NCBI RefSeq assembly: GCF_000739915.1
Contig: NZ_BBJT01000024.1
Span: 1 to 42,910, forward strand
Reading direction: 5' to 3'
DNA length: 42,910 bases
DNA from: Paenibacillus chitinolyticus NBRC 15660
GTDB taxonomy: Bacteria; Bacillota; Bacilli; Paenibacillales; NBRC-103111
Of the stretch, positions 1-42,910 are shown one piece after another (position 1 is the stretch's first letter; each line of letters opens with the position of its first letter). Both the position numbers and the translations under genes were made by a program. The notes beneath the pieces are model-generated. The model was given only the letters and a program-made list of their open reading frames with translations. It searched no databases and was not told the DNA's origin.

Positions 1-311
1 GCCTCCGCAGCGCCGATGGAGCCGGGACCCGGCGCCGGCTTGCCGGGCGCGCCCTGCCCGGCTGAACCGGCTGCCGTACCGGCCTCGCCGGCTTCCGCTG
101 CCCCGGGCAGGCCCCCGCCTGCGGCCCCGCCGAAGCCGGCGAGGGGGCCTTTGCCGATTTCCGGAACGGGGCCGGTGAAGCCGCCCGTGTTGTACTGGTT
201 CGAGAGCGCACGGATGCTGCCTGCGCTCCCGACCTGCAGAACGGAGGAGTTGGACACGGCATCGACCCGGAGCTGATGGATCGTAATCGTCTGGTGTATG
301 GTCCAGTTCAT
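1..311 (-). CDS. gerPB: GerPB-like spore germination protein (3' end outside window)
   Basis: The minus strand reads into the window edge with an open frame beginning MNWTIHQTITIHQLRVD, followed by SSVLQVGSAGSI and a QYNTGGFTGPVPE segment. These are hallmarks of GerPB, a small protein of the gerP operon needed for germinants to pass the spore coat. The ATG (311-309) overlaps the stop of the upstream gerPA gene in an ATGA, so the two are translationally coupled. After about 50 residues the sequence becomes very rich in Gly, Ala and Pro, more so than I would expect for GerPB; this low-complexity tail runs off the window. The family call comes from remembered resemblance. The remaining gerP genes should lie beyond position 1. 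Confidence 0.75.
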   Translation of the reverse strand, partial: MNWTIHQTITIHQLRVDAVSNSSVLQVGSAGSIRALSNQYNTGGFTGPVPEIGKGPLAGFGGAAGGGLPGAAEAGEAGTAAGSAGQGAPGKPAPGPGSIGAAE

Positions 312-535
312 GCCGTCGCCGTTTTATTTGCCTCGGCTTCGATGGCATCGCTGTCGTTCGTATTCGTGGCGCTGACGGCATTAAATACATGCGGCAAATC
401 ACCTGTATTAAAAGAACCTGCTCCTGCATAGCTTTTTGAACTGCTGTTTGGCGATATGACCAGGCAGTCCCCGAATTGAACGACAGAGCTGGGGCCTACG
501 GTCAGTATTTTCACGTTTCCGACGATGGCCGGCAT
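308..535 (-). CDS. gerPA: GerPA/GerPF-family spore germination protein
   Basis: A 75-residue protein beginning MPAIVGNVKILTVG with VVQFGD, ISPNSSSKSYAGAGSFNTGD and SATNTNDSD, the classic GerPA/GerPF pattern. These small proteins are made in the mother cell late in sporulation and help germinants cross the coat to reach their receptors. GerPA and GerPF look alike; I choose gerPA because the next gene downstream is gerPB, which follows gerPA in Bacillus. The start is set by an AAAGGAG ribosome site just upstream (about 542-548). It is the first gene of the operon here, behind a near-perfect sigma-K promoter. The stop overlaps the gerPB start by ATGA. Confidence 0.85.
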   Translation of the reverse strand: MPAIVGNVKILTVGPSSVVQFGDCLVISPNSSSKSYAGAGSFNTGDLPHVFNAVSATNTNDSDAIEAEANKTATA

Positions 536-565
536 AGGCGTTCTCCTTTGCTGCGTCTTCTTTTA

Positions 566-593
566 TAGCTTATGTAGGGTAGCGCCCAGATGT
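566..593 (-). promoter_or_regulatory. Sigma-K-type promoter for the gerP operon
   Basis: Read on the minus strand, ACA (593-591) is followed after 16 bases by CATAAGCTA (574-566). This fits the sigma-K consensus, AC in the -35 region and CATANNNTA at -10, with the right spacing. It lies about 30 bases upstream of the gerPA start. gerP operons of Bacillus are known to be transcribed by sigma-K in the mother cell, so motif and context agree. Confidence 0.65.
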
Positions 594-637
594 TCATATT
601 CCTTTCCCCGATTTAACGGATTCCGCAAAGAATGTTC

Positions 638-666
638 ACCACCGGGCGGTCTCCGTTCATATAATG
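638..666 (+). promoter_or_regulatory. Sigma-K-like promoter for the gerT-like gene
   Basis: ACC (638-640) is followed after 17 bases by CATATAATG (658-666), which matches the CATANNNT core of sigma-K -10 elements. It ends 24 bases before the ATG of the Hsp20-like gene. The fit is weaker than for the divergent gerP promoter, because the final A of the consensus is a G and the -35 element is short by nature. Confidence 0.4.
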
Positions 667-689
667 CAGAAGAAGCGGGGGGAGCTGCG

Positions 690-1187
690 ATGAATCAGCC
701 GGACATGAATAAATGGCTTAAATGGGAGCATGTCGAAAAATTTCTCGATCAGCCCCAGAAATACATTGAGAATATCAAATGGATCGAAGGGTTCGTGCGC
801 GACGTTTTCGACCGTACAATGCCGCCGCCCCAGATGAACGCGGACATTCAGCAGACGCAGCCCAGGTCCCAGCAGAAGGGCAAGCAGCAAACATCGTCCC
901 AGCAGCCGAGGGAGAGCGTGAACGGCGATACGTTCGAAACGCATACGGACGTATTCGTCCGGTTAAAAATTCCGAAAAGCGAAGATCCGCGTTCGCTGCA
1001 GGTCATGGTGAAAACCAGCCACGTCAAAATTCTCGGGCTGACGGATGAACCGAGAAAACTCATTAAACTGCCCAGCCCGGTTTTGCCGAAAACGGCGAAG
1101 GCCACTTACAAGGAGGGCGTTCTGCAAATACAGGTGCGCAGGCGCAAGTATAAAGACAACTATCATGAAGCGTATATCGAGTATTGA
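690..1187 (+). CDS. Hsp20/alpha-crystallin-like spore protein, GerT-like
   Basis: A 165-residue protein, MNQPDMNKWLKWEHVEKF at the start. The N-terminal half (1-85) is polar and Gln-rich. The C-terminal half (about 85-165) has the beta-rich alpha-crystallin pattern: DVFVRLKIP, then HVKILGL, then KEGVLQIQV, and it ends HEAYIEY. This resembles GerT, an Hsp20-family inner-coat protein of Bacillus that influences germination. The start is chosen from the purine-rich GGGGGGAG at about 676-683; an upstream in-frame extension lacks a ribosome site and would run through the promoter. Its position opposite gerP and its sigma-K-like promoter support a spore role. It could instead be a generic Hsp20-domain protein. 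Confidence 0.6.
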   Translation: MNQPDMNKWLKWEHVEKFLDQPQKYIENIKWIEGFVRDVFDRTMPPPQMNADIQQTQPRSQQKGKQQTSSQQPRESVNGDTFETHTDVFVRLKIPKSEDPRSLQVMVKTSHVKILGLTDEPRKLIKLPSPVLPKTAKATYKEGVLQIQVRRRKYKDNYHEAYIEY

Positions 1188-1196
1188 AATGAAAAA

Positions 1197-1228
1197 GAAA
1201 CCGGCCTTCAGCGGCCGGTTTCTTTTTA
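1197..1228 (+). terminator. Rho-independent terminator of the gerT-like gene
   Basis: A perfect 10-bp stem (1197-1206 with 1213-1222) and a 6-base loop, running into a T-rich tract ending at 1228. It starts nine bases after the stop codon. Confidence 0.9.
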
Positions 1229-1434
1229 TTGCGCTGGAGAGAGTGCCTTAGACCGGGACTCTTGTCTTCCGGCGGGAAGCGGTGGAACGAAAGAAGCGGA
1301 GGGGCGATCGCCCAAGAGGGGCTGGCCGGAAAACGTACCGCTCGCGATCGGAAGAAAGAAGGGGCCGTCCCACTGGTTTTGCGTCTCTAGGCGATGGTCC
1401 AAAAGCGGTTGGCCCGGTTCTCTCTCGGGCTTTC

Positions 1435-2802
1435 TTAATCCTTCGGCAGCCTGACATGAACTTCGGTGCCGATATCCGGCTCGCTTTGGATCTTGAGGGT
1501 TCCGGCATGGAGCTTGACGATGTTCTCGGCGATGGCGAGCCCCAGTCCGACGCCTCCGTTCTTGCGGCTGCGCGCTTTATCGACGCGGTAAAACCGGTTG
1601 AACAGCTGCGGGATGTCGTCCTTCTCGATGCCGATCCCTTTGTCCACGACGGAGATCTGCAGGTGACGGGGCTGCTCCCGGACGATGATGTTGATCGGCA
1701 GCTGGCTGTACTTAATCGCGTTGTCGAGCAGAATGATCAGCAGCTGACGGATTTTCTCGGGGTCGCCTTTCATCTTCAGAGGGGTGTCTTCTTCGGGAAG
1801 ATCCAGACGCACCTCGCGGTCGAACGTCAGCTGAATGGACGCGGCCGTGGCCTGGACCAGGGGGCGCAGCTCGAATTCCTGCCATTCGGTCCGCTGCCGT
1901 TCGTCGGAATCCGCAAGAGTGAGCAGGCTCTTCGTCATTTCCCTCAGCCGGACCGATTCGCTCAGAATCGCTTCGATGGCTTCTTCGCGAATCTGGGGAT
2001 CGTTGCTGGCCCAGCGCTTGAGCAGCCTCGCATAGCTCTCGATAATCGTGAGCGGGGTGCGCAGTTCATGGGAAGCATCCGCCAGGAACTGTTTCTGCTG
2101 CTCGAAATGCTGCTCCAGCCGGCCGATCATTTCATTGAAAGTCTGGCCGAGCTGAGCGATCTCGTCTTTTTTGCGCGTGGATTGGATTTCCAGCCGCCTG
2201 AATGTTCCGCTCCGTTCAATGCTTTCCATCGTCTGGGCCAGCCTGTGAATGGGGTTGAACACCAGACTCGCGTAGATATACCCGATGATAACGGATAGGA
2301 CAAGCGCACCGAGCGTCGTATAAAAAAGAGCGAGAAACAGCACCTGCACGTTATCGTTCAGGGTGACCAGCTTGCGGGCGATTTCCAGCGAAGCGATCTG
2401 GCGCTCGTTTTCCATAACGGGCACTTGCACATACAGACAGAAGCCGTTGTCTGTGGAAACGAGCTTAGAGACGGTGCCTGTCGCGGGTATGAATTTGGCG
2501 GGACGCTGGAGGAGCGTTTCGTCCGTGTAGATTTCTTTTTGCACCGTGGAGTCCGGTCCGATGAGCCGGATCAGTTCGTTGGCTACGAGAAAGTCTTTGA
2601 GCAGAAAAGGATTTTCCCAATATTCAGGATGCTGCACCACATTTTCTTGAAGCAGCAGCTTGGCCGCTTTGCGTTCGATATTTTGAGTTTCATTGCGCGA
2701 ATTGTTTTCGATAAAAAGATAGTAAATGAAGAAGTTGACGCCCAGAAGAATCAGAAAGAGCAGGGAAGTCTGAAGCAGAGCGAACCGCAGCTTAAGACTC
2801 AT
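1435..2802 (-). CDS. Membrane sensor histidine kinase of a two-component pair
   Basis: A 455-residue kinase. A first membrane helix spans about 7-30, an extracytoplasmic sensor region about 31-150, and a second helix about 152-182. A HAMP linker follows (NPIHRLAQTMESI), then the dimerisation box with phospho-acceptor His245 in DASHELRTPLT. The ATPase domain shows an N box (LLDNAIKYS), G1 (DKGIGI) and G2 (GVGLGLAI). It autophosphorylates and passes phosphate to the regulator just upstream. I place the start at the ATG 2802, preceded by GGAAG with 8-base spacing; a GTG at 2811 is possible but poorly placed. The start lies inside the end of the regulator gene (11-bp overlap), so the two are coupled. 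It resembles ArlS/YkoH-type kinases; the signal is unknown. Confidence 0.92.
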   Translation of the reverse strand: MSLKLRFALLQTSLLFLILLGVNFFIYYLFIENNSRNETQNIERKAAKLLLQENVVQHPEYWENPFLLKDFLVANELIRLIGPDSTVQKEIYTDETLLQRPAKFIPATGTVSKLVSTDNGFCLYVQVPVMENERQIASLEIARKLVTLNDNVQVLFLALFYTTLGALVLSVIIGYIYASLVFNPIHRLAQTMESIERSGTFRRLEIQSTRKKDEIAQLGQTFNEMIGRLEQHFEQQKQFLADASHELRTPLTIIESYARLLKRWASNDPQIREEAIEAILSESVRLREMTKSLLTLADSDERQRTEWQEFELRPLVQATAASIQLTFDREVRLDLPEEDTPLKMKGDPEKIRQLLIILLDNAIKYSQLPINIIVREQPRHLQISVVDKGIGIEKDDIPQLFNRFYRVDKARSRKNGGVGLGLAIAENIVKLHAGTLKIQSEPDIGTEVHVRLPKD

Positions 2803-3493
2803 CGGGGCCACTTCCTTTTATGAGATAACCGACGCCGCGGATCGTATGGATCAGCTTGCCGGGGAAATTTTTTTCGAGCTTCTGCCGCAAATAACGGATG
2901 TAGACGTCCACAATGTTCGTATCGCCTACAAAATCGTAGCCCCATACATCGGAAATGATATCTTCCCGGGATTTCACTTCCCCCTTGTGCTGGAGCAGGT
3001 ACTGGAGCAGATCGAACTCCTTGGGAGTAAGTTCGACGGATTTCCCCATGCGGGTAACCTCGCGGCTCTTCAGGTTCATGAGAATATCTTCCGCCTGAAG
3101 AATCTGATCGTTCTCCGCCTGGCTCTGCTGAGTCGTCAGCCGGAGCAGGTTGCGAATGCGGGCGAGCAGCTCTTCGATGGCGAACGGCTTCGTCACGTAG
3201 TCGTTCGCTCCCTGGTCCAGGCCGCTTACTCTGTCGGGCACCGCGTCCCTTGCGGTCAGGAGGATGACGGGGACCGCGGACTGCTGCCGCAGGCGGCGCA
3301 GCACTTCCAGCCCGCTCAGCTCGGGGAGCATGATGTCGAGCAGGATGAGATCCCACGGCTCCGCCAGAGCCATGTCGAGACCCTTGCGCCCGTCCTCGGC
3401 CAGGCTGACCTCGTAGCCCTCATGCTGCAGCTCCAGCTGCAGGACGCGTGCAATTTTACTCTCGTCTTCCACCAACAAAATTTTGCTGCTCAT
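2792..3493 (-). CDS. OmpR/PhoB-family response regulator
   Basis: A 233-residue regulator with an intact receiver domain: acidic pair E9-D10, phospho-acceptor Asp53 in LILLDIMLPE, Thr80, and Lys102 in YVTKPF. A linker leads to a winged-helix DNA-binding domain (about 135-230) with ELTPKEFDLLQYLL, the IRYLRQKLE recognition region and GVGYLIKG at the end. GGAGGTG stands just before the ATG. It is the first gene of a two-gene minus-strand operon with the sensor kinase and diverges from the TetR/export operon across 232 bases. Whether it controls that exporter cannot be told from the sequence. ArlR and YkoG are the closest family types I can suggest. Confidence 0.93.
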   Translation of the reverse strand: MSSKILLVEDESKIARVLQLELQHEGYEVSLAEDGRKGLDMALAEPWDLILLDIMLPELSGLEVLRRLRQQSAVPVILLTARDAVPDRVSGLDQGANDYVTKPFAIEELLARIRNLLRLTTQQSQAENDQILQAEDILMNLKSREVTRMGKSVELTPKEFDLLQYLLQHKGEVKSREDIISDVWGYDFVGDTNIVDVYIRYLRQKLEKNFPGKLIHTIRGVGYLIKGSGPDES

Positions 3494-3676
3494 CCCGCAC
3501 CTCCGCTTTTACAGATAGTGTTTGTGGAGGGGGCGGTTTCCATACGGAACAGATGAAAATTGAACGGCAATCCGGCAAAGGTTGAAAAAAGAGGCCCGTT
3601 TTTAGACAAAAGGGCTAAAATGTAAGGCTGTTTGGCCGGGGGGACCCGTTGATTTTGCCCCGTAAAGATGATATTG

Positions 3677-3713
3677 TTTTGACTACAGAACTAAAATAGG
3701 ATTTTGGTCAAAA
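3677..3713. promoter_or_regulatory. Candidate operator/promoter region of the TetR-export operon
   Basis: TTTTGAC (3677-3683) and GTCAAAA (3707-3713) form a perfect inverted repeat with a 23-base centre. Inside lies a second, shorter palindrome AAAATAGGATTTT (3693-3705). The -35/-10 elements cannot be fixed with certainty, but the repeat sits in the promoter zone, 12 bases before the TetR start, where an autoregulating TetR protein would bind. AGGAGG-type ribosome site at 3715-3720. Confidence 0.35.
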
Positions 3714-3725
3714 CGGAGGTGCCGA

Positions 3726-4295
3726 ATGGATCAGCGGCGCGAAAACATTCTCGATGCGGCGAAAAAATCGTTTGCTTTGTTCGGATACAAAGGAACGACG
3801 GTCGATCAGATCGCCAAAATCGCCAGCGTTGGGAAGGGAACGCTGTACCTGTATTTTGAGACAAAAGAAGATTTGCTAAACGAGATTGTCAAATCCCTGA
3901 TCGCCGAGATGAGAAAACTGGCCGACGCCAGCATTTCCAAGGGCGGCACGATCATGGAGAAGCTGCATTCCGCTACATACAGCATTCTGGTTTACCGGAA
4001 GGAGCACGAGCTGCTGCTGAAATTGTCGCAGGAGGTGGCCCAGTTCGGTACGCCGGCGTCTCAGCACGCTCTGCGCGAGATCGAGGAAGGCGTCATCGGC
4101 TACATCAAGCAGCATCTGGAGATCGCCGTCGCGAACGGAAGCATCAAGCCGTGCGATCCCGAGATTACCGCGTTCGTGCTGGTGCGTATGTACCTGGTCC
4201 TGCTCGTCGACTGGGAAAGAAAGCATCCGCCTCTTACCAACGAGCAGATTTCGGATCTAATCCAGCTTTATATGATGGACGGAATCGCCCTCTAA
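3726..4295 (+). CDS. TetR-family repressor of the export operon
   Basis: A 189-residue TetR-type protein. The N-terminal helix-turn-helix is clear: ILDAAKKSFALFGYKGTT, then VDQIAKIASVGKGTLYLYFETKEDLL at about residues 8-50. The C-terminal ligand/dimer domain is mostly helical and unassigned. The ribosome site GGAGGT is five bases before ATG. It is the first gene of a run with a membrane fusion protein, an ABC-2 permease and a TolC-like protein. In Escherichia coli the TetR-type regulator YbiH (CecR) stands in the same place before ybhGFSR, so a local repressor released by a toxic compound is the best guess. The ligand is unknown. Confidence 0.88.
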   Translation: MDQRRENILDAAKKSFALFGYKGTTVDQIAKIASVGKGTLYLYFETKEDLLNEIVKSLIAEMRKLADASISKGGTIMEKLHSATYSILVYRKEHELLLKLSQEVAQFGTPASQHALREIEEGVIGYIKQHLEIAVANGSIKPCDPEITAFVLVRMYLVLLVDWERKHPPLTNEQISDLIQLYMMDGIAL

Positions 4296-4361
4296 GGGCG
4301 GTTTGTCCGTTTACACCCTAAATTATGAACTAGAGAAAGTATCCTGGGAGGGAAATGTTAG

Positions 4362-5651
4362 ATGAAGTTTGTTAGACCTGTTGTATACGTAGTGATGGCC
4401 GGATTGATCGGCGGGGGAACTTTCCTGCTGTCTTCCAAAGAGGCCCTGAGCAGCACCCAGAACCGTCCGGCAAACCTGCCGACCGCTTATATCGAAGCAA
4501 ATCAGGTGGCCGCGAGCTTTAAAGCCGGCGGCCGCGTGACTGAAATTCTCGTCAAAGAAGGGGACACCGTGAAGAAAGGCCAGGTGCTGGCCCGGATTCA
4601 AAGCCAGGAAATCGAGGCGAAAGTAGCCCAGGCCAAAGCGGCCGTAGCGCTCTCCCAAGGGAAAATCGCCGAAGCGAAGGGCGCGGAAGCGACAGCCCAG
4701 GCGAAAAAACAGCAGGGTCAGGAAGCGGTGACGCTTACCGCGGAAACGGCCGAGAAACAAGTGAAACAGGCCGAAGCGGTCGTGAAAGCCGCGCAGACGA
4801 AGGTGGACGCCTTGAAGAACGGGGCGAGACCGGAAGAGAAAAAGCAGGCGGAGATTCAGCTGAACGCAACCAAAGAGGTTTTCCAGACAGCGGAAGAAAG
4901 CTACAACCGTGTTAAAAAAATGAAGGAAGAGGGACTCGTCGCCCAGACGGACGTGGATAAAGCGAAAGTCAGCTACGAAGAAGCCAAAGCCAAATACGAA
5001 GTGGCGCAGCAGCAGTACGCGCTTGCCCAGCAGGGGCCGCGCGTGGAGGAAATCCAGGCCGCGGAGGCGCAGGTGGAACAGGCCAAAGCGGCCGTCGAGC
5101 TGGCTAAGGCGAACATGGATCAGGTGAAGATCCGCCAAGGTGACGTGAACGCCGCTCAGGCGTCGATCCAGCAGGCGCAGGGCGCCGTCAAATCCGCCCA
5201 GTCCGGACAGCAGCAGGCCCAAGCGGCCCAAAGCGAAGCCGAGACTTACCTGAGCTACACCGAACTGCTTGCTCCTTCCGACGGCATCATCATTTCCCAA
5301 TCCGCTCAACTGGGCGAAATGGTAGGCTCCGGCTTCCCGGTGTTCACGATGGAAACTTCCGCGGACACGAAATGGGCGCGTTTCTATCTGAAAGAAACGG
5401 ACGCGGCCGGTCTGAAAACGGGCGATACCGTGACCGTAAAAGTGACGGCTAACGGCGCCGCCGTGACCGGCAAAGTAAGCACGGTCGCTCCGGCCGCGGA
5501 CTTCGCCGTGAAGAAAGCGACGCAGAACGCGTCCGATACCGATATCCGCTCGTTCGGCGTGAAAGTCGAGCTTTCTCAACTGCCGGAATCGGTTCTGACG
5601 GGAATGACCGTACAATGGGAAGGAAAAGCGGGTGATACCGTTGCCCCTTAA
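4362..5651 (+). CDS. HlyD-type membrane fusion protein (efflux adaptor)
   Basis: A 429-residue protein with an N-terminal anchor helix (about 4-23), then the first half of a barrel-sandwich (lipoyl-like) domain with GGRVTEILVKEGDTVKKGQVLARI. A very long Ala/Gln/Lys/Glu-rich coiled coil (about 85-300) includes the ARPEEKKQAEIQL motif typical of YbhG-type adaptors. The second lipoyl half (YTELLAPSDGIII...LGEMVGSG) and a beta-barrel follow. Such proteins bridge an inner-membrane transporter to an outer partner. The long hairpin is the part that docks on TolC in two-membrane bacteria, notable here because a TolC-like gene closes the operon. GGGAGGG precedes the ATG. The next gene overlaps its end by 20 bases. 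Confidence 0.9.
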   Translation: MKFVRPVVYVVMAGLIGGGTFLLSSKEALSSTQNRPANLPTAYIEANQVAASFKAGGRVTEILVKEGDTVKKGQVLARIQSQEIEAKVAQAKAAVALSQGKIAEAKGAEATAQAKKQQGQEAVTLTAETAEKQVKQAEAVVKAAQTKVDALKNGARPEEKKQAEIQLNATKEVFQTAEESYNRVKKMKEEGLVAQTDVDKAKVSYEEAKAKYEVAQQQYALAQQGPRVEEIQAAEAQVEQAKAAVELAKANMDQVKIRQGDVNAAQASIQQAQGAVKSAQSGQQQAQAAQSEAETYLSYTELLAPSDGIIISQSAQLGEMVGSGFPVFTMETSADTKWARFYLKETDAAGLKTGDTVTVKVTANGAAVTGKVSTVAPAADFAVKKATQNASDTDIRSFGVKVELSQLPESVLTGMTVQWEGKAGDTVAP

Positions 5652-6858
5652 AGTCGGAAGCGTGATCGCCGAGGAATGGCGGCAAATTTTCAAGGACCGC
5701 CGGTTGATGGCGATTCTGTTCCTCGTGCCGATCCTTTACACAACCTTATTCGGATCGATTTATATCCAGCATAAAGTAACCGAAATGCAGACCGTCGTCT
5801 TCGACGAGGACAACAGCCAGCTCAGCCGCCAGATCGTGCAGGCGTTCGACCAGAGCGAAACGTTCCGGGTCGTGAACGCCTACCATTCGGAGGCGGAAGT
5901 GACGGAAGCCATCTCCCGCGGAGAAGCGAAGGTCGGGGTCATTATCCCGAAAGAATTCGAAGCCCGCATTAAACACGGCGATGTGCAGCCGGTCATGACG
6001 CTGATCGACGGCGCGAACATGATGATCTCCAACTCCGCGACGCGCGCGGCCAATGAGATCGTGACCACGTACAGCTACGGCGTCAGCGGCAAGAAGCTCC
6101 AGCAGCAGGGCCTTCAGGATGAACAGGTCAGCTCGACGTTCTCCGCCGTCCCGTTCCGCTACCGGGTGCTTTACAATCCGACGTTCAACTACAGCGATTT
6201 TATGATTTTCGGTCTGGCGGGCGCGATTTTACAGCAGGTGCTTCTGCTCGGCATCGCTTTGACCATCACCCGCGATAAGGAAAAAGGGATCTGGAGCCGT
6301 TTTGCGGAGTGGAAAAAGATGCCGTGGCGCCTCGCTTACGCGAAATCGGTCCCCTATTTTATCATCGGCATGCTGAATGCGGTCGTGGTGTTCACGATCA
6401 TGCTGTTCGGCTTCGACCTTCCGATGCGCGGACAAATTCTGATGGCCATGCTGCTCTCGGCCTGCTTCAACTTTGCGGTGCTCGGCATCGGGTATTTCAT
6501 CTCCCTGTTCTCGAGCGCGCAGCTCGGCTCCACTCAGATTGCGATGCTGATCGCGGTGCCGTCGTTCATGCTGTCCGGCTATACATGGCCGTTTGAAGCG
6601 ATGCCGAAGGCGTTGAGCATCCTCGGCCATCTGCTGCCGCTTACTTACTTCCTGGAGGGCGTCCGCCACGTGTTCGTCAAAGGCAATGGCTACGACGTCA
6701 TCGTCAAGGACTGCATCGCGCTTGTTCTGACGGGACTCATCACTTACTTTGCGGCATTCCTGCTCACCCGGTTCGCCATGTTCCGCAAGCAGACGGATGA
6801 GCCGGCTTCGGCCGGGCTGCCTGCTGTCCAGCAGGAGAGCACCTCCCTTACGGTGTAA
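5632..6858 (+). CDS. ABC-2 family permease (YbhR/YhhJ type)
   Basis: A 408-residue integral membrane protein. One N-terminal helix (about 22-45) is followed by a large extracytoplasmic domain (about 46-180), then five more helices to the C-terminus, the usual ABC-2 layout. The segment SGYTWPFEAMPKAL before the last helices is typical of this family. The start is GTG 5632, preceded by AAGGA and lying inside the end of the adaptor gene, which indicates coupling. These permeases normally need a separate ATPase subunit, but none is encoded beside it; it may borrow one from elsewhere or work differently. It probably forms the inner-membrane channel for the substrate handled by the adaptor and TolC-like protein. 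Confidence 0.9.
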   Translation: MIPLPLKVGSVIAEEWRQIFKDRRLMAILFLVPILYTTLFGSIYIQHKVTEMQTVVFDEDNSQLSRQIVQAFDQSETFRVVNAYHSEAEVTEAISRGEAKVGVIIPKEFEARIKHGDVQPVMTLIDGANMMISNSATRAANEIVTTYSYGVSGKKLQQQGLQDEQVSSTFSAVPFRYRVLYNPTFNYSDFMIFGLAGAILQQVLLLGIALTITRDKEKGIWSRFAEWKKMPWRLAYAKSVPYFIIGMLNAVVVFTIMLFGFDLPMRGQILMAMLLSACFNFAVLGIGYFISLFSSAQLGSTQIAMLIAVPSFMLSGYTWPFEAMPKALSILGHLLPLTYFLEGVRHVFVKGNGYDVIVKDCIALVLTGLITYFAAFLLTRFAMFRKQTDEPASAGLPAVQQESTSLTV

Positions 6859-6898
6859 GAGCCCTGTTCGACCGACACAGTGCCAAACAGCGTTTCAC

Positions 6899-6938
6899 CG
6901 GCGCGCGAAAGCCATGCTTGTACAGTGCCAGCGCGCCG
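6899..6938 (+). other. Hairpin between permease and TolC-like genes
   Basis: CGGCGCGC (6899-6906) and GCGCGCCG (6931-6938) pair perfectly around a 24-base loop, in the 177-base gap before the TolC-like gene. There is no T-tract, so it is not a standard terminator. It may stabilise or process the mRNA. The word ACAGTGCCA occurs twice here, once before the hairpin and once in its loop. Confidence 0.4.
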
Positions 6939-7035
6939 TTTACATAGTTTCAGTCATCAGCATCAGCGCTTTTGTTCCCATGTCCCTCAGCCTGCGTTTA
7001 GTTCTTATCATACCTTGGAAAAGAAGGGATTTTCG

Positions 7036-8409
7036 ATGAAAAAAATCATAGCTACGCTGACGGCGTCCGCTTTTGTATTCGGCATGATGCCGGCCGCATG
7101 GGCGGCGGATACCCATTCGCCTTACTACGAAATCAAAGACGGCAACCTTGTTCAACTTCACGCGACAACCGATAAGCCTCTCAATAAAGATGAGATACGC
7201 CTGCCCGCGCTGGAGAAAGTCAGCAAGCTGACCCTGGACACCGTGCTGGAATGGACGCTTAACAACTCCTACAATATGAAATTGCTCTACCTGAAAACAG
7301 CCGCGCTCGGCAGCAAAAGCAGCGATCTCAAGAATCAGAGCGAAAACCTGTACGGAGGCAGCTTCGAAGGCTACAAGCTTCCGGCTTCCCCGCAGGATTA
7401 CATGACGCCAGAGGCGATGAAGAAATACCAGATCGATCCGACCAAAGCGACTCCGGACAGCTTCTTCTGGATCGGTCCGGTTGTCGAAACCAACACGGTG
7501 CTGAACAAAGTCATCGAAGGGCAGGGGCAGATGGTTAATGGCATTAACCAGATTTTGCAGGCCCAGCGCGAACAGATGAAAACAACCTCGCATCAGCTCG
7601 ACACGGACATGTGGAACAACCTGCTCCAGACCGACGAAGCGATTGAAGGCATCAAGCTTCAGGTGACGGCGCAGTACGTGCAGCTTCTCGGCTCCAAGAA
7701 GCAAATCGCCCTCATGCACGAGTACAAAGGTGTGGCGGAGAAAGAGATGAAACGCGCCCAGGTGCTGAGCGACGCGGGTCTCGCTTCTCCCGAGGACGTG
7801 GAAACCGCCCGCAAAGCGGTGAACAAAATCGGTGACGATATTCAAACCCTGGAGAACAACTACCGCCTAGGCCTCGTGCAGTTGTGCTTCGATATCGGCG
7901 TTGAATACACGCCGGACCTGCTGCTCGAAGAGCCTGCCGCCGTATCCGAAAATGTGCAGCCGGTTGTGAAGAAAGATACCGAAACGCTGCTCGCCAATTC
8001 TTTTAAGCTGAAAATGGATCACAACGGCATCGACGAAGCCATCTGGCAGCAGCAGAATACCGTGACCAAGAATACGTACGGCGGCCAGTATCAGAGCGTC
8101 AACACGGGAATCGCTTATCAGAAACAGGAACAGACGAAAGCCGAGCTGGTCAAAAAGATCTACGCGACTTACAGCGATGCCGAGAACGCTTATCAGATCG
8201 TGCTGAACGAGCAGCGCAACCTGAAAGACGCGCAGGCCGATGTCGCCAAAATGAAAATCCGCTACGAGAACGGGTTTGTCTCCAAGCATGATTTCGATAA
8301 ATTTTCTTTTAAACTTCAACAGGCTCAAACCACGCTGGAGGGAGCCAGACTGAAATACTTCGCCTTGGTACGCAAGGCCGAAGCGATGGATAGAGGATTT
8401 ATCTCGTAA
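7036..8409 (+). CDS. TolC-like outer membrane efflux family protein
   Basis: A 457-residue protein with a Sec signal peptide (MKKIIATLTASAFVFGMM, predicted cleavage after AWA, about residue 22). The rest is mostly long amphipathic helix, with two halves that follow the OEP/TolC pattern: KEMKRAQVLSDAGLASPEDVETA-like in the first, and AQADVAKMKIRYENGFVSKHD-like in the second. Length fits the family (about 420-480). The ATG 7036 is chosen because an AAGAAGGGA ribosome site and a good signal sequence follow; the frame is open further upstream but without either. TolC proteins form outer-membrane tunnels, so the presence of one in an apparently single-membrane Paenibacillaceae cell is odd. It may span the thick wall or the S-layer zone, or act as a soluble scaffold. 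It closes the TetR-adaptor-permease operon. Confidence 0.75.
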   Translation: MKKIIATLTASAFVFGMMPAAWAADTHSPYYEIKDGNLVQLHATTDKPLNKDEIRLPALEKVSKLTLDTVLEWTLNNSYNMKLLYLKTAALGSKSSDLKNQSENLYGGSFEGYKLPASPQDYMTPEAMKKYQIDPTKATPDSFFWIGPVVETNTVLNKVIEGQGQMVNGINQILQAQREQMKTTSHQLDTDMWNNLLQTDEAIEGIKLQVTAQYVQLLGSKKQIALMHEYKGVAEKEMKRAQVLSDAGLASPEDVETARKAVNKIGDDIQTLENNYRLGLVQLCFDIGVEYTPDLLLEEPAAVSENVQPVVKKDTETLLANSFKLKMDHNGIDEAIWQQQNTVTKNTYGGQYQSVNTGIAYQKQEQTKAELVKKIYATYSDAENAYQIVLNEQRNLKDAQADVAKMKIRYENGFVSKHDFDKFSFKLQQAQTTLEGARLKYFALVRKAEAMDRGFIS

Positions 8410-8478
8410 AAGGCCTGTATTTCGAAAGTTTATGCAGACTGAATGTATATGGACTTTATTATTAGGCGAATGAATAAG

Positions 8479-8510
8479 AGAGACCGGTCCTTGGATCGGT
8501 CTCTTTTTTT
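8479..8510 (+). terminator. Terminator of the export operon
   Basis: AGAGACCG (8479-8486) pairs with CGGTCTCT (8497-8504), followed by seven T residues. It lies about 70 bases after the TolC-like stop. Confidence 0.85.
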
Positions 8511-8522
8511 GATAGCAACATT

Positions 8523-8555
8523 AAAAAAACCGTTGATCCTGTTATGGTCAACGGT
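8523..8555 (-). terminator. Terminator of the SDR gene
   Basis: On the minus strand an 8-bp stem (8555-8548 with 8536-8529) runs into a tract of T residues (complement of the A-run 8523-8529). It lies 28 bases after the SDR stop, tail to tail with the export operon terminator. Confidence 0.8.
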
Positions 8556-8582
8556 CTGTTTTACACTTGCGAATAATAACTC

Positions 8583-9320
8583 TCAACCTTGATTTTCATT
8601 AACATTTTTACTTGCAGCGACTGCACACTCAAAACGATCTCTAGTGATATTGAGTTGGTATATTTTTTCTGCTACATCACTCGCAACAACTCTTTCATCC
8701 AGATGGAAACCTGCGGGAAGATCTGTTCGCTCCTTCTCTTTTTCTAGATCCGTATACAACGGAGGATTATGCAAAGGGAAATATCCAACAAATACACCAT
8801 TTCCCTTTAATTCATTGTGTAAATGTTCGGAAAGAAGTCTCAGGGCCGCCTGGGGAGCTCCAATAGCAGCCGTATAAGGAAACGGATATCTATCAGACTG
8901 ACCACTCGTATACAAAATAGATCCCTTTGATTCTTTAACATAAGGAAGGGCAGCTTGAGCAGATTTCAAGGCACTGACTACACGCATATTTAGAAATTCC
9001 GTTATAAGTTCAGTTGAAATCTCTGTTGCAGGTACATATGCCTTGCCTAGCGGTCCCGGGACATTATAAAATAACACATCAATTCCTGACATCTTATCGG
9101 CCAATAGTTTAATTGCTCTCTCTATTTGTTTGGGGTCATATGCGTCAGCGGGTTCGAAATAAGTATCTATTCCTTCAGCTGATAATTCAGCCGCCATTTC
9201 TTCAATTTGTTCTTGTCCTCTGCGAATTAACCCTACGGAGTACCCTTCTTTACCGAAACGTCGAGCTGTTTCAAGTCCGACTCCCTGTCCTGCACCTACA
9301 ATGATAATATTTTTATTCAT
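8583..9320 (-). CDS. SDR-fold protein lacking the catalytic Lys
   Basis: A 245-residue short-chain dehydrogenase/reductase-like protein. The nucleotide-binding motif is at the start (IIIVGAGQGVGLETARRFG), and the ADA plus FYNVPG region corresponds to the usual NNAG. The active-site Ser is in ILYTSGQS. Where the family has Tyr-x-x-x-Lys, this protein reads PYTAAIGAPQAALRLL: a Tyr is present, but no Lys follows at +4 or nearby. It may therefore be a weak enzyme, a different reaction type or a sensor. The gene is AT-rich compared with its GC-rich neighbours and is divergent from a LysR gene of similar composition, so the pair probably arrived together. GAAAGGAAG precedes the ATG. Substrate unknown. 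Confidence 0.8.
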   Translation of the reverse strand: MNKNIIIVGAGQGVGLETARRFGKEGYSVGLIRRGQEQIEEMAAELSAEGIDTYFEPADAYDPKQIERAIKLLADKMSGIDVLFYNVPGPLGKAYVPATEISTELITEFLNMRVVSALKSAQAALPYVKESKGSILYTSGQSDRYPFPYTAAIGAPQAALRLLSEHLHNELKGNGVFVGYFPLHNPPLYTDLEKEKERTDLPAGFHLDERVVASDVAEKIYQLNITRDRFECAVAASKNVNENQG

Positions 9321-9446
9321 TTTATTTCTTCCTTTCCTAACAGTAATTAAATTTTATCCTTACAAAAAAAATTGTCTTGCATTGTTTTTCATATATCCAT
9401 TGTAGTAGATCCATATATATTTGTATAATTGAAATGATTGAAGATT

Positions 9447-9467
9447 TGATTCAAAATAATTGAATCA
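9447..9467. promoter_or_regulatory. LysR-type binding box between SDR and LysR genes
   Basis: A perfect inverted repeat, TGATTCAA (9447-9454) and TTGAATCA (9460-9467) around AATAA, ends 18 bases before the LysR start. It contains T-N11-A-type spacing as seen in LysR recognition sites. Its place between divergent genes fits autoregulation plus control of the SDR gene. Confidence 0.6.
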
Positions 9468-9485
9468 TAAGGAAGTGTAGACTAC

Positions 9486-10343
9486 ATGGAAATACGTCAT
9501 TTATTAACATTCAAGACTGTTGTAGAAAAAGGCGGGTTTAAAAAGGCTGCTGAATATCTCGGATATGCTCAATCTTCTATAACCACTCATATTAAAGACT
9601 TAGAAAATGAAGTAGGTGCACCCCTATTTGATCGGATTGGTAAAAAAGTAATTTTGACTCACTATGGACAGCAGTTCCTTCCGTATGCCATAAAAATTAT
9701 CGAATTGCATACTCAGGCTTTAAATATGGATGAAGAACCTATCGGCAATCTTAAAATCGGTATATCTGAATTGTTGACCGTTCAACGTATTCCCTCCATT
9801 TTGTTAGAATACAAAAAATTGTACCCCAAAGTTAATATTTCTCTTAAATCACTTGACCACTGTGATATTAGTTCTAATCTGCAAAATGGAGATATTGATA
9901 TGGCATTGATTTTAGAAAAGGAAGATTGGCCTCTGCCTGAGCTCCATTGTGAAAAATTAAAAAGAGAAGAAATGGTTTTGATTAGCTCTCTCGAAAATAA
10001 AGAAGACTTAAAAACAATTCTTTATACAGAGGAAAGCTGCTGCTACAAATCTTTATTCGAAAACTATTTAGAAAGTAAACATATAGAGGTAGAACAAATT
10101 CTAAAATTTCAAAGTATTGAGGCCATAAAACAATGTGTCATTGGTGGTCTAGGCTGCTCATTGGTTCCTTACTTTTCTGTAAGAGAAGAAATAGAAGGAA
10201 ATAAAATAAAGGGTGAAAGGGTGAGCCATGAACTTAATGCAAACATGTCCACCTACTTGGTCTATCACAAGGATAAATGGATCTCTCCCGCTATGCGTAG
10301 TATGATCACTCTGATCAGGACCCATGTTAAAACCTGGAGTTAA
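9486..10343 (+). CDS. LysR-family transcriptional regulator
   Basis: A 285-residue LysR-type regulator. The helix-turn-helix spans about residues 1-60: MEIRHLLTFKTVVEKGGFKK, then AEYLGYAQSSITTHIKDLENEVGAPLFDR-like sequence. The effector domain begins near 85 with IGNLKIGISELLT. It resembles the CynR/CysL-type branch in general pattern only. GGAAG stands before the ATG. It is divergent from the SDR gene with a perfect palindrome between them, so the SDR is its most likely target. Codon use is AT-rich, unlike the flanking export and nrd operons, which suggests the pair was acquired. Confidence 0.9.
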   Translation: MEIRHLLTFKTVVEKGGFKKAAEYLGYAQSSITTHIKDLENEVGAPLFDRIGKKVILTHYGQQFLPYAIKIIELHTQALNMDEEPIGNLKIGISELLTVQRIPSILLEYKKLYPKVNISLKSLDHCDISSNLQNGDIDMALILEKEDWPLPELHCEKLKREEMVLISSLENKEDLKTILYTEESCCYKSLFENYLESKHIEVEQILKFQSIEAIKQCVIGGLGCSLVPYFSVREEIEGNKIKGERVSHELNANMSTYLVYHKDKWISPAMRSMITLIRTHVKTWS

Positions 10344-10656
10344 CGTTCTATTTTACAAATACAGGGGAGCATTATTATCAAGCGTTTTTGACTTATTTCA
10401 CCCTTAAAAAGCAAAAGAACCCTCATAAATTAATATACGGCTCCATTATTTTGTATTGGCAGCTGATAAATAAAATGCAGCGCGCATCCTAACGGATACG
10501 CGCTGCATTTTATTTATAAACTCATGTAGTCGGTTCTCTGAAGCCCTGTTTAACCCAAAAACAAGGGTTTTGCAGTGATCTCTCATCGTGCGTCTTTCTT
10601 CGTTTAACGTTCGGCTATGAAATTTTGGAGGCGCCGTCGCCGGGATGAGCCTTCGT
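10344..10656. other. Gene-free stretch with a long hairpin
   Basis: No convincing gene. The first part is AT-rich like the LysR gene; the composition becomes GC-rich from about 10590 where the TetR gene region begins. The only clear structure is the long hairpin at 10466-10517, plus a small AACCC/GGGTT hairpin near 10554-10575. Confidence 0.6.
10466..10517. terminator. Long perfect hairpin, probable bidirectional terminator
   Basis: A 19-bp perfect stem (10466-10484 with 10499-10517), then one mismatch and four more pairs around a TAAC loop. The outer part of each arm is T- or A-rich, so it could terminate the LysR transcript from the left and the TetR transcript from the right. It is longer than most terminators. 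Confidence 0.6.
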
Positions 10657-11241
10657 TCACCGGGACTGTCGAGCCTGGAGGCCGTGAATAAAATTCTCGG
10701 CCAGCTCCCGCGGGACAAGTTGAGCGGGATCGCGTCCGCTCAAGATCCAGAAGAAGCTCGGTCCGATCAGCAAGGCAGTGGCCTGTTCGAGCGGGACTGG
10801 CAGCGTATCCTTCCCGAGCGCGCGCTCGATCACGACACGAGCGCTATCGCCGAGCGGGTCTTTCGCGGAGAGCAGCTCCGCCACGACGGAGTCATGCTGC
10901 GCTTCACCCAGGAGTGCCCGATAGGCGGCACCGGCCAGTGAGTGCGCGAGGAAGCGCAGAAGTGCTTCCAGGTAGGCCGTGATGTCGTCTAAAGGATCTC
11001 CCGAGAGACTAATCGCAAGCTCCTCCTCTGCATCGGCTGCGCTGGCCTCAAACAGGATCTCCGCTTTGTGTGACCACCATCGATACACGGTCTGTCTGGA
11101 CACTCCGGCCCTCTCGGAAATGCCCTTCATCGTCATTGCCGCATACCCGACCTCGAACAAGAGGTCGTCAACTGCATTTAGAATAGCCGTCCTCGCTTGC
11201 TCGTTTCGGGGACGGCCGACGGGATTATGTTCTTTATTCAT
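10657..11241 (-). CDS. TetR-family regulator, apparently leaderless
   Basis: A 194-residue TetR-type protein. The DNA-binding domain is at about 10-60: GRPRNEQARTAILNAVDDLL, then MKGISERAGVSRQTVYRWW and SHKAEILFEA. The GRPR start and the VYRWW recognition helix are common in regulators from actinobacteria. The ATG at 11241 has no ribosome site, and a TATAAT box ends only six bases upstream, so the message probably begins at or near the start codon. It is divergent from an NAD(P)-dependent epimerase and is its likely repressor. It is GC-rich, in contrast to the AT-rich LysR gene on its left. Ligand unknown. Confidence 0.85.
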   Translation of the reverse strand: MNKEHNPVGRPRNEQARTAILNAVDDLLFEVGYAAMTMKGISERAGVSRQTVYRWWSHKAEILFEASAADAEEELAISLSGDPLDDITAYLEALLRFLAHSLAGAAYRALLGEAQHDSVVAELLSAKDPLGDSARVVIERALGKDTLPVPLEQATALLIGPSFFWILSGRDPAQLVPRELAENFIHGLQARQSR

Positions 11242-11247
11242 GTCACA

Positions 11248-11277
11248 ATTATACAAGGGGACGTTGTTTCTTGTCCA
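11248..11277 (-). promoter_or_regulatory. Promoter of the TetR gene
   Basis: On the minus strand TGGACA (11277-11272), an 18-base spacer and TATAAT (11253-11248). The expected transcription start falls on or next to the ATG at 11241. ACAAG and CTTGT form an inverted repeat spanning the spacer, a candidate operator. Confidence 0.55.
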
Positions 11278-11551
11278 TTTTCTGATTATATGTGACTAAT
11301 CCAAAGCCGTCGCCTTCACCTCGTCTGCGGCCCTGTTCGCCGGAGCTGTAAGCCCTCTTATCGCTAAGACGGCATTCACACAAGACTTTCTTCAAAAAAA
11401 AATTACTGGACACCATGCACCGTTTATAGTAAATTAAGTCACACGATGTCTCGTAATTAAAGAGGACGGATGTCGTCTCGTATTCTGAGGATGCGAGTTA
11501 CCGCAAAAAATAGGCCGCAGCCCACAGAAGGGCTGCAAGGAGGTAACACGA
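11278..11551. other. Divergent region upstream of the epimerase gene
   Basis: No gene seen. It must hold the epimerase promoter; a weak candidate lies around 11404-11436, where a TATAGT box is visible but no good -35. The only strong signal is the ribosome site AAGGAGGT at 11537-11544. Confidence 0.4.
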
Positions 11552-12454
11552 ATGAATGTATTTGTCACTGGAGCAACAGGGTGGATCGGATCGGTCACCG
11601 TAGATGAGCTGCTGAAAGCTGGACACAAGGTCGTCGGGTTGGTCCGTTCGGACGTCTCTGCTGCGTCGCTCGAGGCGAAAGGCGCGAAGGTTCTGCGCGG
11701 GGACCTCGATGATCTCGACTCCCTCCGCCGCGGGGCGTCCGATGCGGAGGCTGTCATTCACCTGGCGAACAAGCACGACTTTGCAAATCCGGCGGAGTCT
11801 GACCGTGCTGAGCGGGCTGCAGTCGAAACCCTTGCTGAGGCGCTGGTCGGTACCAACCGGCCTTTCATGGTCGCGACTGGATTGTCCGGCCTGTATCAGG
11901 GGCGGCCGATACTGGAGACGGACCCGTCGCCTGACGTGAGCCCGGACTCTCACCGAGGCGGTGCTGAGAACCTCGCTCTCGACTACGTTGATCGCGGAGT
12001 GCGGACTATGATCATCCGGTTCGCACCGACGGTTCACGGGGCCGGAGACTGGGGCTTTGTCAAATTCCTGGTGAGCGCTGCACGCAAACATGGCGTGTCC
12101 GGGTACATCGATGACGGCTCCCACGCATGGTCCGCGGTGCACCGTTCCGATGCCGCCAAGCTCATCCGGCTTGGAATCGAGAAAGCACCGGCCGGAGCAC
12201 GCCTGCATGCCGTCGCAGAGGAAACCATCTCCACCCGGGCGATCGCCGAAGCCATCGGACGCGCTCTTGATATCCCGGTGGTGACGATCGCGCCGGAGGA
12301 TGCAGTTGCGCACTTCGGTTTTGTCGGCAGTTTTTTCAAACTATCCATGAACGGCTCCAGCGAACGCACCCGTGAACTGCTCGAATGGGCGCCCGCCGGG
12401 CCGACTCTAATTGATGACATCTTGGCCGGTGCGTACAAGGAAGCCGGGAAATAA
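11552..12454 (+). CDS. NAD(P)-dependent epimerase/reductase family protein
   Basis: A 300-residue atypical/extended SDR. MNVFVTGATGWIGSVTVDEL gives the TGxxGxxG cofactor motif at 7-14, followed by LVRSD and LRGDLDDLDSL, the usual nucleotide-contact region. VIHLANKHD matches the HxA element. The substrate domain (about 150-300) includes GAENLALDYVDRGVRTMIIR and AWSAVHRSDAAKL, common in sugar-epimerase-like and NmrA/DFR-like reductases of actinobacteria. The canonical Tyr-x-x-x-Lys is not evident where expected, since the segment reads HRGGAENL. A very strong ribosome site (AAGGAGGT) fixes the start. It is divergent from the leaderless TetR gene and ends in a hairpin without a T-tract, both in keeping with transfer from a high-GC donor. 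Substrate unknown. Confidence 0.85.
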   Translation: MNVFVTGATGWIGSVTVDELLKAGHKVVGLVRSDVSAASLEAKGAKVLRGDLDDLDSLRRGASDAEAVIHLANKHDFANPAESDRAERAAVETLAEALVGTNRPFMVATGLSGLYQGRPILETDPSPDVSPDSHRGGAENLALDYVDRGVRTMIIRFAPTVHGAGDWGFVKFLVSAARKHGVSGYIDDGSHAWSAVHRSDAAKLIRLGIEKAPAGARLHAVAEETISTRAIAEAIGRALDIPVVTIAPEDAVAHFGFVGSFFKLSMNGSSERTRELLEWAPAGPTLIDDILAGAYKEAGK

Positions 12455-12466
12455 GGTGCGATCCAC

Positions 12467-12516
12467 AGAACCAGGCCTGCTGCCCTGAACCCGTCACGGC
12501 AGCAGGGCCTGGTTCT
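12467..12516 (+). terminator. Strong hairpin without T-tract after the epimerase gene
   Basis: An 18-base arm (12467-12484) pairs with 12498-12516 with one bulged G, around a 13-base loop. No run of T follows. This form is common in high-GC actinobacteria and rare in Bacillales, where the other terminators of this window all carry T-tracts. Confidence 0.6.
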
Positions 12517-12832
12517 GGCTTGCGTGTAGGCGTGTACCATCTTGGTCGTGGACCTTGTCGCCGCCATCCATTTGGCGGTTCCGAAACCCCTGCCTCCTTT
12601 ACCACCGGAGCCATTCCCACGCTGCAGGTTGCGAGCGTCGTGACGCTCATGGCAGGTTTCCTCATCTTAGCGGCAGCATTCCAGGCGCACCGACGGGAGC
12701 GGAGCTCAGCCACTGTGGGCTCTGGAGCCCCCCGATTGATAAATACGAGCAGAGGAAATCGGAGTTGTATAAATATACATTATAATGCATGATTAATCTG
12801 TTGGATGTATACAAGTACCGGAGGTGAGAGCG
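12517..12832. other. Gene-free stretch, possible remnant of transferred DNA
   Basis: No gene with a proper start is visible. One plus-strand frame (about 12570-12720) encodes a membrane-helix-like segment (LQVASVVTLMAGFLILAAAF) followed by HRRER, which may be the tail of a lost membrane protein, but there is no ribosome site or recognisable family. The end of the stretch turns AT-rich and carries TATAAT at 12781-12786, a likely -10 for the acetyltransferase gene. Confidence 0.35.
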
Positions 12833-13240
12833 ATGACCTTTAAGATCCGCACGGATCTGCCGGCGAAAGCCGCTTATTACGAGCTGTTCCAATCGACAGG
12901 ATGGGATGGGGACGGAATCTGGACGGAAGACATGCTGCACGAAGCGGTCCGGAACAGCTGGTACGTCGTTACGGTCTATAAGGGCGACAGGCTGGTAGCG
13001 TCAGGTCGTATGGTTTCGGACGGAGTTATTCAGTGTATCCTATGCGAAATGATGGTGCTGCCGGATTATCGGAATCGGGGCCTCGGCAGCCAAATCATGG
13101 ATCATCTTTTGGACTACTGCAAGTCAAAAGGAATCCGCTGGGTCCAGCTTGCCTGCGCGAAAGGGAAGCAGGGCTTCTATGAACGCTACGGATTTCGCGA
13201 GCGGCCGGCCGATGCTCCGGGAATGGGCCTGTTCCTCTAA
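12833..13240 (+). CDS. GNAT-family N-acetyltransferase
   Basis: A 135-residue protein with the GNAT fold: an N-terminal substrate part, strand VASGRMVSDG, then strand 4 CEMMVLPDYRNRGLGSQIMD containing the acetyl-CoA loop (Q/RxxGxG/A, here RNRGLG, about residues 80-85). The C-terminal CAKGKQGFYERYGFRERP matches motif B. The ATG 12833 is chosen over an upstream GTG because GGAGG at 12820-12824 overlaps that GTG and has the right spacing to the ATG. It transfers an acetyl group from acetyl-CoA to an amine; the acceptor is unknown. It is a single-gene unit with its own promoter and a strong terminator. Confidence 0.88.
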   Translation: MTFKIRTDLPAKAAYYELFQSTGWDGDGIWTEDMLHEAVRNSWYVVTVYKGDRLVASGRMVSDGVIQCILCEMMVLPDYRNRGLGSQIMDHLLDYCKSKGIRWVQLACAKGKQGFYERYGFRERPADAPGMGLFL

Positions 13241-13296
13241 CCGGCCATACGCTGCGAACAGCGAGCGCCCTCATCCGGCACAACCGCAGCCGGACG

Positions 13297-13340
13297 CAAA
13301 AAGACGCACAAAATTGTCTCCAATTTTGTACGTCTTTTTC
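13297..13340. terminator. Bidirectional terminator between GNAT and nrdF
   Basis: Arms 13297-13316 and 13321-13340 pair over 20 bases with one mismatch around a TCTC loop. The outer arm is A-rich on one side and T-rich on the other, so it can stop both the acetyltransferase and the nrd transcripts. Confidence 0.85.
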
Positions 13341-13405
13341 GTTTAGGCGGCCGCTTATGCGGTCCGTCCTGCTCGGCCGGATGCCGGAGGCCGGAGGCGG
13401 CGGTC

Positions 13406-14365
13406 TTACAGCCCTTCGAAGCTGAAATCGTCGTCGCTAAGCGGTTCGACGCGGAGGGCGCGGACGTAGCCGTTGCCTTTTTTCGAGAAAAAGTCATGCT
13501 GCTTCGTCTGTGTCCGGATGCCGTTCAGAACGACCGGATGAACCGGCTCTTCCGGGAAATAAGGATCGCGTCCGAGGTTCATCAGCGCTTTGTTGGCGTT
13601 GTAGCGCACATAACGCAGCACATCGTCCTGCAGGCCGAGCGGAGTGTACAGCTCTTCCGTATAGAGCTTCTCGATCTCGTACAGCTCCAGAAGCAGCTTG
13701 ATCTGCTCCTCGGCGGCTTCCTGCTGATCCGCTTCGCTCAGAGACGCGAACAGCTCCTGCGCCAGCGTGCCGACGTATAGGCCGTGGATGCTTTCGTCGC
13801 GCAGAATGAGGTCAATGATCTCGCCGCTGTTCGTCATTTTGCCTTGTCCCGCCAAATAGAGCGGGTAGAAGAAGCCGCTGTAGAACAGGTAGCTTTCGAG
13901 ATAAACGGAAGCCGTCATCGCCAGATACAGGTCTTTCTCGGATTGGATGCTGTTGTAGTAGCGGTTAATGAGATCCGCTTTCTGCTGCAGGCGTCCGTTC
14001 TCTTCGACCCAGCGGAAAATGCCGTCGATCTCTTCGTTGCTCGCCAGCGTCGTGAAAATGCTGCTGTAGGACTTCGCATGGATCTGCTCCATCATGCCCA
14101 TGAACGACAGCACGGCTTTGCGCTGGAGGCCGTCCATGTGCTCGACGAGTCTCGGCATGCCGACTCCGCCTTGAAGGGTATCCAGCAGCGTCAGGCCGCC
14201 CAGAACCTTCTTGTAGACGTCCTGCTCGTCCGGACTCATCTCGATCCAGACCATTTTATCGTCGGAAAGGGGAATTTCTTCTTCGGTCCAGAACTGCATT
14301 ACGTTCTGCTGCCAAAACGACCAGGTGTAATCATCGTCGGGTTTATTCCAATTGACGGCTTTCAT
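13406..14365 (-). CDS. nrdF: Class Ib ribonucleotide reductase beta subunit NrdF
   Basis: A 319-residue protein that holds the metal centre and tyrosyl radical of class Ib ribonucleotide reductase. The metal ligands are all visible: Asp62 (LLDTLQGG), Glu93 and His96 (MEQIHAKSY), Glu157, Glu191 and His194 (RDESIHG). Tyr100 is the radical site, with the usual spacing from His96. AAAGGAGAG before ATG 14365 decides the start. It is the last gene of nrdI-nrdE-nrdF but is separated from nrdE by 223 bases with two RNA hairpins. It works with NrdE (catalysis) and NrdI (radical assembly, usually with manganese). It ends in Asp/Phe-rich DDDFSFEGL, the tail that docks on NrdE. Confidence 0.97.
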   Translation of the reverse strand: MKAVNWNKPDDDYTWSFWQQNVMQFWTEEEIPLSDDKMVWIEMSPDEQDVYKKVLGGLTLLDTLQGGVGMPRLVEHMDGLQRKAVLSFMGMMEQIHAKSYSSIFTTLASNEEIDGIFRWVEENGRLQQKADLINRYYNSIQSEKDLYLAMTASVYLESYLFYSGFFYPLYLAGQGKMTNSGEIIDLILRDESIHGLYVGTLAQELFASLSEADQQEAAEEQIKLLLELYEIEKLYTEELYTPLGLQDDVLRYVRYNANKALMNLGRDPYFPEEPVHPVVLNGIRTQTKQHDFFSKKGNGYVRALRVEPLSDDDFSFEGL

Positions 14366-14432
14366 CGTTTTCTCTCCTTTGGATGGGGCGCGCTGCAAAT
14401 CCGGCATCAGTCGCTGCCGTGCCTAACCATAG

Positions 14433-14548
14433 GCAGCTTTATACGGGGCTGACAAGTTCCGGCCCTGCATAAAGCTGCTTATCGGGATAGCGCCATACGG
14501 ATGATTTGCGGCCTGCGCGGAGCGTTTTTACGCTCCTGTCGCGCAGCC
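14433..14548 (-). other. Structured gap between nrdE and nrdF
   Basis: Two hairpins lie in the gap. The first is 14510-14548: CTGCGCG pairs with CGCGCAG, and GAGCG with CGCTC inside, with a bulge. The second is a perfect 10-bp inverted repeat, 14433-14442 with 14469-14478. Neither is followed by a T-tract on the minus strand, so RNA processing or stability control is more likely than termination. Confidence 0.45.
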
Positions 14549-14588
14549 GGTTTCTTTTACACGAATCTATACTTAACCTGGCCCTCTC

Positions 14589-16673
14589 TTAAACGGAGCA
14601 GCTCAGGCATTCTTCCATGGTCAACCGCTTAGTGCGGGTGTAGTAGAGCGATTTCAGGCCTTTTTTGGCGGCGTACAGGTAGTTGCGGGCCAGCTCGCGG
14701 GTCGAGATGTCGCTGTTTACGTGCAGCACCGTTGAAATTCCTTGATCCACGTGCTCCTGGATTTCCGCGATAAGATCAATGATCTTGAACGGGTCCATCC
14801 GGTAAGCCGACTTGTAGAAGAACATGTTCTCCTTGGACAGGTAAGGCATCGGATAGTAAGTCGTCGAGTTCGCATACGTGCGTGTCTCGATCTGATCGAC
14901 GATCGGCATCACGCTGGAAGTCGCGTTTTGCACGTACGAGATGCTCTGCGTCGGCGCGATGGCCAGGCGGTAAGCATGGTACAGACCGTGCTTCATGACT
15001 TGTTCTTTCAAAGCTTTCCAGTCTTCCGGCGACGGAAGATCCATGCCCTCAAAGAGAGCACTGACTTTATCGGATTCCGGACGGTAGTCCTTCTCTTCGT
15101 ACTTGGCGAAATAGGTGCCTTTCGCGTATTCGGAGCGTTCGAAATCGGCGAAAGTGATACCGCGATCGCGTGCGATTTCCATGCTCTTTTCCAGCGAGTA
15201 GAAGTTGATGGCCATGAAGAAGGCGCGCGCAAACTCTTTCGCTTCCGGGCTTTCGTAAGCGATCCGGTTCTTCGACAGATAGCCGTGCAGGTTCATCGCG
15301 CCGAGTCCGACGGAATGAAGCTCCTTGTTCGCTTTCACAACGCCCGGCGCGTTCGCGACCGTCGTGTTGTCGCTGACGGAAGTCAGCGCTTCGATGCCGC
15401 TGTGGACGGAATCGCGGATGCTCTTCGTTTCCATCACGTTCACGATGTTAAGCGACGCGAGGTTGCAGGAAATGTCCCGGCGGATAATATCGCCTTGGCC
15501 GTAATCGCCGATCTCCGTCGTCTCCTGGAGCTGGAAAATTTCCGTGCACAGGTTGGACATTTTCACTTTGCCGATGTCTTTCAGAGCATGTCCGCGGTTC
15601 GCGTTGGAACGGTTCATGATGTAAGGATAGCCGGATTCCAACTGGATAACGGCAATTTTGGTCAGCATGTCGCGGGCGCTCATCACGACTTTCTTCTTCA
15701 CGTTCGGGTTGGCGAGCAGTTCTTCGTACATCTCGTCGATATTCATATCGTCGAGGTGACGGCCGTACTCCTTGTAGACGGAGAACGGGGCGAACACGTG
15801 CAGTGGCTTGTTCTGCTCGGCCAGCTCGTAAAACTTCTGCGGCACGATCAGGCCGATGGACAGCGTCTGGATGCGGGATTTCTCGTCCGCGTTGATCTTT
15901 TTGCAGTCGAGGAATTCGATGATGTCCCAGCCGAATACGGAGTAGTAGACCGCTCCGGAGCCCCGGCGCTGACCCATCTGGTCCGCATAGGAGAAGGCGT
16001 CCTCAAGGAGCTTCATGACGGGCATGATGCCCTTGGCGGCGCCTTCGACGCCTTTGATCGGCTCGCCGCGTCCGCGCAGCTTGGACATGTTCACGGCTAC
16101 GCCGCCGCCGATTTTGGACAGCTGCATGCAGGTGCCGATGACGTACTGAATGGAGTTCAGGGAGTCGTCCATCTCCAGCAGGAAGCAGGAGACCATTTCG
16201 CCCCGGCGGCTGCGTCCGGCGTTCAGGAACGTCGGCGTTGCCGGCTGGACGCGCTGCTCGATGATCGCCTTGGCGATCCGCTGGGCTTTGCCGAAGTCGC
16301 CTTCACCGAGGTGGAGGGCGACGATGGCGGCACGGTCCTCGTACGATTCGAGGACTTGCTTTTTATCGTTGGTGCGCAGGGCGTAATCTTTATAAAATTT
16401 CGAAGCGGCCATGTAGGACTGGAACTTAAAGCCGCTTTCGCGGATGGTTTCGTGGATGGCTTCGATCTGCTCCAGCGTGTAGTGTTCGTATACGTTCTCG
16501 TAGAAATCTTCGCCGATCAGATAGTCGTAGCGTTCTTTGATACTGCCGAAAGGAACGGTCTGCCCTTGCACTTCCTCAAGGAAGGCGTCCAGCGCTTCGC
16601 GGTCTTTCTCCAGACGGTAAAATCCGTCTTCCCCCGGTATCATGAGTTCGTTGTTCAGTTCAATATGCTTCAA
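14589..16673 (-). CDS. nrdE: Class Ib ribonucleotide reductase alpha subunit NrdE
   Basis: A 694-residue catalytic subunit that reduces ribonucleoside diphosphates to deoxy forms. Numbered from the chosen start, the redox pair is Cys163 (VSCFLLE) and Cys403 (DISCNLASLN). The thiyl radical Cys376 sits in SNLCTEI with Asn374 and Glu378. The C-terminal tail ECLSCSV carries the Cys pair that is re-reduced by a redoxin. There is no ATP-cone at the N-terminus, as usual for class Ib. Length matches Bacillus NrdE (about 700), so no intein is present. The start is the TTG at 16673, nine bases after GGGG of AAAGGGGTG; a longer frame has no ribosome site. It overlaps nrdI by 14 bases. Confidence 0.97.
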   Translation of the reverse strand: MKHIELNNELMIPGEDGFYRLEKDREALDAFLEEVQGQTVPFGSIKERYDYLIGEDFYENVYEHYTLEQIEAIHETIRESGFKFQSYMAASKFYKDYALRTNDKKQVLESYEDRAAIVALHLGEGDFGKAQRIAKAIIEQRVQPATPTFLNAGRSRRGEMVSCFLLEMDDSLNSIQYVIGTCMQLSKIGGGVAVNMSKLRGRGEPIKGVEGAAKGIMPVMKLLEDAFSYADQMGQRRGSGAVYYSVFGWDIIEFLDCKKINADEKSRIQTLSIGLIVPQKFYELAEQNKPLHVFAPFSVYKEYGRHLDDMNIDEMYEELLANPNVKKKVVMSARDMLTKIAVIQLESGYPYIMNRSNANRGHALKDIGKVKMSNLCTEIFQLQETTEIGDYGQGDIIRRDISCNLASLNIVNVMETKSIRDSVHSGIEALTSVSDNTTVANAPGVVKANKELHSVGLGAMNLHGYLSKNRIAYESPEAKEFARAFFMAINFYSLEKSMEIARDRGITFADFERSEYAKGTYFAKYEEKDYRPESDKVSALFEGMDLPSPEDWKALKEQVMKHGLYHAYRLAIAPTQSISYVQNATSSVMPIVDQIETRTYANSTTYYPMPYLSKENMFFYKSAYRMDPFKIIDLIAEIQEHVDQGISTVLHVNSDISTRELARNYLYAAKKGLKSLYYTRTKRLTMEECLSCSV

Positions 16674-17019
16674 GATGGCGCACCCCTTTATGGAATCGTT
16701 CCACGTCGCTAGACGTGCCGGAAAGTTCGAATTTGGCAAGCACCGGAACACCGTATGCCGATGAAATGCGGTCGGCGCTCAGGGCAAAGGACTGTCCCCA
16801 GTTCTGATTGCCGCTTGCGGCTACGCCGCGCAGAAGGGAAGAGTGATGTTTCAGAAAGTCCAGCACTTTGCCGGGAATTTGACCGAATCCGGTCGTATAG
16901 GTAACAAGGACGAACGGCTCCTGGATCGTCAAATCCTCTTCGATCCGTACGGCCTTCAAATTCAGCTTGTTAATGAATCGTTGAACATTTCCCGTACGGG
17001 AATCGTAAACTACCAGCAT
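16660..17019 (-). CDS. nrdI: Flavodoxin-like NrdI
   Basis: A 119-residue flavoprotein, MLVVYDSRTGNVQRFINKL at the start, with the FMN phosphate-binding loop (DSRTGNV, about 6-12) and later TTGFGQIP and GNQNWGQSF, which contact the flavin ring. NrdI supplies the oxidant that loads the manganese-tyrosyl cofactor of NrdF. AAAGGAAG lies eight bases before the ATG. It is the first gene of the nrd operon, after a long leader with a cobalamin riboswitch and terminator. The stop overlaps the nrdE start. Confidence 0.95.
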   Translation of the reverse strand: MLVVYDSRTGNVQRFINKLNLKAVRIEEDLTIQEPFVLVTYTTGFGQIPGKVLDFLKHHSSLLRGVAASGNQNWGQSFALSADRISSAYGVPVLAKFELSGTSSDVERFHKGVRHLEAY

Positions 17020-17045
17020 GGAGGCATCTTCCTTTCCACTCTACC

Positions 17046-17089
17046 AAAAATACGGGGCGCGCCGACCACGGGAAGTAGTCGGCGCGCCC
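17046..17089 (-). terminator. Riboswitch-linked terminator upstream of nrdI
   Basis: A 15-bp stem (17089-17075 with 17069-17055, one G-T pair) with a 5-base loop, followed on the minus strand by CGTATTTTT. It sits between the riboswitch and the nrdI ribosome site, so it would block the operon when formed. It is the likely expression platform, although 230 bases separate it from the aptamer. Confidence 0.8.
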
Positions 17090-17321
17090 GGATGAAAGCC
17101 GCCCCTTGTGACAAAGAGCGGCTCTAAATTCACAGTCAGCTTCCAACCTCTTCGCGTGCCGCTGACGGCTCTGTAAAAAGGCTGGCTGAAGCCGCGCGTA
17201 CAAAGCCGGCTGCCCGGCTCCCCGCCCGAAGGCGGAAGAGGGGGACAGCCGGGCTGGGCGGCTGGATGTGAAAAACGTCCGGACACCTCCCTATCTCCCG
17301 TAGGTTCAGCGGTGTCTTTCA

Positions 17322-17490
17322 GACAGGCAGGTCTCCTGGCTCCAGGTTCATTACGCCCCTCCGCGGCCTTCCCGACGGCATTCGTCAGTGGCGGTATGGG
17401 TGGGGCGCTCCCCGTTGACAGTGGCGGGACCGCGCCGGATTCTCACCGGACTTCCCTTTTGATTCCCGCCTGGTAGGCGGGAAACCTGTC
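17322..17490 (-). ncRNA. Cobalamin (B12) riboswitch upstream of nrdIEF
   Basis: On the minus strand the leader shows the known conserved blocks in order: GACAGG opening the outer helix (17490-17485), GGGAAGTCCGGTGAGAATCC, then GGTCCCGCCACTG, then the B12 box GCCAGGAGACCTGCC, and CCTGTC closing the outer helix (17327-17322). Cobalamin riboswitches usually turn genes off when B12 is plentiful. Placed before a B12-independent reductase, it would silence nrdIEF when a B12-dependent class II reductase can take over, as described for Streptomyces. A strong terminator lies downstream. Confidence 0.93.
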
Positions 17491-17505
17491 CAATCCATAT
17501 ATAGT

Positions 17506-17557
17506 CTATATATAGTGAATATGTAGGTGATAGATATGAATTTACCTCAATATATTG
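17506..17557. promoter_or_regulatory. Pair of NrdR-box-like palindromes
   Basis: CTATATATAG (17506-17515) and CAATATATTG (17548-17557) both match the C-W-ATATAT-W-G core of NrdR boxes. Their centres are 42 bases apart, four helical turns, as expected for two bound NrdR complexes on one face of the DNA. One box lies in the promoter spacer and the other just past the expected transcription start, suiting repression. Confidence 0.7.
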
Positions 17558-17568
17558 TGGTTTGTCAA
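17540..17568 (-). promoter_or_regulatory. Probable promoter of the nrdIEF operon
   Basis: A perfect -35 TTGACA (17568-17563 on the minus strand) with a weak -10 at about 17-18 bases (TAAATT or GTAAAT). The upstream NrdR-like box fills the spacer. Transcription from here would enter the riboswitch after about 45 bases. Confidence 0.5.
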
Positions 17569-17758
17569 CAGTGCGTAAGGACTCAACAAGGGGAGAAAAA
17601 CCGAGATAAAAGGCGAAAAAGGTGTGATAACCTGCCCATAAACGGGCGAGATTTTATTTGGGGTTCTTTTTATTTCGACAAAGTTTGCAGGCGGTGCAGG
17701 GACGTGCAGCCAAGCTGATTTCCATGCGCTGAGCGGGGGTTTTCATGTGCATCAAAAT
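17569..17758. other. Gene-free stretch right of the nrd promoter
   Basis: No supportable gene. A short plus-strand open frame (17527-17718) runs through the nrd promoter and lacks a ribosome site. CCCATAAACGGG forms a small hairpin near 17635-17648. Nothing else is recognised. Confidence 0.5.
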
Positions 17759-17760
17759 AA

Positions 17761-17802
17761 AAAAAGGATCAAGCTCCTCAGGTTGGAGCTGGATCCTTTT
17801 TT
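17761..17802. terminator. Bidirectional terminator of the 18-kb membrane gene
   Basis: AAAAAGGATC and AGCTCC pair with GGAGCT and GATCCTTTTT around a 7-base loop with one internal mismatch. The minus-strand T-tract comes from the A-run before 17766. The stop codon of the minus-strand membrane gene overlaps the edge of this element. Confidence 0.85.
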
Positions 17803-18352
17803 ACATGTTTAAATTCTTTTTGTTGTTCTTTTTATAAAGGATCATTATGCCTGCAAGTACCCATTCGATCACGTGCAGAGCGACAGACAAAGTGAGAGCG
17901 GACAAAAAATCCTTGATGTACACACCGGGAATCAGATGAGCAAAAACATAAATCAGAAGACAGTCTGCGATTATCGTGATGATTTGTCTGCTGTAAATAG
18001 AGGGAGGTCTTTTGAGACCGTAGCGAATCAGTGCATGGGTTAGAGGATGAATAAAGGTCTCGAAGAACAGGAAGCTCAGCAGAATGACCAGGGAAAAAGT
18101 GAAGAGATCCGCTTTGCCCGTAAAACTGATGAGTGAGCTGGTATGTTCAATCCCCCGGAAGAATGTCATATATAAGAAAGCAAACCCGATTACCGGCCCG
18201 ATGATGAGCAAGGACAAAAGCGGAATTGCCCATATTTTCGTCTTCCATGACGGTGCAGGTTCATGGTCCCGGTGCGATAAATAATTCAGCAGGACGTTCA
18301 AACCAAAAAACAAAAGCAGCAGCAGTCCAAAGAGTAATACATAATTGTTCAT
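17801..18352 (-). CDS. Unknown membrane protein, possible immunity partner
   Basis: A 183-residue protein with about four membrane helices: near residues 3-21 (YVLLFGLLLLLFFGLNVLL), 43-65, 85-105 and 130-165. It ends in a Lys/Asn-rich cytoplasmic tail (LYKKNNKKNLNM). I do not recognise the family. GGGAGGACC before ATG 18352 sets the start. It is AT-rich and lies directly downstream of a small secreted helical protein, with a 96-base gap holding a 16-bp hairpin. A small secreted protein followed by a polytopic membrane protein is a common bacteriocin/immunity layout, but that role is inference only. No transporter or processing gene is nearby. Confidence 0.75.
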   Translation of the reverse strand: MNNYVLLFGLLLLLFFGLNVLLNYLSHRDHEPAPSWKTKIWAIPLLSLLIIGPVIGFAFLYMTFFRGIEHTSSLISFTGKADLFTFSLVILLSFLFFETFIHPLTHALIRYGLKRPPSIYSRQIITIIADCLLIYVFAHLIPGVYIKDFLSALTLSVALHVIEWVLAGIMILYKKNNKKNLNM

Positions 18353-18387
18353 GCAGGTCCTCCCTAATATGTACATGCCTATAAATA

Positions 18388-18424
18388 CGACTCTACCCCC
18401 AAGCTCGTCTTGAGGGCAGAATCG
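18388..18424 (-). other. 16-bp hairpin between secreted-protein and membrane-protein genes
   Basis: Arms 18388-18403 and 18409-18424 form 16 continuous pairs (three G-T wobbles in the minus-strand RNA) around a 5-base loop. Only a short TATTT follows on the minus strand. It may act as a partial terminator that lowers expression of the downstream membrane gene. Confidence 0.55.
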
Positions 18425-18448
18425 TATTTCTATTGATATTATTATAAA

Positions 18449-18862
18449 TTAAATTCCCGCTAACCAAACTATTGCTTTTGCAATTTCCCAAGCTTCAGCA
18501 GGGGGTATACCAAGAGATACAAGTCCGGTAGCAATAATATTTTCTTGCCAGTTTGTTATGGAGTCTAAGAAATCAGCAATCTTGCCTGAGTATTTTGTTA
18601 ACCATTGTCCTGCTGATGGACTTAATTTTTCTAATAGTTTGCCTAAATAAGAACCCCCGTAACGAAGTGCGCTTGTGATTGCTTTTTTAATGATATTAGA
18701 AATTAATCCATCTGGTTGCACGGCTGTAGGAGCTACTGTTGTAGAGACACTGTTCGCTAGAGGGGGCGTTTTAAGTGCTGATGCGAATGAAGCACTTGGT
18801 GCGGCTAGGGCTCCTGCAACGATTGAGACAGCCAATACGGAACTTACCAAAGTTTTTTTCAT
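18449..18862 (-). CDS. Small secreted helical protein of unknown function
   Basis: A 137-residue protein with a clear Sec signal peptide (MKKTLVSSVLAVSIVAGALA, cleavage likely after ASFASA, near 27). A Pro/Thr/Val-rich stretch follows (about 28-52), then amphipathic helices: GLISNIIKKAITSALRYGG, GKLLEKLSPSAGQWL and KIADFLDSITNWQENI. It ends in a hydrophobic helix pair, TGLVSLGIPPAEAWEIAKAI and VWLAGI. The composition recalls membrane-active peptides, and the GIPPAEAWEI segment faintly recalls the GIPAAVA start of enterocin AS-48, but this is too little to name a family. GGGAGGTG is eight bases before the ATG. AT-rich, with its own promoter and a palindrome upstream. Paired with the downstream membrane gene. 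Confidence 0.75.
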   Translation of the reverse strand: MKKTLVSSVLAVSIVAGALAAPSASFASALKTPPLANSVSTTVAPTAVQPDGLISNIIKKAITSALRYGGSYLGKLLEKLSPSAGQWLTKYSGKIADFLDSITNWQENIIATGLVSLGIPPAEAWEIAKAIVWLAGI

Positions 18863-18893
18863 ACTAAACACCTCCCATTTATTTACAAAAATA

Positions 18894-18922
18894 GTTATAT
18901 CACATGAGGGAAGGATAGTAAA
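18894..18922 (-). promoter_or_regulatory. Promoter of the secreted helical protein gene
   Basis: On the minus strand TTTACT (18922-18917), 17 bases, then TATAAC (18899-18894). A second possible -10 (TATAGT) lies further upstream. The distance to the ATG (18862) leaves room for a short leader and GGGAGGTG. Confidence 0.5.
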
Positions 18923-18934
18923 CTATAATTGTAA

Positions 18935-18958
18935 AAAATGGTACATGTGAACCATTTT
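18935..18958. promoter_or_regulatory. Palindrome upstream of the secreted-protein promoter
   Basis: AAAATGGT (18935-18942) and ACCATTTT (18951-18958) are a perfect inverted repeat around an 8-base centre, just upstream of the -35 element. This is the usual place for an activator site, or a repressor site if the upstream -10 is used. The regulator is unknown. Confidence 0.45.
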
Positions 18959-19051
18959 ATGATACAAAAAAGATGCAGCTTTAAAGTATCCGAATGTCCC
19001 AAACAATTCGTTGAGTAGGGAGACCCAGCCCTATCGTGCACTCAAATAAGC

Positions 19052-21148
19052 TTACTGACTGCTGCCCTGCCTAACCAGCTCATCCACCGACCACGCTACG
19101 CACCAGGGGAACTGGTTTTTCGTTTCCTGCGGAATCCAGTAGCAGCGGTCCGTTTTATTTTTATCGGGGTAAAACACATACATGAGCAGCTTCACTTCGC
19201 TGATATCATCGGTTTCGCCCGGACGGGGATTCGGGTAACGGACCGTACAGCCCATTTGAGATGAAAATTGGGTGGATACGTTCACTTCATACGTGTACAT
19301 GAAGCTGGACCCTACACCGATCGAAAATATATCGCCGGGCGCCTCACCCGCAGGCTCGCATTCAACGGATACGCTGTTGGAAACGGAGGTGACGGTTTTG
19401 CTGACTTTAATAAAATTTTCTTCGATTTTCATGGATTCCGACCAATTCACCGGCATACTGAACGAAAGCTGTTTATCCGCATAATCGGGCAGCGCCGTAA
19501 ACCTTTGCACATAATTCTCGATGCGGTTCGGATCGGGCTGTTTCGGAAACGTGCTCAAGGATCTGCCTTTGCGGGCTTCGATGCTAAGATCCGATACGGA
19601 GAAAAGACTGAGCTGCACGCCCAGGTCGTTCTCCTGCCAATCCGCCAGCTTGTAGGTATGCCTGGTTATGTTGGGCCGGATATACAAATGCGTAGCCGTT
19701 TTTTTGGTGGCAGACGGATACAGCTCGATCGAAAATTCCTTGATGCTCTTCATTTCCGAAGTGACGGACCGCGTCCGCTCATAAGCGATTTTCATTTCGC
19801 CTCCGAGTCCCACGACCGGAACTTTGCCGCTAAAGTTGAGAGAAGCGCCGAATTTGTACTTCGCGGATACCGCCGCCTGCTCTTCCTTCGACCACTTGAA
19901 CCGGAAGGAACAGATGGAGTCTGTAAGCTCGGAGCCGTTCAGCACGTGGGGAGGGGGGCTTTCCACAACGCCCAGAAACGTAAGATGGTCATCGTTGGCC
20001 CAGTTCGTCAACGTGTCCGTCAAGGTAAGCCGGTCGGAGCGGTATCGGCCTATTCCGAGATGTTTTTTCATACCGGAGCCGTCGAACGTCTGCGTAAACC
20101 AGATTTCCGACCGGATATGTCCCTCGTCCGTAGGTTTGAAGAACTGGAATGCGTCGACATGATGTCCCGTAGGCGTCGACATATGCCCCCAGTTCCGGAG
20201 AATGGGGGGCGACCAGTGGCCCGAAGAGGCGGAGTATTCGTATCTCCTCGCTTTGATGTTTTTCTCGGCTTTGCCGCTGACGAACATCTGAAGGACGCTC
20301 CCTGTGCAGCCGTTCTCGATAGATCCCGGAACGATCGCGAAGTGGCTGACGTTTTCATCTTCCGCTATGGAGTGCGGTTCATTTACTTTCCGGGGCGGTG
20401 CGTTTTCTTCGTGGTGCAGGAGCCAAGTTTTTAAAGCTTCTTTTTTGCGGGGAATGACCGCCTTCTTATCCGGGCTTCTTTGAATATAGCCGACCATGAT
20501 CCGCACTTCGCCGCCGGGCTCCCGGTAGCTGCACGCCGCCGTATGAGTGACGTCCGCGATGCCGACTTCCTCCGTCTTGCCGTCTTTCGCGGGGCGCTGC
20601 TCACGGGCGTCCGTCCGCTCCCACGTCTGCCCTCCGTCATCCGTCCAGTTCAGCGCCAGCTTGCTGTCCGCACCGGAGCCGATGAGATACAAGCGGGTTC
20701 CGGCCGACACGGCTGCGAACCGGGAGTCCGTCCGAAGGCGCATGCGCTCGCTTAAGGTAAGAGCCGATGACCATTCGGTTCCGTCCGGGGAAGTCATTTG
20801 ATACAGCGTGCCCCGCTGATCCGCGTAAAACAAATACAAGACGCCTTCATGCGCGCAGGCGGCCAGTGCCGGTATATACCCTCCGGAGACTCCGTCGCCT
20901 CCGTACGCCACTTTGGTCAAATACTCGATCCCGAGCGGCCCTTTCTTTTTGCCGGGGCTCTTAGCGAGTCTGATCTTTTCCTGTTTATCGTCGGCGAGGT
21001 AAGTTTCCATACAAATGAGATCCAGCAGATTCCCGTTCGTGTAAAAAAGATAAGCTTTATCGTTGAAAAACGTACCGGCAGCCGGTCCGGTATTGGATGC
21101 TCTCGTATAAAACTCCTCAAAAGCATCGTGTTTGGTTTTGGCGGACAT
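19052..21148 (-). CDS. Large Asp-box/beta-rich protein of unknown function
   Basis: A 698-residue protein without a signal peptide. The N-terminal half (about 1-370) looks like a beta-propeller: repeated LYLFYA, LYLIGSG and AYLFYTN strands, with Asp-box-like turns (SPDGTEWSS and TDDGGQTWERT) as in sialidase-like and lectin propellers. The C-terminal half (about 390-690) is beta-rich with runs alternating Ser/Thr and hydrophobics (YERTRSVTSEMKSIKEFSIEL, SKTVTSVSNSVSVEC), reminiscent of pore-forming toxin strands, but I cannot match a family. ATG 21148 is chosen because GGAG lies 7 bases upstream; a GTG 42 bases earlier has no ribosome site. It stands alone, next to the secreted-peptide pair. 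It could be a toxin, a lectin or a spore/crystal protein. Confidence 0.7.
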   Translation of the reverse strand: MSAKTKHDAFEEFYTRASNTGPAAGTFFNDKAYLFYTNGNLLDLICMETYLADDKQEKIRLAKSPGKKKGPLGIEYLTKVAYGGDGVSGGYIPALAACAHEGVLYLFYADQRGTLYQMTSPDGTEWSSALTLSERMRLRTDSRFAAVSAGTRLYLIGSGADSKLALNWTDDGGQTWERTDAREQRPAKDGKTEEVGIADVTHTAACSYREPGGEVRIMVGYIQRSPDKKAVIPRKKEALKTWLLHHEENAPPRKVNEPHSIAEDENVSHFAIVPGSIENGCTGSVLQMFVSGKAEKNIKARRYEYSASSGHWSPPILRNWGHMSTPTGHHVDAFQFFKPTDEGHIRSEIWFTQTFDGSGMKKHLGIGRYRSDRLTLTDTLTNWANDDHLTFLGVVESPPPHVLNGSELTDSICSFRFKWSKEEQAAVSAKYKFGASLNFSGKVPVVGLGGEMKIAYERTRSVTSEMKSIKEFSIELYPSATKKTATHLYIRPNITRHTYKLADWQENDLGVQLSLFSVSDLSIEARKGRSLSTFPKQPDPNRIENYVQRFTALPDYADKQLSFSMPVNWSESMKIEENFIKVSKTVTSVSNSVSVECEPAGEAPGDIFSIGVGSSFMYTYEVNVSTQFSSQMGCTVRYPNPRPGETDDISEVKLLMYVFYPDKNKTDRCYWIPQETKNQFPWCVAWSVDELVRQGSSQ

Positions 21149-21277
21149 AATCTCACTCCAATAGATGTTAGGATCGATTGCTTTATTCACGGATCACTAT
21201 ATCAAAGGGGAATTATTAAGGATACTAACAAAAGTTAATGGAAATGAGTTCAAATTCACGGCGCCGGAAAACAAACA

Positions 21278-21305
21278 AAGATCCCTTCCCGGAGGAAAGG
21301 ATCTT
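21278..21305 (-). terminator. Terminator of the aldolase-family gene
   Basis: A 12-bp stem (21305-21294 with 21289-21278, one G-T pair) around a 4-base loop, followed on the minus strand by TGTTTGTTTT. It lies 10 bases after the stop. Confidence 0.85.
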
Positions 21306-21315
21306 GTTAAGGCTA

Positions 21316-22269
21316 TTAATTGTTGGCGATAGTTTCCGGCGTCGTCAGCTTGTCGTAGAACTCGACGTACTTGTCCTTGTCCGCGGTGTTGCGGACGGCC
21401 ATGGCTACGCGAGGATGTTCGTTGAGCGTTCCGGCGACCATGTAAGGAATGATGTAGCCCCATTCCACTTTTTCGCGCATGGCGACCATGTGGCGTTCGA
21501 TCAGGTCCAGGACGGGACGCACGTCGTAACGAGGGTTTTTCAGGTAGCTGACGAGCAGTTCGGTGGTGCAGTTGCCTGCCGCGCGTCCCATACCGAAGAC
21601 GGAGGTGTCGAGGAACTCGACGCCTTTCTCGGCACCGATTACGGTGTTGGAGAATGCGAGCTGCATGTTGTTATGCATATGAAGGCCCAGTTTCTTCTCG
21701 GGAAGAAGACGCTGGAATTTATTGACCATATAGTCGATATCCTTATGGTTCATGCTGCCGTACGAATCGACGACGTATACCACGTCGACCGGGCTTCTGT
21801 TGATGAGCTCGAACGCTTCGTTGAGTTCGTTTTCCATCACGTGGGAGAGCGCCATGATGTTCAGCGTCGTTTCGTACCCCATGTCGTGGAACTTTTGTAC
21901 GAGCTGCAGACCCTTGTCCACATCTTTGATGTAAGAAGCTACGCGGATCAGGTCCAGTTGGCTCTGCTCGCGGGGGAGAATGTCGTTCTCGTCGACGCGG
22001 CCGATATCCACAAGCGCGGAAAGCTTCGTATCGTTCTTGGTAGGGATAACCTCACGCAGGAAATCCTCATTCAGAAAGCGCCAAGGGCCCGCATTGTCGC
22101 TTTTCAGGAGCTTAGCCGAGTTTTTGTAACCGATCTCCATATATTCAACGCCGGCTGCATTTAAGCCGCGATACATATCCTGAACAAATTCCACGCTAAA
22201 ATCCCAATTGTTGACGAGACCTCCGTCGCGTATCGTACAATCGAGAATTTTATGCTGATCGTGTTTCAT
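21316..22269 (-). CDS. DRE-TIM metallolyase family aldolase-like protein
   Basis: A 317-residue TIM-barrel protein of the HMG-CoA lyase/isopropylmalate synthase/4-hydroxy-2-oxovalerate aldolase superfamily. The metal and base motif is at the start (ILDCTIRDGGLVNNW). The metal-binding His pair is LGLHMHNN (about 200-207), followed by GMGRAAGNCTTE, the glycine-rich segment near the active site. It begins at ATG 22269, with GGAGGG just upstream; the open frame continues a few codons before it. It probably makes or breaks a C-C bond beside a keto acid, but the substrate is unknown and no pathway partner is beside it. Single gene with its own terminator. Confidence 0.87.
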   Translation of the reverse strand: MKHDQHKILDCTIRDGGLVNNWDFSVEFVQDMYRGLNAAGVEYMEIGYKNSAKLLKSDNAGPWRFLNEDFLREVIPTKNDTKLSALVDIGRVDENDILPREQSQLDLIRVASYIKDVDKGLQLVQKFHDMGYETTLNIMALSHVMENELNEAFELINRSPVDVVYVVDSYGSMNHKDIDYMVNKFQRLLPEKKLGLHMHNNMQLAFSNTVIGAEKGVEFLDTSVFGMGRAAGNCTTELLVSYLKNPRYDVRPVLDLIERHMVAMREKVEWGYIIPYMVAGTLNEHPRVAMAVRNTADKDKYVEFYDKLTTPETIANN

Positions 22270-22392
22270 TTCGGTACCCTCCAAAAGCCGCATACCGGCT
22301 CATATTTTGCTATATTATCACGCATCTGATAAGGGATGTCAATCAATCGGCGCAATTGTCGGACAAATGAAAGAACTGACAGACGGTCAAAT

Positions 22393-22427
22393 AAAAAAGC
22401 GGTTCCCTGAAGGGATTCCGCCTTTTT
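22393..22427. terminator. Terminator of the small membrane protein gene
   Basis: GCGG plus TTCCC pair imperfectly with GGGATT plus CCGC around TGAA, flanked by A6 on the left and T5 on the right, so it can work in both directions. On the minus strand it follows the gene ending at 22468. Confidence 0.75.
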
Positions 22428-22467
22428 ATACGTTCCGGCACGCATATCGCCTTTTGTAAGTCCGGAT

Positions 22468-22782
22468 TTACCGGACAAGAACCAATTTACCAATGAGTGG
22501 AAGTGGTTTCATTCTGCCGTCATGGGCGTTCCGTATCCCGATAAAAGCCAGCGCGAAGACGGAGATGTCCAGGGGAGGCATTAGCAAGTTCTCCACACCC
22601 GGAAGCAGCACGAGCAGCAGATGCGCGAAAACCGCGTAGAGCAGGAGCAGCAGCCCCTGGTTCGCATGGTACATCGCGAATCTGGAATGCCTGGCAACCA
22701 TCAGCGGCAGACAAAAAATCAGGTAAGCGGACATGGCGGCGGATTTGTTGCTGTCGATATCAGAGGAATTGTGATTGTGCAT
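22468..22782 (-). CDS. Small membrane protein, DUF4870/Tic20-like
   Basis: A 104-residue protein with about three hydrophobic helices. The middle carries ARHSRFAMYHANQGLLLLL, close to the (F/Y)HAxQ motif of DUF4870/Tic20-like small membrane proteins. The N-terminus is polar (MHNHNSSDIDSNKS). ATG 22782 is chosen because GAGGTG stands upstream. It is divergent from ecsA across about 130 bases with overlapping promoter-like TATA boxes and a TTCTACTATAGAA palindrome. Function unknown. Confidence 0.65.
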   Translation of the reverse strand: MHNHNSSDIDSNKSAAMSAYLIFCLPLMVARHSRFAMYHANQGLLLLLYAVFAHLLLVLLPGVENLLMPPLDISVFALAFIGIRNAHDGRMKPLPLIGKLVLVR

Positions 22783-22914
22783 ACGCGGACACCTCACACT
22801 CAGAATCGAAAACATGAAGCCGGATTAATTTCTGCTATACTTCTACTATAGAATATGCATACCCCGTTTGAAAAGGGATAGACACAGGCTGGATGCGGAA
22901 ATGGAGGAATTTAT

Positions 22915-23613
22915 TTGGAAAAAGCTTCGATTCATATAAAAAAGGCGGGATACGGCGATTCCGGGGCGATTTTGAGGGATATCGACTTCCGTATCCTGGA
23001 GGGCCAGCTCATCGGTCTGATCGGACCCAACGGCGCCGGCAAAAGCACGACCATCAAGAGTATGCTCGGCCTGTTGAAGGATGTCGAGGGGAATATCGAA
23101 TTTGCCGACGGACGGGCTTCAGTGGCTTATGTGCCGGAGCATCCGGTGCTGTACGAGGAGCTCACGCTGTGGGAGCACATGGAGCTTGCGGCGGCGGCCT
23201 ACGGGCTGGAGCGCCCGGTTTTCGAGGAACGGGCGGAGGCGCTGCTGGCCCAGTTCAAGCTGTCGGCTGACCGGCACCGGCTGCCGGTGGCCTTCTCCAA
23301 AGGCATGCAGCAGAAGGTGATGCTCATCATCGGCTTCCTTAACCGGCCCTCCTTATACATCGTAGACGAGCCGTTCATCGGACTGGATCCGAGGGCGACG
23401 AAGGATTTCCTGGAGCTGCTGCGGAAAGAGCGGGAGAGGGGAGCGGGCATTCTGATGAGCACTCACGTGCTCGATACCGCGGAGCGCATTTGCGACTCTT
23501 TCCTGCTGCTCAGCGAAGGGCGGATCGTGGCGCAGGGGACGCTGGACGAAGTGCGGCAGGAGTCGGGGCTGCCGGACGGCACTCTCTTCGACTGCTTCCA
23601 TGCGCTGGTCTGA
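22915..23613 (+). CDS. ecsA: EcsA-like ABC transporter ATPase
   Basis: A 232-residue ATP-binding subunit. Walker A is GPNGAGKST (37-45); the signature is the variant FSKGMQQKV; Walker B is LYIVDEPFIGLD; the switch His is in MSTHVLD. The TTG start at 22915 follows GGAGG with good spacing. The EcsA assignment rests on the next gene, a clear EcsB-type permease that overlaps or abuts it. In Bacillus, EcsAB affects intramembrane proteolysis by RasP, secretion and competence. Transport substrate not known with certainty. Confidence 0.9.
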   Translation: MEKASIHIKKAGYGDSGAILRDIDFRILEGQLIGLIGPNGAGKSTTIKSMLGLLKDVEGNIEFADGRASVAYVPEHPVLYEELTLWEHMELAAAAYGLERPVFEERAEALLAQFKLSADRHRLPVAFSKGMQQKVMLIIGFLNRPSLYIVDEPFIGLDPRATKDFLELLRKERERGAGILMSTHVLDTAERICDSFLLLSEGRIVAQGTLDEVRQESGLPDGTLFDCFHALV

Positions 23614-23626
23614 GGAGGGGGAGAAG

Positions 23627-24847
23627 GTGAACATGACACCGGCAAAATTATTCAAACGACGGCTGCTCGATGACTGGACCTACCAGTATCGTATTTTGCG
23701 TACGGCGGTAGACTGGACGGTGGCCGTGTATCTAATCGTTCCGGCCCTGATCTTCGCCTCCATCTATTATTCGGCGTGGTTGCGGACGCCGCCCGAATGG
23801 TTCGGCTATATCCCGGCATCGCTGGTCGCCGTTTTCTTGTATCTGTTCGCCTGGTCCGGCACCGTCCGCTTCTTCATCGAGGAAGCGGACCAGCTCTTCC
23901 TCGTCCGCAGCGAAGGCTGGATGCCCGCGATCAAGCGCCGCGGGCTCCTGTACTCGCTCGCGCTGCAGGCGCTGACGACGGCCCTGCTGGCCGGCGCTCT
24001 GCTGCCCCTGCTGCGCGCGGAAGGCTCGGGCGGCGCGCTGAAGCTTGCAGCCCTGTTCCTGGCCGTCTACGCGGCCAAGGTCAACCTGGGTCTGCTGCGC
24101 CAGCTTGCGGCGCTCGCCTGGGCGGGATGGAAGCGCGTGGCCGTTTCCATCGCGTTGTTCGCGGCAGGCTTTCTTATCTACTGGGCCTGCGTCCAGTTGA
24201 TACTGGCGGATACTGCCGCGGGCTATCTCGCCGGGCCGCTGCTGCTTGCGGCCGCGGTTCCGCTTGGCCGCCGCCGTCTGCGGGCGGCGGGCGCGTTCCA
24301 CGCCGACGTGCAGCGGGAGCGGGAGGCGAGGCTGAAGCTCGCCTCGCTGATGCTCCGGGGCATCGTCGAGGGCAAGAAGCCGCGCCAGCGCCGGGTTCCG
24401 CTGCTGCTGGGCCGCTCGCAGCGGGTGGTCCGCGGGACGGGCGCTTCGGCGGTTCTGGCCGATTCGCTCGTCAAGTCGGTCCTCCGCCGGCCCGGCCAGT
24501 GGAAGCTGTACGCCCAGCTGACGGCTGTGCTCGCGTTCGCCGCATGGCGGCTTCCCGGTCCGATGCACGTCGTCCTGTGGGCCGTCGCCGCTTTCGTGCT
24601 GGCCTACTGGATGAAGTCGGTCGCGCGGGAGACGCTGGGCGCTTCCTTCTTCCGCATGTTCGCCTGGAGCGAAATCAACAAGCAGGAGGCGCTCCGCAAA
24701 GCGTCGTTCGCTCTGGCCGTGCCCGGACTTGCGCTGATCGGGCTTATCGCGGGCGGGAGCATCTCGCTGCCGCTGGGGATTGCCGCTCTTGTGCTTTCCG
24801 TGCCCGCCGCGTATGCGGCCGCTTTTCTGGTCACCATCTGGTATTAA
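23627..24847 (+). CDS. ecsB: EcsB-like ABC transporter permease
   Basis: A polytopic membrane protein of about 406 residues. It opens with LFKRRLLDDWTYQYRILRTAVDW, then multiple helices, an internal cytoplasmic stretch with RRRLRAAGAFHADVQREREARLKLASLML, and a C-terminal cluster of helices ending VTIWY. This layout and the pairing with EcsA fit EcsB. Two starts are possible: GTG 23627, eight bases after GGAGG, or ATG 23633; I prefer the GTG on ribosome-site spacing. The gene is unusually GC-rich and Ala/Leu-rich. The gap to ecsA is 13 bases. Confidence 0.88.
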   Translation: MNMTPAKLFKRRLLDDWTYQYRILRTAVDWTVAVYLIVPALIFASIYYSAWLRTPPEWFGYIPASLVAVFLYLFAWSGTVRFFIEEADQLFLVRSEGWMPAIKRRGLLYSLALQALTTALLAGALLPLLRAEGSGGALKLAALFLAVYAAKVNLGLLRQLAALAWAGWKRVAVSIALFAAGFLIYWACVQLILADTAAGYLAGPLLLAAAVPLGRRRLRAAGAFHADVQREREARLKLASLMLRGIVEGKKPRQRRVPLLLGRSQRVVRGTGASAVLADSLVKSVLRRPGQWKLYAQLTAVLAFAAWRLPGPMHVVLWAVAAFVLAYWMKSVARETLGASFFRMFAWSEINKQEALRKASFALAVPGLALIGLIAGGSISLPLGIAALVLSVPAAYAAAFLVTIWY

Positions 24848-24944
24848 ACGCCAGGTTTTGGCGGACACTAAGGGCGACCGGCCAGCGTGCGCGATGGATA
24901 CGAAAGGCGCACGGCGGATCTGACAGCACCGGAAAGGAAACCTT

Positions 24945-25430
24945 ATGAGCGACACACCGATATTTTTCGAATTTACGCAGGAACGGGATATGCGGCTTGC
25001 TTACGACACGCTGTTTGAGCTGGGTTACCGGCCGGGCGTCAGCGCTTCGGAAGGGAAGCCTACGCTGCACATTCATGTGGAAGGGCAGGACCTCGCTTCC
25101 GCGATGCAGATCGCTCAAGCCCATGCGGGGGAGCTGATCGACGCGCCGCCTGCCGGCGCGGTGGGCTGCAGCGAACCGGAGGCTTATGCGGCGGCGTACG
25201 ATCTCGACACGATCCGGATCCCCGCCCACCTGATCCAGGACCCGGAGGAGGACGCGTCTGAAGGCACCCTGGCTGCCGCGGGCGGAGGGGACGGACTTGG
25301 CGCCGCCTATGACGCTTATTCCGGAGCCGCGGGCGCTGCGGGTGCCGACGGTTCGTACGAAGAGCCGCAGCGGCAGTTTGATCCGTCCGAGGACGACCTG
25401 GACCAGTTCTCGGCAGGGATTCATTTGTAA
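24945..25430 (+). CDS. Hypothetical protein with acidic Ala/Gly-rich tail
   Basis: A 161-residue protein I cannot assign. Residues 1-65 look folded (FFEFTQERDMRLAYDTLFELGYRP, HIHVEGQDLASAMQIAQAHAG), with an alpha/beta pattern like small ferredoxin-fold domains. The rest is low-complexity and acidic (PEEDASEGTLAAAGGGDG, GSYEEPQRQFDPSEDDLDQF). GGAAAGGAAA before the ATG supports the start. It follows ecsB by 97 bases on the same strand and may be co-transcribed; a strong terminator lies 180 bases past its stop. Confidence 0.7.
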   Translation: MSDTPIFFEFTQERDMRLAYDTLFELGYRPGVSASEGKPTLHIHVEGQDLASAMQIAQAHAGELIDAPPAGAVGCSEPEAYAAAYDLDTIRIPAHLIQDPEEDASEGTLAAAGGGDGLGAAYDAYSGAAGAAGADGSYEEPQRQFDPSEDDLDQFSAGIHL

Positions 25431-25609
25431 GTGGAGGGCTCGGGATGTCCGCTCAGCGCCTCTCGTGAACCGGCAGTCGGGGCAGGCTGCGAGAAGGGAC
25501 AATCACTTGTCTCGTTAACGCGTTGTCCCCCAGCCGGGCTTAGCGGGGAACCGGGCCTGTCGGCGGCAGCTTGGCCAGCCGATACCACTCCGGGTGACTA
25601 AAACCGCCC
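25431..25609 (+). other. Possible structured 3' region after the hypothetical gene
   Basis: No gene seen. GGGACAA (25496-25502) can pair with TTGTCCC (25523-25529), or GACAA within it with the nearer TTGTC (25507-25511); these exclude each other. Further short hairpins (TCGGC with GCCGA near 25560-25582) follow up to the terminator. It may be an extended 3' end or a small RNA; I could not match it to a known class. Confidence 0.3.
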
Positions 25610-25661
25610 AGTCAAAAAGCTGCTTCCGATATTTTAATGGAGGCAGCTTTTTGACTTTTTC
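25610..25661 (+). terminator. Strong terminator after ecsAB and the hypothetical gene
   Basis: A 14-bp perfect stem (25610-25623 with 25643-25656), closed by a few more pairs, then TTTTT. It is A/T-symmetric enough to work for the convergent gene as well. Confidence 0.85.
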
Positions 25662-25724
25662 CAGCGGTTATATAACTCACTTCATTACAGGTGTCCGTTT
25701 CGTGTAGGTTTACAGGGCTTGGGG

Positions 25725-26051
25725 TTAATGTGCTCTATCATCTATATGTTTAAATGTTTTGCCGGATAGAATTTCAGCATCACTGGGCCCCAACTGAATC
25801 CATTTATCTTTTTTTACATAAGAATAAGTAACTTCCGGCTCATCTTTAAAACTAACAAATACGGCATATTGAGGCATCTTTCCAAATTTCGAGCTTACTT
25901 GTTCTATGTCGTCTTCCCGGTATCGTTTTTCTTGGATGAGGTAGTTTTTTAATTCTTTCGCTAAGCTTCTTTCATTTATACGTATGACAACCAAAATAAC
26001 AAGTACAAGAAAGACTAGCCCCGTTCCGCCAATAACTAGCAGCTTTTTCAA
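25725..26051 (-). CDS. DUF3139-like single-pass membrane protein
   Basis: A 108-residue protein with one N-terminal membrane helix (LLVIGGTGLVFLVLVILVVI, 4-23) and an extracytoplasmic domain with AKELKNYLIQEKRYREDDIE, then YAVFVSFKDEPEVTYSYVK. This is the pattern of DUF3139 proteins of Bacillales, whose function is unknown. The start is a TTG at 26051, seven bases after AAAGGAGG; a longer open frame to the right lacks a ribosome site and reads through a terminator. It is AT-richer than its neighbours. Confidence 0.75.
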   Translation of the reverse strand: MKKLLVIGGTGLVFLVLVILVVIRINERSLAKELKNYLIQEKRYREDDIEQVSSKFGKMPQYAVFVSFKDEPEVTYSYVKKDKWIQLGPSDAEILSGKTFKHIDDRAH

Positions 26052-26163
26052 ACCGCTCCCTCCTTTCTTTCTTGTAATTCTCAGGGAATCAATCACATAT
26101 TGTACACGCTGACTTGATGAAAAGTTTCTCGTTAAGCTTCCTTCGTCTGTTATTAGGAAGAAC

Positions 26164-26199
26164 AAAAAAACCAGCACTCCGAAAAGAGGAGCTGGTTTT
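26164..26199 (-). terminator. Terminator of the HI0933-like gene
   Basis: AAACCAGC with CCTC pairs with GGAG and GCTGGTTT around TTTTC on the minus strand, followed by seven T residues. It lies about 37 bases after the flavoprotein stop. Confidence 0.85.
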
Positions 26200-26235
26200 C
26201 TCGTTTTCTTTGTTCTCACATCTATCTTCGTACCT

Positions 26236-27510
26236 CTAAACGGCCGCTTCCCCCGCCCGCATAGCCGCATGCTTGCCGGCCGTATAGCCTGTGGCGAAAG
26301 CCGCCGTAATGTTGTAGCCGCCGGTATACCCGTGAATGTCAAGCACCTCGCCGCAAAAAAACAGGCCCTCCGTCAGCTTGGACTCCATCGTCCGCGGATC
26401 GATTTCTTTCAGGTTCACGCCTCCGCCGGTGACGAAGGCCTCCTCGATGGATAAGGTGCCGTTGATGAGGATCAGAAAAGCTTTCAGGAGCTTGCTGAGC
26501 TCCATCCACTCCTGTTTGGGTAGATTGGCGTGGGTAAGATTTTCGTCCAGCCCCGCATTCCGAAGCAGAAGGGGAATGAGCCGCTCGGAGACGGCGCCCT
26601 TCAGCACGTTCTTGATCGCGCGTTTCGGTTCGGCCGCGGCCAATGCCAGGGTATGCTCGTACACTTCCTCGGTACTCTGGTCTGGAAACAGGTCTATAGT
26701 CAGCCCGACGCTGCCCTTTTGCGATTTCCGGAGTTCCTTGACGACGAACTGGCTGCACCGCAGGGAAATGGGGCCGGAGATCCCGAAATGCGTAAAAATC
26801 ATATCGCCCTGATGAGTAATCAGCTTCTTGCCCTTGGCATTCCATACGGTAAGTGCCGCATTGCGCAGCGACAAGCCTTGCAGCTCTCGGCTTTTGATAA
26901 AAGGCTCGGCCGAAGTGAGAGGCACTTCCGTGGGAAAAAGCTCGGTAATGGTATGACCGGCCGCCTCAGCCCAAGCGTAGCCATCACCCGTCGAGCCTGT
27001 GTGCGGCACGGACTTGCCGCCGGAAGCGACGATGACGCTTTTGCCGTGCAGCGTCTCCCCGTTCTGCAGCCGCACGCCGGTCGTCCGGCCATCCTCGTAA
27101 AGCACGCGGTCCACGGAGCAGTTGGTGCGGATGGTCACGCCCTGGCTCCGCACTTGGCGGATCAGCGTATCGACCACCGTTTTGGCTTTGTCCGAAACGG
27201 GGAACATGCGCCCGTTGTCTTCCTCTTTCAGCCGGATGCCGAGATTTTCAAAGAAAGCGATAATATCTTGGTTGTTGAAATGAGAGAAGGCGCTGTATAA
27301 AAAACGGCCATTGCCGGGAATGTGCCGGATCAGCTCGTCCATTTCCTTATTGTTCGTGACGTTGCACCGTCCGCCGCCCGAAATGCCAAGCTTCCGGCCC
27401 AATTTGTCGCCTTTGTCCAGTAGAAGCACACGGGCTCCGTTCGCGCTTGCGGCAACGCCGGCCATGAGGCCCGCCGAACCGCCGCCGATAATAATGACAT
27501 CGTAAATCAT
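26236..27510 (-). CDS. HI0933-like FAD-dependent oxidoreductase (YtfP/YhiN family)
   Basis: A 424-residue flavoprotein. The dinucleotide motif [13 protein letters not shown] is at 6-18, with the second glutamate/aspartate position at [19 protein letters not shown]; the [16 protein letters not shown] block is diagnostic for the HI0933/YtfP/YhiN group. The C-terminal cofactor-closing motif is [19 protein letters not shown] with AFATGYTAG. Family members are of uncertain function and are sometimes annotated as aminoacetone oxidases. AGGGAG lies upstream of the ATG at a longish 11-base spacing. Single gene with its own terminator, next to the end of the ger operon. Confidence 0.92.
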
Positions 27511-27617
27511 GTAGTTGTTAACTCCCTGAACCTTCGAATTTTATTCGATCATATCACGGATCGTCCGCTTTTCAAACCGGAAGGGGATGCTCCGCCGGAG
27601 GGACTCTATACCGAATT

Positions 27618-28715
27618 TCACGGGGGTTTCGGACCCCGGAACATTTTTTGAACCGCGGAACCCCCAAGCAGCAGGATCGGAAGTCCGAGCCCGGACAAAA
27701 GCGTGATATAGGTCCACATTTTCGAAAAATTGTTGAGCTCGGTAATATTGGGGTACCACAGGAGCGCCAGGGCGCCCGAAATAACGGCCACCGGGAACGT
27801 AATGACGCGGTAATCGTGAAGCTTCAGCAGATAAGAAAGGCCCGTCACCATGGAATAAAGGACAAACGAGACCCGGAAAAAGATCGTAAAAAACCAGATA
27901 AAAGCGACGATAACCTCAATACGGCGGACAAACTGGCCGAATTCGATCAGCTTGCCGAGCTCGTAAGTCGGAAACACGTAAGTGGCCGTTTTGCCGGGAT
28001 TCAGCACAGCCAGACACATGAATACAACGAGCACGATGAGCAGTCCCGATATAAGCGTTCCTTTGCCCAGTTGCAGCGCGAGGGAAGACTTTCCTTTTAC
28101 ATTCGCAAATACCGTCATAAACAGACAGTGTTCCATAAAAGGAAAACCGGCCAGCGACAGCGAGGCGGCCATGACCGGCTGCCAGCCGGAAGCGAGAACG
28201 GGCTCTATGTTCTCGATATCGGCTTTGGGCGCGACGAACACAAGCAGCAGCAGGATGAGCAGGATTACCCACGGAAAAAAAAGCTCCGCAGTCCGGCTTA
28301 TCGTGCCGATGCCAAGGCGTACGGCGATGCTGATGACGACAAGCGTAAATAAAATCAGAACCTCAAGAGGTGTATCCCGAAGCAGCGAAGTGGTCAGAAA
28401 ATCTCCGATGTCCCGGAGAGAAAGCGTAATGATTCCCATCGGGTAGGTTAAAAAATACGCAAACCCGATGATTCTGCCCGTCAGTTTGCCGAGCGCGGAT
28501 TCGAAAATTTGGCCCAGGTGCTTGCCGGGATACGATTTTTCCAGCGCATAGATCAACAGCAGCGGCAGGAAGCCGATCATCAGGCCGAGAAGACCCGAAA
28601 TCCATGCGTCATTGCCGGCTCGTTCCGCCAAATAGGCGGGGCTGACCAAAATGGAGCTTCCTATATAATACATGGTCGCGAGCATGGTCAGTTGTCTGGG
28701 ATTCAGCCGGTCCAA
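27618..28715 (-). CDS. GerAB-family germinant receptor permease subunit
   Basis: A 365-residue membrane protein with ten predicted helices and the start typical of the GerAB/APC-superfamily spore permeases (LNPRQLTMLATMYYIGSSIL). The B subunit binds the germinant in the spore inner membrane. Start TTG 28715, with GAGGAG nine bases upstream. It is the last gene of an A-C-D-B receptor operon, 113 bases after the small D gene. Ends with a basic GPKPP tail. Nutrient specificity cannot be inferred. Confidence 0.93.
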   Translation of the reverse strand: MDRLNPRQLTMLATMYYIGSSILVSPAYLAERAGNDAWISGLLGLMIGFLPLLLIYALEKSYPGKHLGQIFESALGKLTGRIIGFAYFLTYPMGIITLSLRDIGDFLTTSLLRDTPLEVLILFTLVVISIAVRLGIGTISRTAELFFPWVILLILLLLVFVAPKADIENIEPVLASGWQPVMAASLSLAGFPFMEHCLFMTVFANVKGKSSLALQLGKGTLISGLLIVLVVFMCLAVLNPGKTATYVFPTYELGKLIEFGQFVRRIEVIVAFIWFFTIFFRVSFVLYSMVTGLSYLLKLHDYRVITFPVAVISGALALLWYPNITELNNFSKMWTYITLLSGLGLPILLLGGSAVQKMFRGPKPP

Positions 28716-28828
28716 TAGGCACAGCTCCTCTCGGCTACAGCCGTATCTCGGGCTGAATTTCGGTTTCGCGTTAATAAGGGCGGGTCAGACGCCGGTAAAG
28801 GAACCCGGGCCATCGCGCAAGAACGGGG

Positions 28829-29035
28829 TTATTTGCGGCCGATCAGAAAGTTAACCACATCCAGCGGCTTCGGAATAGGAACGGACAAGGCCAGGAAAGT
28901 GGACAGGACCAGTCCCGACAGAAGCAGGACGGCGAACGCCGCCAAATCTTTCAGCAGTCTTCGTTTCCAAAGCGTCGGGACCTGGAACGCCCCCAGCGCG
29001 ATGCCCGCCAGCCAGATAATCGTAACGGCCAGCAT
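28829..29035 (-). CDS. Small two-helix protein, D-subunit-like of a Ger receptor
   Basis: A 68-residue protein with two membrane helices (VTIIWLAGIALGAFQVP and AAFAVLLLSGLVLSTFLAL) joined by a basic loop (TLWKRRLLK). Small two-helix D subunits are known in some Bacillus nutrient receptor operons, where they tune receptor activity. Size, topology and place between the C and B genes agree with that. Starts two bases after the GerAC stop, so coupled. Sequence similarity to known D proteins was not tested. Confidence 0.7.
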   Translation of the reverse strand: MLAVTIIWLAGIALGAFQVPTLWKRRLLKDLAAFAVLLLSGLVLSTFLALSVPIPKPLDVVNFLIGRK

Positions 29036-29037
29036 TG

Positions 29038-30234
29038 TTAATCCTCCAACCGGTTGATGAACGAGTTATTGGACCGTCCGAGCTGCCGGATATTCACCTG
29101 GATGTCATACTCGATCGGAAGCTCCCGGAAGACCGACGTCCATTCTTCTTTGGCCTGTTTCCAGTAGGCCGGGTATTTCTGGTACACTTTTTTGCCGAAG
29201 CCGAATATATCGCTCCCCAAATCCCTTGCCCTGCCGATGGAGTCCTGCATTCGTCTGCGGATATCGTCGGCCACGGATTTTTCGAGGTATCGAATGTTCT
29301 CTCTCTTACGAAGATCTATGACGCATCTCATTTCTCCTATGTTCTCTTCGGAACGGAGCGAAATCAGGATGACGGGCTTTCCGTTTTTCATCCGGGCTTT
29401 AACGTTGGTCTTGCTGCGGATAAGATCGAGAACGGCGATGCCACCGCCTGGACAGGCCGCTTTGTGAACGGTGCTGTGTATGTTATCTGTTATGTAATTA
29501 TATCCTTTGCTCTCCGACTCATTCATCCACCCCAGCAGTTTGTCTTTTTTAAATACGCTTAAGCCGGCGTACTGCAAATAAGTTTCGGGTTTGATTTGAT
29601 CGATATTGTTCCGCTCTTGCCCCTTATCGGCAGGACCTTTCAATATAACGGCCGAGAGGACGCTCTCCTTGCCCGTCTCCGTCATGTTGTTAATCAGCTT
29701 ATCCAGGGTCACGACGGACACGGGAGCCCACTTCTTCTCCGCCGTTTCCAGTGAGCTGTACAGCTCGTTCGCCGGAATTTTATCGATCGGAGTAAGGACC
29801 TTTAATATTTCACCGGCCGGGCTTCCTTTGGACACGAGAGCGATAAAGTCGGACCGGTGCTCCCAGTCTCTCGTAAAAATATCGAGTATTTCGGAGAGGC
29901 CCTCTCTGGCGATGGATTCTCCGATCACCAGCACACGCAGATGCGAGGGATACATCTGGCGCGGACTCTTGGTTGTGATTTTTCGCATGGCCTCAAGGTA
30001 TGTGTCTCCCTTCGATTCATAAACGGTAATGGGAGAGCGGCCTCCTGAGCTCTTCTTGGGAGCGACTTCGCCCGGATCGACGACCTGGAAGGTGACTTTA
30101 ATCTGCGAATCGATCTTATCCACGCCGATGCCGACCACGATGGCCAGCTCGTTCATCTCCCTTTTGCTCCAGCAGCCGGTCACGATGCACAAAGCCAGAA
30201 GCGGAGCAAGCAAACCGGTTAGTCGTTTAAGCAT
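29038..30234 (-). CDS. GerAC-family germinant receptor lipoprotein subunit
   Basis: A 398-residue lipoprotein: signal MLKRLTGLLAPLLALCIVTGC with the lipobox Cys at 21, followed by WSKREMNELAIVVGIGVDK, the signature start of GerAC proteins. Later RQMYPSHLRVLVIGESIAREGL and the C-terminal domain with YPAYWKQAKEEW agree. The C subunit sits on the outer face of the spore inner membrane and is needed for receptor function. It starts 15 bases after the GerAA gene. Confidence 0.95.
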   Translation of the reverse strand: MLKRLTGLLAPLLALCIVTGCWSKREMNELAIVVGIGVDKIDSQIKVTFQVVDPGEVAPKKSSGGRSPITVYESKGDTYLEAMRKITTKSPRQMYPSHLRVLVIGESIAREGLSEILDIFTRDWEHRSDFIALVSKGSPAGEILKVLTPIDKIPANELYSSLETAEKKWAPVSVVTLDKLINNMTETGKESVLSAVILKGPADKGQERNNIDQIKPETYLQYAGLSVFKKDKLLGWMNESESKGYNYITDNIHSTVHKAACPGGGIAVLDLIRSKTNVKARMKNGKPVILISLRSEENIGEMRCVIDLRKRENIRYLEKSVADDIRRRMQDSIGRARDLGSDIFGFGKKVYQKYPAYWKQAKEEWTSVFRELPIEYDIQVNIRQLGRSNNSFINRLED

Positions 30235-30249
30235 AGCGAGCAGCCTCCT

Positions 30250-31812
30250 TTACTTGCGGGGTGCGGGATTTTTATCGGGAGGGGGCTGCCGCCACGTATT
30301 GCGGCTGAGCAGTCTCGGCCGTTTGTTCAGCAGCCACTGTGGCATCCGGATCAGCGTGTCCTTCTGCTCGTTCAGCTGGAAAGGCGCGAACGGTGCCATA
30401 TAAGGGACTCCGAAGGAGGACATATGGCAGAGATGAAGGGCGAGCAGAATCAGTCCCGTCGAAACGCCGAACAGCCCGAAGGTAGCGGCGAGCAGCATGA
30501 ACAGAAAGCGCAGAATCCGCACGGAAATCGATAAATTGTAGGCGGGAATAACGAAGCTTGAGATCGCCGTGATAGAGACGACGATAACCATGGCGGCCGA
30601 CACGATTCCCGCATCTACGGCGGCCTGGCCGATAACGAGCGTTCCGACGATCGAAACCGCTTGTCCGATCGCCCGGGGCATGCGGATACCGGCCTCGCGG
30701 ATAATTTCGAAGGTGATTTCCATTAAATAAGCCTCCAACAGAGCGGGGAACGGCACTCCCTCTCTCTGGGAAGCCAGAGAAAACAGCAGGTCCGTGGGCA
30801 GCATTTCCTGATGAAAGGTCGTAATGGCGATATATATGGAGGGTCCCAGCAAAGCGATCAGAAAGCTGACGAACCGCAGCAGCCGAAGCAGCGAGCTGAT
30901 ATCCGCCCGGTTATAATAATCTTCGGGGGAATGAAAGAATTCCCCGAACAGAGCTGGCGCCACCAGCACAAAAGGAGTGCCGTCGACAAACACGGCTACC
31001 CGGCCCTCCAGCAGTTGTGCGGCGACGACATCAGGACGCTCGCTTGAATACAAAGTAGGGAACGGACTCCAGCTCGTTTCCTGGATGAATTCCTCCACAT
31101 ATCCGCTTTCGAGGATCGAATCGGTTTGGATCAGGCTCAGCCGGCGCTTCAGCTCCGCCAGAACATCCTCGTTCACGATTCCGTTGATATAAGCGACAAC
31201 GATGCTCGTCTTGGTAATCTCGCCGATTTTCTGGCCGTCGTACCGGAGGCTGGCGTCGTTGATTCTCCGGCGCACGAGCGACAGGTTCGTCTTGATGGAC
31301 TCCGTGAACCCGGCCTTCGGCCCGCGAATGACTCCTTGGCTGGACGGTTCCTCGATGGCCCGTTCTTTCCAGCCGGTAAGATCGACCGCCAGCGCCGTAT
31401 CGACGCCGTCCAGGTAAAGGATGGTGCTGCCGCTGTTAAGCAGTTCAATGACGCGTCCCATATTTTCGACGCGCTGAACGCCCGATGCGGGGATATAGTA
31501 GTCCTCCAGCAGCGTCATGAGGTCTGCCGCATGCCCGGTTTCGGTATCCAGGCTTTTCATCTGCATCATGATCGGCTGGAGGACGAACTGGTCTATCGCC
31601 CGATTCTCCACCAAGCCTTCCGTATAGAAGAGAGCCGCCTTGATCCCGTTTTGCCCGGCTGCCCCCGCCCGGAATTCGCGATGCTGGATGTCCGCGCTCT
31701 CCCCCGTAACCTGTCGCGTCCGGAGAATATTAAACGGGAGACTGCGGCTTAATCGTTCCTGGTACAACTCCGAATAGCCGGGGCGGGGAAAGGGAGTAAA
31801 CGAAGAGGCCAC
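30250..31812 (-). CDS. GerAA-family germinant receptor subunit
   Basis: A 520-residue protein, first gene of the receptor operon. A large N-terminal cytoplasmic domain (1-310) carries RRRINDASLRYD, TSIVVAYINGIVN and SILESGYVEEFIQE, followed by the conserved LYSSERPDVVAAQLLEGRVAVFVDG-type block. Four to five membrane helices follow (about 315-470), including AFPALLEAYLMEITFE-like sequence. It forms the oligomeric ion channel of the receptor. Start GTG 31812 with GGAAGG upstream. C-terminal tail is basic and Pro-rich. I could not assign a sigma-G promoter with confidence. Confidence 0.95.
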   Translation of the reverse strand: MASSFTPFPRPGYSELYQERLSRSLPFNILRTRQVTGESADIQHREFRAGAAGQNGIKAALFYTEGLVENRAIDQFVLQPIMMQMKSLDTETGHAADLMTLLEDYYIPASGVQRVENMGRVIELLNSGSTILYLDGVDTALAVDLTGWKERAIEEPSSQGVIRGPKAGFTESIKTNLSLVRRRINDASLRYDGQKIGEITKTSIVVAYINGIVNEDVLAELKRRLSLIQTDSILESGYVEEFIQETSWSPFPTLYSSERPDVVAAQLLEGRVAVFVDGTPFVLVAPALFGEFFHSPEDYYNRADISSLLRLLRFVSFLIALLGPSIYIAITTFHQEMLPTDLLFSLASQREGVPFPALLEAYLMEITFEIIREAGIRMPRAIGQAVSIVGTLVIGQAAVDAGIVSAAMVIVVSITAISSFVIPAYNLSISVRILRFLFMLLAATFGLFGVSTGLILLALHLCHMSSFGVPYMAPFAPFQLNEQKDTLIRMPQWLLNKRPRLLSRNTWRQPPPDKNPAPRK

Positions 31813-31914
31813 GCGGATTTCCTTCCTTTCATATTAAATGGAGCAGGATTAATTAACGGGCGGCGGCTGCGCCGAAGCGGCGGCCAAAAGCGCCGCCGCA
31901 TGTTCATAGATGTT

Positions 31915-32982
31915 TCATCGCAGCTCGTGAACGTAGGTACCGATCCACGACCGGCTGTAATGCTCCCGGACCCGGATGACCAGCTTGTCCGGATATACCT
32001 GGACAAGAAGACTTTCGCTTTTAGCCGGATTTACCGGCTTTTGATCGAAATTCAACACTCTCCGTACCGAGGAAGATCCGACGGAAAGAAAGTCGGTCCG
32101 GACCGCCTGGCCGCCCAGACTCCAGTCGAGATGGGAGTGGCCGGAGAAAAGAACGGCCTGCGGATAATCCGCCAATACGCGGCGGAAAGCCTTATAGTCC
32201 GTTACGCCCCGCTCCTGCCCGGAGCCTTTCAGCGTATGGACCAGCGGCTGGTGCAGGAAGACGAAGACCGGCCTGCCGGGGTGCGTCCTGGAAGCCTCGG
32301 ACAAGCGTCCGCCGAGCCAGTTCATCTGCTCTGCCGACAAGTAAGCGTCCTCCCGGGCATCTTTGACGACGTCCCGGTAGCCTTCCCCGCTGAGGAAGAT
32401 GAACGTGTAACCGGCCATCTCCGCCGCATGGTAGGGCTTCTCGTAGCCGAAGCAGCGCGTGAACAGCCCGACCGCCTCGCGTGTGGACCAGAACGGATTG
32501 AGCCGGCTCGTATCGACAGAGCCGAACGGCGTACGCCACATCCGGTAATACTCGTGATTGCCCATTGTCGCATGAAGGGGCGGATGGGGCATGGCGTTCA
32601 GCACTGCTGCCAGCGCGTTATAATCCCCCGGATTGCCGTCGGTCAAGTCGCCGTTCAGCACCATCATGCCGCTGTCCGGCGCCAGAGCCGCATGATCCAG
32701 CAAAGCCTTCCGCAGGAGATCCTGCGAGAGCTTGTCGTGCGCCTCGATATGAATGTCGCTCAGCACGGAAAACGTCAGCAGCGCCCGGTTCGTCTCTTCC
32801 GGAGAAGCCGTCCGTCCGCCGTCCGCACCGGCTTCGGCTCCGGTTTGCTGCCCGGAGTCCTGCGGTGGCGCTGCGGCAAGCAAAGCTTCTGCCGCAGGGA
32901 TCGTCTGCCGGCCCAGAGGCAGAAGGCAGACGGCTGTGCAGCAGGCCAGCAAAACCGCGGCGGCACGCTGAAAATGTTTCAC
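31915..32982 (-). CDS. Secreted calcineurin-like metallophosphoesterase
   Basis: A 355-residue phosphoesterase with a signal peptide (about 1-30) and a Ser/Gly/Ala-rich linker. The metal ligands are in order: SDIHIE (DxH), NGDLTD (GDxxD), MGNHEYY (GNHE), FVFLHQP and SGHSHLDW (GHSH). All are present, so it should be active. The start is GTG 32982, nine bases after GGAGGTG. It hydrolyses phosphate esters outside the membrane; the substrate is unknown. It is upstream of the ger operon on the same strand but separated by 102 bases, so possibly independent, and divergent from the Psp operon. Confidence 0.92.
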   Translation of the reverse strand: MKHFQRAAAVLLACCTAVCLLPLGRQTIPAAEALLAAAPPQDSGQQTGAEAGADGGRTASPEETNRALLTFSVLSDIHIEAHDKLSQDLLRKALLDHAALAPDSGMMVLNGDLTDGNPGDYNALAAVLNAMPHPPLHATMGNHEYYRMWRTPFGSVDTSRLNPFWSTREAVGLFTRCFGYEKPYHAAEMAGYTFIFLSGEGYRDVVKDAREDAYLSAEQMNWLGGRLSEASRTHPGRPVFVFLHQPLVHTLKGSGQERGVTDYKAFRRVLADYPQAVLFSGHSHLDWSLGGQAVRTDFLSVGSSSVRRVLNFDQKPVNPAKSESLLVQVYPDKLVIRVREHYSRSWIGTYVHELR

Positions 32983-33207
32983 GGCCCAACACCTCCGTCT
33001 CCATAGTCAGGGTCATTTGGGCTAGTGTTCCTTGGTGCCTGTTTTTTATGCGTACGACCCGGGCCGGAGCCCGCTTATCCTGAGGTCGGATAACGGCCCC
33101 GACTTAGGTCCAGGACCAAAAACCGCCGCGAGTCCGTTTTGGCGAATGCCGCTGTCGACTAGAATAAAGACATAAGATAACGACAACGAAAGGCGGTGAC
33201 GCAAAAG

Positions 33208-33501
33208 ATGAAACGCAATCCTAACATGGGCCTCGCGATCGTGCTGATCGCATTCGGAGCCTGGCTGATTCTCGGCAAACTGGGTATTCACCTGGGACCG
33301 ATTATGAGTTACCTGATTCCGATCGGAATGGTCGTGGTCGGCTACTTCGGGATTCAGAGAGGCAGCAAGCTGGGCTGGGTAATCGCCCTCCTCGGTATCT
33401 TCGCCCTTCTAGGCAAAATGACGACATTGTTCATTATCCTGATCGCTGTCGCCATGATCGCGTTCGGTGTATCGATGCTGAAAGGCACGTCCAATTCCTA
33501 A
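33208..33501 (+). CDS. LiaI/LiaF-like small membrane protein
   Basis: A 97-residue protein with about four membrane helices and little else (GLAIVLIAFGAWLILGKLG, MSYLIPIGMVVVGYFGI, VIALLGIFALLG, LFIILIAVAMIAFGV). It resembles LiaI and the membrane part of LiaF. GGTG nine bases before ATG 33208 suggests this start over a GTG at 33196. It leads an operon with two PspA proteins and a PspC protein and probably anchors them at the membrane in envelope stress. A promoter-like TAGAAT (near 33160) lies upstream. Confidence 0.75.
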   Translation: MKRNPNMGLAIVLIAFGAWLILGKLGIHLGPIMSYLIPIGMVVVGYFGIQRGSKLGWVIALLGIFALLGKMTTLFIILIAVAMIAFGVSMLKGTSNS

Positions 33502-33536
33502 GACCAAGACGCTGATAAAAGAAGGTGGTAAATACA

Positions 33537-34199
33537 ATGAGCATTCTGAAACGAATTCGTGATATAACGGTAGCAACGCTGAACGAGCGGCTGGAAGAAA
33601 GCGAAGATCCCATCCGCCTGATCGACCAATATCTCTCCGCCAAGAGAGAACAGCTCATGCAAAGCGAGCGTTTGTATCAGCAGTGTACGGCGCATGCCTC
33701 CTCGCTGAGACAACAATACTTAAGCGCACTGGAAACGAAAGAGAAACGCGAGCAGCAGGCCGCACTCGCCCTGAAAGCGGGCGAAGAGAACATGGCCCGC
33801 CTGATCCTTCACGAGAAGCTTCAGGCCGAAGAGCGCAGCGATCAGTATCGCGGCCTCTACGAGCAGGCCGGACAGTCGGCCGCCGAGCTGGAAGAAGAGC
33901 TTCAGGCCATGCGCGCCGATTATCAGGAAGTGCTCGACAAGCGGGGCTACTACATGGCCCGCATGGAGTCGGCGAGACTGCAGCAGCGGCTGAACTCACG
34001 CACGGGTTACGGAGACGGTTCCTCGTCGCCCCGCATGTTTTACCGGATGGAAGAGCACGTATCCGATATGGAGATGCAGGCACACGTCCTTCGCGACCTG
34101 CGCCGTACAACCCGGGAGGGCGGCTCCCAGAACTCGAATCCGGCTTTAGAGAAGGAGCTTGAGGCGCTGCGCCGCAAGATTAACCGGGAGGAGTCATAA
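33537..34199 (+). CDS. PspA/IM30-family protein, first copy
   Basis: A 220-residue coiled-coil protein: SILKRIRDITVATLNERLEE at the start with DPIRLIDQYL, the PspA/LiaH signature, then heptads through most of the length and a Gly/Ser break near 170 before the last helix. It should coat or remodel the cytoplasmic membrane during envelope stress. GAAGGTGG precedes the ATG. This copy is more divergent than the second one and carries a Cys and more Arg; the two probably do not have identical roles. Confidence 0.9.
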   Translation: MSILKRIRDITVATLNERLEESEDPIRLIDQYLSAKREQLMQSERLYQQCTAHASSLRQQYLSALETKEKREQQAALALKAGEENMARLILHEKLQAEERSDQYRGLYEQAGQSAAELEEELQAMRADYQEVLDKRGYYMARMESARLQQRLNSRTGYGDGSSSPRMFYRMEEHVSDMEMQAHVLRDLRRTTREGGSQNSNPALEKELEALRRKINREES

Positions 34200-34202
34200 T
34201 AC

Positions 34203-34718
34203 ATGAAAAAACTATACCGCTCGCGTACCGACAAGAAAGTAACGGGACTTTGCGGCGGACTTGCGGAAGTGTTGAACGTCGATGCAACCCTGCTGCGGCT
34301 GCTCACAGTCGTCGCGGTGTTCATCACCAGCGGTTCGCTGATCCTGCTTTACTTCATCGCCAGCTTTATCGTTCCGAAGGAACCGGGCTTCGACCCACCG
34401 CGCGGTCCTTACGGACCGGGCCCGTACGGCGGAGACTCCTACGGCCCTTACGGCAACAACAACAACAATAACTACGGCGGCTCTTACGGCGGCAACCAAG
34501 CTTACAACGGCTGGAACGGCAAAGAAGCCAGAAACGGCAGACAGCAGTCCGCCGCGGGTTCCTCTTTCGGATCGCCTAAGGCTGACAATATTGATGAAAT
34601 GATGAAAGATATCGAGAAAAAAGCGATGCAGCGCGAAATCGAGGAGCTTCGCGGCAAACTCGACCGCCTGGAAAAGCATCAAAAACCAACTAATAACGAT
34701 TCCAAAGGAGATGTATAA
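34203..34718 (+). CDS. PspC-domain membrane protein with low-complexity linker
   Basis: A 171-residue protein. The PspC domain is at 1-60: [23 protein letters not shown], then one membrane helix ([21 protein letters not shown]). A Gly/Tyr/Asn/Pro-rich stretch follows (about 65-105), with a run of six Asn encoded by AAC/AAT repeats near 34456-34473. The C-terminus is a short coiled coil (IEEMMKD-like to EKHQ). It probably docks PspA at the membrane. It starts 4 bases after the first PspA stop and ends 2 bases before the second PspA start, so it is tightly coupled. Confidence 0.9.
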
Positions 34719-34720
34719 AC

Positions 34721-35419
34721 ATGGGAGTTTTTTCGAGAATTAAAGATATGACTAAGGCGTCTATTCACGAGGTATTGGATAAAGTCGAAGATCCGGTCGT
34801 TATGCTCAACCAGTATATCCGCGACATGGAAGAAGAAATCGCGAAAGCGGAAGTGACCGTGGCGAAGCAAATCGCCAACGAGCGCAAGCTGAAACAGCGC
34901 CTGGAAGAAAGCGTACGCCTGTCCGCCGACCGTGAAGGCAGAGCGGCAGCCGCGCTGAAAGACGGCGAGGAGCAAGCGGCACGCCAAGCGCTTGAAGAAA
35001 AACTGTACCACGACGAGAAAATCGCCGAGTATACCGATCTTCACGAAGCTTCCAAAGGTCATGCGTCTGAACTGACCCAACAGCTTCACGACATGAAAGA
35101 CGAGTATTACAAGCTGCGCAACAAGCGCAACGAGCTTGTGGCCCGCACCCAGCTGGCCAAAGCGAAAAAGCAAATGGCGCAAGTGAGCTACAACGGCGTG
35201 ATCGAAAGCGGCAATGCTTCCAGAGGCTTCCAGCGCATTGAGGAGAAAATCATCCAGCTGGAAGTGGAAGCGGAAATCGCCCGCAAGCCTTACGTACCGG
35301 CATCCGGTTACAGCAGCGTGTCCAGCTACAACCCGTCCGATTCCGCCAAGCAGGCCAAAGTCGACGAGCAGCTCCAGCAGTTGAAAAACAAAATCGGCGG
35401 TACGAAAGCCGAGAAGTAA
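34721..35419 (+). CDS. pspA: PspA/LiaH-family protein, second copy
   Basis: A 232-residue PspA protein: [20 protein letters not shown], then [17 protein letters not shown], the family's most conserved element, then long heptads and a Ser/Tyr-rich break (about 195-210) before a final short helix. It is closer to typical PspA/LiaH than the copy encoded 500 bases upstream. AAAGGAG lies inside the end of the PspC gene. It is the last gene of the operon and is followed by a spacer and a terminator. Confidence 0.93.
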
Positions 35420-35542
35420 TCGGCTTCGCGACAGCCTAATGACTGACCGGCAGGCGCCGGAATTCAGAGCAGGAATTCCGCCCGCCTCCGGCCGGTTCTT
35501 ACCGCTAGTAAGCGGCACCTCTTGCACAGTTATACCTGCCAT

Positions 35543-35575
35543 GCCTTCGGAGATCGGACTCCGGAGGCTTTTTTT
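35543..35575 (+). terminator. Terminator of the Psp operon
   Basis: A 10-bp stem (35543-35552 with 35559-35568, one G-T pair) with a 6-base loop and seven T residues. The 120 bases between the last PspA gene and this element hold only small hairpins, including GGAATTC/GAATTCC. Confidence 0.88.
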
Positions 35576-35692
35576 CTGCCCGCTCCCTGGTTGGTTGACC
35601 GATCATGCGACGCGGTTCCGCACAGGCGATAAGAGCGAATTGCCCTCCAATGCGGTGCGCATACTACGGAAAAGAAAGGAGATGAACCTCGA

Positions 35693-35821
35693 ATGGCTAA
35701 ATCCAACAATTCCAAAGAGCAGGATATTCACGAAAAGGAAAACAAGCAGCGCAAAAGCACCCCGTCCGAATCCGGCGGTGTCGACAAAAAACTAAGCGGG
35801 CCGAATTTTCCCGCGACTTAG
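35693..35821 (+). CDS. Small basic hydrophilic protein
   Basis: A 42-residue protein, MAKSNNSKEQDIHEKENKQR at the start and ending LSGPNFPAT. It is Lys/Asn/Ser/Glu-rich and without a hydrophobic core, like minor small acid-soluble or other small spore proteins of Bacillales, but I cannot name a family. AAAGGAG sits about 11 bases upstream of the ATG. An alternative frame beginning at 35682 would start directly on the ribosome site and is less likely. No own terminator seen. Confidence 0.55.
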   Translation: MAKSNNSKEQDIHEKENKQRKSTPSESGGVDKKLSGPNFPAT

Positions 35822-35870
35822 CGGCATTTAGAGCCTTGCGGATGCGATGGATCTTATCCAGCCCCTTTGC

Positions 35871-35910
35871 TTTCTTTTCCACCGATTGTATAATAGGAAT
35901 GGAAAAGAAA
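35871..35910 (+). promoter_or_regulatory. Promoter framed by a perfect palindrome upstream of bacilliredoxin
   Basis: TTTCTTTTCC (35871-35880) and GGAAAAGAAA (35901-35910) are a perfect inverted repeat with a 20-base centre that contains TATAAT (35889-35894). A -35 candidate TTGCTT (35867-35872) stands 16 bases upstream. The arms would flank RNA polymerase at the -10 element, a strong hint of an operator. Confidence 0.55.
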
Positions 35911-35947
35911 ATGTCCATGACATTGATCACAGGGGAGTGAACCGATT

Positions 35948-36382
35948 ATGGTGATGTCTTTTGACTCATATATGAGAGACATGGTACAACCAATGCGTGA
36001 GGATTTAACCCGCATCGGCGTAAAGGAGCTTTTGACGCCCGAGCAGGCAGCGGAAGCGCTGGAGAATTCGGAAGGAACACTGCTGCTCGTTATCAACTCC
36101 GTTTGCGGCTGCGCGGCTGGACAGTGCCGTCCCGGCGTTGCCAAAGCTCTGCAGAACGAAGTGAAGCCGGATCACCTGTACACGGTTTTTGCCGGTCAGG
36201 AGAAAGAAGCGACGGCTAAAGCCCGCGAATATTTGGCGCCTTATCCGCCTTCGTCGCCTTCGATCGCGCTTTTTAAAGACGGTCAGCTGGTCCACTTTAT
36301 CCAGCGCCACCAAATCGAAGACCGTTCCGCCGACATGATTGCCGGCGATCTGACGGATGCCTTCGAAAAGTACTGCAAATAA
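35948..36382 (+). CDS. BrxA/BrxB-family bacilliredoxin
   Basis: A 144-residue thioredoxin-fold protein with the Cys-Gly-Cys active site in NSVCGCAAGQCRPG (Cys53 and Cys55 from this start). The first Met-rich segment and YPPSSPSIALF agree with the YphP/YqiW (bacilliredoxin) family. These proteins remove bacillithiol from oxidised protein thiols in the cytoplasm, so the cell should make bacillithiol. GGGGAG precedes the ATG at 35948; an internal ATG at 35954 is possible. Single-gene unit with its own promoter palindrome and terminator. Confidence 0.93.
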   Translation: MVMSFDSYMRDMVQPMREDLTRIGVKELLTPEQAAEALENSEGTLLLVINSVCGCAAGQCRPGVAKALQNEVKPDHLYTVFAGQEKEATAKAREYLAPYPPSSPSIALFKDGQLVHFIQRHQIEDRSADMIAGDLTDAFEKYCK

Positions 36383-36421
36383 GAACGGGACCCGTTAACC
36401 GGTTCGTTCCGAATAGAGCAA

Positions 36422-36462
36422 GCTCCCGCGGCCGTCTTTTGACGGAAGCGGGGGCTTTTTTC
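36422..36462 (+). terminator. Terminator of the bacilliredoxin gene
   Basis: GCTCCCGC (36422-36429) pairs with GCGGGGGC (36448-36455), with an inner CGTC/GACG hairpin, followed by seven T residues. Confidence 0.85.
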
Positions 36463-36789
36463 TTGTCCGAGGGAGGGCTTCGCGCGGCGTACGGCTTAAA
36501 TTAGTCATGTGGCCCTAACACGTTGAGCATATCAGACTATAGCCCAGCCCGGAGGAATTGAGTAAAGTTTTAATATAAAGAGAGCGTTTCCAAGATGTGG
36601 GGATCGGGAAACGTCCGTGGACGTGAGTGTAAAATGAACAGCCTGAATCCGGAGGTGGCATGATTTTTTTTCATGCGGCCCGGAGGAGGTGAATGAGCGG
36701 ATAAAAATCGGAATGAGCGGAGCAAGTACGAACGGCGGGATGACGCTGATTAACAAAGCTTCAGGACGAAGCAATCAAAAGGAGGTTTT
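36463..36789 (+). other. Long leader region upstream of the chitinase gene
   Basis: About 330 bases without a gene of useful size. CGTTTCC (36585-36591) and GGAAACG (36607-36613) form a perfect inverted repeat, close to an AT-rich TAATATAAAG promoter-like segment; AGAGAGCGTTTCCA there is a poor cre match. GCTTC-AGGAC-GAAGC forms a small hairpin near 36758-36772. Several GGAGG-like words occur (36551, 36651, 36682) without matching reading frames. I could not match a riboswitch class. Confidence 0.4.
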
Positions 36790-36855
36790 TTGAAAGCGTT
36801 TACTAAAATTCGAAAAAGATCGTCCACTAAAACGAGAAAGAAGGGAAATAAATGA
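36790..36855 (+). CDS. Putative 21-residue basic leader peptide
   Basis: A TTG four bases after AAAAGGAGG opens a frame for MKAFTKIRKRSSTKTRKKGN plus K, ending at a TGA that overlaps the chitinase ATG (ATGA). Ten of 21 residues are Lys or Arg. The strong ribosome site has no other use, since the chitinase has its own AAGGGA. The peptide may exist to couple or pace translation of the chitinase. The spacing is short, and chance is possible. Confidence 0.35.
   Translation: MKAFTKIRKRSSTKTRKKGNK
36791..36804 (+). promoter_or_regulatory. cre-like site upstream of the chitinase gene
   Basis: TGAAAGCGTTTACT matches the CcpA consensus TGWAANCGNTNWCA at all but the last base. It lies 48 bases before the chitinase start. 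Chitinases are commonly under carbon catabolite control in Bacillales. Confidence 0.6.
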
Positions 36856-39137
36856 AAAGCAACAAAAGAATAAAAATGACCTGGCTGGGCTTCTTTGCGC
36901 TGCTTCTGGCGCTGCTCCCCTTGTTCAATACGGGCGCGGGCACAGCTTCGGCGGCCGAACCGGCCAAAATCGTCGGGTATTTCACCTCTTGGGGAATATA
37001 CGGACGCAATTATCAGGTCAAGGATATCGACGGCTCCAAAATGACTCATTTGAATTATGCTTTCGCCGACATTTGCTGGGGAGGCGTGCACGGCAACAAC
37101 TCGACCGACAGCCCTAACAAACAGACCTGGTCCTGCACGGATTCCCACGTGCCTCTCCAGTCCAAGTCCGTTCCGAACGGAACGATCGTGCTCGGAGAGC
37201 CTTGGGCGGACGTGAACACGCCGTACAGCGGTTATTCGTACGAAGAGTGCGACCAGAAGGCGCTTTGCGGCAATTTTGCGGGTCTGCGCGACCTGAAGAA
37301 AAAGAACCCGTCGCTCAAAACGCTCATCTCCGTGGGCGGATGGACCTGGTCCAACCGTTTCTCCGACGTGGCGGCCAACGCTGCCACGCGTGAAACGTTC
37401 GCCAACTCCGCAGTCGAATTTATCCGCACCTACGGTTTTGACGGTGTGGATTTGGACTGGGAGTATCCCGTAGCGGGCGGCCTGTCCGGCAACACGTACA
37501 GCCCTGCGGATAAGCAGAACTACACACTTCTGCTCAAAAAAGTCCGTGAGAAGCTGGACGCGGCCGGAACTGCGGACGGCAAGAAATATCTCTTGACCAT
37601 CGCGTCCGGCGCCAGTCAGAAGTTTGCCAACAATACGGAGCTTTCCGAAATCGCCAAAACGGTCGACTGGATCAATATCATGACCTATGATTTCCACGGC
37701 GGCTGGGAAAAATCAACCAATCACAACGCTGCGCTTTACCCGGACCCGAACGATCCGTCCACGGGTGACATCAAGAAGTACAACACGAGCGACGCGATCG
37801 ATATTTACTTCCAGTCGGGCGTCCCGGCCAACAAGCTGGTGCTCGGTCTTCCTTTCTACGGCAAGGGCTGGAAGGGCTGCCCTCCCGGACCGAACAATGA
37901 CGGCCAGTACCAGACCTGCGTAGGGGGCTGGGACGGTAACGTTCTGCCGACCGGCACATGGGACGACTGGGCGTCCGGCAACAGCGGCACGTTCGATTAC
38001 GGCGATATCATGGCCAATTACGTGAACAAGAACGGCTTCACCCGTTACTGGAACGACACGACCAAAACGCCGTATCTGTTCAACCCGACGAGCGGCACGT
38101 TCATCTCCTATGAAGATACGCAATCCATTGCCGCCAAAACGGCTTATATCAAAAGCAAAGGCCTGGCCGGCGCGATGTTCTGGGAGACCAGCTCCGACTG
38201 CCGTACCAGCCCTAAGTTCTCCTGTACGATAAAGCTTCTCGACAAAGTGGCGGCCGACCTTATGAGCCCTGCCGTACCGGACACCCAGGCTCCGACGGCG
38301 GTTACGAATCTGGTCTCCACGGGCAAAACATCCACGAGCGTCACCTTGAGCTGGACCGCATCGACGGATAACGTCGGCGTTGCCGGTTATGAAGTGTCCT
38401 ACGGCACGACGAAAGTCAACGTGCCGGGAACGACCGCCAACATTACGGGCCTGACGGCCAATACCGCTTATACGTTCACGGTAAAAGCGAAAGACGCGGC
38501 GGGCAACGTATCTGCCCCGGCCTCCGTAACCGTCACGACGGACGGCGGAACGACAACCCCGGATACCCAGGCTCCGACAGCGGTCACGAATCTGGTCTCC
38601 ACCGGCAAAACATCGACCAGCGTGGCACTGAGCTGGACGGCCGCGACGGATAACATCGGCGTTACGGGCTATGATGTCACTTACGGCACGAAAACCGTCT
38701 CCACGACGGCGACAAGCCTGAACGTGACTGACCTTACGCCGAGCACGGCCTACACGTTCACGGTCAAAGCGAAGGATGCGGCGGGCAACGTATCTGCCCC
38801 GGCTTCCGTAACCGTTACGACGGACGCGGCGACGAACCCGGGCTCTCCGGTTCAGCCGACCTTCACGGTCACGAGCGATTGGGGAACGGGCTACAACTTC
38901 AGCTTCTCCATCAAGAACACGGGAACGACCCCGATCACGAACTGGAAGCTGGAATTCGACTATACGGGAAGCATCACATCCGTCTGGGATGCATCCATCG
39001 TCAGTTCCGCCAATAACCATTTCGTGATCAAAGGCGCAGGCTGGAACAACACGCTTCAGCCCGGAGCTACCGTTACTTTCGGAGGAGCGGGACTTGTCAA
39101 AGCCCAGCCGACGAATATTGTGGTAACAGGCAGCTAA
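36852..39137 (+). CDS. Secreted GH18 chitinase with two FnIII domains and a CBM2
   Basis: A 761-residue chitinase. Signal peptide 1-35 (cleavage after ASA). GH18 barrel about 38-470: SVGGWTWSNRF and the catalytic FDGVDLDWEYP with Asp197, Asp200, Asp202 and the acid Glu204, all present. Then two fibronectin type III domains starting PDTQAPTAVTNL at 477 and 571, nearly alike, and a C-terminal carbohydrate-binding module of family 2 type (about 665-761, TSDWGTGYNFSFSIKNTG). The layout recalls Bacillus circulans ChiA1. It is exported and degrades chitin; the CBM binds the polymer. Preceded by a cre-like site. AAGGGA gives the ribosome site. Confidence 0.95.
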   Translation: MKSNKRIKMTWLGFFALLLALLPLFNTGAGTASAAEPAKIVGYFTSWGIYGRNYQVKDIDGSKMTHLNYAFADICWGGVHGNNSTDSPNKQTWSCTDSHVPLQSKSVPNGTIVLGEPWADVNTPYSGYSYEECDQKALCGNFAGLRDLKKKNPSLKTLISVGGWTWSNRFSDVAANAATRETFANSAVEFIRTYGFDGVDLDWEYPVAGGLSGNTYSPADKQNYTLLLKKVREKLDAAGTADGKKYLLTIASGASQKFANNTELSEIAKTVDWINIMTYDFHGGWEKSTNHNAALYPDPNDPSTGDIKKYNTSDAIDIYFQSGVPANKLVLGLPFYGKGWKGCPPGPNNDGQYQTCVGGWDGNVLPTGTWDDWASGNSGTFDYGDIMANYVNKNGFTRYWNDTTKTPYLFNPTSGTFISYEDTQSIAAKTAYIKSKGLAGAMFWETSSDCRTSPKFSCTIKLLDKVAADLMSPAVPDTQAPTAVTNLVSTGKTSTSVTLSWTASTDNVGVAGYEVSYGTTKVNVPGTTANITGLTANTAYTFTVKAKDAAGNVSAPASVTVTTDGGTTTPDTQAPTAVTNLVSTGKTSTSVALSWTAATDNIGVTGYDVTYGTKTVSTTATSLNVTDLTPSTAYTFTVKAKDAAGNVSAPASVTVTTDAATNPGSPVQPTFTVTSDWGTGYNFSFSIKNTGTTPITNWKLEFDYTGSITSVWDASIVSSANNHFVIKGAGWNNTLQPGATVTFGGAGLVKAQPTNIVVTGS
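38280..38843 (+). repeat. Tandem 282-bp repeats encoding the FnIII domains
   Basis: Two copies (38280-38561 and about 38562-38843) encode the fibronectin type III modules with a period of 94 residues. Both ends are close to identical at DNA level (around TCTCCACGGGCAAAACATCC and GCGGGCAACGTATCTGCCCC), the middles have diverged, which suggests an old duplication kept similar by recombination. Confidence 0.8.
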
Positions 39138-39173
39138 TCCGCTGCGGATTTTGAAGTGAGGTAATCTGACATC

Positions 39174-39217
39174 AAAAACCGTCCCGGCCATCCTTTTGGT
39201 GGTTGGGGCGGTTTTCT
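39174..39217 (+). terminator. Terminator of the chitinase gene
   Basis: AAAACCG and CCC pair with GGG and CGGTTTT through an imperfect stem with a CCTTTTGG loop, and a T-rich end. It lies about 37 bases after the stop. Confidence 0.75.
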
Positions 39218-39268
39218 TTGTGGTAAGATAAGTTCAAACCTTAGGTGTGGAGAAGGAGGATTTTTTTA

Positions 39269-40078
39269 ATGAGCCTGCAGCAGGAGATTATCCGGGAACT
39301 TGGCGTTAAACCGCAGATCGACGTTCAGGAAGAAATCCGCAGTCGCGTAGATTTCCTGAAACAGTATGTAAAATCGGCCGGCGTATCCGGTCTGCTGATT
39401 GCCATCAGCGGGGGCATCGACAGCGCCGTTGCCGCCGGCCTGTGCAAAATAGCGACGGACGAGCTGACGAAAGAGAGCGGCAAAGAGTATAAGACAGTCG
39501 GCGTCTTCCAGCCGTACGGCACACAAGAGGATATTCATGACAGCTATGCGACGGCAGAAGCGTTCAATCTCAAATACCGCATGGAAACCAATATCGAAGA
39601 AACGGTGAACGAGATCGCGCTCGAAGTCGAATTCAGCCTGAAAAATGCGGGAGACTCCCGTCATATGAGCAAAGAAGGCAAAGGTAACGTGAAGGCGAGA
39701 ACACGGATGGTCGTCCAGTACGCCATCGCCTTCGAAATGAACCTGCTCGTCGTGGGTACGGATCATGCTTCCGAGGCGATTACGGGTTTCTTTACGAAGT
39801 GGGGCGACGGCGCCGTCGATATCACTCCGCTCAGCTCCCTCAACAAGCGTCAGGTACGCGCTCTGGCGGCCGAACTGGGCGTTCCGGACAGCGTCCTTCA
39901 TAAAGCGCCGACTGCAGGACTGTGGGAAGGGCAGACGGACGAGAAGGAGCTTGGAGTCAGCTACGAGGACAACAGCGACTATCTGGAAGGCAAAGAGATC
40001 AATCCGGCCGCCGCGGAGAAACTCGAGAAGCATTATATGAAAACGAGACATAAGCGCGGCCGCATTCCCGGCATCTAA
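39269..40078 (+). CDS. nadE: Ammonia-dependent NAD+ synthetase
   Basis: A 269-residue enzyme that amidates nicotinate adenine dinucleotide to NAD+ with ammonia and ATP. The ATP-pyrophosphatase P-loop is AISGGIDSAVAAGL (about 46-59). VVGTDHASEAITGFFTKWGDG and the C-terminal TAGLWEGQTDEKELG match the NadE family; it lacks the amidohydrolase domain of glutamine-dependent forms. Its length matches Bacillus NadE (272). AAGGAGGA stands just upstream of ATG 39269. Single gene. Confidence 0.96.
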   Translation: MSLQQEIIRELGVKPQIDVQEEIRSRVDFLKQYVKSAGVSGLLIAISGGIDSAVAAGLCKIATDELTKESGKEYKTVGVFQPYGTQEDIHDSYATAEAFNLKYRMETNIEETVNEIALEVEFSLKNAGDSRHMSKEGKGNVKARTRMVVQYAIAFEMNLLVVGTDHASEAITGFFTKWGDGAVDITPLSSLNKRQVRALAAELGVPDSVLHKAPTAGLWEGQTDEKELGVSYEDNSDYLEGKEINPAAAEKLEKHYMKTRHKRGRIPGI

Positions 40079-40151
40079 ATCCGCGTTCAGTCGGAAATTT
40101 GCCCGGTATGTTCGTTTCGTTTGGAGACATGTCCTTTTTCGGGGAAAAGAT

Positions 40152-40186
40152 AAAGAAGCGGAGGAGCGGAGCTCTTTCGCTTCTTT
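40152..40186 (+). other. Hairpin between nadE and acpS
   Basis: AAAGAAGCG (40152-40160) pairs perfectly with CGCTTCTTT (40178-40186), with GAGC/GCTC possible inside. Only a short T run is present, in the stem itself. It is probably the nadE terminator, although weak. Confidence 0.5.
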
Positions 40187-40290
40187 GGCGTATGCGAGTG
40201 GCCGCGTCCCGGCTTGACCTTGCGGAATGGCCGTGCCACAATCAGGCAAGGTGAACGAAACGGAAAAAAATGAGTAACGGAGGCGTGCAC

Positions 40291-40677
40291 ATGATTATCG
40301 GAGTCGGAATGGACATGGTTGACATCGCCCGTGTAGCGGGATTACTGCGGGAAAAGAGCGGAGATCGGTTCATGCGGAGGATTTTAACCGAAGAAGAGCA
40401 GCAGCTTGCGGCCGGAAAAAGAGGCAGGCTGGCCGAGTTTACGGCAGGACGTTTTGCCGCGAAAGAGGCCGTAGTGAAGGCGCTGGGATGCGGAATCGGC
40501 CGCCAGGCGGGCTTTCATGACGTCAGCGTCCTTCCGGACGAGGCGGGCAAGCCTCATTGCTTCTTATCCGAGGGAGCCAGGCAGCGTCTGGGGCTCGGAC
40601 AGGATGTTGTCGTTCATTTGAGCATCACGCACACGGATACGATGGCGGCGGCCTACGCGGTTGTCGAGCGGCCTTAG
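40291..40677 (+). CDS. acpS: Holo-[acyl-carrier-protein] synthase
   Basis: A 128-residue phosphopantetheinyl transferase that activates acyl carrier protein. The motifs are IIGVGMDMVDIARV (metal-binding Asp8), FTAGRFAAKEAVVKALG with the catalytic Glu-Lys region, and LSITHTDTMAAAYAV at the end. The usual length is about 120. GGAGG seven bases before ATG 40291 sets the start; an in-frame upstream ATG at 40270 has no ribosome site. Single gene here; the usual neighbour nnrD was not found. Confidence 0.95.
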   Translation: MIIGVGMDMVDIARVAGLLREKSGDRFMRRILTEEEQQLAAGKRGRLAEFTAGRFAAKEAVVKALGCGIGRQAGFHDVSVLPDEAGKPHCFLSEGARQRLGLGQDVVVHLSITHTDTMAAAYAVVERP

Positions 40678-41126
40678 CCAGAGAAAAGGTTGAAGGCGGG
40701 ATACTGACGGTAATGGGCGTATATGAAGGCATAGGAGAGGCTTAGCGGGCCTCGGCAAGCGAAACGGAGAGCCATAATCGGGCGTTCTCCTGATTACAGT
40801 CCGTGTGTGCTGCCATAGCGGGCCGACGGAGCACTGTACAAGAGGCGACCACCGTCATGTGACGCCGAGCACCGCGCGATACGTAAGGGCGTTGTGTAAA
40901 CTCCCCACGCAAAAAAAGACAGCCCGTTTCCGAAGCTGTCCGAGCTGCCTGATTCTGTGCCCACAGGGCCGTGCGGTTGACTGCCGTAAGCGAGGCGAGC
41001 GCCGCACCACGCTCCGGGAGCCGCGCCTCGAAGAGGAGCGCCGTCTGCGCCGGGCCTGCGGCCAAGCGGACAGTTCGGCACGTGAGGCAAGGCATACGAG
41101 CCAGGCGGCCGCAAAAACTTGCGGCG
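40678..41126 (-). other. Gene-free stretch with an isolated minus-strand terminator
   Basis: No gene is supported; the open frames here are GC-skew shadows without ribosome sites and cross the terminator at 40911-40940. The stretch from that terminator to 41126 would be a 190-base 3' tail of the unknown membrane gene. A small CCGCAA/TTGCGG hairpin follows that gene's stop. Confidence 0.5.
40911..40940 (-). terminator. Terminator of the unknown membrane gene
   Basis: On the minus strand GACAGC (40940-40935) pairs with GCTGTC (40923-40918), followed by seven T residues. It lies 187 bases beyond the stop of the gene at 41127-41681. Confidence 0.8.
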
Positions 41127-41681
41127 CTATCTCGTCACAGGCGTCAGCGGCCTTGTCAGGGACCAGGCGCAAACGAGCAGGCTGAGGCCGCTCATTCCCT
41201 GCAAAATGACGACGGAGTAGCCCAAATACCAGAGGGCCATCACGATCGTAAGCGCGAAGAGCCACAGACCGAGCCAGAAAAGCCGGCGGTCGGCGGCCGC
41301 TCCGAGCAGAACGAAAACGACCGAGAGCAGGAACGCTCTCAGAAGCGCGACGAAATAAGGGCCGACCGCCTGCACATATTCGAGCACGGCTACGGCGCCG
41401 ATCAGCATAACGGCGGGAAAGGCGAGCATAACGAGGGAAATGGAACCTTCGCGCGCGGCGCCGGCTTTGCGGCGCATTTTTACCCAAATCACAATGCTGG
41501 CAAGCACGGCCGCCGCGAATATTCCCTGCGCGAGCCAATCTAAATCAATCCATTCCTGAAAGAAATCGACCGCCGCCGCGACGATTCCCTGAATGCCCCA
41601 TACAGCCAGATAAGGCGCAAGCCAGCGAAAGCCGGAAGGAATCACGGCCGGTCTGCCGGGTGCCGTTCGGGCTTCTTTCAT
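41127..41681 (-). CDS. Unknown polytopic membrane protein
   Basis: A 184-residue protein with about five or six membrane helices ([100 protein letters not shown]). A basic loop follows the second. I do not recognise the family. GGAGG nine bases before ATG 41681 decides the start; a TTG at 41690 touches the ribosome site and is ruled out. It is divergent from mutY across about 180 bases. Confidence 0.75.
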
Positions 41682-41860
41682 TTTGTACAACCTCCGTTCC
41701 CGAATCCAATCATCCGAAAAAGTCCGAATACGACAAGAATACCCAATTCAGCCCGCAAAAACAAGCAAAGGCCGCACGGTTCCATCCTCCCCTCTTTTGC
41801 TTTATAATAAAAGGTTGTGGGTGTTCAAAACGTGAGCCCCGGAGAGGAGAGGGAATCCAG

Positions 41861-42910
41861 GTGGCAGAGCTTGAACGGCAGCAGGAACCCAATGAGCCGG
41901 TACCGGCTGAAGAAGGACGAGTTCCGGAAAAGCCGAAGAAAACTAAATCGGCATCCAAAACGGATAAAACACCGCCGGTGGAATACCCGACGGAACAAAA
42001 ACGATTTTTCTCCGCCAATTTGTTGGCGTGGTATTTGATACATCGCCGCGATCTCCCATGGAGACGCAGTCGCAACCCGTATTATATCTGGATTTCGGAA
42101 GTAATGCTCCAGCAGACGAGAGTGGACACGGTGATTCCGTATTTCCACCGGTTCGTCGATTTGTTCCCGACGGTAGAGGCGTTGGCCGAAGCCCCCGAGG
42201 ATGAGGTTCTGAAAGCGTGGGAAGGGCTGGGTTACTATTCCCGCGCGAGAAACCTCCAGCAGGCCGTACGCGAGGTTCACGAGCGCTACGGGGGCATCGT
42301 GCCGGACACGAAGGAGGACATCTCCTCCCTCAGAGGGGTAGGCCCGTATACGTCGGGCGCGATTCTCAGCATCGCGTACAACAAGCCGGAGCCCGCCGTC
42401 GACGGCAACGTCATGCGGGTGCTTTCGCGCTACTTCCTCATCGAGGACGATATCGCGAAGCCCGCCGCAAGAGTGGGGATGGAGCGGCTGGCCCGCGATC
42501 TCATCCCCGAAGGCTCCGCGGGGGATTTCAACCAGGCGCTGATGGAACTCGGCGCCATGGTCTGCACCCCGCGCTCGCCGCAGTGCCTGACCTGCCCGGT
42601 CATGGACCACTGCTCGGGCAGGCTGGCCGGCAGGGAAGAGACCCTGCCGGTGAAGAGCAAGGCCAAGCCGCCGAAGCCGGAGCGGCGGCTTGTGGCCCTG
42701 ATCGAGGGCGAGGGCGAGAACGCCGGACGGATTCTTATCCGTCAGCGGCCCCAGGAGGGCCTCCTCGCCCGCATGTGGGAGCTGCCGCACGTAGAGCTGC
42801 GGGCAGCCGCCTCCGGCGGCGCCCGCGGCTCCCTCGCGGCAGCGGAACCTCCCGGCCCAGCGGGTGGGCCGGGGCTGCTTCTCGCGGCGGCGGATGAAGC
42901 CGCCGCCGCT
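41861..42910 (+). CDS. mutY: Adenine DNA glycosylase MutY (5' part)
   Basis: The first 350 residues of MutY, which removes adenine paired with 8-oxoguanine. The HhH-GPD fold is complete: catalytic Glu80 in [13 protein letters not shown], the helix-hairpin-helix [13 protein letters not shown] and catalytic Asp181 in [10 protein letters not shown]. The iron-sulfur cluster Cys235, Cys242, Cys245 and Cys251 follow the C-x6-C-x2-C-x5-C rule. The NUDIX-like C-terminal domain begins (LVALIEG...RILIRQRP) but is cut by the window edge, within an Ala/Gly/Pro-rich insert. The N-terminus carries about 45 extra Lys/Pro/Glu-rich residues. The start is GTG 41861, with GAGGG seven bases upstream. TATAAT at 41803-41808 is a probable -10. 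Confidence 0.95.

Follow-up and report, generated by a model that had tools for sequence, protein, structure and literature searches.

A predicted tripartite-type exporter operon of Paenibacillus chitinolyticus encodes a TolC-family protein that appears to lack the second barrel hairpin

Each protomer of an outer membrane factor contributes two beta-hairpins to the barrel, which has 12 strands in the trimer. ABC-2 proteins without an NBD are known from YhgE/Pip and EsaA/YueB, and we know of no adaptor or OEP partner for either of them. In Escherichia coli the YbhGFSR exporter is encoded by cecR-ybhG-ybhF-ybhS-ybhR. TolC-like proteins have also been reported from monoderm Firmicutes without BamA, many of them in operons with an adaptor and a membrane component (PMC8809574, PLoS Biol 2022). 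That paper describes an omission in the barrel region of the C. difficile protein and proposes the S-layer as its seat. TolC-like proteins of monoderms, including the S-layer hypothesis, are already published there, and the locus reported here is less new than its preliminary description implied. The main text of PMC8809574 mentions neither Paenibacillus nor ATP, and an ATPase-less ABC-2 version or a correlation with Omp85 was not found in the parts of it that we draw on.

We analyzed a stretch of 42,910 nucleotides of P. chitinolyticus NBRC 15660 (contig NZ_BBJT01000024.1, the window). A TetR regulator, an HlyD adaptor, an ABC-2 permease and a TolC-family protein had been proposed to form a single run, and this could be confirmed by coordinates and by Pfam matches, each of which scores above the curated cut-off for a gene of the same direction:

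3726..4295, + strand: TetR-family regulator, first of the run (Pfam TetR_N, 4.7e-16)
4362..5651, + strand: HlyD/YbhG-like adaptor, 429 amino acids (Pfam HlyD_3, 9.6e-15)
5632..6858, + strand: single YbhS-like ABC-2 permease (Pfam ABC2_membrane_3, 1.5e-43)
7036..8409, + strand: OEP/TolC-family protein, 457 amino acids, predicted to be barrel-less (Pfam OEP, 3.9e-13)
8529..8555, + strand: terminator-like stem-loop after the run (consensus scan alone; 12 such sites found, 6.6 expected)

The permease gene overlaps the adaptor gene by 20 bases. Of two possible starts of the OEP gene, ATG 7036 is more likely than GTG 6880; the former comes with a Shine-Dalgarno-like aagaaggga and a signal peptide seen by eye. 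No NBD gene was found in the run or adjoining it, and the sole match on the contig in the NBD search of the host's own genome is EcsA (22951-23541), 14.5 kb off and beside EcsB.

The proposed resemblance to the ybh cluster holds: the permease is 23% identical to YbhS (E 1e-28) and the adaptor 23% identical to YbhG (E 6e-18), and both loci include a TetR-type regulator. The window differs from YbhGFSR by possessing one permease gene instead of two and an OEP gene of its own, and a YbhF ATPase gene is found neither in the operon nor in 12 stretches from relatives (16-17 kb each), in which no NBD was detected at all. With the systems of PMC8809574 it shares an OEP-family protein beside an adaptor and a membrane component in a BamA-less Firmicute; it differs in its ABC-2 permease without an NBD, in a longer repeat 1 and in a barrel loss that was measured against Omp85. 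Like YhgE/Pip and EsaA/YueB, the permease is an ABC-2-type membrane protein without an adjoining NBD gene, and it scores 42.7 bits against YhgE/Pip (TIGR03062), below the cut-off of 102.2. Another ABC-2-type locus of the host genome, L099, has YhgE/Pip as its nearest family (55.3 bits, below the cut-off of 96.15) and contains no NBD match in its stretch.

The host genome gave no match to Omp85, which was detected in 7 out of 14 named control genomes, and it gave 96 matches to the SLH domain. It looks monoderm, as had been assumed for the cell type, and since Omp85 is absent, residence of the OEP in an outer membrane is unlikely. A cryptic diderm host with an ordinary TolC pump is extremely improbable and was dropped: no support for it was found, Omp85 is missing, and the OEP has no room for a second barrel hairpin. 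Assembly contamination as the source of the operon was dropped as well, the operon being common to 12 relatives.

To describe the TolC-family protein the following parts are needed:

7036..7104, + strand: Sec-type signal peptide, residues 1-23, ending in AWA ahead of AD, no cysteine (by eye)
7351..7578, + strand: segment of repeat 1, residues 106-181, where the first barrel hairpin would be expected; includes a conserved Gly-rich stretch
7771..7800, + strand: docking tip of hairpin 1, AGLASPEDV, at the same place as VGLVAITDV of TolC
8056..8136, + strand: link of repeat 2, residues 341-367, at the place of the second barrel hairpin of TolC
8266..8295, + strand: docking tip of hairpin 2, NGFVSKHDF

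The relationship of the fourth gene to TolC is supported by the Pfam OEP profile (PF02321; 50.1 bits, cut-off 22), which matches in two stretches corresponding to the two repeats. Only the post-barrel half of each repeat is matched (profile positions 96-184 and 94-175; in repeat 1 the match begins only at position 96); the best stretches in E. coli are 2-187 for TolC, 6-187 for CusC and 4-187 for MdtP. From the repeat 2 motif to the tip we counted 88 residues in 13 out of 13 unsplit family members compared to 145 in TolC and 135 in CusC, which leaves repeat 2 of the window 47-57 residues shorter than in CusC or TolC. Judged by sequence, the second barrel hairpin is shown here to be lost. In repeat 1 no shortening relative to TolC is seen (159-168 for 12 rows and 122 for L028, compared to 133). 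Its segment at the place of the first hairpin is conserved in relatives and partly helical in a low-confidence model. The homologues of G077 and G171 are covered by the profile over the whole length of repeat 1, and because of these matches and the undiminished length part of the first hairpin region may be retained. In the window repeat 1 appears unlike the profile at this place and would not decide the matter alone. As to whether the barrel strands of TolC are kept, the answer is negative for repeat 2. The OEP thus resembles TolC and CusC in its tandem repeats, post-barrel helical hairpins and docking tips, and differs in the missing second hairpin, the unmatched first one and a host without Omp85. 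At the tips, G248 and D254 (hairpin 1) as well as G413 and D419 (hairpin 2) are invariant in an 11-row alignment.

The whole-protein AF2 model of the OEP (mean pLDDT 41.9, pTM 0.27), with strands only at 30-34 and 37-41 ahead of the repeats, was too poor and was rejected as evidence. A second model contains helices at 368-411 and 417-456 (pLDDT about 95 for residues 385-434) and two strands of four residues each, 341-344 and 353-356, at a pLDDT of about 40. Neither model has strands at the barrel places beyond these two, which, low as their confidence is, could conceivably be a vestigial barrel hairpin (341-356). A Foldseek search with the repeat 2 model lists tripartite-pump chains at the top (EmrAB-TolC, CusC, AcrABZ-TolC, EmrA, MacAB-TolC), which is only suggestive, as E is 0.19 or worse and no hit reaches 0.001. 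With hhalign, three E. coli OEPs could be aligned only weakly and over a single hairpin (probability 27%, E 0.0007), and sequence searches of the PDB gave nothing significant. Neither a fold unrelated to TolC nor evidence of a diderm host emerged from the analysis.

We then compared the spacing between the two OEP tips, which is 165 residues in the window, 218 in TolC and 208 in CusC, with the Omp85 content of genomes. The tip profile was seeded with the segments of the window, TolC and CusC and widened with 138 segments from the tested loci; the joint counts of OEP and Omp85 (97 and 153) were made by eye from match lists. In Omp85-less genomes of the phylum sample 27 out of 30 OEP loci have a spacing of 162-170, and in the remaining three the two tips were not found and the spacing was not measurable. 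The top-scoring OEPs of Omp85-bearing genomes have a spacing of 204-248 (30 loci). One must keep in mind that the selection differs between the groups, the Omp85-bearing loci being taken by top score and the Omp85-less ones being the 30 best from a choice of 40 genomes. These 40 were taken in handle order from the genomes with an OEP and without Omp85, leaving out the host itself (G000), G185 by oversight, and G178, whose strong match resembled contamination. Measured separately, G178 (L296; an assembly of 450 contigs with 3% contamination) has a spacing of 216. The Omp85-bearing loci yielded 32 measured ORFs, two of which gave 167, both of them second, truncated ORFs (L238 and L239). L297, likewise from a genome with Omp85, shows the barrel-less form in full, with tandem OEPs that have spacings of 244 and 167 and an OEP match of 84-187. 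Barrel-less OEPs occur in Omp85-bearing genomes too.

If the OEP is to serve a pump, the adaptor has to be considered. Homology to YbhG points to a long helical hairpin, each arm of which would be about 45 residues longer than in YbhG, owing to an extra stretch of 46 residues in one arm and 45 in the other. The adaptor tip carries a relaxed form of the RLS motif (motif as defined in PMC3391258):

4908..4943, + strand: RLS-like motif at the adaptor tip, R183, M187 and A194, aligned with RQQGLWKSRTIS of YbhG

All 14 adaptors of the OEP-bearing genomes possess R at the first place of the motif and L or M at the fifth; the twelfth is S in four of them, T in one and A in nine. The strict RxxxLxxxxxxS is present in one out of 14 (L023); the window has M and A for L and S. 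In 15 out of 15 adaptors from OEP-less cousin operons the tip is absent, being deleted (9) or missing together with the whole hairpin (6), although these may represent one or two losses rather than 15, as they belong to one distant permease group (21-26% identity). In OEP operons of Omp85-less genomes the exact motif is found in 11 out of 12 tip-aligned adaptors, and 11 of these 12 operons contain an RND pump. AcrB-type operons of this kind (e.g. L278, L281, L287) resemble the window in a TetR gene, a barrel-less OEP spacing of 167-168 and an adaptor with the RLS motif, and differ in their inner component, which is AcrB-type, or MacB-type in L280 and L284, and not an NBD-less ABC-2 permease. 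The adaptors of the two MacB-type operons, which likewise hold a barrel-less OEP, lack the RLS motif at the aligned place.

These neighbors bear on the reading that the OEP homologue is a secreted or wall-bound helper, e.g. a chaperone cage or a wall-organizing factor capping the adaptor. The OEP has no membrane anchor, repeat 1 contains a conserved extra segment, and TolC-like proteins were found in C. difficile secretomes according to PMC8809574. Nevertheless we regard such a helper as unlikely, as OEP and adaptor have each kept their docking surface, adaptors without an OEP lack the tip, and other genomes have barrel-less OEPs next to pumps of the AcrB and MacB types.

Conservation of the gene order was borne out among the relatives. 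The four genes are intact and in order in 10 out of 13, and HlyD, permease and OEP are adjacent in 12, among them one without a TetR match and one (L027) with all four genes and a split OEP gene; TetR was detected ahead of HlyD in 11. The remaining relative has the OEP alone. In G077 the OEP lies apart from HlyD and permease and adjoins an AcrB-type pump. As the order is kept across relatives, it is not due to chance. The OEP occurs in 14 out of 98 genomes, and permease matches of at least 48% identity occur in exactly these 14. No relatives were found on viral contigs. This patchy distribution and the split gene would fit an outer-membrane pump in decay, transferred or inherited from a diderm ancestor, of which a remnant is left after the simple loss of ATPase and barrel. 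However, the OEP is unsplit in 12 out of 13 relatives, five genera beyond the host's own retain 35-49% identity in the OEP and 48-65% in the permease with a constant spacing of 88 residues, and barrel-less OEPs prevail in the measured Omp85-less genomes, all of which makes a remnant very improbable.

We therefore propose, as a probable reading, a tripartite-type exporter fitted to a cell with one membrane and assembled tip to tip with a decapitated TolC. Gene order, co-occurrence, the monoderm genome, the kept OEP tips, the missing second barrel hairpin, the spacing and the adaptor tip data argue for this assembly. From the ABC-2 permease, seated in the cytoplasmic membrane, a substrate would pass to the HlyD adaptor with its lengthened hairpin, whose RLS-like tip would dock on the tips of a TolC-family trimer. 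The trimer may have kept the alpha-helical barrel and lost the outer-membrane beta-barrel, and because of this loss the alpha-barrel would reach its end within the wall or at the S-layer, where it could act as a duct across the inner wall zone.

What would power this exporter is a separate question, for which one loop of the permease is of interest:

6271..6345, + strand: permease loop, residues 214-238, aligned with YbhS without gaps

We take this loop to be the coupling-helix region. It has full length in the OEP-linked permeases, whereas the OEP-less cousins lack four residues there; at this place variation is just as large among permeases of the same genome that are paired with an NBD. Some sugar importers are known to share an NBD. 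The loop might suit a complete ABC exporter of the same assembly, in which an NBD encoded elsewhere serves the permease in trans. Our survey scored 150 out of 183 NBDs and left out two ordinary-length places and long fused-looking frames. The search for an orphan ATPase, suggested earlier, yielded no dedicated one among the places examined. Stand-alone NBDs are L191:3884-4702 and L200:3921-4703, for each of which none of the 25 listed NCBIfam models is over its cut-off; the UgpC-type NBD L198:3606-4730 has membrane ORFs only 1.2-1.3 kb off. Against borrowing, a membrane ORF is near each of the 30 places that most resemble an exporter NBD (28 within 1.5 kb by script, L121 and contig C5 on a longer reading), and in 40 further stretches only 3 out of 51 NBD ORFs were flagged alone. 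One of the three, L200:7374-8393, was flagged since the stretch ends before its partners, which are seen in L128. The C5 ATPase was rejected as an orphan, since two ABC2_membrane_6 proteins lie upstream, beyond the 1.5 kb examined first. In G002 and G003 it is linked to the operon, lying 8.5-8.8 kb ahead of TetR on the same strand, and it was also rejected as the motor, being a separate exporter with homologues in genomes without the operon. A permease served in trans is a serious possibility short of an even chance. An NBD-free permease driven by an ion gradient and a permease borrowing an NBD appear about equally likely; the full proposal, an ion-gradient-driven ABC-2 permease powering an exporter with a decapitated TolC and an alpha-barrel-only conduit through the Gram-positive wall, is less likely than not.

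Barrel-less OEPs are labelled outer membrane proteins. Tip spacing offers a simple sequence test that tells them from OEPs with a barrel, which can help to annotate such proteins and to date the loss of the outer membrane. With the ATPase-less permease one can test whether an ABC-2 fold works in the absence of an NBD of its own. If the exporter reading is right, tripartite pumps outlived the loss of the outer membrane in Firmicutes with an exit duct trimmed to the single-membrane envelope, which bears on how envelope-spanning pumps adapt to one-membrane cells. It would partly answer a question raised in PMC8809574, namely how TolC-like proteins assemble without BAM: there would be no full barrel to assemble. 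If the NBD-free reading and the Omp85 correlation are true, the TolC barrel would be a separable module, shed upon loss of BamA while the docking machinery was kept.

The run under study consists of four co-directional genes, the products of which all score above the Pfam cut-offs:

3726-4295, TetR regulator
4362-5651, HlyD adaptor
5632-6858, ABC-2 permease
7036 (most likely start) to 8409, TolC-family (PF02321) protein, termed OEP in the following

This agrees with the preliminary description, which had seen a tripartite-like set lacking an ATP-binding gene in an apparent monoderm. No gene for an ATP-binding domain (NBD) lies next to the run; the sole NBD match on the contig is EcsA, 14.5 kb away and adjoining EcsB. 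In the own genome no match to Omp85 (BamA family) was found by a search that was positive in 7 of 14 named control genomes, and S-layer homology domains (SLH) give 96 matches. The missing Omp85 is taken as a proxy for a monoderm envelope, not as proof. The OEP is 97% identical to those of Paenibacillus sp. HGH0039 and UNC499MF, its nearest named relatives.

Just 3' of the run, at 8583-10343, SDR-family and LysR-family genes (both matches below the cut-offs) were possibly acquired; they lie where the GC content of the window is at its minimum (2-kb block 8001-10000, 39%; other blocks 46-61%). Contig C5 (L155) of the same genome is probably the immediate upstream neighbour of the window, since its matches and those of window positions 1-3700 are nearly contiguous in genomes G002 and G003. 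It encodes a distinct exporter (ABC2_membrane_6), in which a gene judged by eye to be D-alanyl-D-alanine carboxypeptidase-like separates the permeases from the NBD. Three further genes of the window were noted, the first two being a possible bacteriocin/immunity pair as judged by eye:

18449-18871, minus strand, small secreted protein whose tail is amphipathic, without an NCBIfam match
17801-18376, minus strand, small hydrophobic protein adjoining the secreted one
19052-21190, minus strand, 712-aa protein whose sole Pfam match, to a BNR repeat, is very weak (E 0.33)

The question whether the barrel strands of TolC are kept, raised in the preliminary description, is answered in the negative for repeat 2, and repeat 1 departs from the profile there. 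The best OEP-profile stretches of E. coli TolC (2-187), CusC (6-187) and MdtP (4-187) cover nearly the whole profile, while the match of the window OEP is confined to the post-barrel half in each of its tandem repeats (96-184; 94-175). In repeat 2 the distance from motif to docking tip is 88 residues in all 13 unsplit family members versus 145 in TolC and 135 in CusC. Because of this shortening and the post-barrel-only match, loss of the second barrel hairpin is well supported at the sequence level. The first hairpin appears to have given way to a conserved Gly-rich segment of greater length: the same distance in repeat 1 is 159-168 residues for 12 rows and, for locus L028, 122, versus 133 in both TolC and CusC (the split OEP of L027 is omitted from the counts for both repeats). 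AlphaFold2 on the whole OEP with three sequences gave a poor model (pLDDT 41.9) with helices at the expected hairpin places. For residues 305-457 alone it predicted helices at 368-411 and 417-456 (pLDDT about 95 over 385-434) and only two tentative four-residue strands, 341-344 and 353-356, at the place of the TolC barrel hairpin (pLDDT about 40). Tripartite-pump chains top the Foldseek list, below significance.

A survey of 398 Bacillota genomes, the phylum being assigned from named relatives of the window, found an OEP (E 1e-7 or better) in 250 and Omp85 in 100. Comparing the two lists by eye, 97 genomes have both and 153 have an OEP without Omp85. For 40 of the latter the listed profile matches begin at 62-99, mostly two per protein; G077 and G171 are the exceptions, each with one match starting at position 1, and in these two homologues (L028 in G077) a full-length match to repeat 1 persists. 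The two docking tips are 162-170 residues apart in 27 of 30 Omp85-less loci (three are not measurable) versus 204-248 for 30 main OEPs of Omp85-bearing genomes; the corresponding spacing is 165 for the window OEP, 218 for TolC and 208 for CusC. Exceptions to this rule are barrel-less second OEPs in the Omp85-bearing G217 and G274. In G274, tandem OEPs (L297:5061-6533 and L297:6530-7720) adjoin an FtsX-type permease and an NBD; one is barrel-bearing (spacing 244), the other barrel-less (167; OEP match 84-187), and they could conceivably form a mixed trimer or represent an intermediate of barrel loss. In L238 and L239, too, truncated second ORFs have a spacing of 167. A further exception, G178, encodes a barrel-bearing OEP (L296:272-1648, spacing 216) and has no Omp85 match; its assembly is fragmented and contamination is possible.

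Counting the own genome, 14 of the 98 genomes searched encode the OEP; they belong to 6 of 39 genera. Exactly these 14 also yield permeases with 48% identity or more, the next-best matches having 21-26%. The four-gene order, which the preliminary description had suggested checking, is kept intact in 10 of 13 relatives. One of the others has no TetR match and another (G036) a split OEP gene (L027:7889-8836 and L027:8790-9125) beside intact permease and adaptor. In the last, G077, the OEP adjoins an AcrB-type pump and the HlyD-permease pair sits elsewhere. Neither similarity nor a scan for Walker A together with the signature motif revealed an NBD in the 12 operon stretches of relatives. Among 18 other OEP neighbourhoods from Omp85-less genomes (L278-L295), an RND pump adjoins the OEP in 12.

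Pumps beside the OEP in 18 Omp85-less neighbourhoods (labelled by Pfam for the RND query and the L278 pump, ACR_tran, and for the L280 and L284 permeases, MacB_PCD and FtsX; elsewhere by similarity to the query only)
RND pump beside OEP: L278, L279, L281-L283, L285-L288, L291, L292, L294
MacB-type with NBD: L280, L284
No such pump within the stretch: L289, L290 (adaptor only), L293, L295 (no two-tip OEP called)

Adaptors bind TolC through an RLS motif at their tip (RxxxLxxxxxxS), the third residue of which is permissive (PMC3391258), and Gram-positive adaptors with very large hairpins have been noted (PMC4446572). R183, M187 and A194 of the window adaptor align with the exact RLS of YbhG. All 14 adaptors of the OEP-bearing genomes possess R, followed by L (4) or M (10) and S (4), T (1) or A (9), the strict motif occurring in one (L023). 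In Omp85-less OEP operons 12 adaptors align at the tip (11 with an RND pump, and that of L290); 11 of them have the exact motif and one has K for R. The motif is absent from the adaptors of both MacB-type operons. The OEP docking tips G248, D254, G413 and D419 are invariant in an 11-row alignment. Distant cousin operons without an OEP (L062-L077; permeases of 21-26% identity, no adjoining NBD) occur in 16 of the 98 genomes. An HlyD adaptor is detectable in 15 of them, and the tip is absent in all 15 (9 deleted, 6 without hairpin). These absences may go back to few events, the cousins being a single distant group. Conservation of docking in the window set is well supported by the alignments, and the retention of the tip with an OEP and its absence without one is the strongest sign that adaptor and OEP would meet.

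The permease is clearly related to YbhS and aligns with it free of gaps in its loop at the coupling-helix place; the aligned cousin permeases lack four residues of a cytoplasmic loop. No NBD was found in 13 of the 16 cousin stretches (13-14 kb each), and in the other three it is 4 kb away. The suggested search for an orphan ATPase revealed no dedicated partner among the NBDs read in the own genome, these being the scored ones other than two ordinary-length places and fused-looking long frames. NBDs nearest to exporter NBDs occupy 92 places at E 1e-15; each of the best 30 is accompanied by a membrane ORF, which is within 1.5 kb for 28 and farther out for two. A further 40 stretches hold 51 NBD ORFs, of which two (L191 and L200:3921-4703) are truly isolated and one, the UgpC-type L198, nearly so. 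The exporter could possibly work free of an NBD, since the genome holds an NBD-less ABC-2 protein (L099, nearest to YhgE/Pip) and use of the proton gradient was suggested for YbhFSR itself (PMC7190983).

Monoderm Firmicutes were reported to have TolC-like proteins, 12 of which are shown and many of which are encoded in operons with an adaptor and a membrane component; homology modelling indicated an omission in the barrel region of the C. difficile protein, and an S-layer hypothesis was put forward (PMC8809574). The main text of that report contains neither the word Paenibacillus nor ATP. Among the matches listed from a partial literature, read as text without the figure that gives the genes of those 12 operons, no account of barrel loss versus Omp85 was found, nor one of this ATPase-less ABC-2/OEP operon. 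The window run is a conserved monoderm-type tripartite exporter set, in which a decapitated TolC is combined with an ABC-2 permease without a cognate ATPase gene; its conduit role, its location and its energy source are inferred.
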